64,000 nt of DNA from Winogradskyella aurantia (GTDB taxonomy: Bacteria > Bacteroidota > Bacteroidia > Flavobacteriales > Flavobacteriaceae): contig NZ_NGJN01000001.1 in NCBI RefSeq assembly GCF_002266855.1, positions 558,001-622,000 on the forward strand. The letters are read 5' to 3'. The translations under genes and the position numbers were made by a program. Below the pieces are notes generated by a model. It was not told the DNA's origin. It made no database searches and saw nothing but the letters and a program-made list of their open reading frames with translations. Below are positions 1 to 64,000 of this stretch, in pieces. The stretch's first letter is position 1. Every line of letters starts with the position of its first letter.

Positions 1-284
1 GTTGTGTAAAGATAATCTACAAGGCCAATGCCAATACCAACGAATGCTGATATTAATAAACCAATAAGCAGTGCTTTTCCAAAAGTAATTTTACCGTCAT
101 TTATCTTGTCCCGGTAATGTTTGATACCAAAAAATACAAAGGATAAAGACGCAATCATTGCACCGTATCCAATAATTTCCTGTGTGGTATAACTTAATCC
201 ACTGCCTAAAGTGAGTGCTAAACCAAAAATAACGACCCCAGTAAGTAGCCCATATCCACCAAATTTTAATACTGTTGATTTCAT
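1..284 (-). CDS. DUF4199-like membrane protein, cut by the window edge
   Basis: The reading frame starts at the ATG at 284 (minus) and is open to base 1, so the C-terminus is missing. It begins MKSTVLKFGGYGLL and shows about three hydrophobic stretches, a short KHYRDKINDGKITFGKA linker typical of DUF4199 membrane proteins, and then a glycine-rich helix. Function of this family is unknown. A possible -7 element TACATTTG lies on the minus strand at 310-317, giving a leader of about 20 nt. The gene follows a membrane-tethered LuxR-type regulator, and a 30-bp palindrome sits just upstream of the promoter, so regulation by that neighbour is plausible. The family call is from recollection of the motif, not a search. 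Confidence 0.65.
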   Translation of the reverse strand, partial: MKSTVLKFGGYGLLTGVVIFGLALTLGSGLSYTTQEIIGYGAMIASLSFVFFGIKHYRDKINDGKITFGKALLIGLLISAFVGIGIGLVDYLYT

Positions 285-343
285 ATTAGATGTATTTAAT
301 TGTTTGATGCAAATGTAAATGCAGGAGCCATTTTTGCTATCAT

Positions 344-373
344 ACTAAAGTACCAAAGCTTTGGTACTTTAGT
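344..373. promoter_or_regulatory. 30-bp perfect palindrome, candidate operator
   Basis: The half-site ACTAAAGTACCAAAG is followed immediately by its exact reverse complement, centred between 358 and 359. There is no unpaired loop and no T-run on either side, so it is a poor intrinsic terminator and a good candidate for binding a dimeric regulator. It lies 15 nt after the stop of the LuxR-type gene and about 27 bp upstream of the possible -7 element of the DUF4199 gene. Confidence 0.6.
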
Positions 374-388
374 CTAAATGTAATTAAT

Positions 389-799
389 TTAAATAATATG
401 TTGTGATTTTGCAATTTGAATAGCTTGGGTTCTTCTTTTGGCATTGAGTTTCACCAAAAGACTAGATACGTGGGTTTTGATTGTACTTTCCGACAAAAAA
501 AGTTTTTCTCCAATCTCTTTATTAGAAAGCCCTTCGTGGATGAGTTGTAATACTTCGTATTCCCTGTCACTTATATCTAAAGCCTTTATTTTATCGTTAT
601 CAATGTCCCCTTGTCCCATATGCTTTTGGGTAAGGCTTTTTTTGTGAATAACATATCCAACTACGAAAAAGACAATAGCAATTACAGCAAAGATAATTTC
701 AATTTCAGCATTGCCAGTAACAATACTGTATTTGCTAAATTGAAACAGCAGTAAAAGTGCTAGGATAAGTAATGAAAAAGCAAGAATGGTTTTCTTCAT
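389..799 (-). CDS. Membrane-anchored LuxR/GerE-type HTH regulator
   Basis: The 136-aa product has two hydrophobic helices at about residues 4-20 and 33-52, then a hydrophilic linker, then a LuxR C-terminal HTH at about residues 75-133 (LDISDREYEVLQLI, NKEIGEKLFLSESTIKTHVS, KLNAKRRTQAI). There is no receiver domain. The layout suggests a DNA-binding domain held at the cytoplasmic face of the inner membrane. It overlaps nothing; its start is 10 nt from the stop of the upstream dehydrogenase gene, so the two may be cotranscribed. The palindrome at 344-373 is the obvious candidate binding site. Signal and target are unknown. Confidence 0.8.
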   Translation of the reverse strand: MKKTILAFSLLILALLLLFQFSKYSIVTGNAEIEIIFAVIAIVFFVVGYVIHKKSLTQKHMGQGDIDNDKIKALDISDREYEVLQLIHEGLSNKEIGEKLFLSESTIKTHVSSLLVKLNAKRRTQAIQIAKSQHII

Positions 800-808
800 T
801 CCATAAAT

Positions 809-1747
809 TTAGGAAAATTTTGCCTTGATTTTGTTTACAATAGTTTGTGCAAGCTTAATTTTACTTTCTACGGTCCAGCCAGCTACATGTGGTGTAAGAA
901 GGACATTAGGTGCTTTAACAAGGTATTGAAAAGCCTCAGGGATTTCTCCAGAAGAAAAGAGGTCTTCAAACGAGCTTTTTTCATATTCAAGGACATCTAA
1001 TCCAGCACCCAAAATTTTTCCAGATTTCAAAGCATTGGCCAAATCCCTTGTAACTACACTTTTCCCTCGCGCTGTGTTAATAAGCCAAAAGGATTTTTTA
1101 ACACGGCTGATGAAATCCGCATTTATCATATTAAGGGTTAAAGGTGTTTGGGGTGTGTGCAAACTTATGACATCAGCATTGTCTTGGAGAGTTTTAAGTG
1201 GTACTTGTTTAGCGTTAATATCTCCAACATCATCCTTAATATCATAACAAAGTACCTCGACATCAAACCCAGCTAGTTTTTTGGCGAAGGCTTTGCCCAT
1301 ATTACCGTAGCCGATAAGTCCAATGGTTTGTCCGTCGAGCTCAACACCTCGATTCTCTTCGCGCAACCATTTGCCATGTTTAACCTCCATATCGGCCTTG
1401 TTCATTTTGTTCAGTAAGGACAATAGCATTCCTAGTGTATGTTCACCAACGGCATTGCGGTTTCCTTCAGGTGCAGAGATCAAAAATATTCCTTTTTGTT
1501 CTGCATATGGCACATCGATGTTTTCCAATCCTGCGCCGACCCTACCTATGAATTTTAAATTTTTTGCAGCATCTAAAAAGTGTTTGTCAACAGAAAACCT
1601 GCTTCTAATGATAATACCATCATATTGCGAAATCTTTGCTTCAACCTCTGCTTTTGATGAGGTGTAATCCTCATCATTAGTATAGCCTAAATTATTGAGC
1701 TCATCTAAAAGTAGGGAATGATTGCTATCGAGATGGAGTATTTTCAT
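809..1747 (-). CDS. D-2-hydroxyacid dehydrogenase (SerA-like)
   Basis: The 312-aa protein is a D-isomer-specific NAD-dependent 2-hydroxyacid dehydrogenase. The Rossmann dinucleotide motif GYGNMG is at residues 146-151. The catalytic Arg is in INTARG, the Glu in LDVLEYE, and the His in LTPHVAG. Length is that of the short phosphoglycerate-dehydrogenase-like group without a C-terminal ACT domain. Substrate cannot be fixed from sequence: 3-phosphoglycerate (serine synthesis) or another 2-keto acid are both possible. It is the first gene of a possible pair with the LuxR-type gene. Confidence 0.85.
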   Translation of the reverse strand: MKILHLDSNHSLLLDELNNLGYTNDEDYTSSKAEVEAKISQYDGIIIRSRFSVDKHFLDAAKNLKFIGRVGAGLENIDVPYAEQKGIFLISAPEGNRNAVGEHTLGMLLSLLNKMNKADMEVKHGKWLREENRGVELDGQTIGLIGYGNMGKAFAKKLAGFDVEVLCYDIKDDVGDINAKQVPLKTLQDNADVISLHTPQTPLTLNMINADFISRVKKSFWLINTARGKSVVTRDLANALKSGKILGAGLDVLEYEKSSFEDLFSSGEIPEAFQYLVKAPNVLLTPHVAGWTVESKIKLAQTIVNKIKAKFS

Positions 1748-1890
1748 TGATAAATTATTAATCTTGAGCTCAAGGCTTTAATATTTGGTTCAAGATAAGG
1801 GATGTCTAAAATAAATTCAACATCTCAGGTCAAATATTGAACAATCGGTTTGCTTGAACCTAACATTGTAAGAATAAATGCGTAAATAGC

Positions 1891-3261
1891 TTAAATACCA
1901 AGGATTAATTTAGCAATCCAAAAATAGAGAAGAATACCTAGAATATCGTTACTTGTAGTAATGAATGGGCCAGTGGCTATAGCAGGGTCAATGCCTCTTT
2001 TGTCTAAGAATAACGGCACGAAGGTTCCAATCAGTCCTGCAATTATTATAACTGCGACCAAGGAAATTGAAATGGCGAGGGCCTTGTCTATTTCATTATT
2101 GTAGATCCATACAAAAAGAAATAGAAATATAGCTAAAATCACGCCGTTAAGTGCGGCTAATAACATTTCTTTGATTAAACGACTATTAATACTACCCTTA
2201 AGGTCATCGTTAGCTAAACCTTGAACTATAATAGCACTAGATTGCACTCCAACATTTCCCGCCATGGCAGCTATAAGCGGTGTAAAGAAAAACAACATTT
2301 TATACTGGTTAAAGGCCTCTTGAAAACCTTCCATGATAATAAAAGCACCCACACCACCTAAAAGACCTAAAAACAACCATGGTAGTCTTGCACGGGTTAA
2401 ATCGAGGATGCTGTCATCTGCCTCAACACCTTGGGTAAGACCTGCAGCTAATTGGTAGTCTTTCTCGGCTTCTTCCTTTAAGACATCAACAATATCATCA
2501 ATGGTAATCCTTCCCAATAAGGTTTGGTCATTATCCACCACAGGAATGGCTTCTAAATCATACTTGGCCATAATTCTAGCGACGTCTTCAACATCGTCGT
2601 GAACATTAACCCAATCTACATTTTCTTTGGCAATTTCAGCAATTTTTTGTTCACTCTTAGCCACAATTAGGTCCTTAAGAGACAGTCGTCCAATAAGTTT
2701 TTCCTCTTTATTTACAACATAAATGGAATGGACACGTGTTACCTCCTTTGCTTGGCCTCTGATTCTGCGCAAACATCCAGCTACGGTCCAAGTTTCATAA
2801 ACTTTAACCAATTCCTTCGCCATTAGTCCACCAGCCGTATCTTCAGGGTAGGCCAAAAGTTCGGTAATTTCGGCCTTGTGCTCCTCATCTTCAATTTCCG
2901 ATATGACAGCTTTCTGCCGCTCGGCTGATAATTCGGCAATAATATCAGCAGCATCATCCGTATCCAACTCCTCAATTTCTTCAGCGATTTCCTTTGCTGA
3001 TAAATTCCCTAGTACTTTTTCCCTAGTGTCTTCGTCCAGCTCGGTTAAAATATCGGATGTCGTTTCAGAATCGAGCAGTTTTATCAAGTAAACAGCGTTG
3101 TCTAAATCTAGTTCGTCAAGAATTTCTGCAATATCAGCATAATGAAATTCATTCAATAGGTTTTTAAGCTCCTTGTCGTTTTGCGCGGCAACGAGATGCT
3201 CAACCTTTTCAATGAGCTCATCTGTGAGTTGAAATTGTATGTTGTCTTGAATTTCCTCCAC
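1891..3261 (-). CDS. mgtE: Magnesium transporter MgtE
   Basis: The 456-aa protein has the full MgtE layout: an acidic cytosolic N-domain made of helical repeats (residues ~15-135, rich in ELDxDD), a pair of CBS domains (~140-265), and a five-helix membrane domain (~285-456). The transport domain carries the conserved ATGPFITTSNDILG segment, whose Asp belongs to the Mg2+ pore in characterised MgtE. It imports Mg2+ and is gated by Mg2+ binding to the N/CBS domains. The gene is next to rsmA with a 50-nt gap, and the run continues upstream through DUF4286. Confidence 0.93.
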   Translation of the reverse strand: MEEIQDNIQFQLTDELIEKVEHLVAAQNDKELKNLLNEFHYADIAEILDELDLDNAVYLIKLLDSETTSDILTELDEDTREKVLGNLSAKEIAEEIEELDTDDAADIIAELSAERQKAVISEIEDEEHKAEITELLAYPEDTAGGLMAKELVKVYETWTVAGCLRRIRGQAKEVTRVHSIYVVNKEEKLIGRLSLKDLIVAKSEQKIAEIAKENVDWVNVHDDVEDVARIMAKYDLEAIPVVDNDQTLLGRITIDDIVDVLKEEAEKDYQLAAGLTQGVEADDSILDLTRARLPWLFLGLLGGVGAFIIMEGFQEAFNQYKMLFFFTPLIAAMAGNVGVQSSAIIVQGLANDDLKGSINSRLIKEMLLAALNGVILAIFLFLFVWIYNNEIDKALAISISLVAVIIIAGLIGTFVPLFLDKRGIDPAIATGPFITTSNDILGILLYFWIAKLILGI

Positions 3262-3311
3262 CTGAATGATTACATTCTTTTGATTTCTGCTCTAACACTC
3301 TAAACAGAATG

Positions 3312-4103
3312 CTATTTTTTTTGGTCTTTTTCGATTAAAGTCGTCAGTTCAATAAAGTCTGAAACGCTTAACTGCTCTGGACGTTGCCCAAAGATAGCAT
3401 TTGCTTTTAAATTATCGGAAAGATTGAAGGTTTTTAAACTGTTGCGAAGTGTTTTGCGTCGTTGCTGAAAGCCCGTCTTTACAACCCTAAAAAATAAGTC
3501 TTCGTGACACGGTAGTTTATACTCATTTTTTCGTTTAAGAACTAACACACCTGAATCTACTTTTGGAGGAGGATTGAACACAGATGGAGGTACCGTAAAT
3601 AAGTACTCCGCATCGTAAAATGCTTGTGTTAAAACAGAAAGAATACCGTATACTTTAGAACCCTCTTTAGAGCAGATACGTTGCGCCACCTCCTTTTGGA
3701 ACATGCCGGCAAATTCGGGTATCTGTTGGCGCATTTCCAAGGTTTTAAAAACGATTTGAGACGAAATATTATAAGGAAAATTCCCGATAATAGCGAAAGG
3801 CCTGTTCTTAAATATGAGATTTAAGTCAAATTTGAGAAAATCTCTTTCATAGATTCTGTCGCTTAGGTTAAGGTAGTTGTCTTTTAGATATGCTACGGAT
3901 TCAGCGTCAATTTCAATAACGTGGGTGACCACATTTTTTTGAATAAGAAACTGGGTTAAAACACCCATGCCCGGCCCAATTTCCAATACATCCTTATAGC
4001 CGTTAAGGCTCAGGGTGTCCGCTATTTTTTTTGCGATGGTTTCATCTTTTAAAAAATGCTGTCCTAAATGTTTTTTAGCTTTGACTTGATGGTTATGGGA
4101 CAC
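3312..4103 (-). CDS. rsmA: 16S rRNA dimethyladenosine transferase
   Basis: The 263-aa product methylates the two adjacent adenosines near the 3' end of 16S rRNA using S-adenosylmethionine. The N-terminus carries the [11 protein letters not shown] signature. The SAM-binding motif [12 protein letters not shown] follows at ~40-51. The catalytic NFPYNIS tetrad is near residue 108. The C-terminal helical domain has the [11 protein letters not shown] segment that contacts rRNA. Length matches the family. It is transcribed between the DUF4286 gene and mgtE. Confidence 0.95.
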
Positions 4104-4161
4104 TATTGACTAATGGATTTTTTATAATGGTCGGTTCTAAGCTCAAGCGACCTTGTTTTGG

Positions 4162-4488
4162 TTATTGTTTAAATTCTGCGGTATATTCGTCAAGGACTTC
4201 TAATTCTGTTCTAAAGGCTAGCATTTTATCTGCAAAACGTTGTAAACCTTCTTTTCTGAGACGTTCAGCATCATCATTGTAATAATCATCCAATGCTTTT
4301 CGGCTATGCGCACGGTACTGAATGGAATACGTTGTACCTCCCATTTCTTCCTCAACCAATACCTTGGTTAACTTGGCGTCTTTAAATTTGCCAGTAGCAA
4401 GAACAAGAGGAATGTGCTCCTTAATCCAGGCTAACCATTCGCTGTGAACGGAGTCATCAATATTAACGGTTACATTGTAAATAATCAT
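4162..4488 (-). CDS. DUF4286 family protein
   Basis: A 108-aa soluble protein beginning MIIYNVTVNID. The pattern of alternating strands, the SEWLAWIKEHIP segment and YSIQYRAHS near the centre fit the DUF4286 family common in Bacteroidota, which looks like a ferredoxin-like/dimeric alpha-beta fold. No catalytic motif is visible and function is unknown. It lies 58 nt upstream of rsmA and 71 nt downstream of the TPR gene. Confidence 0.8.
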   Translation of the reverse strand: MIIYNVTVNIDDSVHSEWLAWIKEHIPLVLATGKFKDAKLTKVLVEEEMGGTTYSIQYRAHSRKALDDYYNDDAERLRKEGLQRFADKMLAFRTELEVLDEYTAEFKQ

Positions 4489-4559
4489 GAGGTGTTTTCA
4501 ATTATTCAAATCACAATACCAAAGGTAGTATATGTATCTTGAAAAGTCTGGGCTAAACT

Positions 4560-6344
4560 CTAATTTATAGAATCTCCGCGCAGCATTCTGTATTTTTTAC
4601 GCGCTTCAATGAAATAAATGCTATCCTCAAATTCAAAAATAATTTTCTCATATAGGGCTTTGGCCTCCTCAGGTTTTGCGAGCTGTAAATTATAAAGCTC
4701 AGCCAAATGGAAATGTGCGTCGTCTGCCAAAATATCCTCTGGATAGTCTTTTATAATTTGAAGATAATTGTTCTCTGCTTTGTTGAACTGTTTCTTTTTT
4801 TCAAAAAGTTTGGCTTGTTGATATAAGGCCTGATCTGTTATACTCTCACCTTTGTGTTCCTGCAAGATTTTATCGAGTAAGGCAATGGCCTGATCGGTTT
4901 TATTTTGAAAGGCGTAGAGATCGGCTTTAGCAAAATATTTAAGGGCGGTTTGGGTGCTATCCTCAAATTTATTGTCCGAAATCAATAGTTTTAAGTCCAA
5001 GGCGTCATTGGCAATTAATTGGGAAGTTGAGGATTTCAAAATCTTTAATTGCGATTCTGCCCAATCAAAATCCCCTTTGTAATAACTAGTTTTAGCCACT
5101 TTATAGCGTGCCTCCTGTGCAATAGTGCTGTTTTTTAGATTGGCTTGAATTTGGGAATAGAATATCAGTGCTTCATTAAAGCGTTCTTGTACAACTAAGA
5201 TATCTGCCAATAAAAGTTTAACCGTGGCTTTTTGAAAGTCTGAAATATTGAGATTTAAACTTTCCTTGAGAAAGGTGTTTGCTTGTTCAGTATCTTTTTT
5301 ATAAAAGGCCAAAAATTCACCATAGGCTAACTGTAGCGCTAAAGTGTTTTCTGATTTCCCAAACCCATTAAATAACGCATTGTATTTCTCATCAATGCGG
5401 TCTAAGCCTTTAGCGTCGGCCTGCTTGGTTTCAATTTCCAGAATGTATTGGTGTGCAGTTAATGCGGTACTTAAATCTTGGGTGGTTTCTAAAATATAAT
5501 TGAAGATGTCTTTAGCGGTATCATCATCACTGTCATTAAGTGCAGTGAGGGCCAACTCAATAATACGGTCTAAACTTTCAGGATTTCTCTTGTAAAGCGC
5601 CTTTTCTTGAACAAATGATTTAAGATAAGCTTTCTCTTGCACATAAAGCCAGCTCAGCATCTCGTACCAATAGGAACTTGGGTCCTCCTGAATTTTTTTG
5701 AGCAATAAGCGCCTTAAATACGTGTTGTTTTCACTCTCTCTGTTTTCAGATATAAAATCACTGATGACCCGTTTTATATTATTCAGGTAATTTGGTCTGT
5801 AGGCAATATAATCTATGTAACTGGCAAACATTTTTTCAATACGGCCTTGGTCACCATATATTCTTGCGAGCTGAATACTATAATTCTTATCCGGTGTTAG
5901 GATTTTACCTTTATCATAAACTTGTATAGCTTGCTCTAGAAGAGAATGGTCTTCAAATTTTTTAGCAATGCTGTAAATATAAATAGGTCTCTCATCAATA
6001 AAGGCAATAGCTTCCTTGTATATACTATCAGCTATTTTAAGGCTGTCTTTTAATTGATAGTTATAGCCTAACTCAACCAGTAGTGTTGGTCTACGCGTTG
6101 TCGATAGCCGTTGAACCAAGAGGTCTTCGGCCTCGTCATACTGTTCTAATTGTTGGTGGGTATCTACAACTTTATATATATAATCGGAATTGTAAGGTTT
6201 CTCTTTTAGAAGGTTTTGATAAATAATCAATGCCTTTTTAAACTCCCCGCGCTTGTAGTAACTATCGGCAAGAACTTCACTGTTCTGAGCAATTCCAGAA
6301 CAAAATGAAAGTATGAAGACTAAGGCAAATGCAAGCTTTTGCAT
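4560..6344 (-). CDS. Secreted or periplasmic TPR protein
   Basis: The 594-aa protein has a signal peptide (LAFALVFILSFCSGIAQ) and consists almost entirely of tetratricopeptide-type helical pairs, for example YYKRGEFKKALIIYQNLL near the start and the last repeats at ~470-585 (AENNYLQIIKDYPEDILADDA, HLAELYNLQLAKPEEAKALY). No enzyme domain is seen. It is probably exported to the periplasm as a protein-interaction scaffold. The closing part resembles outer-membrane-assembly or cell-division TPR proteins only in general form. Partner unknown. Confidence 0.8.
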   Translation of the reverse strand: MQKLAFALVFILSFCSGIAQNSEVLADSYYKRGEFKKALIIYQNLLKEKPYNSDYIYKVVDTHQQLEQYDEAEDLLVQRLSTTRRPTLLVELGYNYQLKDSLKIADSIYKEAIAFIDERPIYIYSIAKKFEDHSLLEQAIQVYDKGKILTPDKNYSIQLARIYGDQGRIEKMFASYIDYIAYRPNYLNNIKRVISDFISENRESENNTYLRRLLLKKIQEDPSSYWYEMLSWLYVQEKAYLKSFVQEKALYKRNPESLDRIIELALTALNDSDDDTAKDIFNYILETTQDLSTALTAHQYILEIETKQADAKGLDRIDEKYNALFNGFGKSENTLALQLAYGEFLAFYKKDTEQANTFLKESLNLNISDFQKATVKLLLADILVVQERFNEALIFYSQIQANLKNSTIAQEARYKVAKTSYYKGDFDWAESQLKILKSSTSQLIANDALDLKLLISDNKFEDSTQTALKYFAKADLYAFQNKTDQAIALLDKILQEHKGESITDQALYQQAKLFEKKKQFNKAENNYLQIIKDYPEDILADDAHFHLAELYNLQLAKPEEAKALYEKIIFEFEDSIYFIEARKKYRMLRGDSIN

Positions 6345-6403
6345 AGGGCAATTTTTGTAAATATAACAAATGGTAAATCTAGTTATTGCAAATGTTATTA
6401 TAA

Positions 6404-6433
6404 AAAATGCCTAAACATGTGTTTAGGCATTTT
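6404..6433. terminator. Stem-loop in the serS/TPR intergenic region
   Basis: AAAATGCCTAAACA pairs with TGTTTAGGCATTTT around a 2-nt centre, a 14-bp stem ending in T3 on the plus strand and T-rich on the minus strand. It lies beyond serS and the 22-codon micro-ORF and before the TPR gene start at 6344. It probably ends serS transcripts. It is weak by T-tract but strong by stem. Confidence 0.55.
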
Positions 6434-6533
6434 GACCAACAAAATAAATGTGCTATTAATCATTATTCGTTACAAATATGATTCAGTTATTCTGTTCAGG
6501 TATTGTTTTATTTTGCTATTACCAAAATGATGG

Positions 6534-6602
6534 TTAAAACAAAACCTTACTTACCATTACAACTAGTGCAAGGAGTAAAGCGATACGTTTTAAATTCTTC
6601 AT
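6534..6602 (-). CDS. 22-aa putative membrane micro-peptide
   Basis: ATG at 6602 and TAA at 6534 give MKNLKRIALLLALVVMVSKV followed by LF. A basic N-terminus (three Lys/Arg in the first six residues) precedes about 14 uninterrupted hydrophobic residues, so it would sit as a single membrane helix or signal-like segment with no mature domain. It lies alone in the 387-base gap between serS and the TPR gene (6345-6731), with the stem-loop at 6404-6433 downstream. No homology can be shown here. It could be a real micro-protein or a chance frame; the membrane-like composition favours the former. Confidence 0.4.
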   Translation of the reverse strand: MKNLKRIALLLALVVMVSKVLF

Positions 6603-6731
6603 AATAGGTCAGTTCTTTTTCGGGACTACTAACTTGAAAAAAATATCCAATAAAAACGAAGAAATGCTAATAAATTCGATAAAATGCTTTATTTTTTAAC
6701 AAATAAGGGTGGTAATTTGCCTAATGACTTC

Positions 6732-8003
6732 TTAAGAAATCATATCGAAACCTGTGTACGGAACTAGTACTTCTGGAACCTTGATGCCATTCTCTGTTTG
6801 GTAATTTTCTAAAATGCCCGCAAATACCCTGGGTAAGGCTAGGGAGCTTCCATTTAAGGTATGGCACAATTCGTTCTTGCCTTCATTGCTTTTAAAACGC
6901 AGTTTTAGGCGATTAGCTTGAAAGGTTTCAAAGTTAGAAACAGAGGAAACCTCAAGCCAGCGGTCTTGTGCCGTTGAAAAGACTTCGAAGTCATAGGTCA
7001 GCGCTGAGGTAAATCCTAAATCGCCACCACATAATCTCAATATTCTATATGGTAATTTGAGTTCGTCTAGAATCCCTTTAACATGGTTCACCATACTATC
7101 TAGAGCTTTGTAGGAGTTATCGGGATGCTCAATTCGAAGTATTTCAACTTTATCAAATTGGTGTAAACGATTCAACCCCCGAACATGGGCGCCATAACTA
7201 CCAGCTTCACGTCTAAAGCAAGGGGTATAACTCGTTAGGTGTATTGGCAAATCACTTTCATTTAAAATAGTATCCCTAAAAATATTGGTGGCAGGTACTT
7301 CTGCTGTTGGAATAAGATACAAGTTGTCTGCGGTAACATGGTACATTTGCCCTTCCTTATCGGGCAATTGTCCAGTTCCAAATCCGGAAGCTTCATTCAC
7401 TAGATGAGGTACTTGGTATTCTGTATAGCCCACCTCTGTATTTTTATCTAAAAAATAGGTGATTAAGGCGCGTTGTAACTTAGCGCCTTTGCCTTTGTAA
7501 ACAGGAAAACCAGCACCGGTGATTTTATTTCCCAATTCAAAATCAATGATGTCGTACTTTTTAGCAAGTTCCCAATGTGGTAGTGCACCCTCAAATAATA
7601 TTGGGATATCACCAGCTCTAAATGTCTCCTCGTTGTCTTCATCTGTATTTCCGGCTGGAACAACAGTGTTGGGAACGTTGGGGATTTGGTAAAGCACTTG
7701 GTTCAGTGCTTCCATTTTATCATTGAGTTGTTGCTCAATATTCTTGCTCAACTCTTTCAATTTGGATGTCCTTTCCTTTATTTTATTGGCTTTTTCTACC
7801 TCACCAGACTTAAACAAATTACCTATTTCCTTGGATAAGGTGTTGGCCTCTGCTTTTGTTGAATCCAACTCAGTTTGAAGACTTCGTCTTGATTCATCTA
7901 AGGCAATAGCCTCATTAATCATTGGGCTAGCATCAATATTGCGTTTGGCCAGACGTGCAATAACATCTTCTTTGTGCTCTCTAATAAATGCAACTTGTAA
8001 CAT
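6732..8003 (-). CDS. serS: Seryl-tRNA synthetase
   Basis: The 423-aa protein attaches serine to tRNA-Ser. The N-terminal ~110 residues form the two-helix coiled-coil arm that grips the tRNA (ALDESRRSLQTELDSTKAEA and the KELSKNIEQQL stretch). The class II catalytic core follows with the TAEVPATN serine-site segment, motif 2 (CFRREAGSYG) and motif 3 near the end (GSSLALPRVFAGILENYQ). Length is normal. It is preceded by the HTTM gene with a 90-nt gap. Confidence 0.96.
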   Translation of the reverse strand: MLQVAFIREHKEDVIARLAKRNIDASPMINEAIALDESRRSLQTELDSTKAEANTLSKEIGNLFKSGEVEKANKIKERTSKLKELSKNIEQQLNDKMEALNQVLYQIPNVPNTVVPAGNTDEDNEETFRAGDIPILFEGALPHWELAKKYDIIDFELGNKITGAGFPVYKGKGAKLQRALITYFLDKNTEVGYTEYQVPHLVNEASGFGTGQLPDKEGQMYHVTADNLYLIPTAEVPATNIFRDTILNESDLPIHLTSYTPCFRREAGSYGAHVRGLNRLHQFDKVEILRIEHPDNSYKALDSMVNHVKGILDELKLPYRILRLCGGDLGFTSALTYDFEVFSTAQDRWLEVSSVSNFETFQANRLKLRFKSNEGKNELCHTLNGSSLALPRVFAGILENYQTENGIKVPEVLVPYTGFDMIS

Positions 8004-8092
8004 GTCTATGATTTTGATATTCCGCCAAATAGCAGAAGGAAAACAGCCAACAAAAGTAAAAAGAATTTAAGCAGATAAAAATAAAAAGAGTT

Positions 8093-9400
8093 CTATTTTG
8101 AAGGTAGAATCCATTGGTGGTGTTTAAAATGCATCCAATGTTCAGCAGCTAAATCCACTTCTGGGTCTATAAGCTGTTTTAAGGGTTTCCCGTTTACACT
8201 GGTATAAACTCTAGCAAAAACCTTCACGGATTGCCCTTTTTCTTCATAGACCTTTTTTAGGCGTTGTGCAAACTGCCAGATAAAGTCTGGTTTTGTGCTT
8301 AAGTTGTGTTTTTGTTTTCTACTTAGATAATCATCGAGATTTATGGGAATTATCTTATTAGTGGCCTTATCAACCACCGTAAAACTCGCAGTACCATTTT
8401 TTGCCCTTAGCATCATTCGCCAGGCCAAGCGATGACCTTCTTCAGTCCAGAGCACGTCATCCTTAAAAAAATGATGCCTTAGTGGCAAAGCCACTTGAAC
8501 CAAAAAATAAATGATTAAAATACCGGTTAAAACCCTAGAGTCCCTCGGTATTATGATTTCCCCAGAATTGTAATAAGGCTTCTTTTTCAAGAATAGATTT
8601 TTGATGGTTTTAGGATCAAAAAAGAATAGACAAAAAGCTAAGGACAAAAATGGAAATATACCAATATGGAAAACGACTGAATTAAAGATATGGAAGAAGA
8701 TAGAACCAAAAAATGCCACGGTTCGAGTTGGCCTAAAAAGTAATAGGGGAATAATTAAGCCGTCAAATAATATCCCACCATAGGCTATGAAATAATGAAG
8801 GCCCTGGGTTTGTAAAACCTCACCTATTATGGGAAAGTGTGCTTTGTTTTTCATTAATAAGGCAACGACTGAGGTGTCCAGCCAATCCGGGTAAATTTTG
8901 GCAATGGAGGCATAGGTGTATAAAATAAAAAGTTGAATGACAAAGAACCATTTGCACCAACTGGGCATTGAAATTTTCTTGAGCTGCGGATTCAACTTGG
9001 CATCTATAGAGGCGTAGTGATGCGCAGGCATAAATACCATGGCAAAACTGAGAATAAAAAGAAGATAATAATGATTGTTGTAGGAGGATTTTTGCATAAG
9101 GTATGTGGCGGTCCACATAATACCGAACATCAACATACTGAAACGGTATTTGTAACCAACCATGATAAGCAGCCCAAATACACCCATGACAAGATAATAC
9201 ACATACATCCAATTGCCTGGTAGCGGCTGTAGCCATTCAAACCCAATGAAAGAAAAAGTAAATTCTGGTTCTACCATGACCCGCCTTACCCAGCCTGTTA
9301 TTATGGCTCCAACCGATTCTAAAAAACACAGAAGGCCAAATACCATTCTAAATACAACAAGACCTGAATTGTCTATATGTTTAAATAGAAACCTATTCAT
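8093..9400 (-). CDS. HTTM-domain, vitamin K-dependent gamma-carboxylase-like membrane protein
   Basis: The 435-aa protein has several membrane helices over residues ~1-300 and a soluble C-terminal part. The segment YASIAKIYPDWL (Lys near residue 168) resembles the AGVKKLDADW region of human gamma-glutamyl carboxylase, where a Lys is the catalytic base; this alignment was made by eye. Bacterial HTTM proteins are widespread in marine Flavobacteria, and their substrate is generally unknown. Its start overlaps the end of ribF by 8 nt, so the two are cotranscribed. Confidence 0.75.
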   Translation of the reverse strand: MNRFLFKHIDNSGLVVFRMVFGLLCFLESVGAIITGWVRRVMVEPEFTFSFIGFEWLQPLPGNWMYVYYLVMGVFGLLIMVGYKYRFSMLMFGIMWTATYLMQKSSYNNHYYLLFILSFAMVFMPAHHYASIDAKLNPQLKKISMPSWCKWFFVIQLFILYTYASIAKIYPDWLDTSVVALLMKNKAHFPIIGEVLQTQGLHYFIAYGGILFDGLIIPLLLFRPTRTVAFFGSIFFHIFNSVVFHIGIFPFLSLAFCLFFFDPKTIKNLFLKKKPYYNSGEIIIPRDSRVLTGILIIYFLVQVALPLRHHFFKDDVLWTEEGHRLAWRMMLRAKNGTASFTVVDKATNKIIPINLDDYLSRKQKHNLSTKPDFIWQFAQRLKKVYEEKGQSVKVFARVYTSVNGKPLKQLIDPEVDLAAEHWMHFKHHQWILPSK

Positions 9401-10301
9401 CTAATTTCGAAATAACGGCTCTAGCCTCTGCCATATCCACTTCCAGTTGTTTTTTCAGAGCATCCAAATCCTCAAACTTTTTTTCATTTCGCAAGCGCTT
9501 TAAAAAGCTAATACGCAACTTAAGATTGTAAATATCTTTATTAAAATCGAAAAAATGGACTTCTAGGGAACGGGACTTTCCATTTACCGTAGGATTGGTA
9601 CCAATATTCATCATGCCGTGTACTTTATCATCATCAATAATGGATTGCACAACGTAGACCCCGTCACCTGGAATTATTTTATAGGATTCCTTAATGTTAA
9701 TATTTGCCGTTGGAAAGTCTATGGTCCTTCCTATTTCCTTGCCCTTTACCACAACTCCCGTAATAAAAAAATTGTAGCCTAAATAAGCATTGGCTATGTC
9801 TACTGAACCCTTTTCTAAGGCTTTTCTAATTTTGGTGGAGCTTACCGTTACATGGTCTATGTCCTGTGCTGAAATTTCCTCAACCTTAAAACCATACGCT
9901 TTACCATGTTGTTTCAAATCATGAATATTCGCACTGCGGTTTTTGCCAAAATGATGATCATAGCCAATAACAATGATTTTAGAATTAAGTTCATCAACCA
10001 AAATACGTTTTACATAATCTTGTGCGGACAGATTGGCAAATTCCTTGGTAAATTCTTTAACCACAACATTTTTAATACCGAAGGATCTAAGGATTTCAAC
10101 CCGTTCATCTATCGTGTTTAAAAGCTTTATGGATTCATCGCCAAAAAGTACCATTCTGGGATGTGGAAATAGAGTTAAAACGGTTGATTCAAAACCGTTT
10201 TTTTCAGCTAGATTATTGACTTGTTGAACTATTTTCTGATGTCCAATATGAACACCATCAAATGTGCCTATTGTTGTAACTTTTTCAGATTTAGCGGTCA
10301 A
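9393..10301 (-). CDS. ribF: Bifunctional riboflavin kinase/FAD synthetase
   Basis: The 302-aa protein makes FMN and FAD from riboflavin and ATP. The N-terminal FAD synthetase domain has TIGTFDGVHIGHQKI (HxGH nucleotidyltransferase motif) at ~10-24. The C-terminal riboflavin kinase domain has GRTIDFPTANI near residue 190 and a GDGVYV strand. Length and domain order match bacterial RibF. It overlaps the HTTM gene by 8 nt. It is transcribed divergently from the protease gene at 10392. Confidence 0.95.
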   Translation of the reverse strand: MTAKSEKVTTIGTFDGVHIGHQKIVQQVNNLAEKNGFESTVLTLFPHPRMVLFGDESIKLLNTIDERVEILRSFGIKNVVVKEFTKEFANLSAQDYVKRILVDELNSKIIVIGYDHHFGKNRSANIHDLKQHGKAYGFKVEEISAQDIDHVTVSSTKIRKALEKGSVDIANAYLGYNFFITGVVVKGKEIGRTIDFPTANINIKESYKIIPGDGVYVVQSIIDDDKVHGMMNIGTNPTVNGKSRSLEVHFFDFNKDIYNLKLRISFLKRLRNEKKFEDLDALKKQLEVDMAEARAVISKLDE

Positions 10302-10391
10302 TTACAAGAATTTTATTAAATGTTTAATAAAAATATGGAGTTTTCATGAAAAATTTTTAGATTACTTTCCGCAAATTTTAAAACTTAATCC

Positions 10392-13300
10392 ATGAAGACA
10401 AAACTACATTTTGTTTTAGCATTAACCATGATTTTAACTGTATTTTCTCTAGGTGCCCAACAAGGGTATTGGCAGAAAACAGACAAATCAAATGAGAATC
10501 TTGGTTTAAATATTAGCTCCTTAAACGAAAAATTTTACGAAACGTTTCGATTAGATTTGAGTGCGCTAAAGGCACAACTCGCCAACGCACCACTTCGCAA
10601 CGTTACCACAAATTCATCAGTACGTATCTCACTACCAAGCTTAAAAGGGGATACTCAAGAATTTATGGTCTTTGAGGCACCGGTGTTATCTGAAGAACTT
10701 TCCTTGGAGTTTCCAAATATTAAAACTTATGTTGGGTTTAGCTCTAGTGAACCTGGCACTCGAGCAAGATTCAGTATTACACCACAAGGTTTGCAGACTA
10801 TGGTCACCTCTGCTGACGGTCCAATGGAATTTATTGCACCTATTACTAAGGGGAATACCTCCAATTATGTGCTTTATTCTAGAGACGCAAGATTGACGAG
10901 TACTAAAGATTTTGAATGTTTAACAGATGCTGAATTCTTTCCAATGAATCGTGAAGCACATATGAACAGAGATGCTAATGATCAGGTTTTAAGAACCTTT
11001 AGAATTGCAATTTCCACAACAGGAGAGTACACCAATTTTTGGGATGATGGCAATAATGCTAACGGTAATGCGCAGCAAGATGCTTTAGCCCAAGTAGTTT
11101 CCACTTTAAATAGAAATAACGAAGTTTTCGAGGTCGATATGGCGGTTACCTTTACCTTGGTTAGTGGCACAAATATTATTTATCCTAGTGCAGCTACGGA
11201 TCCATACACTGGCAGTTTCAATTCGCAGTTGCAAACCACCTTAACGAATAATGTTGGTGAAGCCAATTATGATATTGGTCACCTATTTAATTTTGGGGGC
11301 AATAATGGTAATGCCGGTTGTATTGGCTGTGTTTGCGTTGACGGGCAAAAAGGAAGCGGATTTTCATCTCACTCTTTTTTAGACAATGACGGCGGACCTT
11401 ACATGTCTGATTTTTTTGATATCGATTATGTGCCTCACGAAATAGGTCATCAAATGGGTGCTAACCATACATTTTCGTTTGGAAGTGAAGGTACAGGTGT
11501 TAACGCTGAGCCAGGAAGTGGAACGACTATAATGGGTTATGCTGGTATTACCGGCCCTAACGACGTGCAAGATCATTCCGATCCTTATTTTCATTATTAC
11601 AGTATTTTACAAATCTTAAATAACCTACAGAACAGGACATGTTGGGTGGGTACGGCTATTGCGAATAATCCACCTGTCGCAGATGCTGGATTAGATTATA
11701 CCATTCCTGCAGGAACAGCCTTTGTATTAAAAGGTGCCGCAACAGATCCTGATGGTGGGGATGCACTAACCTATACTTGGGAACAGATCGACAATGGAGT
11801 CACCACATCCTCTAATTTTGGACCTGATAAAACATCGGGTGCGGTATGGCGATCTAGACCGCCAAATACCTCCCCTAACCGATTTATGCCTTTTGTAGAG
11901 CGCGTTATTAGCGGACAATTGACAGAATCAAACCCTGTTGAAACTATAGATAACTCAAGCTGGGAAACCGTATCAAACGTTGGGAGAACATTAAATTTTG
12001 CTCTAACCGTAAGAGATCGTAGTGAAGCTAATGGGGTGGGGCAGACACCGCAAAGCAGTTATGATACGATGACCGTCACAGTAGATGGGTCTTCGGGACC
12101 CTTTGTAGTGACCTCTCAAACAACTAATGAAACCTGGGATGTTGGTTCTAACCAAACCATCACATGGGATGTGGCTGGTACAGATGGGGGTGCTGTGAAC
12201 ACACCAACAGTAAATATTTTACTCTCTGTAGATGGTGGGTTTTCGTATCCATTTACCTTAGCTTCAGACGTACCTAATGATGGTTCAGAAAACATAACAG
12301 TTCCGGTAACTGGTGGAGGCGATGTTACAACGGCAAGAGTTAAAGTAGAAGGTAATGATAATATTTTCTATGCTATTAATAGTGCAAATTTCTCGATTCA
12401 AGAATCAGAATTTGTATTAGGGTTAGCTGAAAATTCTGTGGATGTGTGTTCACCAGCTGATGCTGTCTTTAATTTTACGTACAATACTTTTTTAGGATTT
12501 ACCGGTGTCACAACATTTAGTGCCACAGGACTTCCTGCAGGAGCCTCAGCTACATTCAATCCGGCTTCCGCTAGTGCAGATGGCACCAACGTAACGGTTA
12601 CGGTTTCTGGTATTGGTAGTTTGGCAGTAGGCAATTACCCTTTAACATTCGTAGGAACTTCTGGTTCAATTACTAATTCTGTTGATGTTAATTTTAACAC
12701 CTACAATGACAATTTTGCAATATTGAATTTACTTACACCATTCAATGGAGCCACAGATGTACCTGCGGATTCAGCAGAATTCTCTTGGTCTCCGGATTCT
12801 AATGCAGTTTCTTACGAGATTGATATAGCTACAGATCCTGCATTTGCAAATATTGTTGTCGGAACTGTAGTGGACAACCCTAGTTTTACCGCATCGACGT
12901 TAAATACAGTAACGGATTATTTTTGGAGGGTAAGAAGCGTAAATGATTGTGGAATTGGACCTTATTCGCAAGGAAATTTTACAACGGCAAATATCTCTTG
13001 TAATATTTTTAGCGCTATGGATACTCCCTTGGGTATACCAGATAACAACTCACAAGGCGTCAGTTCTTTTATCAGTGTACCTACTACATCTTTGATTACA
13101 GATATTAACGTTTCAGTGAATATCACCCACACTTATGACGGAGATTTGATCTTGACTTTAATTGCACCAAACGGAACTGAGGTTGTCTTGTCGAATAGAA
13201 ATGGAGGTAGTGGTGCCAACTATACAAATACAGTGTTTGATCAAGAAGCGACGGAGGCAATTGGAGCTGGAGCACCGCCTTTCTCAGGAGCTTTTATTCC

Positions 13301-14357
13301 AGATGGTGATTTGAGTATATTGTATGGTACTTTTTCAGGAGGTAATTGGGAACTAAACGTTTCTGACAATGCTGGTTTTGATGTTGGGACCGTCGACAGT
13401 TGGTCTATAGAGATTTGTGGCGTTCCTCAAACCGATACAGACAATGACGGTATTCCAGACAGTTCGGATAACTGTCCTGCTATTGCAAATACGGACCAAT
13501 CGGATTTAGACAATGATAGTATTGGTGATGTTTGCGATGATGATATTGATGGTGACGGCGTACCTAACGCGAATGACAACTGTCCGAATACACCAAATGC
13601 CGATCAGGCCGACTCTAACAACAATGGTATTGGAGACGTTTGTGATATAGAATGTGATAGCTTAACTGCAACAGATACACCCATTGCAATTTCGACTACA
13701 GGAGGTATTACTTACACGTCTACCATAGATGTCGCGTTTGATTTTGAAATCACGGATGTTAATGTAGGCATTACTATTCCACATACTTTTACAGATGATC
13801 TTGATATTTTCCTAACAAGCCCCTCTGGCACTGTAGTAGAATTAAGTACGGATAATGGAGGAAGTGCTAATGATTACATCGATACTGTTTTTGATCAAGA
13901 GGCTACAAGCCCTATAACCACAGGGTCTGCACCATTTACTGGGTCTTTTGTTCCTGAAGGTGATTTATCAACTTTATACGGTGAGTTTTCAGCTGGTATT
14001 TGGACACTGAGTGTTACGGATGACGCCGGTCAAGATGGTGGTTCTATTGATGACTTTACATTAGAGCTCTGTGTACTAGGGACACTGTCCACTGAAATAG
14101 TGTCTTTTAATACTGGTTTTAGTATTTATCCAAATCCGAACAATGGGATCTTCACTGTATCACTGTTTAATCCACAGACAGATAACTTAAGTATTCAGGT
14201 CTATGATATTAATGGAAGGCAGATCTATATGCAATCTGTTAATCCATCTTCTGATAACAATTATGAGGTAAATCTTCAGAATGTAGCTTCTGGCATCTAT
14301 TTAGTGAAAATCAAAGATGGCACGAGTGAGTCCATTAGGAAGATAATAGTTGATTAA
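10392..14357 (+). CDS. Reprolysin-like metalloprotease with P-domains and T9SS sorting domain
   Basis: The 1321-aa secreted protein starts with a signal peptide ending near SLGAQQ. A propeptide-like region and an M12-type zinc protease domain follow, with HEIGHQMGANH at residues 349-359 and the Met-turn TIMGYAG about 20 residues later. Next come an Ig/PKD-like segment (ADAGLDYTIPAG), further beta domains, and a fibronectin type III-like segment (~790-870). Two proprotein convertase P-domains lie at ~875-1015 and ~1095-1235, separated by thrombospondin type 3 calcium repeats (DTDNDGIPDSSDNCP, DIDGDGVPNANDNCP). The end is a type A T9SS sorting domain (FSIYPNPNNGIF). It is probably anchored at the cell surface or released through the Por secretion system. 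It stands alone between divergent ribF and convergent pth. Confidence 0.92.
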   Translation: MKTKLHFVLALTMILTVFSLGAQQGYWQKTDKSNENLGLNISSLNEKFYETFRLDLSALKAQLANAPLRNVTTNSSVRISLPSLKGDTQEFMVFEAPVLSEELSLEFPNIKTYVGFSSSEPGTRARFSITPQGLQTMVTSADGPMEFIAPITKGNTSNYVLYSRDARLTSTKDFECLTDAEFFPMNREAHMNRDANDQVLRTFRIAISTTGEYTNFWDDGNNANGNAQQDALAQVVSTLNRNNEVFEVDMAVTFTLVSGTNIIYPSAATDPYTGSFNSQLQTTLTNNVGEANYDIGHLFNFGGNNGNAGCIGCVCVDGQKGSGFSSHSFLDNDGGPYMSDFFDIDYVPHEIGHQMGANHTFSFGSEGTGVNAEPGSGTTIMGYAGITGPNDVQDHSDPYFHYYSILQILNNLQNRTCWVGTAIANNPPVADAGLDYTIPAGTAFVLKGAATDPDGGDALTYTWEQIDNGVTTSSNFGPDKTSGAVWRSRPPNTSPNRFMPFVERVISGQLTESNPVETIDNSSWETVSNVGRTLNFALTVRDRSEANGVGQTPQSSYDTMTVTVDGSSGPFVVTSQTTNETWDVGSNQTITWDVAGTDGGAVNTPTVNILLSVDGGFSYPFTLASDVPNDGSENITVPVTGGGDVTTARVKVEGNDNIFYAINSANFSIQESEFVLGLAENSVDVCSPADAVFNFTYNTFLGFTGVTTFSATGLPAGASATFNPASASADGTNVTVTVSGIGSLAVGNYPLTFVGTSGSITNSVDVNFNTYNDNFAILNLLTPFNGATDVPADSAEFSWSPDSNAVSYEIDIATDPAFANIVVGTVVDNPSFTASTLNTVTDYFWRVRSVNDCGIGPYSQGNFTTANISCNIFSAMDTPLGIPDNNSQGVSSFISVPTTSLITDINVSVNITHTYDGDLILTLIAPNGTEVVLSNRNGGSGANYTNTVFDQEATEAIGAGAPPFSGAFIPDGDLSILYGTFSGGNWELNVSDNAGFDVGTVDSWSIEICGVPQTDTDNDGIPDSSDNCPAIANTDQSDLDNDSIGDVCDDDIDGDGVPNANDNCPNTPNADQADSNNNGIGDVCDIECDSLTATDTPIAISTTGGITYTSTIDVAFDFEITDVNVGITIPHTFTDDLDIFLTSPSGTVVELSTDNGGSANDYIDTVFDQEATSPITTGSAPFTGSFVPEGDLSTLYGEFSAGIWTLSVTDDAGQDGGSIDDFTLELCVLGTLSTEIVSFNTGFSIYPNPNNGIFTVSLFNPQTDNLSIQVYDINGRQIYMQSVNPSSDNNYEVNLQNVASGIYLVKIKDGTSESIRKIIVD

Positions 14358-14375
14358 TGACTAAATAATGACAAT

Positions 14376-14405
14376 AAAAAAAGAGGTGAAATAACCTCTT
14401 TTTTT
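14376..14405. terminator. Bidirectional intrinsic terminator
   Basis: AAAAAAAGAGGT (14376-14387) pairs with ACCTCTTTTTTT (14394-14405) around the loop GAAATA. It serves the protease gene on the plus strand and pth on the minus strand, and its last bases overlap the pth stop codon. Confidence 0.9.
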
Positions 14406-15036
14406 ATTTGCCATTAAATTGGTTCATTGTTTCTTTCATTCCAGAAAGCACAAAGGATTTTATGGCTTCTGAAGAGACCTGTAGACGCTCGTCTAATTTC
14501 GATAATTCTTCGTCTGACCATTTTCCAAGTACATAATCCACTTGTCGTCCTTTGCTGTAATTATCACTGATACCAAATCTAAACCTATTGTAATTCGTCG
14601 TCTGCAATTTATCCTGTATGTCTTTTAATCCATTGTGGCCGCCATCACTGCCTTTGGTTTTTAATCGTATAGTACCAAAAGGTAAATTAAGGTCATCTGT
14701 TAAAACCAAAAGATGGTCCATAGGAATTTTTTCCTTATCCATCCAATACTTTACGGCTTTACCGCTCAGGTTCATATACGTGTTAGGTTTTAAAAGAATA
14801 AGTGTTCGTCCTTTTAATTTCACTTTGGCGATATCGCCAAGTTTTAAGGTTTCAAATGTAGATTCATAATCCTTTATGAAATGGTCTAGGATATTGAAGC
14901 CAACATTATGTCGTGTATCAGTATATTCATTACCAATATTTCCTAACCCAACTAATAAGAACTTTTTCATAACATCTTCTGCTGAGGTCTGAAGTGGTTT
15001 AGATAGACCTAACCATTGTTTAAGTTGCTTTAACAT
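14404..15036 (-). CDS. pth: Peptidyl-tRNA hydrolase
   Basis: The product releases tRNA from prematurely dropped peptidyl-tRNA. The core begins at residue 23 with MKKFLLVGLGNIGNEY. It contains the catalytic TRHNVGF (His), the NTYMN substrate-binding Asn, LVLTDDLNLP (Asp) and the SDGGHNGLKDI loop. The reading frame adds 22 residues before the conserved core; an alternative start at 14970 would give a standard-length enzyme of 188 aa. Either is possible. The gene lies downstream of rplY, from which it is separated by a terminator. Confidence 0.93.
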   Translation of the reverse strand: MLKQLKQWLGLSKPLQTSAEDVMKKFLLVGLGNIGNEYTDTRHNVGFNILDHFIKDYESTFETLKLGDIAKVKLKGRTLILLKPNTYMNLSGKAVKYWMDKEKIPMDHLLVLTDDLNLPFGTIRLKTKGSDGGHNGLKDIQDKLQTTNYNRFRFGISDNYSKGRQVDYVLGKWSDEELSKLDERLQVSSEAIKSFVLSGMKETMNQFNGK

Positions 15037-15056
15037 GAATTCATTTTTGTAAAACT

Positions 15057-15088
15057 AAAAAAAGCATTCTGGAATAGAATGCTTTTTT
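15057..15088 (-). terminator. Intrinsic terminator after rplY
   Basis: AGCATTCT (15063-15070) pairs with AGAATGCT (15076-15083) around GGAAT and is flanked by an A7 and a T6 run, so it can end transcripts from rplY. pth then needs its own promoter or read-through. Confidence 0.85.
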
Positions 15089-15114
15089 AAAATTTCGTCT
15101 AACGAATCCGTTAT

Positions 15115-15768
15115 TTATTCTTGAGCATTATCTGCTGGAGCTTCTGCAGTAGCTTCAGTTGCTCCTTCTGCAGTCTCTTCAGATTCTTCACCTTCTTCCT
15201 CGTCTTCAACATCGACGATAGCCAGTCTGCTTCGTCTTACTTGACACACCACAATATTATCTGGGTGCATAAACTTGTAATCATCACTTTCAATTTCATT
15301 GATATAGAGCTTGGTACCAATTTTAAGCGGTGTAATATCTACTTCAATAAAATCTGGTAATTTAGAAGGTATGGCTTTAACTCTAAGTTTACGATAAGGC
15401 ATTCTTAAGTTACCACCATTTAAAACACCTTTGGAAACACCTACTGTTTTTACAGGAATTTCCATAGTGATTTCTTTATCCTCATGGATTTCATAAAAAT
15501 CTATATGAAGAATTCTATCCGTTACTGGATGAAACTGTATGTCTTGCATTACGGCATTGTACGTTTCACCATTATCTAGGCCAATTACAACTGTATGCGC
15601 ATTTGCGGTGTATACAAGTTTTGAAAAAGCCAATTCAGGTGCAGAGAAATGTAATGGCTTATCTCCTCCGTATAATACGCAAGGAACCTGACCAGCATTA
15701 CGTAAGGCTTTTGTTGACTTTTTGCCCACGCTTTCTCTTTGAGATCCATTGATTGTAATTGATTTCAT
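15115..15768 (-). CDS. rplY: Ribosomal protein L25 (TL5/CTC type)
   Basis: The 217-aa protein is the long L25/CTC form that binds 5S rRNA in the large subunit. The N-terminal ~90 residues are the L25 domain ([20 protein letters not shown]). The C-terminal beta domain runs to ~185. The tail, residues ~188-217, is low-complexity and acidic with Glu/Ala/Thr, common in Bacteroidota. A -7-like element TAAATTTG lies at 15817-15824 (minus), about 50 nt before the start. It is the usual neighbour of prs and pth. Confidence 0.95.
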
Positions 15769-15921
15769 TTGAAATGTTTTATTTATAAATAATTAAATTC
15801 CTCATTTTGAGGGCTGCAAATTTATAAATATAATATGAAATACCTAGTGTTTTGCCTTTGTTTTTTATGGGGGCAAGCGCAGGTTTAATTCACAGACGCC
15901 AATTTTTAGCTCAAGTTACGC

Positions 15922-16863
15922 CTACAGTATGAATTTACTGCTTATGGATTTATTGTGATGAACGTTATACATCACCTCGGCAAATAAATTTGCACAGCTT
16001 AAAACCTTAAGTTTAGTGCTCTCTTTGGTCAATGGAATAGAATTAGTCACAATCAGCTCTTCTAGTTTAGAGTTCTCTAATTTTTCATAGGCATTTCCAG
16101 AGAGAATCGGATGCGTACAAATGGCTCGAACACTTTTTGCCCCGCGCTCCATCATTAGGTCCGCTGCTTTTGTTAGGGTTCCTGCCGTATCTACCATATC
16201 GTCAACCAAAACAACATTCTTGCCCGTAACATCACCAATTAATTCCATATGCGATATGACATTGGCCTTTGCGCGTTGTTTGTAACAGATAACAACATCG
16301 CTTTGAAGAGCTTTTGAATAAGTATACGCACGTTTAGAACCGCCCATATCAGGGGAGGCAATGGTTAAATTGTCTAGATTTAAACTTTTTAAATAGGGAA
16401 GAAATATGGTTGAGGCAAATAAATGGTCAACCGGTTTTTCAAAAAACCCTTGGATCTGATCGGCGTGCAAATCCATGGTAATAATTCGTGTGGCCCCTGC
16501 AGATTCTAACATCTTTGCCACTAATTTTGCCGCAATGGGCACTCGTGGCTTATCCTTTCTATCTTGTCTGGCCCATCCAAAATAAGGCATCACAGCAGTG
16601 ATATGACGTGCTGAAGCGCGTTTAGCGGCATCAATCATCAACAACATTTCCATTAAGTTTTTTGGGCCAGGATGCGTCGACCCGATAATAAAAATGCGCG
16701 TGCCTCTAATAGATTCTTCATAAGAAGGTTGAAACTCCCCATCACTGTATGTAGATGTAATAACATTTCCTAATTTTACGCCGTAAGCGGCAGCAATTTC
16801 CTCTGCTAAGTATCGGCTTTGAGTACATGTAAAAATCTTAGCTTCAGCTGGTTCGTGTGGCAT
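15922..16863 (-). CDS. prs: Ribose-phosphate pyrophosphokinase
   Basis: The 313-aa enzyme makes PRPP from ribose 5-phosphate and ATP for nucleotide, His and Trp synthesis. Visible signatures are YSDGEFQPSYEESIRG near the N-terminus, MPYFGWARQDRK, TMDLHADQIQGFF, and the PRPP loop VLVDDMVDTAGTL. Length is normal. It has its own promoter at 16910-16937 and lies upstream of rplY, forming a prs-rplY run, with pth beyond a terminator. Confidence 0.96.
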   Translation of the reverse strand: MPHEPAEAKIFTCTQSRYLAEEIAAAYGVKLGNVITSTYSDGEFQPSYEESIRGTRIFIIGSTHPGPKNLMEMLLMIDAAKRASARHITAVMPYFGWARQDRKDKPRVPIAAKLVAKMLESAGATRIITMDLHADQIQGFFEKPVDHLFASTIFLPYLKSLNLDNLTIASPDMGGSKRAYTYSKALQSDVVICYKQRAKANVISHMELIGDVTGKNVVLVDDMVDTAGTLTKAADLMMERGAKSVRAICTHPILSGNAYEKLENSKLEELIVTNSIPLTKESTKLKVLSCANLFAEVMYNVHHNKSISSKFIL

Positions 16864-16909
16864 TTTTATTTGTGTTTTACTGGGTTGATGACTCTTAAAA
16901 AGTAAAGGT

Positions 16910-16937
16910 CAAAAGTAGAAAAATAATTAACTCGCAA
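16910..16937 (-). promoter_or_regulatory. prs promoter
   Basis: On the minus strand a TTG (16935-16937) is followed by a 17-bp spacer and TACTTTTG (16910-16917), which matches the flavobacterial TTG-N17-23-TAnnTTTG consensus exactly. It points toward prs. Confidence 0.7.
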
Positions 16938-16956
16938 AAAGATAAAAGGTAGTATT

Positions 16957-16991
16957 TTTGATTGCTCCGCGGAAAATATTTTATATTTTTG
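16957..16991 (+). promoter_or_regulatory. tRNA-Leu promoter
   Basis: TTTG (16957-16960), a 23-bp spacer, then TATTTTTG (16984-16991), a full TAnnTTTG -7 element 14 nt before the tRNA. It is divergent from the prs promoter. Confidence 0.65.
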
Positions 16992-17004
16992 CTATCCGAA
17001 AATT

Positions 17005-17086
17005 GCTCAAGTGGCGGAATTGGTAGACGCGCTGGATTCAAAATCCAGTTCTTTCGGGAGTGTGGGTTCGATTCCCACCTTGAGTA
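17005..17086 (+). tRNA. tRNA-Leu (CAA)
   Basis: The 82-nt sequence folds as a class II tRNA. The acceptor stem is GCTCAAG with CTTGAGT (one G-U at the end). The D-arm contains GGCGGAATTGGTAGACGC. The anticodon stem CTGGA/TCCAG encloses TTCAAAA, anticodon CAA. A long variable arm (TTCTTTCGGGAG) and the T-arm GTGGGTTCGATTCCCAC complete it. The 3' CCA is not encoded. Confidence 0.95.
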
Positions 17087-17114
17087 CAAACATATCTTAA
17101 AGTATTCTAATAAG

Positions 17115-17145
17115 AAACGAGCTCCCTATGAGGAGCTCGTTTTTT
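17115..17145 (+). terminator. Terminator after tRNA-Leu
   Basis: AAACGAGCTCC (17115-17125) pairs with GGAGCTCGTTT (17132-17142) around CTATGA and runs into a T tract. It ends the tRNA transcript before the convergent TonB receptor gene. Confidence 0.85.
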
Positions 17146-17174
17146 ATGTTAAAGATTTTACAGGACTCTTAGTT

Positions 17175-19679
17175 TTAAAAATAAATTCGGATAACCGCAT
17201 TGGTGGTGAGTCCTAACGAAAATCTAGAAAATCCATTTACAGTGTCATTCTCTCCAACCCTAAAATAATTGCTGATGGTGTTTTCCCTGTTGGTTATGTT
17301 CCATACCGAAGCACCAATTTCTGAGCGGAAGGCGTCACTTATTCTGAACTTGTAAATTGCCGAGGCATCTAGTCTCAAATAATAAGGTAACCGCCTATTG
17401 TTTGCACTATCAAAATTTACCGAGTTATTTTCAATTTCATTGCCCGCTAATGGTATGGAAGTCGGTTTGCCGGTTCTATAGTTGATACCTGCCGATATAT
17501 TCCAAGACTTATTACTGTAGGTACTTCCTAAGGTAATGGAGTGGGTGATGTCAAAATTACTTGGAAATTCTAGCTCTTCCAATGCTTCAAAGGTATAGGT
17601 GTTGTTGATGTATGAATAGCTCAACCAACTATTAAAGTGTTTGAACTTTTTTCGGCATAGCAGCTCAAAACCGTAAGCGTCATACTGGCCTTTTTCCTTT
17701 TCGAATTCATACTTTGTTGTAAACTCTTGGCTTTGCGTGGTTATGCCATTTACATTTTTGTAGTACGCTTTAGCATCAAAAAGCCACCCCCCATTTTTGT
17801 ACATTATGCCAACTGATGCTTGTTTACTTTGTATTATGGGTATGCTGTCATTATCTGTGAGTTGCCATCGCCTTTTCTCGATTCCTAGAAAATCGTTTTG
17901 GAAGTTAACGATTTGTGACGTGTTTTGATGCTTAAATTCCCCCAAAGCCTCAATTTGAATATGGTCCCCTATGGCTTTTCGGACACTCACTCTGGGTTCA
18001 ATAATTAATTTATCAAATTTGGTAAGATAGTTAACCCGCATACCTCCTCTAACCGAAAAATCCTTATTTGAACTGGTATACCAAGCTTGACCAAAAGCCC
18101 CATGTTCTCTTAAAATTTCTTCATCGCGTCTTACAAATCTAGGTAAGTCAACATCGTTTAGATTAATGACTTCGGTTTCTGTAAAACTGTAGCCAAGTTT
18201 TAATTGCCAAAGGTTTTTTCTGTAGATATTTTCTAGCTTAATACTCGTTTCTGAAACAACGTTTTCTTGCAAAAAGAGTTGTCCTTCCAAAACATTAGCA
18301 TTTATAGCCTGTAACTTATACTCGCTATTGTAAATAACCAAGTTGGTGGCAAGTGCGTCATTCCATTTCCGTTTGTAGTGTAATCCCGCTGCAATACTAT
18401 TTTGGGACACACTACTTTCCTTGGTTTGCAGGGCATCCTCAATACTTGCTGTTTCATTAAAGCTCAAATCACTGTTTGTTAATATAAAGTTGAGTCTAAT
18501 GACATCGTTTTCTGAAGGCTTGTACAACCAACGCAGTGAGGTGTCAAAGAAATTAAAATCCTGATTGGAGTTAGTCACCTCCGAAATATTATTTTCGGCC
18601 TCAGTGGCTTGGGTTACCCGATCAAAATACACTTCATAGGTCGGTGTTCTAATAAAATCATCTATAGATTTCCTGGAGGCAATCTGTAACGATGATTTTT
18701 GACCGATGGGGATATCAGTAAAAAGTTCAGCATTTAGAAAATTCAATCCAAAAGTACCTTTAAATTTTGAATTTAGGTTATGGTCGGTTTGCATATGGAT
18801 CGTGCCAGAAACACCATCGGTAAACGCAACATCGGTCCCGTTGTTGAGCACGCTAGCAGTCTGGGTCATATGAGGGTTAAAACTTGAAATTAGCCCGAAG
18901 AATTGACCTGTCTGATACATTTTAATGTCGTCCCAAAGAATAAGATTTTGATCGTGTGAACCACCTCTAATGTTTAAATTTGAAACCGTTTCATCAACGC
19001 TTAATATGCTGGGCAAAGCTTGTACGGTTTGAAGGACATCAGATTCGATCAAACCCGGCAAAAGACTAAATCTTTTATAATCTATAGATGTGCTCCAATC
19101 TTGTTTTTTGTCTATACCTCTAACCAAATAGGCATCGATTAATATTGGCGTTATCATCTCTTGTTGCTCTAGTAGTTTTATGCTATCGCATCTCTCTAGG
19201 TTAAAGAACCTAGCCTGGCGTTCAATGGTTTTAAATCCAATATGCCTTATAATTATTTTATCTTCTAAAGATGAAAGGGGTATCTCAAAATAGCCATTTT
19301 CATCGCTAACGGTATATTGTGAATTGCTTTGTATCGTTGCGCCTTCAAGCGGTTCCGCGGTGCGTCCATTTTCAATATATCCACAGAGACGTATGGCTTT
19401 GGATACGGCAATCACCATGTCGCTTATAGGATTGAAAGTTAAATTAGTTTGTCTTTCAAGATGCTTTAATTTATCTGAAAGTTTCAGCTTTTCCTGTGGT
19501 GGAAAAACCTTTAAACCTTCAAGAAGGCTACTTTCATAGTTAAAAGTAACGGCATGAATTTCAGAAATTTTATTTAAAACTTCTGTAATAGGCACTTTTT
19601 GTGTGGTGTCTTGTCCCTGTAACGTATAGCAGGCAAGTAAACTAATAAAAACAGGTATGAGAAAATTAATCTTGGGCAT
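17175..19679 (-). CDS. TonB-dependent receptor with STN signalling domain
   Basis: The 834-aa outer-membrane receptor has a signal peptide (to ~22), an STN/secretin-like domain (~28-92), a carboxypeptidase-regulatory-like domain (~95-165), a plug (~195-300, with NLNIRGGSHDQNLILWDD), and a long beta-barrel ending in an aromatic residue (VIRIYF). The N-terminal STN domain is the part that touches FecR in FecA-type signalling receptors. The gene overlaps the end of the FecR-type gene by 14 nt. Substrate is unknown: the barrel alone does not tell siderophore, metal, peptide or glycan. Confidence 0.88.
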   Translation of the reverse strand: MPKINFLIPVFISLLACYTLQGQDTTQKVPITEVLNKISEIHAVTFNYESSLLEGLKVFPPQEKLKLSDKLKHLERQTNLTFNPISDMVIAVSKAIRLCGYIENGRTAEPLEGATIQSNSQYTVSDENGYFEIPLSSLEDKIIIRHIGFKTIERQARFFNLERCDSIKLLEQQEMITPILIDAYLVRGIDKKQDWSTSIDYKRFSLLPGLIESDVLQTVQALPSILSVDETVSNLNIRGGSHDQNLILWDDIKMYQTGQFFGLISSFNPHMTQTASVLNNGTDVAFTDGVSGTIHMQTDHNLNSKFKGTFGLNFLNAELFTDIPIGQKSSLQIASRKSIDDFIRTPTYEVYFDRVTQATEAENNISEVTNSNQDFNFFDTSLRWLYKPSENDVIRLNFILTNSDLSFNETASIEDALQTKESSVSQNSIAAGLHYKRKWNDALATNLVIYNSEYKLQAINANVLEGQLFLQENVVSETSIKLENIYRKNLWQLKLGYSFTETEVINLNDVDLPRFVRRDEEILREHGAFGQAWYTSSNKDFSVRGGMRVNYLTKFDKLIIEPRVSVRKAIGDHIQIEALGEFKHQNTSQIVNFQNDFLGIEKRRWQLTDNDSIPIIQSKQASVGIMYKNGGWLFDAKAYYKNVNGITTQSQEFTTKYEFEKEKGQYDAYGFELLCRKKFKHFNSWLSYSYINNTYTFEALEELEFPSNFDITHSITLGSTYSNKSWNISAGINYRTGKPTSIPLAGNEIENNSVNFDSANNRRLPYYLRLDASAIYKFRISDAFRSEIGASVWNITNRENTISNYFRVGENDTVNGFSRFSLGLTTNAVIRIYF

Positions 19680-20577
19680 TCCTTATGATAACCTCGTTAT
19701 TAGTTTGAATAGAGTAGGTTAAATTAAGGGGTTGAGTTATCTGTTTAAGGGCATTTTCTAAATTATTGAGCTCAAAAGCACCTGTGAACTTTATGGTGTT
19801 TTGGGTTAGGTTATTGACTTTAATATTGTATTGACGTTCTAGTTCTGATAGTACATCACTCAGGTTGGCATTTTCAAAAACGCTCATATGATTAAGCCAA
19901 TGTGGTTCTGTAATTATGAGCTTAGACGTTAGGGCATTATCAGCCACTAAGGTAAATTCGCTACCTGCCGGCAACTTAATGGTGTCATTTTTATAGCCTA
20001 CCTGCACAAGACCTTCATAACAAGATACTTTAAACAGACTATCCCTAGAGATTACATTAAATTCAGTTCCTAAAACACGTACCACACCGTTAGTGGTTTT
20101 AACTTCAAAGGTCTTACCTTTTTCAACATCAAAGAAAGCTTCTCCGTTGAGTTGTAGCAGTCGTTTTTTATCCCAATGGTTAGTGTCATACACTAATTGG
20201 GAAAGCTCATTAAGACTTACCTTGGAATTATCAGGTAGTATGACCTCGTTGGTTTCATTTGCCAATGTTCTTAGAGTGGTTTCACTATCGTTTAAAAATG
20301 TAAAATAAATAATACCAAAAGCCACCACGACAATACTTGCAATTTTTAGTAGAGGTGAAAACCAAGCTAAGGATTTAATAGGTTTTTGTGTTTCATAATA
20401 GCCTTGCTTAAAGGTTTCAAAATCTGATAATTCAGAATGATGAGATGCTTTAAATTGTTTGGCAAAGTCAACGATATAGGCATTAAAGTCAGCATCGTCC
20501 AACTTTTCAAAGTCCTGTTTCTCAGATGCGGATAGCTCATTTTTAAGCCATTTTTTTAGTAACTCGTCCTTATTCAT
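19666..20577 (-). CDS. FecR-family anti-sigma/sigma regulator
   Basis: The 303-aa protein has a cytoplasmic N-terminal ~75 residues (KDELLKKWLKNELSASEKQ), one membrane helix (IASIVVVAFGIIYFTFL, ~88-105), and a periplasmic FecR domain with LNGEAFFDVEKGKTFEVKT and VRVLGTEFNV. The C-terminal ~75 residues match the STN-like DUF4974 end of Bacteroidota FecR proteins (SDVLSELERQYNIKV). It should hold the ECF sigma factor and receive the receptor signal. It lies between the sigma and receptor genes. Confidence 0.9.
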   Translation of the reverse strand: MNKDELLKKWLKNELSASEKQDFEKLDDADFNAYIVDFAKQFKASHHSELSDFETFKQGYYETQKPIKSLAWFSPLLKIASIVVVAFGIIYFTFLNDSETTLRTLANETNEVILPDNSKVSLNELSQLVYDTNHWDKKRLLQLNGEAFFDVEKGKTFEVKTTNGVVRVLGTEFNVISRDSLFKVSCYEGLVQVGYKNDTIKLPAGSEFTLVADNALTSKLIITEPHWLNHMSVFENANLSDVLSELERQYNIKVNNLTQNTIKFTGAFELNNLENALKQITQPLNLTYSIQTNNEVIIRNAQD

Positions 20578-20625
20578 TGGGTGCGTATTTAATAGTATAA
20601 CAACTTCATTGTCATTTCTCCTGAA

Positions 20626-21150
20626 TTATTTTAATTTAAATGCTTCAAGCTTTTCCTTTAAAACCTTAAAAGCACTGTAAATCCTATATTCTACCACTTT
20701 CTGGGTTATGTCTAGCATTTGGGCAATTTCTTTATGGGTTTTACCTTCCACTTTACTGAGCAGAAATGCTACGCGCTGTTCTTCGGAGAGGGATTCTAGA
20801 ACCTTTTGGTAGCGTTCTGCAAACTGCTCTTTTTCTAAAATAAATTCGGGGGTTTCGTAGCTGTGCTTTACGGGTTTGCTCTTTTGGTACTTTAGCACTA
20901 CTTTTTGATGCTTAATTTCGTTTAAGGCTAAATTATTGGCTACCGTAAACAAAAAAGACTTGGCTTTATCGAGTTGTACCTTGGTGCAGTTATTCCATAA
21001 CTTTATAAATGCCTCCTGTGCCTTATCGTCGGCGTTTACTTGTGAACCGTATTTGTAATAAATGAAGTTATGAAGATCATGGCCTAAGGTGTTGTATATG
21101 CGATTAAAAACGCTTTCGTCACAAATATTTTCAGATATACTCTCTTTCAC
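20626..21150 (-). CDS. ECF RNA polymerase sigma factor (FecI-like)
   Basis: The 174-aa protein has sigma region 2 at ~20-90 (YNTLGHDLHNFIYYK, DDKAQEAFIKLWNN, SFLFTVANNLALNEIK) and region 4 at ~115-170 (EGKTHKEIAQMLDITQKVVE). It is the first gene of a sigma-FecR-receptor operon, the classical cell-surface signalling order. It probably activates this operon and perhaps the divergent lipoprotein genes starting at 21727. Target promoters are not evident. Confidence 0.92.
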   Translation of the reverse strand: MKESISENICDESVFNRIYNTLGHDLHNFIYYKYGSQVNADDKAQEAFIKLWNNCTKVQLDKAKSFLFTVANNLALNEIKHQKVVLKYQKSKPVKHSYETPEFILEKEQFAERYQKVLESLSEEQRVAFLLSKVEGKTHKEIAQMLDITQKVVEYRIYSAFKVLKEKLEAFKLK

Positions 21151-21267
21151 AAAAGATGGTTTGGAGCTAAAAATAATATTTTTTCATGGTATAATCGGGA
21201 GATTTCATAATTGGATTGTTTTATATAAAAAGACAATTAAAAAACCTTCAATAAAATATTATAATAT

Positions 21268-21380
21268 CCTCTGAAGAGAAGTCGTAGGGTTACATGCTGT
21301 AAGTGGCAAGACCAGGAGCCTAAGAAAAATATTTCATTACGAGAGTAGCTTGTGCGTTTTGGCAATGCCAGGTTGGGAGG
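21268..21380. other. GC-rich, hairpin-bearing intergenic segment, possible RNA
   Basis: Between the divergent sigma gene and the 85-aa ORF this stretch is much richer in G and C than other intergenic DNA here. It carries several short hairpins: TTACA-TGC-TGTAA (21290-21302), TAC-GAGA-GTA with a GNRA-type loop, GGC-AAT-GCC (21361-21369), and CCTC/GAGG at the two ends (21268-21271, 21377-21380). This fits a structured leader or small RNA, but I could not match it to a known family and its strand is uncertain. Confidence 0.3.
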
Positions 21381-21407
21381 TAATAAACTAATAACGAGCT
21401 TAATGCC

Positions 21408-21665
21408 ATGTTGAGAAACTTTGAAAAACAATATACAAATTTACTTGTGAGCCGTATCGTTCAATTAAAGGAAAACGAATTTTTCGTTTACAAAAATAAG
21501 GTGCTTCAGCTGAGATTATTAAGGGTCCAAAACCCAAACGATAAAGTCATTACGCTTAAACATTCTATCGCAGAAACACGTTACAGACAATTGAAGAAAA
21601 CTACTCAAGACTTAAGGCGTTTAGAGATTAGGCTAAAAAAAGTTGAAAATATTTCAGGAGAATGA
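21408..21665 (+). CDS. Hypothetical 85-aa basic protein
   Basis: The frame gives MLRNFEKQYTNLLVSRIVQ and ends in a Lys/Arg-rich, probably helical part (RYRQLKKTTQDLRRLEIRLKK). No signal peptide, membrane helix or known domain is recognised. It sits between the sigma operon and the acidic lipoprotein genes, 61 nt before the first of them, on the same strand. The strong positive charge contrasts with the extremely acidic products downstream. It may be a real small cytosolic protein; a chance frame is not excluded. Confidence 0.4.
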   Translation: MLRNFEKQYTNLLVSRIVQLKENEFFVYKNKVLQLRLLRVQNPNDKVITLKHSIAETRYRQLKKTTQDLRRLEIRLKKVENISGE

Positions 21666-21726
21666 TAACTATAGTTGTTATATAATAAACGGAGAAACAA
21701 AACAATTTATTTAAACTCAATTAATT

Positions 21727-22827
21727 ATGAAAATTCAATTTAAAAAACACCACTTTTTCTTAGGCTTAATGGCATTGCTATTAGTGGCCTCTTGTAGAAC
21801 CGAAGACGATTTAAGTATTGACCCACCTCAAGAAACGACATTACCGGCCAGTTCGGCCTTGGCTATGCAAATGCAAAACGTGGCCATGAATGACGGCTCA
21901 GTAGACAATATCGTTTACAACGCCAATTGCTTTACGATTCAGCTTCCTGTTACAGTCACTATCAATAGTGTTGTAATTACTATTACAGATATTGGCGATT
22001 ATGACGATATTGAAGATATATTTGATGAGTTTGATGATGACGATGATACTGTAGAGATAGAATTTCCTATAACCATTATCCTTTCAGACTATACTGAAAT
22101 TGAAATTAATAGTCTAGACGAGTTAGAAGATTATGCTGATGATTGTAATGGTGAAGATGAAGATGATGATGACATAGAATGTATAGATTTTGTATATCCT
22201 ATTACAGCCTCGGTATTTAATACTAACAATGAGGTTTTAGCAACTGTAACTTTTACAAGCGATAGTGAGCTTTATGAGTTTCTTGACGACATAGATGAAG
22301 ATGACCTTGTAGGTTTCGAATTCCCTATAAGCATTGTAATTTCTGACGGCAGTGAGATTGTCATTAACAACTTTAATGAGCTTGAGGAAGCTATAGATAA
22401 TTATGACGATGACTGTGATGAAGACGACGACTACGATTATAATGATGATGACTGTGATGATTGTACACCAAATCAATTAGAATCTGTTTTAACATCATGT
22501 GCTGATTGGTATATAGACGACTTAGAGCGTAACGATGAGGATTTGGAAGACAATTATAGCGGGTACCTATTTAATTTCTTTGACGACAATACGCTAACAG
22601 TTACCTGGGATGACGAGACCGTCGATGGCACATGGTCTATTAGTGGAACAGGTAACAACATTACTGTAATTTTTGATATTCCTGGATTTGATGACATCAA
22701 TGACACTTGGAATTTACAAGAAATTGAAGTAGAGAGTGACGATGATGACGATGATAATGAAAGGGAAGTGAGCTTTGAAATTGGAGATGATGACGAACTG
22801 GAGTTTAAAAATGATAACTGCAACTAA
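21727..22827 (+). CDS. Asp-rich lipoprotein with two tandem repeats and a lipocalin-like end
   Basis: The 366-aa product has a lipoprotein signal (LLLVASCR, Cys ~25). Two homologous units of about 85 residues follow: one around EFPITIILSDYTEIEINSLDELEDY and one around EFPISIVISDGSEIVINNFNELEEA. Each ends in a run of Asp/Glu. The C-terminal ~110 residues (GYLFNFFDDNTLTV, DGTWSISG, DINDTWNL) resemble a lipocalin-like beta domain and match the next gene. Asp runs of four to six are frequent. It is probably a surface or periplasmic divalent-metal-binding protein, but that is inferred only from charge. A short palindrome AACTATAGTT (21667-21676) lies upstream. Confidence 0.75.
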   Translation: MKIQFKKHHFFLGLMALLLVASCRTEDDLSIDPPQETTLPASSALAMQMQNVAMNDGSVDNIVYNANCFTIQLPVTVTINSVVITITDIGDYDDIEDIFDEFDDDDDTVEIEFPITIILSDYTEIEINSLDELEDYADDCNGEDEDDDDIECIDFVYPITASVFNTNNEVLATVTFTSDSELYEFLDDIDEDDLVGFEFPISIVISDGSEIVINNFNELEEAIDNYDDDCDEDDDYDYNDDDCDDCTPNQLESVLTSCADWYIDDLERNDEDLEDNYSGYLFNFFDDNTLTVTWDDETVDGTWSISGTGNNITVIFDIPGFDDINDTWNLQEIEVESDDDDDDNEREVSFEIGDDDELEFKNDNCN

Positions 22828-22846
22828 AACTTAGAAAACTATAATT

Positions 22847-23335
22847 ATGAGAAAAGGACCTTTTTACAGCGCTTTGTTAGCATTAAGCTTTATGCTAATA
22901 TTATCTTCCTGTTCAAGTGACGATGACGGCAACAGCCCAAGCAACAACCTGCAACAGATAGCACAGATTGAAAACGACGTAGAGTCAGGCACATGGCGAA
23001 TCACAAATTTCAATGACTCAGGTCAGGATGAAACTTCAGATTTCGCAGGATATGATTTTACATTTAATTCCAATGGCACCCTAGTGGCTACGAACGGATC
23101 TAATACCCAAAACGGGACTTGGTCTGTAACAGATGACGATGATAGTGATGATGACAGTAGTAGTGACGATGATGATATTGACTTTAATATTTTCTTTCCA
23201 GTGCCCGATACCAATGATTTTGAAGATTTGAATGACGATTGGGATATCGTTTCAGCCTCATCGACTAAAATTGAACTGAGGGATGTCAGTGGAGGTAATG
23301 GAGATATTGATTTACTGACCTTTGAAAAGAACTAA
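22847..23335 (+). CDS. Asp-rich lipocalin-like lipoprotein
   Basis: The 162-aa product has a lipoprotein signal (LILSSCSSDDD, Cys ~22). Its body GTWRITNFNDSG, GYDFTFNSNGTLVA, NGTWSVTDDDD and LNDDWDIVSASSTKIEL follows the lipocalin-like pattern and parallels the C-terminal domain of the preceding lipoprotein, so the two are paralogous. A D/S-rich insertion (~98-112) interrupts the beta domain. It begins 19 nt after the previous stop, so the two form an operon, closed by the terminator at 23404-23434. Confidence 0.75.
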   Translation: MRKGPFYSALLALSFMLILSSCSSDDDGNSPSNNLQQIAQIENDVESGTWRITNFNDSGQDETSDFAGYDFTFNSNGTLVATNGSNTQNGTWSVTDDDDSDDDSSSDDDDIDFNIFFPVPDTNDFEDLNDDWDIVSASSTKIELRDVSGGNGDIDLLTFEKN

Positions 23336-23403
23336 TGGAAAAGGCCTTTATACTTGAATAAGGTGACAGTAATTTTAAGATTTAAATTATTGGATTAATT
23401 GGA

Positions 23404-23434
23404 AGCTAGCCATAGTAATATGGTTGGCTTTTTT
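23404..23434 (+). terminator. Terminator after the acidic lipoprotein operon
   Basis: AGCTAGCCAT (23404-23413) pairs with ATGGTTGGCT (23420-23429), a 10-bp stem with two G-U pairs, followed by a T6 tract. Confidence 0.8.
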
Positions 23435-23566
23435 CTTTAAAGGAACTTCTGTCCAAATTAAATCAATTAAGGTGGACCCATATTATTTTAGAGTTATAAA
23501 TGCGCCATGCTTTTTCGAAGAGATTAATAAAAATTGTACTTTTGAAATCAACCCAAATAATAGACT

Positions 23567-24157
23567 ATGCTTAACGATTTTTGGTTTAATGTGTCCTATG
23601 GCATTAATCACGTGCTTGATTTAAACGGTTATGACCACGTGCTCTTTTTAATGGTATTGGCTGTGCCTTATTTGTTCAAGGACTGGAAACGGATCCTTAT
23701 TTTAGTTTCAATGTTCACTCTAGGGCACACATTTTCTTTAGTGCTAGCAGCATATGGTATAGTTAAGGTTAATGCCAACCTAGTTGAGTTTTTAATCCCT
23801 ATAACAATTATAATTACTGCCATTTACAACGTTTTTACAGCGGGTAAAAAGGATAAGGGTAAGTCTGCAGGCCCCTTGTTTTTTGCGTCATTATTTTTTG
23901 GACTAATCCACGGCTTGGGCTTTGCACGAGAGTTTAGAATGTTTGCAGGTGAGTCGTCAAACAAAATAGAGTTACTTGTTGAATTTGCTCTAGGTATTGA
24001 AATTGCTCAAGTTATTATTGTTTTTGTGGTATTGTTTTTAGGTTTATTGTTTCAAACCCTATTTAGATTTTCGCGTAGGGATTGGATAATGGTAGTCTCC
24101 TCTATAGTTATTGGTTTGGTTATTCCTATGATTTTTGGGAGTGAACTGTTAAACTAA
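23567..24157 (+). CDS. HupE/UreJ family membrane protein
   Basis: The 196-aa protein has about six membrane helices. It carries the family pattern of a helix with GYDHVLFLMVLAVPY near the N-terminus, FTLGHTFSLVLA, and FGLIHGLGFA later, with conserved His and Asp inside membrane helices. HupE/UreJ proteins are thought to handle nickel or related metals, but the group present in Bacteroidota is uncharacterised. No hydrogenase or urease gene is in the window. It follows the acidic lipoprotein operon but is separated by a terminator. Confidence 0.8.
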   Translation: MLNDFWFNVSYGINHVLDLNGYDHVLFLMVLAVPYLFKDWKRILILVSMFTLGHTFSLVLAAYGIVKVNANLVEFLIPITIIITAIYNVFTAGKKDKGKSAGPLFFASLFFGLIHGLGFAREFRMFAGESSNKIELLVEFALGIEIAQVIIVFVVLFLGLLFQTLFRFSRRDWIMVVSSIVIGLVIPMIFGSELLN

Positions 24158-24260
24158 GTTCTAAAGTTTGGTAAAACTTTAACTTCAAGTACGTTGTCTA
24201 TAAAATACTATCCTTTTATCTTCGTTAATAAGGGAATACGTTTCTACAAATAAATTTTTA

Positions 24261-24692
24261 ATGCCAGAAAAGAAACAATTACGATATGACAAGGCCTATT
24301 TGAGAATTGCCAATGAATGGGGTAAATTATCCCATTGCAAACGCAAGCAGGTTGGTGCTCTAATCGTAAAGGACAGGATGATTATTTCCGATGGCTATAA
24401 TGGCACACCTACTGGATTTGAAAATTATTGTGAAGATGACGAAGGCTACACCAAGTGGTACGTGCTTCATGCAGAGGCCAATGCTATTTTAAAGGTGGCC
24501 TCCTCGACCCAATCTTGTAGAGGTGCAACCTTATACATAACCCTATCACCCTGCAAGGAGTGTAGTAAGTTGATTCACCAAGCCGGTATAGTGCGCGTGG
24601 TTTATCATCATGGTTATAAGGATGACTCTGGCTTGCAGTTTTTAAAGAAAGCAGGCATAACCTTAGACCAAATCAAAGACCTTAATGCCTAA
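24261..24692 (+). CDS. dCMP deaminase family protein
   Basis: The 143-aa zinc enzyme converts dCMP to dUMP, supplying dTMP synthesis. The zinc site is visible as HAEANAI (His and catalytic Glu) and SPCKECSKLI (two Cys). The N-terminal CKRKQVGALIVKD and YNGTPTGF segments are typical of ComEB-like deoxycytidylate deaminases. The stop overlaps the start of the S41 protease gene by one base, so the two are translationally coupled. Confidence 0.9.
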   Translation: MPEKKQLRYDKAYLRIANEWGKLSHCKRKQVGALIVKDRMIISDGYNGTPTGFENYCEDDEGYTKWYVLHAEANAILKVASSTQSCRGATLYITLSPCKECSKLIHQAGIVRVVYHHGYKDDSGLQFLKKAGITLDQIKDLNA

Positions 24693-26299
24693 TGACCACA
24701 AAAAATAAATACATTCCCTTAATTATTGGAGTCGCCATAGCTGCTGGTGTTTTCATTGGAGGTAAACTAAATTTTACAGATACTTCAGACCGTCTTTTTA
24801 CAACTAACAGCAAAAAGGATAAACTCAATAGGCTTATTGATTATATAGACTATGAATACGTTGATGAGGTAAATACAGATAGTATAGTAGATGTCACCGT
24901 AAACGGTATTTTAGACAATCTCGATCCGCATTCTACCTATATTCCCAAAGAAGATTTGCAACGCATTAGCGAAAACATGAAAGGTGATTTTGTAGGTATT
25001 GGGATCAACTTTTATCCATACAAAGACACCATTGCGGTAATTAAACCAACGGCTGGTGGTCCAAGTGAGCGTGCTGGAATAATGAGTGGAGACCGTATTC
25101 TCATGGCAGATGGGGACACCCTTTTTGGGCGCACCATTACCAACGACCTTATCGGGCAAAAGCTCAAAGGTGATAAGAATACCAGTGTAAAACTCACGGT
25201 CTATAGAAAGGGTGAGGACCAGTTGTTAGAGTTTGATGTGCGCCGCGAGGATATCCCTATAAAAAGTATAATAGCATCTTATATGTTGACCGATGAACTA
25301 GGTTATATTAAGATGAATAGATTTGCCGAATCTACCTTTAAGGAATTTAAGGAAGCACTCGATGAGCTTAAAGACCAAGGCGCCACTAAATTAGCCCTGG
25401 ATTTAAGAGACAATCCCGGCGGTTTCTTGGGGATAGCAGAACAAATAGCCGATGAGTTTCTTGAAGATGATAAGTTAATTTTATTTACACGTGACAAGAA
25501 TGGCAATGAAGAGCGAACTTATGCCACTAAAAGAGGAGATTTTGAGGACGGAGAGCTTTATATCCTAATCAATGAAAATTCAGCTTCGGCAAGTGAAGTT
25601 ATTGCTGGTGCACTTCAAGACAACGATAAAGGTATCATTGTAGGTAGGCGGTCCTATGGGAAAGGTTTGGTACAGCGAGAAATGGCATTAGGCGATGGCA
25701 GTGCTGTGCGGCTTACCGTGTCTCGATATTACACACCTACGGGTCGTTCAATACAACGGCCTTATACCAATGGAGATAACGAATCGTATTACAATGATTA
25801 TTTCAAACGCTTACGTACAGGAGAGTTAGCAGACGAAGATAACATTGAGGTCGAGGATTCTTTAAAGTTCACAACACCTAAAGGAAAAGTGGTGTATGGT
25901 GGCGGAGGCATAATCCCAGATGTTTTTGTACCTGTGGATAGGGCTTTTGAAAATGAAACCATGAATTTCCTCAGGCGCAGAGGCCATTTCGGATACTTTG
26001 TTTTTGAACTATTGGATAAGGATAGAGACCAGTATTCCGATTTATCGAAGTATGATTTTATTAATAACTTTAAGGTAAGCGACGATATTGTGGTGAGTTT
26101 TCAAGATTTTGTGAATACTCGCGAAGGCACAAGTTTTAGTTTTGTGGCTTATTATGATGAAATACGTCGATTGATTAAAGCTACTCTTGGCCGTCAGCTA
26201 TTTGATGAAAATGCTTTTGAAGAAATCATCAATAAAGAGGATATTATGGTCGAGGAGGTTATTCTGCTAAGTACTGAATACCCTAATTTTAGGCAATAA
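24692..26299 (+). CDS. S41 carboxy-terminal processing protease
   Basis: The 535-aa protein starts with a membrane anchor or signal (YIPLIIGVAIAAGVFIGG). It has a PDZ domain (~85-175, with GIGINFYPYKD and GGPSERAGIMSGD) and the S41 protease core. The catalytic Ser is in SASASE at residue 299 and the Lys at 324 in SYGKG, the 25-residue spacing usual for CtpA enzymes. It should act in the periplasm on protein C-termini. It is coupled to the dCMP deaminase gene and converges with the oxidoreductase gene, overlapping its end by 11 nt. Confidence 0.92.
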   Translation: MTTKNKYIPLIIGVAIAAGVFIGGKLNFTDTSDRLFTTNSKKDKLNRLIDYIDYEYVDEVNTDSIVDVTVNGILDNLDPHSTYIPKEDLQRISENMKGDFVGIGINFYPYKDTIAVIKPTAGGPSERAGIMSGDRILMADGDTLFGRTITNDLIGQKLKGDKNTSVKLTVYRKGEDQLLEFDVRREDIPIKSIIASYMLTDELGYIKMNRFAESTFKEFKEALDELKDQGATKLALDLRDNPGGFLGIAEQIADEFLEDDKLILFTRDKNGNEERTYATKRGDFEDGELYILINENSASASEVIAGALQDNDKGIIVGRRSYGKGLVQREMALGDGSAVRLTVSRYYTPTGRSIQRPYTNGDNESYYNDYFKRLRTGELADEDNIEVEDSLKFTTPKGKVVYGGGGIIPDVFVPVDRAFENETMNFLRRRGHFGYFVFELLDKDRDQYSDLSKYDFINNFKVSDDIVVSFQDFVNTREGTSFSFVAYYDEIRRLIKATLGRQLFDENAFEEIINKEDIMVEEVILLSTEYPNFRQ

Positions 26300-26900
26300 C
26301 TTTATCGTGTACCTTGGTGTGCTTGCCGTTATTCCACATAGTGAGAATATCCGTTGCCACTTGAGCGCCACTGCCACAGGCTATGGCAAACTGACTTCGC
26401 CACCCTGCTAGCGTACCTGCAACATATAAGCCTTCCTTTATTTTGTGATCGTGGTTTTTTAACCAAATCCTATTCTTTTCTTCCGCTGCCCTTGGATGGG
26501 CCTCAATGAATGCATCTAGTCCTTTAATCGTCATAAGGTTGGTATACCCAACGGCAATAACGACAACTTTTGTTTGGTATTGCTGCTTGTTGGTTTCAAC
26601 AATGTAACCTTCGGTAGCTGGCAAGATTGATTTAACCTTCTCTTTTTCAATTTGTGAAACCTTAGGATATAAGTCCTTAAGCTGCTGTTTTCCCTTTTCC
26701 AATAAATCTTTACCTAAGGTACCGGGCTCAAGACCTAGAACATTATTGAATAGGGCATTCTGTAAGTGTGATGATTTTTGATGGGCTATCAGACCTATTT
26801 TTTTATTGTATGCATAGGCCTTATCTAGGGCAGAACCCAAAACAAGCGCACAAGACATACCTGCCGCACCACCACCTATGATCAAAGCATCAAAATTCAT
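26289..26900 (-). CDS. Short FAD-dependent oxidoreductase
   Basis: The 203-aa protein has the FAD-binding GGGAAGMSCAL at ~8-18 and a second flavin-binding segment near the end (GLYVAGTLAGWRSQFAIACGSGAQVA). These are the two halves of the FAD domain of thioredoxin-reductase-like proteins. The intervening NAD(P)-binding domain and the redox-active CxxC are absent, so length is about two thirds of a normal TrxB. Reaction and partner are unknown. The start overlaps the stop of no other gene except the small membrane protein upstream, with which it shares ATGA (26897-26900). Confidence 0.75.
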   Translation of the reverse strand: MNFDALIIGGGAAGMSCALVLGSALDKAYAYNKKIGLIAHQKSSHLQNALFNNVLGLEPGTLGKDLLEKGKQQLKDLYPKVSQIEKEKVKSILPATEGYIVETNKQQYQTKVVVIAVGYTNLMTIKGLDAFIEAHPRAAEEKNRIWLKNHDHKIKEGLYVAGTLAGWRSQFAIACGSGAQVATDILTMWNNGKHTKVHDKVIA

Positions 26901-27100
26901 TTACGCTTCTTTTGAAGAGCCTCAATCTTTTTAGATAGTCTTAGGGTTTGCAATAAGATAATGGCACATAGACCAGCGATAATAGATAGAACAGCCGAGA
27001 AACTTTCCCCCGTTAAAAGGGCATTGAAGTCAAGTTTTGTGGCATTGAATATAATTAAGATTACAGCTAAAATGTTTAAAATAAGAGTGGCTATTTTCAT
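26897..27100 (-). CDS. Small two-helix membrane protein
   Basis: The 67-aa product has hydrophobic helices at ~4-22 and ~34-54, a short loop between, and a basic tail (RLSKKIEALQKKRK). No family is recognised. It overlaps the oxidoreductase start by four bases, so the two are cotranscribed and translationally coupled, which suggests it might tether or serve the flavoprotein at the membrane. Confidence 0.65.
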   Translation of the reverse strand: MKIATLILNILAVILIIFNATKLDFNALLTGESFSAVLSIIAGLCAIILLQTLRLSKKIEALQKKRK

Positions 27101-27214
27101 GGTATATCAATTCAAGGTTACTAATTAAGCTCTGTGGGTATTCAACATGTAGAATCCATCGCACTTTCTTTTGCAAAGATAAAGGTTGTAAACGGCTTTA
27201 TGAAATAGATTCCA

Positions 27215-27796
27215 TTAAAGGAATAAGGCCTTAATATTATGTGCGAATAATTTAACTGCAATAGCCAATAAGATCACTCCGAATACTTTCCTAATAATCT
27301 TAATGCCATTTGCACCAATAACACGCTCAATTTTGGCTGAGGTTTTTAGTACGATGTAAATAACCACCACATTACTAATTACAGCCACTATTATGTTTTC
27401 AATGGCAAATTCAGCACGCAAGGAGAGTAGGGTAGTTAAACTTCCAGGTCCAGCAATAAGTGGAAAAGCCAAGGGAAACACGGATGCAGTAATGGCGTTG
27501 TGGTCGTCATCTTTGTACAAGGTTATGCCCAAAACCATTTCAATAGCTATAAAAAAAATAACGAAGGCACCTGCCACAGCAAAGGAATTAACATCAACAC
27601 CAATAAGGCTGAGGATGCTTTTCCCCAAAAACAGGAACATAATCATGATAAGACCGGCTATAATTGAAGCTTTTTCACTTTGAATATGACCTACTTTCTT
27701 TCGCAAATCTATAATAATCGGAATGTTGCCAACAATATCTATTACTGCAAACAGCACCATGAACGCTGTAAATATTTCCTTAAAATTCAGTTGCAT
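27215..27796 (-). CDS. MarC family integral membrane protein
   Basis: The start at 27796 (MQLNFKEIFTAFMVLFAVIDI) gives 193 aa; a frame-extended start at 27823 adds nine residues and is less likely because MarC proteins begin almost at the first helix. About six membrane helices are visible, with the conserved VIDIVGNIPIII and FPLAFPLIAGPGSLTTLL signatures. The family (UPF0056) is widespread and its transport role is unproven. Confidence 0.88.
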   Translation of the reverse strand: MQLNFKEIFTAFMVLFAVIDIVGNIPIIIDLRKKVGHIQSEKASIIAGLIMIMFLFLGKSILSLIGVDVNSFAVAGAFVIFFIAIEMVLGITLYKDDDHNAITASVFPLAFPLIAGPGSLTTLLSLRAEFAIENIIVAVISNVVVIYIVLKTSAKIERVIGANGIKIIRKVFGVILLAIAVKLFAHNIKALFL

Positions 27797-27886
27797 TGCA
27801 AGCCTTTTTAAAATTTGCCGCAAAGGTGCGATTTAATTGCAGATATTCAATATTAAATAACTGTAAACTTTAACTATTTTTGCGAT

Positions 27887-28456
27887 ATGTTTCAACTTGG
27901 TAAAACCCTGGTTTCGGAAGACATAATCCAGAAGGATTTTGTTTGTAATTTGTCGGCATGCAAAGGCGCTTGCTGCGTTGAGGGCGATGCAGGTGCCCCC
28001 TTGGATAGCGATGAGATAAAAATACTTGAAGACATCTACCCAAAAGTAAAACCATATCTCAGAAAGGAAGGGATTTCAGCCATTGAGGACCAAGGAACGC
28101 ATGTCACTTCTGATTTTGGCGAATTGGAAACGCCATTGATTGATGGGGCAGATTGTGCCTATGTTATAATGGAAAACAATATGGCCTTGTGCGGTATAGA
28201 AAAGGCTTATAATGACGGTAAGATTGCCTTTAGAAAACCAGTGTCTTGTCATTTGTATCCCATTAGAGTTAAGGATTATTCTGAGTTTTCGGCCATTAAT
28301 TATGATAAGTGGGAGGTTTGTGATGACGCGTGCTCCCTAGGCAAGGAACTGCAAGTGCCAATTTATAGATTTGTAAAGGACGCCCTCATTAGGAAATTTG
28401 GTGAAGATTGGTATAAACAATTAGAACAGGTGGCAAAACAGTACTTGAACAAATAA
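27887..28456 (+). CDS. DUF3109 family Cys-rich protein
   Basis: The 189-aa protein begins MFQLGKTLVSEDI and has CNLSACKGACCVEGDAGAPL at ~22-41, then further cysteines in CAYVIMENNMALCGIE, SCHLYPIRV and VCDDACSLG. The cysteine spacing resembles YkgJ-type metal-cluster-binding proteins, to which DUF3109 is related. It could bind zinc or an iron-sulfur cluster; function unknown. It is transcribed alone, divergent from marC. Confidence 0.85.
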   Translation: MFQLGKTLVSEDIIQKDFVCNLSACKGACCVEGDAGAPLDSDEIKILEDIYPKVKPYLRKEGISAIEDQGTHVTSDFGELETPLIDGADCAYVIMENNMALCGIEKAYNDGKIAFRKPVSCHLYPIRVKDYSEFSAINYDKWEVCDDACSLGKELQVPIYRFVKDALIRKFGEDWYKQLEQVAKQYLNK

Positions 28457-28813
28457 TTTTTGGATAAAAAAAATTTTCTTGCCTTATTATGTTCACCATC
28501 AATTCACAGTTGGTTTAGGCCATAGGTTTGGGGCTTCCCAAAGCACCTATAAAAACGCTAGGTCTTGGTAAATTTAATAGTGGTATTCCTACAAAAATAA
28601 TTCTCCCTAAAATTACATAAAACACAGAATATCAGTTAGTTAAAACAAATATTTTTTAAAGACCTCATGGGTGTCCTTGTTTTGGCTTTGTTAAAAACTT
28701 GTTGACAATGTTTATAAGATTGTCTTTCATTATCCTTTACATTTTTAAATCTTTGTCAGTCCCAAATCGCTCCAAAAAATCAATGTTTAATAGTCATAAA
28801 AAAGTAAAAGAAA
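28457..28813. other. 357-base intergenic region before nrdB
   Basis: No credible reading frame or terminator was seen. The AT-rich part nearest nrdB (28680-28813) should hold its promoter, but no clean TTG-N17-23-TAnnTTTG match or NrdR box was found by eye. The leader may therefore be long. Confidence 0.4.
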
Positions 28814-29794
28814 ATGTCGCAAGCAGTAGAGCCAATTTTAGCAGAAAACAAGGATCGTTTTGTAATCTTTCCAATTCAACACCATGACCTCTGGGAATGG
28901 TATAAAAAATCAGAAGCGAGTTTTTGGACCGCGGAAGAAATAGATTTACATCAAGATTTATCGGATTGGTCTTCAAAATTAAATGACGACGAACGCTACT
29001 TCATTAAACATATTTTAGCCTTTTTTGCCGCAAGTGATGGAATCGTAAATGAGAATCTAGCAGAGAACTTCGTTAATGAAGTACAGTACAGTGAAGCTAA
29101 ATTCTTTTATGGTTTTCAAATAATGATGGAGAACATCCACAGTGAAACCTATTCTTTACTCATTGACACCTATGTTAAGGATGAGGTTGAAAAAGACAAA
29201 TTATTCAACGCCCTAGAAAATTTTCCAGCTATTAAGAAAAAAGCCGATTGGGCATTAAAATGGATTGAATCACCAAGTTTTGCAGAGCGTCTAATTGCCT
29301 TCGCTGCTGTTGAGGGTATCTTTTTCTCAGGTGCATTTTGTTCTATTTTCTGGTTAAAGAAAAGAGGTTTAATGCCAGGCCTTACCTTTTCTAATGAGTT
29401 AATCTCAAGAGATGAGGGCGTTCATTGCGATTTTGCGGTGCATTTACATAATAAGCATTTGGTAAATAAGGTTCCGAAAGAACGTATTAAGGAGATTATT
29501 ATTGACGCTTTAGATATTGAGCGTGAATTTATAACAGAGTCTTTACCCGTAAGCTTAATAGGGATGAATGCTAAATTGATGTCTCAATACTTGGAGTTTG
29601 TCACCGATAGATTACTAAGTGAGTTGGAATGCGACAAAGTTTACAATACAGCAAATCCTTTTGATTTTATGGATATGATTTCGCTACAAGGAAAAACTAA
29701 TTTCTTTGAGAAACGCGTTTCAGAATATCAAAAAGCAGGAGTGCTAAACAAGGAGGAGGAGAAAGATAAATTTACTTTCGACGCTGACTTTTAA
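28814..29794 (+). CDS. nrdB: Ribonucleotide reductase, small (beta) subunit
   Basis: The 326-aa class I beta subunit carries the metal and radical cofactor needed by NrdA. Ligand motifs are visible as ENIHSE and [10 protein letters not shown] (two ExxH), and the helix [21 protein letters not shown] fits the core. The C-terminus ends in acidic and aromatic residues (FTFDADF), as expected for the peptide that docks into NrdA. nrdA follows after 196 nt. Confidence 0.95.
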
Positions 29795-29990
29795 TTGGGT
29801 TAGGTCTTTCCAAAAGGCCAAAAAATTCAATGCCTATTCTGTCTCAATCTAACATTGGGGCAGAGTTCTAATAAATTAATTAATCTAACCTAGGTGGGTG
29901 TCTGTCCATGTTTGTGTGGTGGACCTTGCTAAAACTAACTAACCGCTAGCTGAATTGGTGTATTCAGAGGGCAAATAAATTAAATAACGT

Positions 29991-32462
29991 ATGTATGTAA
30001 TTAAAAGAGACGGCCGGAAAGAACCGATGATGTTCGACAAAATCACTGCTAGAGTGAGAAAATTGTGTTACGGATTAAACGAATTAGTTGATCCAGTAAA
30101 GGTTGCTATGCGAGTCATTGAAGGCTTGTACGATGGCGTAACAACAAGTGAGCTTGATAATTTGGCTGCAGAGATTGCTGCAACCATGACTACTAGCCAT
30201 CCAGATTATGCAAAATTAGCAGCGCGTATTTCGGTTTCTAACTTACATAAAAACACCAAAAAATCCTTCAGTGAAGTCATGGAGGATTTATACACATACG
30301 TTAATCCAAGAACCGGAAAAAAAGCACCACTACTGTCTGATGAGGTTTACAAAATCATTTCAGAAAATAAAGATAAATTAGATTCTGCCATTATTTATAA
30401 TCGTGACTTCGGGTATGATTATTTTGGGTTTAAAACTCTAGAACGCTCCTACTTATTGAAACTAAATGGCAAAATTGCTGAGCGTCCACAACATATGTTA
30501 ATGCGTGTCTCTGTTGGTATTCACTTAGATGATTTGGATTCAGTTTTGGAAACGTATGAGTTAATGTCAAAAAAGTACTTTACTCATGCCACACCAACAC
30601 TGTTTAACTCAGGAACGCCAAAACCACAGATGTCTTCCTGCTTTTTGTTAACCATGAAGGATGATAGCATCGATGGAATTTACGACACCTTAAAACAAAC
30701 GGCTAAGATTTCACAATCTGCTGGTGGTATAGGTTTGTCTATCCACAACATCAGGGCAACGGGAAGTTATATCTCAGGTACAAACGGCACCTCAAACGGA
30801 ATTGTACCCATGCTTCGTGTGTTCAACGATACAGCACGATATGTAGATCAAGGTGGTGGAAAGCGTAAAGGCAGTTTTGCCATTTATTTAGAAACATGGC
30901 ATGCCGATATTTTTGATTTTCTTGATTTAAAGAAAAATCATGGTAAGGAAGAGATGCGCGCGCGCGATTTGTTCTACGCGATGTGGATTTCTGATTTGTT
31001 TATGAAACGCGTACAGGAAGATGGAGAGTGGACCTTAATGTGTCCTAATGAATGCCCTGGTTTAGCAGATACGCATAGTGAAGCGTTTGAAGAGCTATAC
31101 ACCAAATATGAGGCAGAAGGCAAGGGCCGTAAAACTATAAAGGCCAGAGAATTATGGGAAAAAATTCTAGAATCCCAAATAGAAACAGGAACACCTTACA
31201 TGCTGTACAAGGATGCTGCTAACCGCAAATCCAATCAACAAAACCTAGGGACAATTAAGTCGTCTAATTTGTGTACCGAGATTTTAGAATATACCTCTCC
31301 AGATGAGGTGGCGGTATGTAATTTAGCGTCTATCGCTTTACCTATGTTTATTAAAAATGGGGAGTTTGACCATAAGGAGCTTTTTAAGATTACTAAGCGG
31401 GTTACGAAGAATCTCAACCGCGTTATCGATAGAAATTATTACCCGGTAAAAGAGGCTGAAAATTCAAACTTCCGCCATAGACCAATCGGTTTGGGTGTGC
31501 AAGGCTTAGCGGATACGTTCATTAAATTGCGTATGCCTTTTACAAGTGACGAAGCCAAGACATTAAATCAAGATATTTTTGAAACTTTGTATTACGCGGC
31601 TGTCACAGCTTCCATGGAAGAGGCCAAAATAGATGGTGCGTACCAGACTTATGAAGGCTCTCCAATAAGTAAAGGAGAATTTCAGCACAATCTTTGGAAT
31701 ATTAAAGATGAAGAATTAAGCGGACGCTGGGATTGGGGAAAATTACGCAAGCAAGTTTTAAAACACGGTGTGCGTAATTCCTTGTTGGTTGCACCAATGC
31801 CTACAGCAAGTACGTCTCAAATCTTAGGAAATAACGAATGTTTTGAACCTTATACGTCAAACATATACACACGTCGTGTATTGTCTGGTGAATTTATTGT
31901 GGTGAATAAACACTTATTAGAGGATTTGGTAGAATTGGGCTTGTGGGATGATGGCGTGAAGCAAGATATCATGAGAGCTAATGGATCAATTCAAGGGATA
32001 GATGTTATTCCAGATGATATCAAAGAACTTTATAAAACCGTTTGGGAGTTAAGTATGAAAGACATAATAGACATGTCGCGTCAACGAGGTTATTTTATTG
32101 ATCAGTCACAGTCGCTTAACTTGTTTATGGAAGGCGCCACGATGGCGAAATTGACATCCATGCACTTTTATGCTTGGAAGAGTGGCTTAAAGACCGGAAT
32201 GTATTACTTACGCACAAAGAGTGCGGTAGATGCCATTAAGTTTACCTTGACCAACAAGAAAAAAGAAGAACCTGTTGCTGAAGCTGTTGAAATTTCACAG
32301 GAAACCGTGGTGGCAAAACAAAAACAAAAAGCAGCCAAAACAGCCGCAAAATTTGTAGAAAAAACAACAGACGTTGAGCCCTTAACGGCTGAAGAAATGA
32401 AAGCCTTAATCGCACAAGCTAAAGAGGCGGAAGGGGATGATTGCTTAATGTGTGGATCATAA
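29991..32462 (+). CDS. nrdA: Ribonucleotide reductase, large (alpha) subunit
   Basis: The 823-aa class I alpha subunit reduces ribonucleoside diphosphates. An ATP-cone ([18 protein letters not shown]) occupies the first ~90 residues. The active-site cysteines are in [15 protein letters not shown] and AVCNLASI, and the C-terminal redox pair is in DDCLMCGS. A Lys/Ala/Glu-rich linker (~755-800) precedes the tail. It forms a unit with nrdB, but the 196-base gap between them, where no frame or terminator stands out, is unusually long. It ends at the terminator 32496-32526. Confidence 0.96.
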
Positions 32463-32495
32463 GAAATTGCTATTAACAAAATTGCTTAAAGTGGT

Positions 32496-32526
32496 AAAAA
32501 GCATCTCTTTTCAGAGATGCTTTTTT
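32496..32526 (+). terminator. Terminator after nrdA
   Basis: GCATCTCT (32501-32508) pairs with AGAGATGC (32513-32520) around TTTC, flanked by A5 and T6. Confidence 0.9.
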
Positions 32527-32604
32527 GCTTATAATAAGCAGGGGTTCGGTTACATGTTTTAAATGGGGGTAATTTTTTGGCAATCGTTTTGTGTTTATAA
32601 TAAG

Positions 32605-32622
32605 TTTACATTAACTTAACGT
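32605..32622. promoter_or_regulatory. Weak 11-bp-spaced repeat upstream of the Na/Pi gene
   Basis: TTTACAT-N4-TTAACGT on the plus strand reads ACGTTAA-N4-ATGTAAA on the minus strand, a two-unit version of the repeat seen at 38349-38398. It lies 38 bp before the Na/Pi start but in opposite orientation, so support is limited. Confidence 0.3.
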
Positions 32623-32659
32623 TGAAGCAACACAAACAAAATGGCCATTAGTATTAACC

Positions 32660-34423
32660 ATGATTAAAAAGTCAGTCTTTATAGGGTTATTAGGGGCGCT
32701 AGCGGCGTCACTTTATGCCTATCCCAACTTTAAGACCATAGCTGCAGGAATCGCTATTTTACTATTTGGTATGGTTTTACTTGAAGAAGGCTTTAAGTCA
32801 TTTACAAAGGGACCGCTTCAAAAGATCTTAAAAAAGACAACGAATAAATTATATAAAAGTATCACAGCAGGAGCCTTCGTGACAGCTATTATTCAGTCTA
32901 GTTCATTGGTGACTGTTATAGCGATTTCTTTTATAAGCGCAGGACTCATCTCATTGTCTGGAGGTATCGGTTTAGTTTTTGGAGCCAATATTGGTACTAC
33001 GGCTACAACGTGGTTGGTTGCAGCCTTTGGCTTAAAAATAAAAATAGCAGCACTGGCAATGCCCATGCTAATTTTTGGAATTATTTTTTCCCTTCAAAAA
33101 AAATTATCTCTTAAAGGTTTAGGAAATGTACTAGCTGGACTAGGATTTTTCTTCCTCGGTATACACTATATGAAGGAAGGTTTTGACGTCTTCAAAACCT
33201 ATATAGACTTATCCCAATACGCGGTTTCGGGATTTTTAGGTGTAATTATTTATACGGGTTTAGGTATAATCATCACTACAATATTACAATCTAGCAGTGC
33301 GACACTAGCGCTTATCTTAACGGCTTTATCTGCGGGCCAAATAGAATACGAAAATGCCTTAGCCCTCGCCATTGGGGCAAATGTTGGCACAACGATAACT
33401 GCGGTTTTAGGTTCTTTGGGCTCTAACGTTGCTGGAAGACGACTAGCAGGAGCCCATTTTATCTTCAATATAATCACAGGGATTGTGGCCTTGGCTCTAA
33501 TCTATCCTCTAGCGAATTTGGTTGATCGAATATCTGAATTGGTGGATATTGCAGCGACTAACTACACCTTAAAATTGGCGGTGTTTCATACCATTTTCAA
33601 TGTCTTAGGCGTCATTATAATGATTCCGTTAATTAAAACCATTGAGCGTATTTTGCTCAAGTTCTTTAAAGAGCAAAAAGATAAGGATATCGATGAGCCA
33701 AAATACCTTAATGCAGCGGTATTAAAGTTTCCTGGTTCTGTTATTTCCGCATTGATGAATGAATCAAAATACTTATATAAAAATGCCATCTTTGAAATTG
33801 TGGCGCATGCCTTAAATATTCATAGAATGGATATAAAGTCTGATGAAAAAATTAAGGATATTGTTAAAAAATCACATCGAGGCTTCAATATAAATATTGA
33901 AGAGATGTATTATAAAAAAGTAAAACACATCTACGGTGAAATTATAAAATATGCCACTACGGCTGAAAAGGATTTAAAGCTTAATGCGAGGCAAATAAAT
34001 ACCATTTTAGATATTAAAATTGCCAATCGCAGAATGATTGAAATTATAAACCACGCCAAGGAGTTAAACAAGAATATCAACTTGTCCCTAAACCAAGATA
34101 ATAAGTACGTAGTACAGGAATATGATGGATTTAGAAAGAAAGTTACGAAAGTACTACGTATTATATACTTATTCAGAAAGGCGGAAGATTCTGAAATCTA
34201 TGCTAAAAAGTTGGCCCAACTAAAAAAGGAAGCTAAAGAAAACATTAGATATAGCAATAAGTCTATAGATCGATTAATCAGAAAGGATTTAATCAATGCT
34301 GAAATGGCATCTTCTTTATTTAACGATAACACGAATGTAAATGAAATCAATAAAAAACTGATTGAAGTTGCGGAATTGTTATACGGTAAAAAAGACACCT
34401 TACTAGAGACTCAGAACGTATAG
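32660..34423 (+). CDS. Na/Pi cotransporter family protein with PhoU-like tail
   Basis: The 587-aa inner-membrane protein has two inverted transport repeats, each with the NaPi-II signature QSSS (IIQSSSLVT and ILQSSSATL), and GANIGTT/GANVGTT motifs. Membrane helices cover residues ~1-330. The C-terminal ~240 residues are soluble and helical, resembling a PhoU-like domain. It takes up phosphate with sodium, or senses or exports it. It opens a phosphate-related region that includes a PiT permease and a TonB receptor. Confidence 0.9.
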   Translation: MIKKSVFIGLLGALAASLYAYPNFKTIAAGIAILLFGMVLLEEGFKSFTKGPLQKILKKTTNKLYKSITAGAFVTAIIQSSSLVTVIAISFISAGLISLSGGIGLVFGANIGTTATTWLVAAFGLKIKIAALAMPMLIFGIIFSLQKKLSLKGLGNVLAGLGFFFLGIHYMKEGFDVFKTYIDLSQYAVSGFLGVIIYTGLGIIITTILQSSSATLALILTALSAGQIEYENALALAIGANVGTTITAVLGSLGSNVAGRRLAGAHFIFNIITGIVALALIYPLANLVDRISELVDIAATNYTLKLAVFHTIFNVLGVIIMIPLIKTIERILLKFFKEQKDKDIDEPKYLNAAVLKFPGSVISALMNESKYLYKNAIFEIVAHALNIHRMDIKSDEKIKDIVKKSHRGFNINIEEMYYKKVKHIYGEIIKYATTAEKDLKLNARQINTILDIKIANRRMIEIINHAKELNKNINLSLNQDNKYVVQEYDGFRKKVTKVLRIIYLFRKAEDSEIYAKKLAQLKKEAKENIRYSNKSIDRLIRKDLINAEMASSLFNDNTNVNEINKKLIEVAELLYGKKDTLLETQNV

Positions 34424-34631
34424 TTTATGCCTTGGCTTCGTGGGCTAAAGAATCGGTATTACACGTCATATTAGACTAATTTAAAAACCAAGACTATACT
34501 TAGTATTGTGATTCCCCCGATATACGCATGTTTAGATAATAAAATATATTTATTACTGTATGTTGCTAATTGATTTTCAACAATCTACCAATATATTTAT
34601 TAACGTCTAACGGCTAGGATAGAATTAAAAT

Positions 34632-34673
34632 AAAAAAGCATCCAATTCCGAATTTACGGGAGGATGCTTTTTT
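34632..34673. terminator. Terminator, mainly for the OmpA-like gene
   Basis: AAAAAAGCATCC (34632-34643) pairs with GGATGCTTTTTT (34662-34673) around an 18-nt loop. It is symmetric, so it can serve both the plus-strand Na/Pi gene and the minus-strand OmpA gene. Confidence 0.8.
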
Positions 34674-34698
34674 TATCTTGTTAAGATAGCTTACTGAA

Positions 34699-35550
34699 TT
34701 ATTTTTCTTCCATTAAAGCGAAAAACTTGTCAATATTTGGCATTAAAATAATTCGCGTTCTACGGTTTTTAGCACGGTTTGCTCTAGAGTCGTTCTCAAC
34801 TAAAGGTTGGTAACTACTGCGTCCAGAAGCAATTAATTGCTCTGGGGCAACATTGAATTGGTTTTGCAGTTTCCTAACTACAGACGTAGCACGCAAGACA
34901 CTCAAATCCCAGTTATCTTGTATTTTCTCCGTATTGATACTTCTAGAATCAGTATGTCCTTCTACCATAACATCTAAACTTGGCTCAGAATTGATAACAT
35001 CGGCTAGTTTCTTTAAGATTTTATCGGCTTTATTACCTACTCTATAACTAGCAGTATTAAATAGCATATCATCTGCTATGGAAATCATCACAACGGTTTC
35101 GTTAATATCAACAACCATATCCTCATCCTCATCTAAATCACTAGTGTCCATAGCTTTGCTCAAGTTATATTGAACAGCTAGGTTCATAGAATCTTTTAAG
35201 GTCTTGGCATTTGCCAATTTTTCTTGGTCAACGTTTTGTAGTGTGGCCATCATCTTTTCCTTACTAGCTCCAGAAATGACAGTGCCGTCTTCATTGACTT
35301 CAAATTTAGCTTGGTTTTCTATGGTAAGGCCTTCAACATCTTCATTTAGGGATTGAATTTTTGAGTTATACTCATTAACTCTGGCTTCAATAACAGCAAA
35401 TTTGTTTTCTAGCTCTTCCTTTTCTACTTGGGTTTTGGTTAGTTGGCTTTTAATTTCACCATTTTCTTGTTCTAAGGCCATATATTTTTTCTTAGACACA
35501 CAAGAACTAAAAATAATGGCTGTCAATAAAAGAATTGAAATTTTTTTCAT
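34699..35550 (-). CDS. OmpA-family lipoprotein
   Basis: The 283-aa protein has a lipoprotein signal (IIFSSCVSKKKY, Cys ~17), a coiled-coil of ~55 residues (EQENGEIKSQLTKTQVEKEE), and a C-terminal OmpA domain (~155-278) with VEGHTDSRS and NRRTRIILMP, which binds peptidoglycan. It should link the outer membrane to the cell wall. It stands alone between two phosphate transporter genes; a link with them is not evident. Confidence 0.9.
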   Translation of the reverse strand: MKKISILLLTAIIFSSCVSKKKYMALEQENGEIKSQLTKTQVEKEELENKFAVIEARVNEYNSKIQSLNEDVEGLTIENQAKFEVNEDGTVISGASKEKMMATLQNVDQEKLANAKTLKDSMNLAVQYNLSKAMDTSDLDEDEDMVVDINETVVMISIADDMLFNTASYRVGNKADKILKKLADVINSEPSLDVMVEGHTDSRSINTEKIQDNWDLSVLRATSVVRKLQNQFNVAPEQLIASGRSSYQPLVENDSRANRAKNRRTRIILMPNIDKFFALMEEK

Positions 35551-35868
35551 GATTTTTTTTCAGTTTAATTAATCGGTTCACTAACATATACGGTGAAAGC
35601 TAAGTTTTAGACGTTGAATTACAAATAAATTCGTTTAAGTTTTTGAGTTGTATTGCCTGAGGTTATAATTCCAGATAATGTAAGGTGTACTCCCTGCAGC
35701 ATAATAATGTATTAGGGACTGAAGATGATTTCAGTGCGAAAGTAGAACGTTTTACGATTTATTGCCTTTGCCAAATGTAACTACCGCAAATGCTGTATCA
35801 ATGGCCAATATTAACTCTAACCAAACAATGAACTATTGGTTGCACAATTTGTCGATATCCTAAGGATA
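35551..35868. other. 318-base intergenic region, nothing recognised
   Basis: The stretch between the PiT stop and the OmpA start holds no convincing reading frame, hairpin terminator or repeat. The part near 35551-35620 presumably contains the OmpA promoter. Confidence 0.5.
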
Positions 35869-38151
35869 CTAGGATTTCTTTTTGGTATTGTCGGTAATGA
35901 CCTTGGCAGGTTCAACCGTGCTATCATGAGCACTGAAGTATTCTTCGAGTAAATTCATGGTAGCTTTCAAAAGGTCTTTGGTTTCTAATAGTAGGCTAAA
36001 ATAAAGCGTTGTGTTTTTAGGACTTGAATCCTCATTTCTTGTGCGCTCAACCTGCATGGCTATTTTATTCCTAACCAAATTAAATATTTCTGATTTGTCT
36101 TGTAGAATTGCACCTATTTCTTCAAATGAACGGGATTCAAAGGCAGATTGTGTTGCAATGAACAGTGTTTCTAGGTGTTGGTCAAGGTCCTTGAGCTCCT
36201 TAATTTGACTAAATTTTAGCTTTTTATGGTTATTGTTTACATACTTGAGACTGACCTTGGAAATGTATTCGAGAGATTGTGCCATATCCTGAAGGTAATT
36301 CAGAATGTCGAGATAAAAATTACTTGCAGATAAACTGGGCTCATCAAGGTTTTTTATGAAGTAGAAAATATTATCTCTAAGGTCATCTACCTCAGCTGAA
36401 AGTTTTTCGACTTGTTTTTTATTCTTTTTTAGGACAGAAAGGTTTTGCGTGGCCAAACCATTAATGGCATTAGAATAAATTCTGTTACCGCGCTTTACAA
36501 CGTTAGCAATATTAGAAGCACTTTCATGAATCACACCTTGTGTAGAACTGCTTTCTGCTTTTTCTAATTTATCCTCCTCCTTTAAGACCTTGTTATTTTT
36601 TCGATGTGTCAAGTAGTTTTTAGAAATCATGACCAAGGCAAAAGCAAACAGACCAAACAAGGCATAGGCCTCACCGTAAAAGAGTATATAGGCCATTACT
36701 AGAGCGGCTGTAAATGCGCTGAAGGCTGTAAAGAACCACCCACCAATAACATTGAGTACTCCAGCTACCCTGTACACGGCACTTTCAGTACCCCAAGCCC
36801 GATCTGCTAAGGAGGTTCCCATGGTGACCATAAAGGTAACATATGTAGTGGAAAGAGGTAATTTCATTGATGTAGCAATTGAAATCAGAACGCTCGCCAC
36901 CATTAAGTTTACCGCGGCTCTAACTAAATCAAAGGCGGGCGCGTCTTGGGGCTTTACTATCAACTGAGGTTGTGTGAACTGTCGGTTGGCCCAGTCTTTA
37001 TAGGCACTTGGCAAAATGGTATTCAGACTAGCAGACAACCCAATGGATAATCTCACAATATTTCTAGATAGAAAATTGGGCTCAAAACGTTCTTTACCGT
37101 CATCCTGTCGCGCTAAATCAACGGAGGTTTTTACAACAGCTCTTGCTTTGCTGGAAAACCACAAAGTCAAAACCATAACTAATCCGGCAATCAGAAGCAA
37201 GATAGGTTCTGTTTGAACGGGCTCACCTAGAGCGGTCATTACAAAGTTTGATGCTTCTACACCACTGTTAGACCACACCTCATAAGAGTTGTAAGCAGCG
37301 ATAGGAACGCCGATAAAGTTCACTAAATCGTTACCAGCAAAGGCTACGGCAAGTGCAAAGGTACCAACAACTATGATAATGGTATAAATTTTAGCATTCA
37401 AAAGTTTAACAGCTAAAAAAGAAATTAACGCAAAAATGACGAAACTGACTTCGATGAAATAAATGGGGTGATCATTTAGAAAGGATAATATAGAATCGTC
37501 GATAAATGTTGCATTTTTCAATCCTTTAATGATGATAAAGTACATTATCGACGTTATTGCAAAGCCACTGAAAATAGAGCCATACCAAATCGGTTTGTCT
37601 TGAAACTTAAACGACAATAATAATCTTGAAACATATTGAACAATAGCTCCAATGGTAAATGCTACTACCACAGACAAAAGGATGCCTAAAATAATTTCAA
37701 TAGCCTTAGAATTGTTAATATAATTGGTTAAATCCGTAATATTCTGGCCTTCATCCATGTAAATTTTTATGGCTGCCATTGCAACCGAGGCCCCTAACAA
37801 TTCAAAGACAATAGATACGGTAGTAGAGGTTGGAAGGCCAAGCGTATTAAAAAAGTCAAGGAGAAGAATATCCGTAAGCATAACGGCCATGAAAATAATC
37901 ATGATCTCGTTGAACATAAACTCCCCAGGATTAAAGATGCCTTTTCGTGCTACCTCCATCATACCACTAGAAGTCAGTGCGCCAACAGCAACTCCTAGGC
38001 TAGCCACAATCATAATAGTTTTAAATGGAACGGCCTTAGAGCCGATAGCTGAATTTAAAAAGTTAACAGCATCGTTGCTAACACCAACAACCAAATCTGC
38101 AACGGCTAAAAAAGCCAATGCACCAAGCATGTAGATATAAAGATTCTCCAT
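35869..38151 (-). CDS. PiT-type inorganic phosphate transporter fused to a PhoU-like domain
   Basis: The 760-aa protein is longer than most PiT permeases. The two PiT signatures are visible: GVSNDAVNFLNSAIGSKA near residue 24 and FAGNDLVNFIGVPIAAYNS near residue 270. About ten membrane helices cover ~1-520. The last ~225 residues are soluble and helical (NGLATQNLSVLKKNKKQVEK, LDILNYLQDMAQSLEYISK), resembling PhoU. It probably couples Pi transport to a built-in sensor or gate. ATGTTA repeats at 38204-38220 lie 53 bp upstream of the start. Confidence 0.9.
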   Translation of the reverse strand: MENLYIYMLGALAFLAVADLVVGVSNDAVNFLNSAIGSKAVPFKTIMIVASLGVAVGALTSSGMMEVARKGIFNPGEFMFNEIMIIFMAVMLTDILLLDFFNTLGLPTSTTVSIVFELLGASVAMAAIKIYMDEGQNITDLTNYINNSKAIEIILGILLSVVVAFTIGAIVQYVSRLLLSFKFQDKPIWYGSIFSGFAITSIMYFIIIKGLKNATFIDDSILSFLNDHPIYFIEVSFVIFALISFLAVKLLNAKIYTIIIVVGTFALAVAFAGNDLVNFIGVPIAAYNSYEVWSNSGVEASNFVMTALGEPVQTEPILLLIAGLVMVLTLWFSSKARAVVKTSVDLARQDDGKERFEPNFLSRNIVRLSIGLSASLNTILPSAYKDWANRQFTQPQLIVKPQDAPAFDLVRAAVNLMVASVLISIATSMKLPLSTTYVTFMVTMGTSLADRAWGTESAVYRVAGVLNVIGGWFFTAFSAFTAALVMAYILFYGEAYALFGLFAFALVMISKNYLTHRKNNKVLKEEDKLEKAESSSTQGVIHESASNIANVVKRGNRIYSNAINGLATQNLSVLKKNKKQVEKLSAEVDDLRDNIFYFIKNLDEPSLSASNFYLDILNYLQDMAQSLEYISKVSLKYVNNNHKKLKFSQIKELKDLDQHLETLFIATQSAFESRSFEEIGAILQDKSEIFNLVRNKIAMQVERTRNEDSSPKNTTLYFSLLLETKDLLKATMNLLEEYFSAHDSTVEPAKVITDNTKKKS

Positions 38152-38203
38152 ATGAGAGCGAAGCTAAAAGTAATTGCAAATTTCTTCTTTTAATTTGAAC
38201 GTT

Positions 38204-38220
38204 ATGTTATCGGAATGTTA
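38204..38220. promoter_or_regulatory. Two ATGTTA repeats at 11-bp spacing, upstream of the PiT gene
   Basis: ATGTTA at 38204 and at 38215, with a further ATGTTC (38220) and ATGTTG (38233) out of phase. Read toward the PiT gene the motif is TAACAT. It is part of the repeat family described at 38349-38398. Confidence 0.4.
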
Positions 38221-38348
38221 TGTTCTTTGGTTATGTTGAAATGAAAAAAGTTCTTATAATTTATTTTTAGAGTCGCTTAGCCAATATACCAAGATATTAT
38301 TATGGTTATAAATAGTAATATACTGAAAGTCAGTATATAACGTTCTCA

Positions 38349-38404
38349 ATGTTAAATTAATGTTACCTAAATGTTGTTTAAAAGTAAAATATATGTTATG
38401 TTTG
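38349..38404 (+). promoter_or_regulatory. PHO-box-like phased repeats with an overlapping promoter
   Basis: ATGTTA (38349), ATGTTA (38360), ATGTTG (38371), a degenerate AAGTAA (38382) and ATGTTA (38393) are spaced by exactly 11 bp. The TTG of the third unit (38374-38376), a 20-bp spacer and TATGTTTG (38397-38404) make a full flavobacterial promoter 27 bp before the small MORN-like gene. Direct repeats overlapping the -33 position resemble a PhoB-type activator site. Confidence 0.6.
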
Positions 38405-38430
38405 TAATGTAATTATTAATTAAAGCCCAG

Positions 38431-38793
38431 ATGAACATGAAAAAAGCAGTTGTTATAATCGTTATGCTGTGTGTAGGATTTGTATATGCTCAGAAAGAAA
38501 GAGACCTAAGTCTAAATACTGACAAGGATTTAATAGAAGTGGTGTATTACCATGATAATGGTACAATAAGTCAAACCGGTTATTATACGAAGGAAGGCAA
38601 ATTACATGGAGAATGGTTTACCTATTGCCAACAAGGGAATAAACTGGTTTCCGCCAAGTATGATAATGGAAAGAAAGTAGGCAAGTGGTTTTATTGGACT
38701 AAGGATACTTTAAAAGAGGTGGACTATAGTAATAATCAAATTGCCTCTGTTAATGAGTGGACCAATAGTAAAACAATAATAGCTTCTAATTGA
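38431..38793 (+). CDS. Secreted MORN-repeat-like small protein
   Basis: The 120-aa product has a signal peptide (VVIIVMLCVGFVYAQ; the second Met at codon 3 is an equally likely start). Three degenerate MORN-like units follow: VVYYHDNGTISQTGYYTKEGKLHGEW, then KLVSAKYDNGKKVGKWFYW, then a partial one. Such repeats are common in Bacteroidota periplasmic or surface proteins of unknown role. It is monocistronic, with a strong promoter carrying PHO-box-like repeats and a terminator 40 nt after the stop. Confidence 0.75.
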   Translation: MNMKKAVVIIVMLCVGFVYAQKERDLSLNTDKDLIEVVYYHDNGTISQTGYYTKEGKLHGEWFTYCQQGNKLVSAKYDNGKKVGKWFYWTKDTLKEVDYSNNQIASVNEWTNSKTIIASN

Positions 38794-38831
38794 AATTAAA
38801 TGATGTCACTCTGATTAATTTGGTTGAAATA

Positions 38832-38865
38832 AAAAAACCCGCTTGGATTTCCAAGCGGGTTTTTT
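38832..38865. terminator. Strong bidirectional terminator
   Basis: AAAAAACCCGCTTGG (38832-38846) pairs with CCAAGCGGGTTTTTT (38851-38865) around ATTT. It separates the plus-strand MORN-like gene from the convergent lipoprotein gene. Confidence 0.95.
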
Positions 38866-38895
38866 ATAAATAAGCCTAAACTCTTTTAGATGCTT

Positions 38896-41703
38896 TTAGT
38901 TATCAATCCAACCAAAGTCAGCTTCTAAAGTGGTAGAAGAATCGTAGGTTGTGGCTTCATTGGCAGCTGCTCCATCTATTACTAATTCTGCGGCAGTTGA
39001 AGTTCCAGCAAACTCAAACTGAAGTGCATACCCAGTAAGCGTCAAACCGTTGATTGTGGCAGTAGACGCCGCTTTCATTTGAATTGCTAATCCACCTGTT
39101 GACGAAATTGCAGTAAAGTTTGTTAATGTTGGGTTACTGGCTGTACCATCCGCTTCAATAGAAGTGGAGAAACCAGTAATCGTTTGCTTAACAAAAGTAT
39201 TCGCTAATGTTCCATTCCAGCCTTCAGTCCAGTCTACTGAATCGTCTTCAATATTCTCAGCGTAGAAATTAGTAACACTAACAGTTCCACCAAAGAATTC
39301 TATACCGTCATCAGCACCGTCGATGACGGCAACGTTGTCTATTGTTGTCCCAGAACCTACAGCGTAAAGCGATAAACCGTTAAACTGAGAATCAGCGTTG
39401 ATTTGAGCTCCAGTATTTCTTAGGATTAGGTAGTCGATGTTACCTGAAGATTCAGTAGGACTATTTCCTCCATAAACTAATCCACCAACTTCAGCGGTCA
39501 CATTTTCACCGGCTGTTGTTGTAGAATTTCCACAGATTAAAAGACCACCCCATGGGTTACCATCATCAGAGCGCATCTCTACTGGATTCATCATCGAACC
39601 TTGAATGTCAATAGAACCACCTTGTAATACAGCTAAATAGTTTGCAGTTCCTGAAGCAGAAACGATCTCTGTTCCAGCAGGTATTGTTAAGGTTGCACCA
39701 GAGTTTACTAATACAGGACCGCTGATTGTGTATATAACGCTAGGATCCAAAGTTAAATTTGAAGTGATGTTAGCTGGCAATTGATCTGATACAAGATCGC
39801 CAGTTGCCCAAGCAAAGTTACTTGCATTTGTTGGAGATGACGAATAAACTGCATCGTTTGCTGTATCTGCAGCTGCACCATCTATTACTAGTTCAGCAGG
39901 AGTAGAAGTCCCAGCAAACTCGAATAAAAGATCAAAACCAGTTGCCGTGAATCCATTTATTGTAGCGGTAGACGCGGCTTTCATTTGGATTGCTAAACCA
40001 CCTGTAGAAGAAATAGCAGTTAGGTTATTCAACGTTGGGTTACTAGCAGTACCATCTGCTTCGATAGCGGTTGAGAACCCTTGAATAGTGTTAACAATAT
40101 AAGCCGTATTCATAGTACCATTCCAACCTTCAGTCCAATCAATGGCATCGTCTTCTATGTTTTCAGCGTAGAAATTAGTTACACTTACAGTTCCACCAAA
40201 AAATTCGATACCGTCGTCAGCACCAGAAATTACAGCAACGTTACTAATCGAAGTTCCCGATCCAACTGCATAAAGTGATAATCCATTAAATTGAGAATCC
40301 GCGTTGATTTGAGCACCAGTATTTCTTAAAATAAGGTAATCTATGCTACCAGAAGATTCAGTGTCATTGTTACCACCGTAAACCAGACCACCAACTTCAG
40401 CAGTTACATTTGTTCCTGCCGTTGTAGAAGCGTTACCACATACAAGTAAACCACCCCATGGATTTCCATCAACAGAACGCATTTCTACTGGATTGTCAAT
40501 AGTACCTTCAATTTCTATAGAACCTCCTTGTAAAACAGCTAAGTAATTTGCAGTTCCAGATTCAGAAACGATTTGAGTTCCAGCAGGAATTGTTAATGTA
40601 ACTCCTGAATTTACTAATACAGGTCCACTGATTGTGTATTCCACAGAAGGATTTAAAGTAACATCGGCAGTGATATTCCCAGGTAATTGATTGCTGTCAA
40701 AGGCATCAGTTGCCCATGCGAAATCACTCGCATTAGTTGGCGAACTTGCATAAACTGCATCCTCTGCAGTATCTGCAGCGGCACCGTCTATTAACAATTC
40801 TGCAGCTGTAGAAGTTCCTGCAAATTCAAAAAGAAGATCAAAACCTGTTGCAGTAAATCCGTTGATTGTAGCGGTAGAAGCTGCTTTCATCTGAATAGCT
40901 AAACCACCAGTAGAAGAAATGGCGGTAAAGTTTTCAATTGTAGGGTTACTTGCTGTACCATCAGCTTCAATGGCAGTAGAAAATCCTTGAATTGTATTAA
41001 CCACATAGGTGTCAGATAAAGTACCATTCCAGCCTTCTGTCCAATCTACTGCATCGTCTTCGTTATTTTCTAAATAGATATTACTTGCATTAACAGTACC
41101 TCCAAAGAACTCAACTCCGTCATCAGCACCATTAATGATAGCTACGTTAGTGATTGAAGTTCCAGAGCCAACTGCATATAATGATAAACCGTTGTACTGA
41201 GAATCGGCATTGATTTGTGCACCAGCATCTCTTATGATTAAGTAGTTTATGCTACCAGAGTCATCACTTGCATTTGTTCCTCCGTAAACCAAACCACCTA
41301 CTTCTGCTGTGACGTTTGTTCCAGCAGTTGTTGGGGCATTACCACATAATAAAAGTCCACCCCATGATCCGGCGTTGCCACTTGAAGATCTCATGACCAC
41401 TGGATTAGAAGGCGTTCCTTGGATGTCTATCATTCCCCCTTGTAGAACAGCCAGATAGTTTCCAGTTCCAACTGCAGATACTATTTCTGTTCCTGCTGGA
41501 ATGGTTAAAGTTACTCCATCTGCCACTCTTACATCTCCAGAGAGGTTGTAAGTAATATTAGGATCGAGTGTCAAGTCTGCTGTTATAATTCCATCCAGAC
41601 CTTGACTTGGTGGTCCTCCTCCTCCATCATCATCGTTGTTACACGATAATATAGCTAATGACAGAATCATTGTAAAAATAAAATTGATGTTAATTGTTTT
41701 CAT
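38896..41703 (-). CDS. Lipoprotein with three ~300-residue tandem repeats (beta-helix type)
   Basis: The 935-aa protein has a lipoprotein signal (LSLAILSCNNDDDGGGG, Cys 21). Three near-identical units follow at about 38-339, 340-640 and 641-935. Each opens with an ITADLTLDP-like strand, then VTLTIPAGTEIVS, NYLAVLQGG, GGLVYGG, INADSQFNGLSLYAVGSG, DDGIEFFGGTV, DWTEGWNGT and ADTA. The regular short strands suggest a right-handed beta-helix on the cell surface. It lies 33 nt after the TonB receptor gene and must be its operon partner, perhaps as a substrate-capturing lipoprotein, although it is not SusD-like. Confidence 0.8.
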   Translation of the reverse strand: MKTININFIFTMILSLAILSCNNDDDGGGGPPSQGLDGIITADLTLDPNITYNLSGDVRVADGVTLTIPAGTEIVSAVGTGNYLAVLQGGMIDIQGTPSNPVVMRSSSGNAGSWGGLLLCGNAPTTAGTNVTAEVGGLVYGGTNASDDSGSINYLIIRDAGAQINADSQYNGLSLYAVGSGTSITNVAIINGADDGVEFFGGTVNASNIYLENNEDDAVDWTEGWNGTLSDTYVVNTIQGFSTAIEADGTASNPTIENFTAISSTGGLAIQMKAASTATINGFTATGFDLLFEFAGTSTAAELLIDGAAADTAEDAVYASSPTNASDFAWATDAFDSNQLPGNITADVTLNPSVEYTISGPVLVNSGVTLTIPAGTQIVSESGTANYLAVLQGGSIEIEGTIDNPVEMRSVDGNPWGGLLVCGNASTTAGTNVTAEVGGLVYGGNNDTESSGSIDYLILRNTGAQINADSQFNGLSLYAVGSGTSISNVAVISGADDGIEFFGGTVSVTNFYAENIEDDAIDWTEGWNGTMNTAYIVNTIQGFSTAIEADGTASNPTLNNLTAISSTGGLAIQMKAASTATINGFTATGFDLLFEFAGTSTPAELVIDGAAADTANDAVYSSSPTNASNFAWATGDLVSDQLPANITSNLTLDPSVIYTISGPVLVNSGATLTIPAGTEIVSASGTANYLAVLQGGSIDIQGSMMNPVEMRSDDGNPWGGLLICGNSTTTAGENVTAEVGGLVYGGNSPTESSGNIDYLILRNTGAQINADSQFNGLSLYAVGSGTTIDNVAVIDGADDGIEFFGGTVSVTNFYAENIEDDSVDWTEGWNGTLANTFVKQTITGFSTSIEADGTASNPTLTNFTAISSTGGLAIQMKAASTATINGLTLTGYALQFEFAGTSTAAELVIDGAAANEATTYDSSTTLEADFGWIDN

Positions 41704-41736
41704 TGTTTAAAATTTAGATAATATGTTCAACATTGA

Positions 41737-44631
41737 TTAAAATTTATAGGATAAGTTTAAACTAATATTTACTCCTCTTTTATAGGATAGTACAGTCTCC
41801 TCTTGGGTCGCAGAAGAGTTACCAAAATCAGATGCTACATTTTGATATCGTTCGATTTCTGGATTCAATAGGTTCCTTCCTCTCAAACCTAAACTGATAT
41901 GTTTATTAATGCTTTTATTAACTATGAAATCAAGAACGACAAACCCCTTTTCGATAATTTCACCGTTAAAATTGAAGTCTTCCAGATTGTTCCCTGGACT
42001 ATTTGGATCTTCACCTTGAAATATTGGAGAGCCAATTGCGTAAATGCGATCGGATGCGTAATTACCTGCTAGAGTGAACTCAAAAGGATATTTATTACCT
42101 GTATCTAAGGTCAATGCTAAATTTGTAGTCCAGTCTGATGCTCCTTCAAGTCCTATTTCGTCATTACCGCCATATTGAAATGTTCGTGGCGAACCATTAA
42201 CGTTTAAACCTTCAGAAGCATCTTTTAAATCCTGCTTATGGTCTATGTAAGACACATTTCCAGAAAGTTTAAGATTTGGTAACGAGTCACGCTTTTTGAT
42301 TAAAAAAACTTTCCCTTCCAATTCAATTCCAAATATGCGAGCGTCACCAGTATTATAAAAAGAAAATACGTCACCACCGCCCACACGAAGCGATCTGTTT
42401 ATCGCGTTATCTATATTCTTGTAATAAGCGGTTACAGAAATGAGCTCATCATTAGAAGGAAAGAATTCATATTTTAAATCTATATTAGTATTGGTCGAAC
42501 GTTCAATAAGTCTATTACCCGCTTCAATTAAACCTTCAGGAGATACGTATTCAAAAGGAGCAATCTCTTTAAACTCGGGAAGTGTTTGGCTTAAACTACC
42601 GGAAAGCCTTAACGCCATTTTATCGTTGAGATCGTATTTTAAATTTAATGAAGGATAGATGTTGTTGTATGTCAATTCTGTTTCACCCTCACGTCCACCA
42701 GGTGCATTATTTACATCGTAATCAACAAAAATCCTATCGCTTTGATATCTTAAACCTACCTCCGCAGTTAAATTGCCAAATACACCTACAAAATCAACGA
42801 ATCCCGCATAAGATGTTAATTCGGCATCGTAAAAATCATCTGGTTGAACGTTGATTAACAAATTTCCATTGTCAACATTTTGCTGGGTGAAAGCAGAACT
42901 TAAATCATCAATTGATACCGGATTAAACGACCCAATAGGTCCGCCTTCTTCAAATCCTACAAAAGTAGATCTGAAGTCTCTTTGTTTATATCTTCCGTCA
43001 CCACCAAAACTTAACTTATAAATATCATTCTCATCTTCATCAACTTTTAAGCTGAAGTCATCTTTTATCCTACCGTTAAATTCTTGGTCTAAAATTTCTT
43101 GAGAGCTTTTTCTTTGCTGAAACCCCCCTGTATTACCTAATTCTATTGGTCTTTCGTCTTGAGGTACACCATCAACGTTTCTAAAATTCAATTCATTTCT
43201 AATACGGTTGGGCTCATCTGCCGCCAAGCGATTATACCCTAAAGCCCAATCTAATTCATTTTTAGTACCCAATTTATGATCACCGATTAATTGTATGGTA
43301 GACAAAAACGTGTTCTTGATGTTTTGATCCCTAACAAATTGATTACCAGCTATGGAATTTGGCGTTAATTCATCAAAAAAGATAGCCTCGCCACCCCGGC
43401 CACCTTCATAGACTTCTTCTAATACCTTATTAATACCAAAAGCATTGAACTTAAGCTCGTTATTTTGGTTTATTCTATATTGTCCAACAAGAAGGGCATT
43501 AGTATTGACTGTTCTTTGCCAATATCTGTTATCGCCATCAGGCACAAAATCCCTAGCACCACCTGTAATCGGTAATAAACTTCCGGTAATTCCTCTATCG
43601 AAAAATCTGAATAAACCTTCACGGTATTCGTTGTCCACACTTTGGCCTCCAGCGAACGAAAGTCTAAACTTTCCTTCTTCATCTAAAAAACCACCAGCAT
43701 TAAATCCAAATGAATAGTTTACGGGATTTTCTATACCGACAGTATTCCAGCCTTGGTCAGTCAAACCATTAACTAAATTACTGTTATTGTAAGGTCTGGA
43801 GAATATGCCAAAGCTCAAATCATCATTTAGAGCTGTTGCTGCAAAATTATCCGTTACAAACACCGCATTTGTATTGAGACCGCTTGACAGACTTATACCA
43901 AAGTCTTTGCGAGAGGTGATGTTTTTCGAAGTTATGTTTATATTACCAGACGACTGATCGGTGGAGTTGTATGGTGAAAAAGTTTTACTAATAGATACAC
44001 TACTAATAAATCTTGTAGGAAAAAGCTCAAGATTTATATTCTTTTTGTCTATGTTGTCTGATGGTATAGGAAGACCATTCACTGTTGTAGTAAGATATCT
44101 ATCTCCCAAACCTCTCACGTAAATTTGACCTGAACCTTCTGATTTGGAAACCCCAGATATTTTTGCTGTTGCTGCTGAAGCATCACTAACACCTAATTTA
44201 GCGAGTTCAATAGCTCCAATACTTTCCTTTATCTCAACAGCCTTTTTTTGATCAAGTAAAAGCGCAGCTTCACTTTCTTTTCGCGTAGATGTTGTAATTA
44301 CAATTTCATCAAGACTTGCCGAGCTCGCTCCCATTGGAACATTTACTGTAGTAACCTTACCAGCCACCACTTCAGCTTTGATTTCAAGGGTTTCGTAGCC
44401 TACAAAACTAAAAACTAGAGTATAGACTCCTGGACTTAATTCGTTGAATTCATACAGACCGTCAACATCGGATGTTGTTCCTGTAGTTGTTCCTTTTATT
44501 AATATATTGACAAAAGGAAGCGGTTCGTTATTAAATTCTTTATCTGTTAAAAGGCCAACTATAGAACCTGTTTGTTGTGCAGAACATAATATACTTGAAA
44601 AACAAAAAATTAATAGGATTATGCGTTTCAT
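41737..44631 (-). CDS. TonB-dependent receptor with carboxypeptidase-regulatory-like domain
   Basis: The 964-aa outer-membrane receptor has a signal peptide (to ~19), a carboxypeptidase-regulatory-like beta domain (~22-105, SIVGLLTDKEFNNEPLPF), a plug (~130-240, SGQIYVRGLGDRYLTTTVNG), and a barrel ending NISLNLSYKF with a terminal Phe. It has no STN domain, so it is not expected to signal through FecR. It is cotranscribed with the triple-repeat lipoprotein. The surrounding phosphate transporters suggest a phosphorus-containing substrate, which is only inference. Confidence 0.88.
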   Translation of the reverse strand: MKRIILLIFCFSSILCSAQQTGSIVGLLTDKEFNNEPLPFVNILIKGTTTGTTSDVDGLYEFNELSPGVYTLVFSFVGYETLEIKAEVVAGKVTTVNVPMGASSASLDEIVITTSTRKESEAALLLDQKKAVEIKESIGAIELAKLGVSDASAATAKISGVSKSEGSGQIYVRGLGDRYLTTTVNGLPIPSDNIDKKNINLELFPTRFISSVSISKTFSPYNSTDQSSGNINITSKNITSRKDFGISLSSGLNTNAVFVTDNFAATALNDDLSFGIFSRPYNNSNLVNGLTDQGWNTVGIENPVNYSFGFNAGGFLDEEGKFRLSFAGGQSVDNEYREGLFRFFDRGITGSLLPITGGARDFVPDGDNRYWQRTVNTNALLVGQYRINQNNELKFNAFGINKVLEEVYEGGRGGEAIFFDELTPNSIAGNQFVRDQNIKNTFLSTIQLIGDHKLGTKNELDWALGYNRLAADEPNRIRNELNFRNVDGVPQDERPIELGNTGGFQQRKSSQEILDQEFNGRIKDDFSLKVDEDENDIYKLSFGGDGRYKQRDFRSTFVGFEEGGPIGSFNPVSIDDLSSAFTQQNVDNGNLLINVQPDDFYDAELTSYAGFVDFVGVFGNLTAEVGLRYQSDRIFVDYDVNNAPGGREGETELTYNNIYPSLNLKYDLNDKMALRLSGSLSQTLPEFKEIAPFEYVSPEGLIEAGNRLIERSTNTNIDLKYEFFPSNDELISVTAYYKNIDNAINRSLRVGGGDVFSFYNTGDARIFGIELEGKVFLIKKRDSLPNLKLSGNVSYIDHKQDLKDASEGLNVNGSPRTFQYGGNDEIGLEGASDWTTNLALTLDTGNKYPFEFTLAGNYASDRIYAIGSPIFQGEDPNSPGNNLEDFNFNGEIIEKGFVVLDFIVNKSINKHISLGLRGRNLLNPEIERYQNVASDFGNSSATQEETVLSYKRGVNISLNLSYKF

Positions 44632-44652
44632 TTATTTATTAAATTAATGTTG

Positions 44653-44741
44653 CAAAGTAACTGTGATTAACCTGTTCTAAGGTTAATCATGAATTAAACA
44701 TTTGTGATGAAAAGGTTAGTGGAATGTTAGCGCAATATTAA
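44653..44741 (-). promoter_or_regulatory. Promoter region of the TonB receptor operon
   Basis: On the minus strand a -7-like TTACTTTG (44653-44660) lies ~22 nt before the start. Upstream are ATGTTTA-N4-ATGATTA (44684-44701, 11-bp spacing, same orientation as the gene) and, on the plus strand, AGGTTAG-N4-ATGTTAG-N4-ATATTAA (44713-44741). An inverted repeat GATTAACCT-N6-AGGTTAATC occupies 44665-44688. A specific regulator is likely, but which repeat it uses is open. Confidence 0.5.
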
Positions 44742-44856
44742 AATGACGTGATATTAAGGAAACAATAAGATAACATTGGAGCTGTACTATGGGCATTCAT
44801 TTTTATAAGGTATTGTATACCATTTTATCTATCTTGCACGGTCTAATATTTTTAGT

Positions 44857-46197
44857 ATGAATTGGGAGCAATTATTGTCACTAAAACGCTTTGGAGATAG
44901 GCATAAACGACTGAGAAAAGAACAAGATGAGACGCGTTTGGGTTTTGAAGTCGATTATGATCGTATCATTTTTTCATCAGAGTTTAGAAGCCTTCAGGAT
45001 AAGACCCAAGTCGTTCCCTTATCTAAAACAGATTTTGTACATACACGGTTAACCCATAGTTTGGAAGTAAGCGTTGTAGGAAGGTCCTTGGGTAGAAAGG
45101 TTGGGCAGCTTTTATTGCAAAAACATCCACACCTAAGTAGTGTACATGGGTATACCATGAACGATTTTGGTGCTATCGTAGCAGCCGCTGCTTTAGCACA
45201 TGATATAGGGAATCCACCATTTGGGCATTCGGGAGAAAAGGCTATTGGCTCTTATTTTAAAGTTGGCGAAGGCGCAAACTTTAGACCCCAACTAACGGAA
45301 AAACAGTATCAGGATTTATGCGATTTTGAAGGTAATGCCAACGGCTTTAAAATTTTAACTGAAAGCAGAGACGGCCGGATTGGAGGCTTACGCTTAAGTT
45401 ATGCAACCCTTGGCGCCTTTATGAAATACCCTAAGGAATCTCTTCCTAAAAAACCGACTAAGCATATTGCAGACAAAAAATATGGGTTTTTTCAGTCCGA
45501 AAAAGAGATGTTCCAAGATATCGCAAAAGAATTAGGGCTAACAGCTAGAAGCGCCTCTGATCTTAGTTTTCAAAGACATCCTTTGACGTATTTAGTAGAA
45601 GCTGCAGATGATATTTGCTATACAATAATTGATTTTGAAGATGGTATTAATCTAGGACTTATAGAGGAAGATTATGCCTTGGAGTACCTCATAAACTTGG
45701 TAAGGGGCCGCATCAAAACAAGTAATTACAATGCGTTAAAGACCAAGGAAGATCGTATTAGTTATTTGAGGGCTTTGGCCATAGGAACGCTAATCGATGA
45801 GGCGGCCCAAATATTTATGACACATGAAGAAGATATATTAAATGGTGCTTTTGGCACGGCTTTGCTAGATGTGAGTCAGTATAAAGCTCAGATTGCCGAT
45901 ATCATTTCTATAAGTGTCAAGAATATTTACAACTCCAAAGAGGTCGTAAATAAGGAAATTGCTGGTTATGAAATCTTAAACAATTTGCTGAAGGTGTTTT
46001 GTAGTTTGGCATATAATACCTTCGACAATGAATTGTCTAGCTATGACAAATTAATGCGCAAACATCTTCCAGAGACTGTTAAACTGAATCAAGATTCACT
46101 ATATAATAATCTCATAAATATTTGTTTATTTGTTTCGAAATTGTCCGACACTAACGCCAAATTGTTGCATCAAAAACTCAGAGGAGCCATATTCTAG
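44857..46197 (+). CDS. dgt: dGTP triphosphohydrolase family protein
   Basis: The 446-aa HD-domain enzyme cleaves dNTPs to nucleoside and triphosphate. HTRLTHSLEVSVVGRSLG and AALAHDIGNPPFGHSGE (~75-130) hold the metal-binding His and Asp residues, and RRDEVD-like N-terminal DYDRIIFSSEFRSLQDKTQV is typical. Later FLVEAADDICYTIIDFED fits the family. Length is normal. It is divergent from the TonB receptor operon and followed by the small acidic-tailed membrane peptide. Confidence 0.92.
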   Translation: MNWEQLLSLKRFGDRHKRLRKEQDETRLGFEVDYDRIIFSSEFRSLQDKTQVVPLSKTDFVHTRLTHSLEVSVVGRSLGRKVGQLLLQKHPHLSSVHGYTMNDFGAIVAAAALAHDIGNPPFGHSGEKAIGSYFKVGEGANFRPQLTEKQYQDLCDFEGNANGFKILTESRDGRIGGLRLSYATLGAFMKYPKESLPKKPTKHIADKKYGFFQSEKEMFQDIAKELGLTARSASDLSFQRHPLTYLVEAADDICYTIIDFEDGINLGLIEEDYALEYLINLVRGRIKTSNYNALKTKEDRISYLRALAIGTLIDEAAQIFMTHEEDILNGAFGTALLDVSQYKAQIADIISISVKNIYNSKEVVNKEIAGYEILNNLLKVFCSLAYNTFDNELSSYDKLMRKHLPETVKLNQDSLYNNLINICLFVSKLSDTNAKLLHQKLRGAIF

Positions 46198-46279
46198 ATG
46201 TATTTCATCGAATAATTTTGGTTTTAATCGAGATATTACTTTACTTTAGAAACATATTAAGCCTCAAAATTACCTACTT

Positions 46280-46450
46280 ATGAGAAATAATATACTAGGA
46301 GGAATGGTTATCTTTTTTGTTGTTTTAGCCTGTCTATTGATGATTGACGATATTTCGAGTCAGAAGAATGAAAAGACAGAAGTCATAACCTCGCAGGTAG
46401 ATGATCAAAAAGATCAGACCGATTTAGCGGTGATCGAGGAAGAAGATTAG
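46280..46450 (+). CDS. 56-aa membrane-anchored acidic peptide
   Basis: ATG at 46280 and TAG at 46448-46450 give a product starting MRNNILGGMVIFFVVLACLL, one membrane helix (~5-22), then a hydrophilic tail of 34 residues rich in Asp, Glu and Gln ending VIEEED. Codon use looks coding, and the frame has no stop. The last 27 bases overlap the convergent 3' end of dxs. No family is recognised. It may be transcribed with dgt, 82 nt upstream. Confidence 0.55.
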   Translation: MRNNILGGMVIFFVVLACLLMIDDISSQKNEKTEVITSQVDDQKDQTDLAVIEEED

Positions 46451-48208
46451 TTCTTCAATCCTCGTTTGTATTGAGATAGCGTCTAAATCTAGAAGTTTTT
46501 TAAGCTCATCGATGGTGCCCTGTCCGATGAATTCATCTTTAATACCATGAACAGCAATATGTTTTTGGTAGTTATTTTTATTTGCGAAATTTAAGATACT
46601 GCTTCCCAATCCACCCATGACCGTGCCATCTTCAATAGTCATTATGACTTCGTATTTACTAAAAAGCGTATGCAATAGTTCCTCATCCAAGGGTTTTAGA
46701 AATTGGATATCGTAATGGCCAATATCATCTTTTAAGTCAGACAAAGCAATAGCATCGCTCACCGTATTACCTATTGTACCTATGGATATAACGGCAATAC
46801 GTCGCCCGTCTTTTAAGCACTGGCCTTTGCCGATTTTAATGGTGGAAAAGGGTTCCTTCCAGTTAAATACATGTCCTCTGCCTCTAGGATACCTAATGGC
46901 CAATGGAAAATCTATACCTAACTGTGCTGTGTACATCATATTTCTCAATGCTATAGCATCTTTTGGCGCAAATATGACCAAATTAGGAATGCAGTTTAGA
47001 TAAGCTAAATCAAATACCCCGTGATGGGTCGCACCATCTTGTCCCACCAATCCTGCTCTATCAAGACAAAAAATGACAGGGAGGTTTTGCAGTGCTACAT
47101 CATGGATAACCTGATCATAGGCTCGCTGAAGAAATGTAGAATAGATATTACAAAACGGAATGAATCCCTGGGTTGCCATACCGGCAGCAAGGGTAACGGC
47201 ATGCTGCTCCGCAATGCCAACATCAAATGCTCTATCGGGTATGGTTTCCATCATGTACTTTAATGAGCTACCTGTTGGCATAGCAGGTGTTATACCAATT
47301 ATACGTTCATTTTGAAGGGCTAACTCTACAATGGTTTCACCAAAAACATCTTGATATTTTGGTGGTAAATCTTGATTGTTTTTTGGAGCTAATTCACCTG
47401 TTGCTGCATTAAATTTTCCTGGGGCGTGATAGGTAACTTGATTATCCTCAGCCGATTTTAAACCCTTTCCTTTAGTTGTAATAACATGTAGGAGTTTGGG
47501 GCCATCTACAGACTTTAAGCGCTTTAATTCAGAAATTAACTTGGGCAAATCGTGTCCGTCAATTGGTCCTGAATAATTAAAATTAAGTGCTTCAAATATA
47601 TTTTCTCTTTTTTGAGTACCGTTTTTTACATTGGTAAGGTATTGCTTTAAAGCGCCTACGCTAGGGTCAATACCTATAGCATTATCGTTTAAAATAACAA
47701 GTAAATTAGCATTGGCCACACCAGCATGATTCATACCTTCAAATGCCATCCCACTTGCAATGGAGGCATCTCCAATGACTGCAATATGATGTTTTATGTC
47801 TCCCTTAAGTTTTGAAACAATGGCCATGCCCAAGGCTGCTGAAATAGATGTCGATGAATGTCCTACACCAAAGGTATCATATTCACTTTCATCTCGTTTA
47901 GGAAACCCACTTATTCCACCGAGTTGCCGATTGGTTGAAAAAACATCTCTTCGGCCAGTGAGTATTTTATGGCCATAAGCTTGGTGACCAACATCCCAGA
48001 CTAATAAATCTTTTGGAGTGTTAAAGACATAATGCAAGGCAATAGTCAATTCTACAACACCTAAACTTGCTCCAAGATGCCCTTCTTTTGTAGCGACGAC
48101 ATCAATAATAAAGTGTCTTAGCTCCTTAGCAAGTTCAATAAGGTCGTCATGCTTTAAATTCCTCAAATCTTGAGGCGAATTTATATGACTTAGTAATCCG
48201 TTTTTCAC
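46424..48208 (-). CDS. dxs: 1-deoxy-D-xylulose-5-phosphate synthase
   Basis: The 594-aa thiamine-diphosphate enzyme condenses pyruvate and glyceraldehyde 3-phosphate, the first step of the MEP isoprenoid pathway. DVGHQAYGHKILTGR and GDASIASGMAFEGMNHAG with ILNDN form the ThDP site. GIAEQHAVTLAAGMA and DRAGLVGQDGATHHGVFD follow in the transketolase-like C-half. It is slightly shorter than E. coli Dxs. Its 3' end overlaps the 56-aa gene on the other strand. Confidence 0.95.
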   Translation of the reverse strand: MKNGLLSHINSPQDLRNLKHDDLIELAKELRHFIIDVVATKEGHLGASLGVVELTIALHYVFNTPKDLLVWDVGHQAYGHKILTGRRDVFSTNRQLGGISGFPKRDESEYDTFGVGHSSTSISAALGMAIVSKLKGDIKHHIAVIGDASIASGMAFEGMNHAGVANANLLVILNDNAIGIDPSVGALKQYLTNVKNGTQKRENIFEALNFNYSGPIDGHDLPKLISELKRLKSVDGPKLLHVITTKGKGLKSAEDNQVTYHAPGKFNAATGELAPKNNQDLPPKYQDVFGETIVELALQNERIIGITPAMPTGSSLKYMMETIPDRAFDVGIAEQHAVTLAAGMATQGFIPFCNIYSTFLQRAYDQVIHDVALQNLPVIFCLDRAGLVGQDGATHHGVFDLAYLNCIPNLVIFAPKDAIALRNMMYTAQLGIDFPLAIRYPRGRGHVFNWKEPFSTIKIGKGQCLKDGRRIAVISIGTIGNTVSDAIALSDLKDDIGHYDIQFLKPLDEELLHTLFSKYEVIMTIEDGTVMGGLGSSILNFANKNNYQKHIAVHGIKDEFIGQGTIDELKKLLDLDAISIQTRIEELIFFLDHR

Positions 48209-48425
48209 GTCCTAAAAATACGAGATAACTCTGAACTTAGGGCATACAAATATTGAATAATGGGTCACGGTATCTTCAGTATTTGGAAATAGATAATGAT
48301 TGATGAAAACTACTGCAGTATATTCAAATTGTCTTTATGGTTTTTTAAAAATAATCAATGATTCACTACTTTTACAAAAAAAGCTAAAGTTTAATTAAGT
48401 AAAATTAGCCTACAAATCCTTTGCT

Positions 48426-51074
48426 ATGAAACAGAAACTACGCTATGTAATCACATCATTAATTGTATTTGCCCTAACGCTTTCTATAAATGCGCAAATA
48501 ACGCTGCAGAACAGTGAGTACAACAACTTGCTGACTAATTACCTAAATGACAGCAAGATAAGGTACAATTTTGAAGATGGGGACATATCCGATTTATATG
48601 TAAATAACCAATATGATTCCGAAAGTACCGGACTTACTCACGTTTACCTAAACCAAGCTTATCAAGGTAAGAGAATTTACAATGCTATTTCATCTGTTGC
48701 TATAAAAGAGGGAAAGGTCTTTTATTATGGGAATAGATTTAAAAATAACCTTAACGATAAGGTTAATGCGACCTCACCAATATACACGCCACAGGGGGCT
48801 ATTCTAAAGGCAGCTGTAGAATTTGAGTTAGGAGTAATCCAAGGCTTAGATTTAATAGAGGCTAGTGGCTATCATTATACGTTTACAAATTCTGGCATCT
48901 CTTCCCAAAATATACCAGTAGAACTTGTTTATGTCAGTGTAGGTAATGAACTTAAGTTAGCATGGGACCTAAAAATTTACAAGTTTGATAATTCTAATTG
49001 GTGGAGCATAAGAGTTGATGCTATTACCGGTGAGATTATAGAATTCGATGATATGATTTTAACCTGTAAATTTGAAAAAGTTGAGGAGCACCTAGCACAT
49101 AGCCAAGACGGTAGAGCTTCTTTTGATTTTTTTAAAGAGGTTAATTACCAGTCTTCATTGATGGTTGATGGATCTTCATATAACGTGTTTCCTATACCTG
49201 TTGAAAGCCCTAATCACGGTAATAGGCAAATCGTAAACAATCCTGCAAATCCAGTGGCATCCCCTTTCGGGTGGCATGATACTGATGGCAACGTTGGGGC
49301 TGAATTCACAATTACAAGAGGTAATAATGTTTTAGCTAAGGAGGATACGGATGGACTCAACGAAACTGGTACAATCGGTTTTTCTCCCGATGGGGGCGAA
49401 GCCTTAAATTTTGATTTTTCATTAGATTTTAGTTTATCACCCATTGATTATCAAGAGGCAGCTATCACTAATTTATTCTACATGAATAATATGATGCATG
49501 ATATTTGGTTTAACTATGGTTTTAATGAACGGTCAGGAAATTTCCAAGCTACAAATTATACCGGTTTTGGCTTCGGGAATGATTTTGTTGTAGCCGATGG
49601 ACAGGATGGTAGCGGTTTGAATAATGCTAATTTTGGAACACCACCGGATGGATTAAATCCTAGGATGCAAATGTTTCTTTGGTCTACTGCAGGGGGTGCT
49701 GCAAGCCAGCTAAACATTATTAACGGTAGTTTAGCGGGTACCTACAGTGGGGTCGCTGCTGCTTTTGGGGAGGAGCTGTCATCCTCAAGTTCAATCAGCG
49801 GAGCTTTACAATTGGTAACAGACACTGATGGTGATGAGCTAGATTTTTGTAACGAACTGAATAACCCTTCATCTTTAAATAATCGTATTGCAATTATAAG
49901 ACGTGGTTCATGCGAATTTGGGTTTAAGGTATTGGCTGCCGAAAATGCAGGAGCTATAGGCGCAATAGTTGTAAATAATGTACCTGACTCTCCAATTGTA
50001 ATGGGAGCGGGTGCAGTTGGTAATTCTGTAACTATTCCATCGATTATGGTAAGTCAAACTTTAGGGGAGTCAATAATTTTAGCTTTGCAAAATGGAGAAA
50101 ATCTAAACATTGAAATTTTCGGACCAGACACCTCTAGCTTCGTGGATAGTAATTTTGATAATGTTATTATTGCACATGAATATGGTCACGGTATTTCTAA
50201 CAGACTAACAGGTGGACCAAGTGCAGTTAATTGTTTGAATAATGATGAACAAATGGGAGAAGGATGGTCTGATTGGTTTGGCTTGGTTATGACTATGACT
50301 TCATCAGATGTACCAGAAAATGGAAGAGGTGTCGGTACTTTTGCCATAAGCCAACCAACAACGGGTCAAGGTATAAGACCTGCACGTTATAGCACTGATT
50401 TTGGAGTCAACCCGGCGACTTACGAAGATTCAAATTTCTTATCCCAACCGCACGGTATAGGTTTTGTTTGGGCGACCGCTCTATGGGATCTAACTTGGGC
50501 TTATATTGATAAATATGGTTTTGACCCAGACCTTTATAATGGTACAGGAGGTAACAACCGTATCATGCAATTGGTAATTGATGGTTTAAAACTACAGCCA
50601 TGTCAGCCTGGGTTTATTGATGGTAGGGATGCTTTATTAGCAGCAGATTTAGCCACAACCGGAGGTGTAGATCAATGTATGATTTGGGAAGTTTTTGCAG
50701 CAAGAGGTCTAGGGTTTAATGCAGTACAAGGCTCATCTTTGGACAGGGCTGATCAAGTAGAAGATTTTTCTTTACCGCCATCTGATGACCCGTCATTAGC
50801 TAATTGTTCAAGCCTAAGTGCCGAGGAATTTACAAACGGGTCTTTACGTGTATATCCTAACCCAACTAAAACAGAATTACAGATAACGTCAAATGACAAT
50901 TTTGGTGAGGTGTTTATAACCTTAATAGATATAAATGGTAGGATAGTGTACAGAAGCCAGGGTGAATTATTTAACACAATTTCAATCAATACATCAAGCT
51001 TGAGGCCTGGATTATATATCTTAAATATTAAGGGCGATACGGTAGAGTATAACGAAAAGATAATCAAGAACTAG
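48426..51074 (+). CDS. M36 fungalysin-type metalloprotease with T9SS sorting domain
   Basis: The 882-aa secreted protein has a signal peptide (LIVFALTLSINAQ) and an FTP-like propeptide (~20-215, YQGKRIYNAISSVAIKEGKV). The M36 catalytic domain has HEYGHGISNR with HEYGH at residues 584-588 and GEGWSDWFG about 27 residues on, with the third zinc ligand Glu. A PA domain is inserted at ~455-560 (IAIIRRGSCEFGFKVLAAENAG). The C-terminus is a type A T9SS sorting domain (RVYPNPTKTELQI). It is a broad extracellular protease. It lies 14 nt before tadA. Confidence 0.93.
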   Translation: MKQKLRYVITSLIVFALTLSINAQITLQNSEYNNLLTNYLNDSKIRYNFEDGDISDLYVNNQYDSESTGLTHVYLNQAYQGKRIYNAISSVAIKEGKVFYYGNRFKNNLNDKVNATSPIYTPQGAILKAAVEFELGVIQGLDLIEASGYHYTFTNSGISSQNIPVELVYVSVGNELKLAWDLKIYKFDNSNWWSIRVDAITGEIIEFDDMILTCKFEKVEEHLAHSQDGRASFDFFKEVNYQSSLMVDGSSYNVFPIPVESPNHGNRQIVNNPANPVASPFGWHDTDGNVGAEFTITRGNNVLAKEDTDGLNETGTIGFSPDGGEALNFDFSLDFSLSPIDYQEAAITNLFYMNNMMHDIWFNYGFNERSGNFQATNYTGFGFGNDFVVADGQDGSGLNNANFGTPPDGLNPRMQMFLWSTAGGAASQLNIINGSLAGTYSGVAAAFGEELSSSSSISGALQLVTDTDGDELDFCNELNNPSSLNNRIAIIRRGSCEFGFKVLAAENAGAIGAIVVNNVPDSPIVMGAGAVGNSVTIPSIMVSQTLGESIILALQNGENLNIEIFGPDTSSFVDSNFDNVIIAHEYGHGISNRLTGGPSAVNCLNNDEQMGEGWSDWFGLVMTMTSSDVPENGRGVGTFAISQPTTGQGIRPARYSTDFGVNPATYEDSNFLSQPHGIGFVWATALWDLTWAYIDKYGFDPDLYNGTGGNNRIMQLVIDGLKLQPCQPGFIDGRDALLAADLATTGGVDQCMIWEVFAARGLGFNAVQGSSLDRADQVEDFSLPPSDDPSLANCSSLSAEEFTNGSLRVYPNPTKTELQITSNDNFGEVFITLIDINGRIVYRSQGELFNTISINTSSLRPGLYILNIKGDTVEYNEKIIKN

Positions 51075-51088
51075 ATGCTTGTGTTCAT

Positions 51089-51538
51089 ATGATTACACCT
51101 TACGATGACACATACTTCATGAAAAAGGCGCTTCAGGAAGCTGAAGCAGCCTTTGAACAAGGCGAAATTCCTGTGGGAGCTGTCATTGTTGTTAGGGATA
51201 GAATAATAGCAAGAACGCATAATCTTACGGAATTGTTAAATGACGTAACAGCTCATGCTGAAATGCAGGCTATAACTTCTGCTTCTAATTTTCTCGGAGG
51301 AAAATATCTTAACAATTGCACCCTCTATGTTACCTTAGAACCATGCCAAATGTGTGCAGGTGCGCTTTATTGGAGTCAATTATCGCGGTTAGTTTATGCG
51401 GCTTCCGACGAGCAGCGTGGTTTTAAACGTATGGGAACCAAATTGCATCCTAAAACAAAGGTGGTTAGTGGGGTTTTAGCTGACGAGGCAGCAGAACTTT
51501 TAAAACGGTTCTTTATAGAAAAACGTAACCTAAACTAG
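51089..51538 (+). CDS. tadA: tRNA adenosine(34) deaminase
   Basis: The 149-aa zinc deaminase makes inosine at the wobble position of tRNA-Arg(ACG). The zinc site is HAEMQAI and EPCQMCAGALYW, both complete. EIPVGAVIV and the GFKRMGT end agree with TadA. The neighbouring dCMP deaminase at 24261 is a different branch (PCKEC). Length is normal. Confidence 0.92.
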   Translation: MITPYDDTYFMKKALQEAEAAFEQGEIPVGAVIVVRDRIIARTHNLTELLNDVTAHAEMQAITSASNFLGGKYLNNCTLYVTLEPCQMCAGALYWSQLSRLVYAASDEQRGFKRMGTKLHPKTKVVSGVLADEAAELLKRFFIEKRNLN

Positions 51539-51554
51539 GATTCAAAATTAAGAC

Positions 51555-51586
51555 AAAAAAAAACGCCCAACCAAAGGCTGGGCGTT
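51555..51586 (-). terminator. Terminator after the cold-shock gene
   Basis: AACGCCCA (51562-51569) pairs with TGGGCGTT (51579-51586), and the A-run at 51555-51563 is a T-run on the minus strand, where it ends the cold-shock transcript. Confidence 0.85.
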
Positions 51587-51607
51587 GAAACCGTAATAAA
51601 GTATAAC

Positions 51608-51799
51608 TTAAAGAATGCTTACGTTTGCAGCAACCATTCCTTTTCTTCCTTCTTCTTCTGTGTACTCGACATTATCGCCTTCACGAAGTTCTAAACCATT
51701 TAGGTTTGATACGTGAACGAAGATGTCTTTTCCTGTTTCTTCGTTGGTAATGAATCCAAATCCTTTTGAATCATTAAAAAATTTAACTGTTCCAGTCAT
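51608..51799 (-). CDS. Cold-shock domain protein
   Basis: The 63-aa protein is a single cold-shock domain. The RNA-binding motifs KGFGFI (RNP1) and DIFVHV (RNP2) are intact. It binds single-stranded RNA and DNA and may act as an RNA chaperone. A -7 element TACCTTTG (51826-51833, minus) lies 27 nt before the start, so the leader is short rather than the long cold-box leader of E. coli cspA. Confidence 0.93.
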
Positions 51800-51825
51800 T
51801 GTAAAATAAAATAAAAATTAAAATA

Positions 51826-51833
51826 CAAAGGTA
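51826..51833 (-). promoter_or_regulatory. -7 element of the cold-shock gene
   Basis: TACCTTTG on the minus strand matches TAnnTTTG. No clear TTG -33 element is found in the AT-rich DNA upstream, which suggests an extended or activator-assisted promoter. Confidence 0.5.
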
Positions 51834-51957
51834 GAAATTATTAAATGATAAACGTTAATTAAACGTAATATTTTAAAATACTGAAAATTAAGTGTTTGAT
51901 TAGGGCGATGCGTTGTGTAGATTTGAAATTCTCAGTAAGTCAGCACGCCATAGCAGT

Positions 51958-52203
51958 CTACATATTCTTTTCTTTCTGTGTTTCTCTCATTTTATCTAGA
52001 TTTTCCTTGGTTAGCATGTAATCCTTAAAGTCTTTATCCTTCCACCTGTAATAGGAAAAGAGTGGAAAAACAACTAAAAATAACCCTGATACACCAAACC
52101 CAATAAGTTTTTGTGAATGTGAGACCTCGAGCATATAACCACAAAAAATACATGTCAGGGAGGCAAAAAGAGCAATAACTGTTATTGATTTGAGTATTTT
52201 CAT
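51958..52203 (-). CDS. Small two-helix membrane protein
   Basis: The 81-aa product has hydrophobic helices at ~5-27 and ~35-52 and a charged tail (RWKDKDFKDYMLTKENLDKM). No family is recognised. Its start overlaps the stop of the CLC gene by four bases (52200-52203), so it is translationally coupled to that gene and may be an accessory of the channel. Confidence 0.6.
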   Translation of the reverse strand: MKILKSITVIALFASLTCIFCGYMLEVSHSQKLIGFGVSGLFLVVFPLFSYYRWKDKDFKDYMLTKENLDKMRETQKEKNM

Positions 52204-53978
52204 GATGTAAAATTAATCAATTCGCGCCTATATGCGGTTAATAATTTAGATTTAGAAATAAAACCATAATACTTATTCGCCTTAATTACAGGTAGATTCC
52301 AAGCACCGGAATCTTGAAACTTTTTCATAACGATTTCCATGGAATCGCTTTCATAATGTATATATTCTGGGGGTTTGTGCATAAAGGTTTCAACGGTGGT
52401 GGAATTGTAAAGTGACTGATCGAACATTACTGTTCTTATGTCGTCTAATAGGATAATACCGACAAAGTTTCCTTTTTTAGTGGTTACTGGAAATAGATTC
52501 CGATTGGATTTTGCAACTCCTTTCAGTAGCATTTCCCCAAGGGTCATTTCAGGTTGCAATTGAATAAAGTTCTGTTCTATGACCGAATCGATATTCATCA
52601 AGGTTAATACACTTTTATCCTTATCTTGAGTTAAAAGCGCCCCCTTTTCTAAAAGTTCTTTAGTGTAGATCGTATGGTCCATTCCGTTTTTATTAATAAT
52701 AAATGACATGGATGCCGTTATCATCAATGGAACAAATAACTCATAACCTCCCGTAATTTCGGCAATAAGGAAAATAGCGGTTAAAGGGGCGTGAAGCACA
52801 CCTGCTATAAGACCAGCCATTCCTATTAATGTAAAATTGGCTTCAGACACAGAAAATCCAAGACCACAGTGGTTGATTACCTTGGCTACAACATTGCCTA
52901 GAGCACTGCCCATAACAAGTGTTGGGATAATGATGCCACCCGTTCCGCCAGCAGCAAATGTTGTGGTCATTGCTATGGCCTTAAAAATTGTTATACCAAA
53001 AAGAAGACCAATAACAACCCAGATATTATCCAAATGTGCGTCGAAAGGAGTACTTCCTATAGCTTTAAGATCATTGCCTAACATAAGATCATTGATGAAG
53101 CCAAAACCTTCACCATAAAGAGGTGGAATAAAAAAGAGCATCACGCCTATAGCCAATCCACCTATAATGAGTTTATGGCGTGGTGATTTCAGTTTATTGA
53201 ATAAGGCGGTTATACCAAAATATATTTTTGAAAAATATATCGAAGCGATACCTGTACCAACTCCTAAAACCAAATAAAAGAGCGTATCCTTTATGGCAAA
53301 CTTTTCGCTGACATTAAAATCAAAGAGTACGCTGTCACCTAGAAAAAAATAAGATGTAATCACAGAAGATACTGAGGCAATCAATAATGGCAATAAAGAG
53401 GCAAAGGTTAGGTCTAAGCTAAATACTTCTATAGCAAAAATTATTGCCGCAATTGGGGATTTAAAAATCGAAGCGATAGCACCGGCCGATGCACACCCAA
53501 TCAATAGACTTCTTGTTTTACGATCGGTATGAAGCAATGTCCCCAAAGTTGAACTTATGGCAGAGGCTGAAGCAATGGCTGGTCCTAATAATCCAACAGA
53601 ACCTCCAAAGCCTACCGTCAATGGTGCCGTTATAATGGGATAATATATATTGTGCCTGTTAATAATACCATTGCGCTTGGATAGAGAATATAATATGGAC
53701 GGAATAGCATGACCACTAGGTCTTTTAGCAATGTATTTTACAAATAGATAAACCAAAAACAAGCCTACTATGGGTAAAATAAAATATATGCTGTTTTGAG
53801 AAAGAATAATTCCTTTTTCAAGAATAGCCTCAATGGCAAAAGTGATATTTTTAATGAAAACCGAAACCAGACCTGCCAACAAACCGATAACTAAACTTAG
53901 GAGAAATAAAAAGTTCTTTTCAGAAATATATTTATACCTCCAGATTAAGATGCGTTTAAAGAGATTTGATTTTGGCAT
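52200..53978 (-). CDS. CLC-type anion channel/transporter with CBS domains
   Basis: The 592-aa protein has the CLC membrane core (~25-430) and a CBS pair (~455-590). The anion-site segment is SGHAIPSILYS, the second is FKSPIAAIIFAIEVF, and the third GGTGGIIIPTLVMGSALG. At the place of the gating glutamate (GREGP in E. coli ClC) the sequence reads GSVGLLGP, so Leu ~131 stands for Glu. That suggests altered gating or loss of proton coupling. It is coupled to the 81-aa membrane protein and lies downstream of aspS. Confidence 0.88.
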   Translation of the reverse strand: MPKSNLFKRILIWRYKYISEKNFLFLLSLVIGLLAGLVSVFIKNITFAIEAILEKGIILSQNSIYFILPIVGLFLVYLFVKYIAKRPSGHAIPSILYSLSKRNGIINRHNIYYPIITAPLTVGFGGSVGLLGPAIASASAISSTLGTLLHTDRKTRSLLIGCASAGAIASIFKSPIAAIIFAIEVFSLDLTFASLLPLLIASVSSVITSYFFLGDSVLFDFNVSEKFAIKDTLFYLVLGVGTGIASIYFSKIYFGITALFNKLKSPRHKLIIGGLAIGVMLFFIPPLYGEGFGFINDLMLGNDLKAIGSTPFDAHLDNIWVVIGLLFGITIFKAIAMTTTFAAGGTGGIIIPTLVMGSALGNVVAKVINHCGLGFSVSEANFTLIGMAGLIAGVLHAPLTAIFLIAEITGGYELFVPLMITASMSFIINKNGMDHTIYTKELLEKGALLTQDKDKSVLTLMNIDSVIEQNFIQLQPEMTLGEMLLKGVAKSNRNLFPVTTKKGNFVGIILLDDIRTVMFDQSLYNSTTVETFMHKPPEYIHYESDSMEIVMKKFQDSGAWNLPVIKANKYYGFISKSKLLTAYRRELINFTS

Positions 53979-53992
53979 AACCTAAAGCTAAT

Positions 53993-54015
53993 AAAAAAAA
54001 CCTGCAAGGTGCAGG
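53993..54015 (-). terminator. Terminator after aspS
   Basis: CCTGCA (54001-54006) pairs with TGCAGG (54010-54015) around AGG, and the A-run 53993-54000 gives a T8 tract on the minus strand. Confidence 0.8.
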
Positions 54016-54025
54016 ATTTAATTTT

Positions 54026-55780
54026 TTATGATTTCAAATTGAGTTTTAAACTCAATTCCTCTAATTGTTCGTCATCAATTGGTGCAGGAGCATTTATCAT
54101 AACATCTCTGCCCGAATTATTTTTCGGAAAGGCGATAAAATCTCTTATGGTTTCTTGACCTCCCAATATAGAGACAAGTCTATCTAGACCGAAAGCAATT
54201 CCACCATGAGGTGGCGCACCGTACTCAAAGGCATCCATTAAAAATCCAAATTGAGCCCTAGCTTCATCATCGGAGAATCCTAAGTGTTTCAACATTATTG
54301 CTTGGGTTGCTTTGTCATGGATACGAATCGAGCCACCTCCAATTTCGTTACCATTTAAGACTAAATCATAGGCATTGGCTTTTACCTCACCTGGCTTGGT
54401 GTCTAATAATTCCAACTGTCCAGGCTTTGGCGACGTAAAAGGATGGTGCATGGCATGATAACGTTCGGTTTCCTCATCCCATTCTAACAACGGGAAATCA
54501 ACCACCCAAAGAGGCGCAAATTCATTAGGCTTTCGCAAACCTAATCGCTCTGCGAGTTCCATTCTTAAGGCACTTAGTTGGGACCTTACCTTGTTCACTT
54601 CACCTGACAATACACAGATTAAATCACCAGATTTTGCACCTGTAATATCGGCCCATTTTGAGAGATCATCTTGGTCGTAGAATTTGTCTACTGAAGACTT
54701 AAAGGTACCGTCGTCATTACAACGGCAATAGACCATGCCTTGCGCTCCTACTTGGGGGCGTTTTACCCAATCAATGAGTTTGTCAATATCCTTTCGGGTA
54801 TAGGTATTTCCTCCAGGCACCGCAATGCCAACTACTAATTCAGCTGAATTAAAAACATTAAAATCTTTATGCTGTGTAACGTTATTGAGTTCACCAAACT
54901 GCATGCCGAATCTTATATCTGGCTTGTCATTACCGTAAAGGCGCATGGCGTCATCATAGGTTATTCTTGGAAAACTATCTAAGTCTACACCATTGATTTC
55001 CTTTAATAAATGACGGGTTAATCCTTCAAAGGTATCCAGGACATCCTCTTGCTCCACAAAAGCCATCTCACAATCAATCTGCGTAAATTCTGGTTGTCTG
55101 TCGGCACGGAGATCTTCATCCCTGAAGCATCTGACTATCTGAAAGTATTTGTCCATTCCACCAACCATAAGCAATTGCTTAAAGGTTTGAGGGGATTGTG
55201 GTAAGGCGTAAAACTGTCCTTCGTTCATTCGGGATGGCACGACGAAATCGCGAGCACCTTCAGGCGTAGACTTTATTAAATAAGGAGTTTCAACCTCAAT
55301 AAAGCCATTGTTGGAAAGGTAGTTCCTTACAGATTGTGTAACGTTATGTCTAAATATTAAGTTGTCTTTTACAGGATTACGTCTTATATCCAAGTATCGG
55401 TATTTCATACGTAAATCATCACCACCATCAGTCTTATCTTCTATTGTAAATGGTGGAAGAAGTGCCGTATTCAAAATATTTAATTCTGAAACCAATACTT
55501 CTATGGCACCGGTTGAAATATTAGGGTTTTTTGAAGCACGCTCAATCACTTTACCAGTTATTTGAACAACGAATTCGCGACCTAGTTTTTGTGCTTTTTT
55601 CATTAAGTCTTTCGCCGAGTGCTCTTCATCAAAGTATAATTGGGTAATACCATAACGGTCCCTAAGGTCAATATAAATCATAAATCCCTTGTCCCGTACA
55701 CCTTGAACCCATCCAGCTAAAGTGACTTCAGTATTAATATGTGCGGCTGTTAACTCGCCACAAGTGTGACTTCTATACAT
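54026..55780 (-). CDS. aspS: Aspartyl-tRNA synthetase
   Basis: The 584-aa class II synthetase has an OB-fold anticodon domain (~1-105, [14 protein letters not shown]), the catalytic core with [18 protein letters not shown] (motif 2), a bacterial-type insertion (~285-420), and motif 3 [14 protein letters not shown]. Its length and the GAD-type insertion match bacterial enzymes. The substrate may include Asn if no AsnRS exists, which cannot be told here. Confidence 0.96.
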
Positions 55781-55826
55781 TTCAAAATATTAAGGTTGCA
55801 AATTTAAGCAACTTAAGCCATTAACA

Positions 55827-55857
55827 ATAAAAAAAGCCTCAACAATTGGTGAGGCTT
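55827..55857 (-). terminator. Terminator of the RND efflux operon
   Basis: AAGCCTCA (55834-55841) pairs with TGAGGCTT (55850-55857), followed on the minus strand by a T-run from A55829-55835. It lies eight bases after the permease stop. Confidence 0.9.
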
Positions 55858-55864
55858 AATGATC

Positions 55865-58800
55865 TTAATCAACTTTAGCATTTAGCACCAAAGTGGGCTC
55901 CTCTTCCAGTTCCTGGAATACAGGTTCTGTATCAATCTTCTCAGAGCTCAGTTTTCGTTTTAACCTCATTTTAAATTTTATTGAAAGGAAAAATAATATA
56001 GGAACAACCACTAAGGTTAAGAACGTGGCAACCAAGAGCCCATAAATGACGGTCCAAGCCAAGGGCCCCCAGAAAATGACATTATCTCCCCCAAAATAGA
56101 TATTGGCATCAAACTCACTAAAGAAGGTGAAGAAATTGATGTTTAGTCCAATAGCTAAAGGAATGAGACCTAAAATAGTTGTTATGGCTGTTAATAGAAC
56201 TGGTCTTAAACGAGCCTTCCCCGCTTTTACTACACATTCGTAAAGGTCTTTCGCGGGTAAAAAGTCATCATCGTCAAGATTTAGCTTATTCTTTCTTCTG
56301 TCAATTAACAGCTGTGCATAATCTAAAAGTACCACCCCATTATTAACAACAATTCCTGCAAGGGAAATAATTCCCATCATGGTCATCATAATTACAAATG
56401 AGGCGCCAGTGATGACAATACCACCAAAAACGCCGATTAAGCTTAAAAATATAGCTATCATTATGATGGCTGGTTTTGACACCGAATTAAATTGGAAAAT
56501 AAGGATAAAGAAAATTAGACCTAACCCTTTAAAGAAAGCTCCCATTAAAAAAGCTTGTTGTTTATTCTGCTCTTCGATTTGTCCGGTATAATCTATTTTA
56601 ATGTCTTGTGGTAAATTATCAAAATCTTTCATCTCTGTTTTGATTTGTTCAACCACTGCAGCGGCATCAACAAACCCTGGGGCTAAGGCCGAATATACAG
56701 TTACAACACGTTTAGTGTCTTTATGTTTAATAGCACTAAAGCCAGAACTGTTGTTTTGTTTAGCCAAAGCAGAAACGGGGATGGTTTTAATCTGGCCAGA
56801 TGCCATATCCCTAAAGGTGATGTTTTGGTTGAACAAGGCATTTTTATTGTATCTGATACTTTCGTTAAAGCGTACATAGATATCATAGTCATCGCCATCT
56901 TCTTTATATATCCCTGCTTTTGAGCCAAATAATGCATTTCTTAGCTGCATGCCTACTTGGCCGACGCTAACGCCAAGCTCCCCTGCTTTTTCACGGTCTA
57001 CTATAACGCGCATAGCTGGTTTACCCTTATTCACATCAATTTTTAATTCATCAACACCAGCGACATTTCGTGAGTTAATAAAACGACGCATTTGTTCTGC
57101 CGTGGCAATCAATTCATCATAATCATCGCCTTCCAACTCTATATTTATAGGCGCGCCAGCAGGAGGTCCCGCAGCATCTTTTTCAACAGAAATTAACACG
57201 CCTGGATATACCCCCGTCAAAGCTTCCTGTACTTTTTGACGCAATAGCTCACTGTCCTGTCCACGACGGTATTTGTATTGTCGCATGGTTGCCGTAATCT
57301 TAGCTCGATGTGGCATTTCGGCCTGAGAGCCGCCATCGGTTTGGGGATTTCCAGCACCTTCACCAACTTGGGAAACCGCAGCTTCAACCATATAGTTGTA
57401 GCCGTTGTCCATATAGGTGTCTTCGTTGAGAATGCTGTAGACGCGTTGTTCAATTTCTTTAGTTATCTGATTGGTTTTATCAATAGCTGTACCTTCGGGA
57501 TATTCTATATAAACAATAATCTGATTGGGCTTGTTATCTGGAAAAAATTCAATTTGTGTTCTCTGACTAGCTACTGAGGCACCAAATCCACCAAAGGCAA
57601 CAAACAACAGAAAAACAGTTCCTACCGAAATAGCAATAGGTCGCCACCCTTTCAAAGCGCCTTTAAGGGTACTTTCATATGCCCTTTCTAACCAAACTAG
57701 CGTGGTTCTTTGAAAATAACTAGCAGCTTTTCTTAAAAAGAGACGATATACCCAAAGTAAAATCGCTGTAAAAAGCATCACTCCGCCTAAACCGCCATAG
57801 GGTCCACCAATGAGCAGTATAATCAATCCTAAACCACCTACAATTGAAGATATCGTGATAATACGTTTTAAGGGCATCTCTTTGTCTTCGATAGACATAA
57901 GCTGAGAAACCAGTACTGAGTTAAAAAATATAGCCACGAATAATGAAGAGCCTAGTACAACGGACAAGGTAACCGGGAAATAAATCATAAATTGCCCAAA
58001 TAAACCAGGCCAAAGGCCTAAAGGCACAAAGGCAGCTACGGTAGTAATCGTTGAAATAATAATGGGAAAGGCAATTTCCCCAATGCCTTTTTTAGCGGCT
58101 TCAACACGAGAAAGACCTTCTTCGTCCATAAGGCGATATACGTTTTCTACAACCACAATACCATTATCTACCAGCATTCCTAAGCCCATAATTAGACCAA
58201 ACAAAATCATGGTATTCAACGTATAGCCCATAGCACTTAAAATCATTAAGGACATGAACATAGACATAGGAATGGCAAATCCGACAAAAAGGGCATTTTT
58301 AAACCCTAAGAAGAACATCAACACAGTTACAACTAGGATGATGCCGAAGATTATATTATTGACTAAATCATCGACCTGACTTATAGTTTTATCCGACAAA
58401 TCGTTAGTAATGGTAACTTCAAGGTTTTCCGGAAAATAATTTGCTTTCGCATCTTCTACAATCTGCTTTACTTTTTCTGCGGCAGCCACCATGTTTTTAC
58501 CGGCACGTTTTTTTACATCGAGCATAACAACCTTTTTGCCATCTTTTCTGGCAAACGTGGTTTTGTCTTTCTCCTTAAAACTTACCGTAGCTATATCCTT
58601 AAGATAAATAGATTCATCGTTTTCAGATTTTACTACAAAATTATAGAGGTCTGAGGGCTGCTCAATTTCTCCTAAAATACGTATAGTACGCCTTTGGCCA
58701 CTTGCAATTAAATTACCGGCAGAAGTAGTTACATTACCGCGATTAATAGCATTTATAATGTCATCAAAACTTACTTTTGTGGCATTCATTTTATAGACGT

Positions 58801-59410
58801 CTACAGCAACCTCGACTTCTTTTTCTTGAGCACCTCGAATATCCGCTTGTTTAATCTCGAGTAAATCTTCAATATCGTCTTCTAGATATTCCGCAAAATC
58901 CTTTAATTTTTGAGTGGGGTAATCACCAGAAATGTTAATGTTGAGAATGGGAATTTCTTCAGACATACTTAAGTCGAACACATTGGGATCTACTTTGGCG
59001 CCATTAAACGTTGGCCAATCTTCCCCTGCAATTTCAGTATCGATTTCATCTTTAACTAATTGCTTAGCGACTTCAACATCCATGTCGTCATCAAATTCTA
59101 TAACAATAAGTGAATAATCTTCTTGTGATGTTGAGGTAATTTCAACCAAATTGGTCACCGTTTTTAATTTATCCTCTAAAGGATCGGTAATCAATTTTTC
59201 AATATCCTCAGCGGTATTTCCTGGATATATGGAACTTACATATATTTTAGTTTCTTTGATTTCAGGGAAGTCTTCTCTTGGCATATTAAAGTAAGCGGTA
59301 ACGCCCAAAACCAGTATGAGCATCATTAAGACGTACATGGTAGTTTTGTTGGAAATTGCCCAAGAGGATAACTTAAATTCCTTATCTATATTCTTTTTCT
59401 TTTTGGCCAT
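55865..59410 (-). CDS. RND efflux permease (AcrB/HAE1 type)
   Basis: The 1181-aa inner-membrane pump subunit has the RND layout: TM1, a large periplasmic loop with porter subdomains, TM2-6 with FGLIMGLGMLVDNGIVVVENV in TM4, a second loop, and TM7-12. The TM4 Asp used for proton relay in AcrB is in LVDNGIVVVENV. Between the halves at ~510-560 are two extra hydrophobic helices (SIVGGLGLIILLIGGPYGG and MLFTAILLWVYRLFL), which make it longer than AcrB (about 1050 aa). It is the last gene of the TetR-TolC-adaptor-permease operon. Substrates unknown. Confidence 0.93.
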   Translation of the reverse strand: MAKKKKNIDKEFKLSSWAISNKTTMYVLMMLILVLGVTAYFNMPREDFPEIKETKIYVSSIYPGNTAEDIEKLITDPLEDKLKTVTNLVEITSTSQEDYSLIVIEFDDDMDVEVAKQLVKDEIDTEIAGEDWPTFNGAKVDPNVFDLSMSEEIPILNINISGDYPTQKLKDFAEYLEDDIEDLLEIKQADIRGAQEKEVEVAVDVYKMNATKVSFDDIINAINRGNVTTSAGNLIASGQRRTIRILGEIEQPSDLYNFVVKSENDESIYLKDIATVSFKEKDKTTFARKDGKKVVMLDVKKRAGKNMVAAAEKVKQIVEDAKANYFPENLEVTITNDLSDKTISQVDDLVNNIIFGIILVVTVLMFFLGFKNALFVGFAIPMSMFMSLMILSAMGYTLNTMILFGLIMGLGMLVDNGIVVVENVYRLMDEEGLSRVEAAKKGIGEIAFPIIISTITTVAAFVPLGLWPGLFGQFMIYFPVTLSVVLGSSLFVAIFFNSVLVSQLMSIEDKEMPLKRIITISSIVGGLGLIILLIGGPYGGLGGVMLFTAILLWVYRLFLRKAASYFQRTTLVWLERAYESTLKGALKGWRPIAISVGTVFLLFVAFGGFGASVASQRTQIEFFPDNKPNQIIVYIEYPEGTAIDKTNQITKEIEQRVYSILNEDTYMDNGYNYMVEAAVSQVGEGAGNPQTDGGSQAEMPHRAKITATMRQYKYRRGQDSELLRQKVQEALTGVYPGVLISVEKDAAGPPAGAPINIELEGDDYDELIATAEQMRRFINSRNVAGVDELKIDVNKGKPAMRVIVDREKAGELGVSVGQVGMQLRNALFGSKAGIYKEDGDDYDIYVRFNESIRYNKNALFNQNITFRDMASGQIKTIPVSALAKQNNSSGFSAIKHKDTKRVVTVYSALAPGFVDAAAVVEQIKTEMKDFDNLPQDIKIDYTGQIEEQNKQQAFLMGAFFKGLGLIFFILIFQFNSVSKPAIIMIAIFLSLIGVFGGIVITGASFVIMMTMMGIISLAGIVVNNGVVLLDYAQLLIDRRKNKLNLDDDDFLPAKDLYECVVKAGKARLRPVLLTAITTILGLIPLAIGLNINFFTFFSEFDANIYFGGDNVIFWGPLAWTVIYGLLVATFLTLVVVPILFFLSIKFKMRLKRKLSSEKIDTEPVFQELEEEPTLVLNAKVD

Positions 59411-59422
59411 GAGTGAATGTTT

Positions 59423-60625
59423 TTATTCAATAGTATCTATACGTACACGCTGACCATCCTTAACACTTCGTGCGCCTTCTTTAATAAGTTGCATGTTTTC
59501 GGTTAAGCCAGATTCAACTTCTATAATATTTCCTTGAGTTTGGCCGGTTGTAATATCCACCCGTTGAACAGTACCGATATTATTGGCAACATCTTTAAGA
59601 GTATAGACATATTGAGCCCCTTCCGCATCCTCTGAAATGATGTTCTGTGGAATTAAAATAGCCTCAGGGTTAGAGTAGTCATTTATTCTTAGTCGCGCTG
59701 TAAGATTGGGTTTAATGTTTTCGTTAGTCTCTGTGACGTCAACTTCTATTTTATACGTTCTGTTTGACGGATTAATAAAATTACCAGCCTCTCTAATTCT
59801 AGATTTCATGGATTTGCCGATAACAGGAAATTCAATTTCAACAACCTTTCCTTTTGTAACCCCAGTTATATAACGTTCAGGCACCTCTGTTTCTATGTAC
59901 ATGTCATCTAAATTAATAAGACGCATCAAAGCTACACCCGCGGTAACTAAATTACCTTGTTCTGTAAATATTTCATCTATAGTTCCAGAAAATGGCGCTG
60001 TAACACGGGTTTTTGCCAATTGCTGATTCATTTGGTTTATAGCCTCGTTCTGAGCTTCGTAGCTAGATTTGGCTTGAAGATATTGAATTTCACTTCCAAT
60101 ATTCTGGTCCCAAAGCCGTTTTTGGCGGTCATAGGTAGTTTTAGCTAAATCGCGCTGTATTTCCATCTGTGCAATTTGCTGTGCAAGACCACCATCATCA
60201 ATCTTCGCTAAGATTTGGCCCTTAATGACCTTATCGCCTTTTTTTACGTAGACTTGTGACAACAGTCCATTGAACTCCGCTCGTAACGTAACCAAACTTT
60301 TTGTCGTAACATTTCCTTGTAATTCAATATAATGTATGAAAGGTTCAAATTTAGAAGTCAACGTTGAGATAAGTGGTAGATTACTGTTTTCATCTAATGT
60401 GGTTATGCGCGCATTAATCGCTTTAAGCTGGGATGTGATTTCTTGCTGTTTTGCATTAAGCTCATCCTTTTTTGCCCTTATAGAGTCTAGATTTTTAGAT
60501 TTTAGCACATTGTCAAATGCGATTTTTGAGCTGTCAATTTGTTTGCCGTCTCCGCAAGAAGACAGCAGCAAGACCGATAAAATTAGGCTAAATAAATTTA
60601 TTTTTAACATGGGTGAATATTTCAT
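59423..60625 (-). CDS. RND periplasmic adaptor lipoprotein
   Basis: The 400-aa membrane fusion protein has a lipoprotein signal (LSVLLLSSCGDGKQ; the start may be the Met at codon 6), a coiled-coil at ~45-80, a lipoyl/biotinyl half-motif region (GLLSQVYVKKGDKVIKGQILAKID), a helical hairpin (~145-205), and the beta-barrel domain (PNLTARLRIND). It bridges the permease and the TolC-type channel. It begins 10 nt after the tolC-like stop. Confidence 0.92.
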   Translation of the reverse strand: MKYSPMLKINLFSLILSVLLLSSCGDGKQIDSSKIAFDNVLKSKNLDSIRAKKDELNAKQQEITSQLKAINARITTLDENSNLPLISTLTSKFEPFIHYIELQGNVTTKSLVTLRAEFNGLLSQVYVKKGDKVIKGQILAKIDDGGLAQQIAQMEIQRDLAKTTYDRQKRLWDQNIGSEIQYLQAKSSYEAQNEAINQMNQQLAKTRVTAPFSGTIDEIFTEQGNLVTAGVALMRLINLDDMYIETEVPERYITGVTKGKVVEIEFPVIGKSMKSRIREAGNFINPSNRTYKIEVDVTETNENIKPNLTARLRINDYSNPEAILIPQNIISEDAEGAQYVYTLKDVANNIGTVQRVDITTGQTQGNIIEVESGLTENMQLIKEGARSVKDGQRVRIDTIE

Positions 60626-60635
60626 GGTGGTAGAC

Positions 60636-61979
60636 TTAATAGTTTGGTCGGTTTAAAACTGTTTCTAGTTGTGTTTTATTGGTAATTACATTGAGCATAG
60701 ATTGTAAATATTCTGATTGGGCAGTATAGAGTTGTGTTTGGGCTTGCCTTAATTCAAAACTAGACCCGATACCTTCAAAAAATTTGATTTCATTCTTTTT
60801 CTCAATACGTTCAGCAAGTCTCAAGTTTTGCTTTTTAACCTCGTAGTCTTCAATTGAAAATTGATAGTCACTTTTAGCTCTAGAAATTTGTAATCTTAGT
60901 TGTTGCTCTAGTTCAGTAAGGTTCTCTTCCGTGATTTCCAATTCTATTTTAGCCCGCTGCGTTTTCGCAGTTCTGCCTAAAGAACTGAATATTGGAATAT
61001 TTACATTTAGGCCAAATGAGGCAAAACCAAACCACTCCTGATCGGTGTTTAGGAATTTAAAATCATTATTAAACGCCAAGTAACCTGCATTTAAAAACCC
61101 TGATAATTGCGGAAGTGCTTTGCTTTTTTCAAGCTTTACCATCAATTCTTTGGATTTCATATCATTTTGAGCAATCTTAAAATCAATATTGGCTTGTACA
61201 TTGTCTTCTACGCCAAGAAGATCGAGTGAAATATTAGACAAGGTCAGATTTTCAAGTGTATCTGTAAGTATAGTCTTGGTGTTTATATCTATACCAATAG
61301 AGATATTGAACATTTGATAGGCAATATCTTTTAGTCGTGTTGCATTTTTGAGTCGGCTTTCTATACCTGAAAGTGTAATTTGAAGTTGCTCCACACTCTC
61401 CTCTTCTTCCAAACCATTCTCATAAATTTTAGATGTTTCTTCTAGATTTTTTTGAAGTACATCTTTGTTCTTTTTTAAAATCAATTCACTTTCTTCGGCA
61501 AGAAGGACATTGCCGTAGGCATTAATAACATTTTGGCGAACCTCTAGTTCTGTTTTCTCTAAGTTGTTTTTTGAAATTTCTAAAAACACTTTGGTCGATT
61601 GCAGACCGACGATATAGGAACCATCAAAAATGAGCTGATTTAGTGTTGCGGAGGCGCTAGCATTTTGCTCTGTACCGAAAATTACGGGAATCAACTCGTC
61701 TGGGTCACCACCTGTAAAACTTCCCGGTATAACCTGTACTTGTTGCTTAAGGAAATTTTGATAATTGATGTTTCCGTCAATCTGTGGCAGACCAGTTGCT
61801 ATAGTTTCCCATTTTTGTTCTTCCGCAGCACTCACATTTCTGTTAGCGTTTTTGACGTTTCTATTGTGTTCTAATGCATAGGCAATAGCTTCATCTAGAC
61901 TGAAGGTAATCGCAGACTCTTGCGCCCCAATGAAACCGCTAAACAGAATAGCTAGAAAGGTTAAGATTGTTTTATTCAT
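60636..61979 (-). CDS. TolC-family outer membrane channel
   Basis: The 447-aa protein has a signal peptide (AILFSGFIGAQ) and two outer-membrane-efflux repeats of long helices (LDEAIAYALEHNRNVKNANR near the start; LTELEQQLRLQISRAKSDYQ in the second). It forms the trimeric exit duct of the efflux pump. Its start overlaps the TetR gene stop by eight bases, so regulator and pump genes are one transcript. Confidence 0.92.
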   Translation of the reverse strand: MNKTILTFLAILFSGFIGAQESAITFSLDEAIAYALEHNRNVKNANRNVSAAEEQKWETIATGLPQIDGNINYQNFLKQQVQVIPGSFTGGDPDELIPVIFGTEQNASASATLNQLIFDGSYIVGLQSTKVFLEISKNNLEKTELEVRQNVINAYGNVLLAEESELILKKNKDVLQKNLEETSKIYENGLEEEESVEQLQITLSGIESRLKNATRLKDIAYQMFNISIGIDINTKTILTDTLENLTLSNISLDLLGVEDNVQANIDFKIAQNDMKSKELMVKLEKSKALPQLSGFLNAGYLAFNNDFKFLNTDQEWFGFASFGLNVNIPIFSSLGRTAKTQRAKIELEITEENLTELEQQLRLQISRAKSDYQFSIEDYEVKKQNLRLAERIEKKNEIKFFEGIGSSFELRQAQTQLYTAQSEYLQSMLNVITNKTQLETVLNRPNY

Positions 61980-62589
61980 GAGGTGTTACAATGTTTTTAT
62001 TGATGAAATTATTCAATATGCTCATTCCTTTGTCCGTTACGATTGCTCTTAAGTGGTATTCAAGATAGCTCTCCATGAGATACTCCATTTGAAACTGTTC
62101 TGGCGGAAAAAACATAATATCTTTAATTCCTGTCATGCCCGTGAAGTACATTCTTGATATAAAATTCACATCTATAGTATCTCTAAACACACCAGTATCT
62201 ACGCCATGCTTAAGACTTTCTTCTACGGAGGCGTGCATTTTTTCAAATTGTTTTCGTTTTAATTCATTGTGAATCGCCGGGTAGTACTTTTTAAGCTGAT
62301 ATTGAGGAGATGCCTTTTCGTTTTTAAGATGATGCATCACGAACATTTTAATGGAATATAATTCCTCAATGGGGTTGGGTGCATTGGCGCAAATGTCATC
62401 TATACCATTACAAATGGTGTCAAATAAGTGAAATGTTACAGCTTCAACCAATTTGGTTTTGTTAGGGAAATGTATATAAATGGTCTTTTTGGATATGCCC
62501 ATGGCATTGGCAATGTCGTCCATGGTAACACTCTTAAACCCTATAGTAAGGAATAATTCCGACGATTTATATATTATTTGTTCTTTCAT
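61972..62589 (-). CDS. TetR/AcrR-family transcriptional regulator
   Basis: The start at 62589 (MKEQIIYKSSELFLTIGF) gives 205 aa and is chosen because the -7 element TACTTTTG lies at 62598-62605, only nine bases upstream; the longer frame from 62640 would start before the promoter. The N-terminal HTH is MDDIANAMGISKKTIYIHFPNK (~25-45). The C-terminal ligand domain is unremarkable. It should repress its own operon through the operator at 62611-62638. Confidence 0.9.
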   Translation of the reverse strand: MKEQIIYKSSELFLTIGFKSVTMDDIANAMGISKKTIYIHFPNKTKLVEAVTFHLFDTICNGIDDICANAPNPIEELYSIKMFVMHHLKNEKASPQYQLKKYYPAIHNELKRKQFEKMHASVEESLKHGVDTGVFRDTIDVNFISRMYFTGMTGIKDIMFFPPEQFQMEYLMESYLEYHLRAIVTDKGMSILNNFINKNIVTPHE

Positions 62590-62597
62590 ACAGAGCG

Positions 62598-62638
62598 CAA
62601 AAGTAACATAGGAAACTTTAAAAACAAAAAAAGTTTCC
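62598..62638 (-). promoter_or_regulatory. Promoter and TetR-type operator of the efflux operon
   Basis: On the minus strand a TTG (62625-62627), 19-bp spacer and TACTTTTG (62598-62605) form a consensus flavobacterial promoter. The inverted repeat GGAAACTTT-N10-AAAGTTTCC (62611-62638) covers its -33 element and much of the spacer, so a bound repressor would block polymerase. Transcription would start about three bases before the ATG, so the mRNA is almost leaderless. Confidence 0.75.
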
Positions 62639-62707
62639 AAAGTTTTAATAATTATTTAACATGATTAACATTACCTTAAAATGGTGGTAATCTTTTATTT
62701 TTGCTAA

Positions 62708-63682
62708 ATGCAGAATATTGAATCGTACAGGAATTACTTGCTAGAGCAGATACAGGAATATACCTGGGTAAAAGAGCCTAAAAATTTATACGATCCCATA
62801 GACTATATTTTAAAATTGGGAGGTAAACGCCTGCGACCAATTCTTGCATTGATGACCTGTGATATTTTTGGGGGGAACCCGAAAAATGCAGTAAATGCAG
62901 CACTATGTGTAGAGGTATTTCATAATTTCACGTTGATTCACGATGATATAATGGACGATGCCCCTTTACGCAGAGGGAAGAAGACAGTCCATGAAAAGTG
63001 GGATTTAAATACAGGAATTCTATCAGGAGACGCCATGCTCATAATGGCCTATCAATTGTTGGAGGTCTATCAAGGTAATCAATTTCAGGATTTGGTGAGT
63101 CTTTTTAGTAAAACGGCTATTGAGGTCTGTGAAGGGCAGCAGTACGATATTGATTTTGAGAGTCGTAATGATGTAACTGTTCCAGAATATCTTAAAATGA
63201 TAGAATACAAAACCGCCGTTTTAGTGGGAGCCGCTATGCAAATGGGAGCTATAGTAGCTGGCGCTAATAAAGAGGACCAAAATGCTATTTTCGATTTTGG
63301 CCGTTATTTGGGCATTGCTTTTCAGTTACAAGATGATTATTTGGATGCCTTCGGAGATCCAGCGACCTTTGGTAAACAGGTCGGTGGTGATATCATTGAA
63401 AACAAAAAAACCTATTTGTATTTAAAGGCTATTGAATTTGCAGATGAGAAAGATAAAAAATCAATTTTAGATTGGTTTGAATCCCATCCTGCTGACACTG
63501 TAGAAAAAATAGAAGCTGTTAAGCAATTATTTGCTGTTACAGGTGCCAAAAAAGCTACCCAAGACGCTGTCGAGGCTTACACAAATAAGGCCTTCACCAT
63601 TTTGAACCAATTACAACTTCCAGAAGATGAGAAAGCACAATTGAAGCATTTTGGAATGGGCCTAATGACAAGAAACGTGTAA
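62708..63682 (+). CDS. Polyprenyl synthetase family protein
   Basis: The 324-aa enzyme adds isopentenyl diphosphate units to an allylic diphosphate. The first Asp-rich motif is HDDIMDDAPLRRG (~85-97) and the second is QLQDDYLDAFGD, both complete, and GGKRLRPILALM precedes them. Chain length is not set by eye; menaquinone side chain or undecaprenyl precursor are candidates. It is transcribed divergently from the TetR gene, and its stop overlaps the next start by one base. Its substrate pathway begins with Dxs at 46424. Confidence 0.93.
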   Translation: MQNIESYRNYLLEQIQEYTWVKEPKNLYDPIDYILKLGGKRLRPILALMTCDIFGGNPKNAVNAALCVEVFHNFTLIHDDIMDDAPLRRGKKTVHEKWDLNTGILSGDAMLIMAYQLLEVYQGNQFQDLVSLFSKTAIEVCEGQQYDIDFESRNDVTVPEYLKMIEYKTAVLVGAAMQMGAIVAGANKEDQNAIFDFGRYLGIAFQLQDDYLDAFGDPATFGKQVGGDIIENKKTYLYLKAIEFADEKDKKSILDWFESHPADTVEKIEAVKQLFAVTGAKKATQDAVEAYTNKAFTILNQLQLPEDEKAQLKHFGMGLMTRNV

Positions 63683-64000
63683 TGACACTACCGCAATCCT
63701 TTGACGATTTGGTTAAAGTTGCCGTAAGTAAGCAACTATACGGAAAATTAATCGATCAACTCAACAAAGATTTAATCTATGCCAATATTGATGTCAGATT
63801 TGACAGAGATGTTTTGCCAGAATCTCTAAAACTATTACTGCAAGAAATAATCTTTAAGCTGATTAATGAAAAATTTTCTGATTATCTCAATGTGTTGTAT
63901 ATCGTAGATGTCTCTGAGAATGAGGTGAGAAAGTTAGAAGGCAACGACACGTTTCAACTGTCAAAAGAGGTTACTTTTTTAATTCTTAAAAGAGAATGGC
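63682..64000 (+). CDS. Unknown protein, cut by the window end
   Basis: The frame starts one base before the polyprenyl synthetase stop ends and stays open to the edge (106 codons). It begins MTLPQSFDDLVKVAVSKQLY and contains alpha and beta patterned segments with no signal peptide or membrane helix. No family is recognised. The one-base overlap implies coupling to the synthetase gene. Confidence 0.6.
   Translation, partial: MTLPQSFDDLVKVAVSKQLYGKLIDQLNKDLIYANIDVRFDRDVLPESLKLLLQEIIFKLINEKFSDYLNVLYIVDVSENEVRKLEGNDTFQLSKEVTFLILKREW

Follow-up and report, generated by a model that had tools for sequence, protein, structure and literature searches.

Within the 64-kb window, by which we mean the whole stretch of DNA that was analysed, pit lies divergent from a small gene, with the gene for a Na/Pi cotransporter on the far side of pit and those for a beta-helix lipoprotein and a TonB-dependent receptor beyond the small gene (Table 1). 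The small-gene product has a weak PDB match to the N-terminus of SET7 and weak MORN-type matches, and its predicted fold (mean pLDDT 84) begins with a signal helix, after which comes a beta meander; on these grounds we describe the protein as MORN-like and probably exported. The small gene and the beta-helix gene converge on a strong inverted repeat, AAACCCGCTTGGATTTCCAAGCGGGTTTTTT at 38835-38865, which resembles a terminator that could serve transcripts from either side.

Table 1. Genes, repeat arrays and promoter elements of the window
Feature	Position	Strand	Details
Forward PHO box of Na/Pi cotransporter	32597..32633	+	TTACAT, TAACGT, CAACAC
Na/Pi cotransporter	32660..34423	+	PF02690
pit, PHO4-family phosphate transporter	35869..38151	-	760 aa; Pfam PF01384
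-7 element of pit, GAAATTTG	38177..38184	-	8 bp after degenerate third unit; lacks a TTG at -33
Forward PHO box of pit	38193..38220	-	TAACAT, TAACAT and degenerate third unit TCAAAT, 11-bp steps
Reversed PHO-box array of small gene	38349..38398	+	five 11-bp units; minus strand reads TTAACAT-N4
-33 element TTG of small gene	38374..38376	+	inside unit 3; TTG in 49/65 orthologues at same position
-7 element of small gene, TATGTTTG	38397..38404	+	full match to TAnnTTTG; conserved block of promoter logo
Small MORN-like protein, predicted exported	38437..38793	+	118 aa; ORF from 38431; conserved start MKK at 38437
Beta-helix lipoprotein, downstream of TonB receptor	38896..41703	-	position of Fjoh_0546 (pectate-lyase-like)
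TonB-dependent receptor	41737..44631	-	same Pfam domains as Fjoh_0545
-7 region of TonB receptor, GTTACTTTG	44653..44661	-
Forward multi-unit PHO array of TonB receptor	44680..44740	-	TAATAT, TAACAT, TAACCT, TCACAA, TAATTC, TAACCT
Separate box pointing to dGTPase gene at 44857, GGAAACAATAAGATAACATTGG	44749..44783	+	in second-best model region of genome

The intergenic region between pit and the small gene contains two repeat arrays. The one beside the small gene reads ATGTTA at 38349 and 38360, ATGTTG at 38371, a degenerate AAGTAA at 38382 and ATGTTA at 38393, in exact 11-bp steps. An earlier sequence-only reading of this DNA had claimed five ATGTTA-like units at this spacing, the third of them providing the TTG of a -33 element, and when the sequence was read again by eye and by script all five starts and the TTG inside unit 3 were confirmed. 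The second array, at 38193-38220, was absent from that reading's list. In the 38349 array, some 7 conserved bp are repeated head to tail in 11-bp steps, as they should be in a PHO box, and it is the only start in the window of a five-unit ATGTTA run with at most three mismatches; when 300 sequences of 64 kb were simulated with a first-order Markov model, no such run arose in any of them. The two-unit word, counted over the whole genome, is not enriched (41 matches vs 58 for a reversed-pattern control), so that a bare count of the word is uninformative, and the evidence lies instead in array length, context and conservation.

Arrays and phosphate genes across Flavobacteriaceae

To place the window among its relatives, 80 homologous loci from many genera of Flavobacteriaceae were compared. 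The small-gene array keeps a single register in about 15 named genera, and in the promoter logo it appears as four conserved units, ATGTTA, ATGTTA, ATGTTG and ATGTAA, followed by TAtaTTTG. Unit 5, at 38393, which shares bases with the -7 element, is retained in only part of the genus, and the widely conserved array is therefore one of four units. A pit-proximal pair is found in 74/79 pit loci, lying in nearly every case some 48-70 bp ahead of the start of pit, with a conserved GATATTTGC, the pit family consensus of the -7 element, downstream of it, while many orthologous promoters of the TonB receptor carry five 11-bp units. Sites related to the box at 44749-44783 recur at 39 of the examined dgt loci, which suggests that the dGTPase belongs to the phosphate regulon.

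Two-unit matches were counted in the 300 bp upstream of these gene families and of 694 other genes. Forward matches precede pit in 61/88 cases, the porin gene in 30/47, the TonB receptor in 24/80 and the Na/Pi cotransporter in 4/16, and the small gene has 65/67 reversed matches, against 9/694 forward and 6/694 reversed for the other genes; as controls, nrdA gave 0/54 and dxs 1/38. The sequence-only reading had suggested that these repeats might be the recognition site of a flavobacterial PhoB, an idea to be abandoned if matches were no commoner upstream of phosphate genes than elsewhere; the idea survives this test, since the arrays cluster upstream of phosphate genes and are seldom seen at other genes. 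A weight matrix gave 78/88 for pit, 42/47 for porin and 67/67, reversed, for the small gene; as it was trained on the pit and porin pairs, independence from the training set holds only for its small-gene, TonB and Na/Pi counts. For the five gene families the spectrum of spacings shows a sharp 11-bp peak; for the other genes it is flat.

A held-out sequence model, built from 25 porin promoters that all come from other genomes, was run over the whole 3.2 Mb genome. Its three best matches are three intergenic regions, all inside the window: the 38349 array (E=1.2e-5), the TonB/dGTPase region (E=0.003) and the Na/Pi promoter (E=0.017). The fourth-best, C1:205387, falls inside an ORF and was rejected. 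Nor did we retain the perfect two-unit sites at C13:187478, C16:32307 and C17:150183, which adjoin genes with no obvious link to phosphate and number about as many as the three or so roughly expected by chance. The second of these, spanning C16:32299-32329, is flanked by a TonB receptor gene and by a small gene, the start of which it overlaps, and could possibly be an extra member of the regulon or a chance match.

The box is thus found upstream of phosphate-acquisition genes and is rare elsewhere. The exception is formed by the PhoX homologues, relatives of the most strongly Pi-induced phosphatase of Flavobacterium johnsoniae; their upstream regions are mostly without a box, so that the phosphate response as a whole cannot be put down to it. 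Relatives with a high-affinity phosphate system carry it as a porin O/P-pstSCAB-phoU operon, which is preceded by a box in the genomes G032, G007, G059 and G031, with pit nearby in several, and in one locus (L180) the box-bearing porin-pst operon is divergent from a small gene with a reversed array, a layout like that of the window. No PstS-type protein of family PF12849 was found in the present genome, and the porin-pstSCAB-phoU operon, kept beside pit and the small gene in some relatives, may have been lost from it. Outside Flavobacteriaceae, a phylum-wide PstS search, many of whose matches were PstS-like proteins in ExbB/ExbD-like clusters, gave only one weak site (L254), and for this reason we make no claim beyond the family; since all of the conserved loci come from this one family, they are not independent of one another.

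In the same family, F. johnsoniae has a PHO regulon in which phoBR adjoins the genes for a TonB receptor and for a pectate-lyase-like lipoprotein, and Pi depletion induces these two (PMC8115612). The receptor, Fjoh_0545, rises by 8.0 log2 and the lipoprotein, Fjoh_0546, by 9.9 log2, both being listed as Pi-depletion-induced (PMC8115612, Table 1 for Fjoh_0545), and the TonB receptor and beta-helix lipoprotein of the window match this pair in domain content and order. The main text of that paper describes no PHO box (PMC8115612). Among the open-licence papers to which our literature search extended, we found no PHO box for Flavobacteriaceae.

The 38349 array, composed of head-to-tail 11-bp units, very probably serves as a PHO operator in Flavobacteriaceae and would be bound by a candidate PhoB. 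The PhoP word of Bacillus consists of TTAACA-type repeats, and the B. subtilis PhoP box has nearly the same word and spacing as the arrays described here, with several units per promoter, although it belongs to a different phylum with different sigma recognition. The PHO box of E. coli PhoB likewise has two or more direct repeats of 7+4 bp at 11 bp, and the forward class of arrays further resembles it in lying just upstream of a -10-like element and standing in for the -33/-35; however, the word is TTAACAT rather than CTGTCAT, the -7 element is of the Bacteroidota type, and the 38349 array is reversed over an intact promoter (PMC4415409). That the repeats spell a different word from the proteobacterial boxes, as the sequence-only reading had it, is mainly an effect of strand, ATGTTAA being the reverse complement of TTAACAT, but a true difference from the CTGTCAT-type heptamer remains.

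Two promoter classes and the direction of control

The consensus of Bacteroidota housekeeping promoters is TTG, about 20 bp and TAnnTTTG. The small-gene promoter agrees with it exactly, as the TTG at 38374-38376 is followed by 20 bp and then by TATGTTTG at 38397-38404. Among 50 small-gene promoters with TAnnTTTG, a TTG stands 18-22 nt upstream in 40, and in 37 of these cases the distance is exactly 20 nt. The promoters with forward arrays are built otherwise: a TTG 18-22 nt upstream of a recognised -7 element was seen in 0/48 pit, 0/41 porin and 0/31 TonB promoters, against a background chance of 0.11. In 43/48 porin promoters the last unit is followed by an 8-bp gap and the -7 element, and the arrays of the TonB promoters and, at pit, the degenerate third unit agree with this gap. 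At pit, porin/pst and TonB the box therefore replaces the -35/-33 element upstream of the -10/-7, as in an activator-type PHO box, and the lack of a -33 together with the 8-bp gap is what would be expected if PhoB~P recruits sigma to these promoters. The 38349 array, in contrast, is reversed over an intact -33/-7 promoter, and we file it as a putative PHO operator that is not an activator-type PHO box. Of the earlier proposal of a flavobacterial PHO box, the operator and its occurrence at phosphate genes stand, whereas the ordinary activator site merged with a promoter has to be given up.

Based on this arrangement, we propose that PhoB~P would bind the 38349 array in low phosphate. The forward promoters of pit, porin-pst and TonB would need PhoB~P, which would recruit sigma there; the promoter of the small gene would be self-sufficient, and PhoB~P bound to the reversed array would hide its -33 element and spacer. 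The gene for the small exported MORN-like protein would then be active under ample phosphate and repressed under phosphate scarcity, whereas pit and the TonB operon would respond the other way round. Because the small-gene promoter keeps TTG-N20-TAnnTTTG under the reversed array, repression by PhoB~P is our preferred reading, and on balance we lean towards PhoB~P acting on the small gene in this way, by blocking the -33 element and spacer. In B. subtilis, PhoP~P represses tagAB (PMC6232261), a precedent for repression by a regulator of this kind.

It is also conceivable, though we rate it as rather doubtful, that PhoB~P at the same operator activates the small gene, with units 1 and 2 serving as the activator site and orientation being irrelevant. 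In the promoter logo, conservation is highest at units 1 and 2, and their place upstream of the -33 element would suit an activator, but units 3 and 4 cover the -33 and the spacer, and the orientation of the array is invariant among the small-gene orthologues. The neighbouring genes are of the Pi-starvation type, and in F. johnsoniae low Pi raises phoB itself by about 3 log2 (PMC8115612) even though in relatives the array beside phoB points away from the gene, so that a reversed array need not mean repression. It also speaks against activation that the small-gene promoter keeps both a -33 and a -7, whereas every class with a forward box is without the -33.

If repression is the correct reading, a single PhoB~P event would flip the divergent pair, turning pit on and the small exported MORN protein off. 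More generally, and only tentatively, we suggest that the sign of control in Flavobacteriaceae may depend on which way the same PHO array faces, a forward array without a -33 activating and a reversed array over a complete promoter repressing; the two promoter classes bear directly on whether operator orientation determines activation or repression. With a defined word, spacing and promoter geometry, the regulon should become predictable in any flavobacterial genome, and phosphate scavenging by Flavobacteriaceae matters in both seas and soils.

The candidate binding protein and the owner of the array

A PhoB-like candidate is encoded at C1:32635-33318 on the minus strand, adjacent to a PhoR-like kinase. 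It has the architecture of PhoB, a receiver and an OmpR-type winged helix (PF00072 + PF00486), and its two best curated matches are the PhoB models TIGR02154 and NF053854, with 215.7 of 296.2 and 211.2 of 270 bits, respectively, both below the curated cut-off; the best matches of the kinase are PnpS/PhoR models, again below their cut-offs. The candidate is present in 368/399 genomes of the family. Sites upstream of phoB reach threshold in 22/29 phoB loci, that of the present genome being only borderline (score 10.4), and in one locus (L271) pit, both boxes, the small gene, the beta-helix and TonB genes, a further box, phoB and phoR form a single cluster. In another (L287 of genome G462, positions 3900-8333), phoB-phoR, boxes, a porin-like gene, pstS and pst permease genes follow one another in one run, an arrangement that would connect PhoB with the box in a natural way.

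From this gene neighbourhood we infer that PhoB is the protein that binds the arrays. In Bacteroides fragilis, a member of the same phylum but of a different order, PhoB binds the pstC promoter in a mobility shift, and a search of passages from that study turned up no binding word (PMC3547664). Another OmpR-family regulator could take the place of PhoB, given that several response regulators are encoded in the genome, that matches to the PhoB model extend over the full length of the model in three of them, and that the candidate stays under the model cut-offs. We regard this as improbable, as the arrays occur at pst, pit and porin O/P and beside phoB in the majority of loci just counted, the L287 run joins phoB-phoR, boxes and porin-pst, and the best curated matches of the candidate are PhoB models.

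With regard to the gene that the array serves, the reversed array is present in 65/65 orthologous small-gene promoters, the window included, and nearly always lies about 80 bp before the start codon. In loci where a Porin_O_P gene (PF07396) stands between the small gene and pit, the array remains beside the small gene. The distance of array to small gene thus stays at about 80 bp even with a porin gene intervening, and by this comparison the 38349 array is assigned to the 118-aa MORN-like gene at 38437 and not to pit. A distant upstream operator of pit, the TTAACAT orientation of which would face pit and which has the same minus-strand orientation as pit's own box, is very unlikely, since the distance to pit varies from about 200 to 360 bp, and exceeds 1.5 kb with the porin gene between, while that to the small gene is steady. 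Least credible of all is an origin by chance or as AT-rich phased DNA, bending or UP-like, that acts without a specific protein: the region is AT-rich and single two-unit matches do arise by chance elsewhere in the genome, but the simulated windows contained no such array, conservation is specific to word and orientation with variable letters between the words, and the promoter logo, the enrichment at phosphate genes and the ranking by the held-out model all disfavour it.

Apart from the array, the small-gene promoters contain a second conserved block, at 38327-38340 in the window and in homologous promoters, with the consensus AAATCAGT...TTA, which lies about 10-22 bp upstream of the array in many loci.
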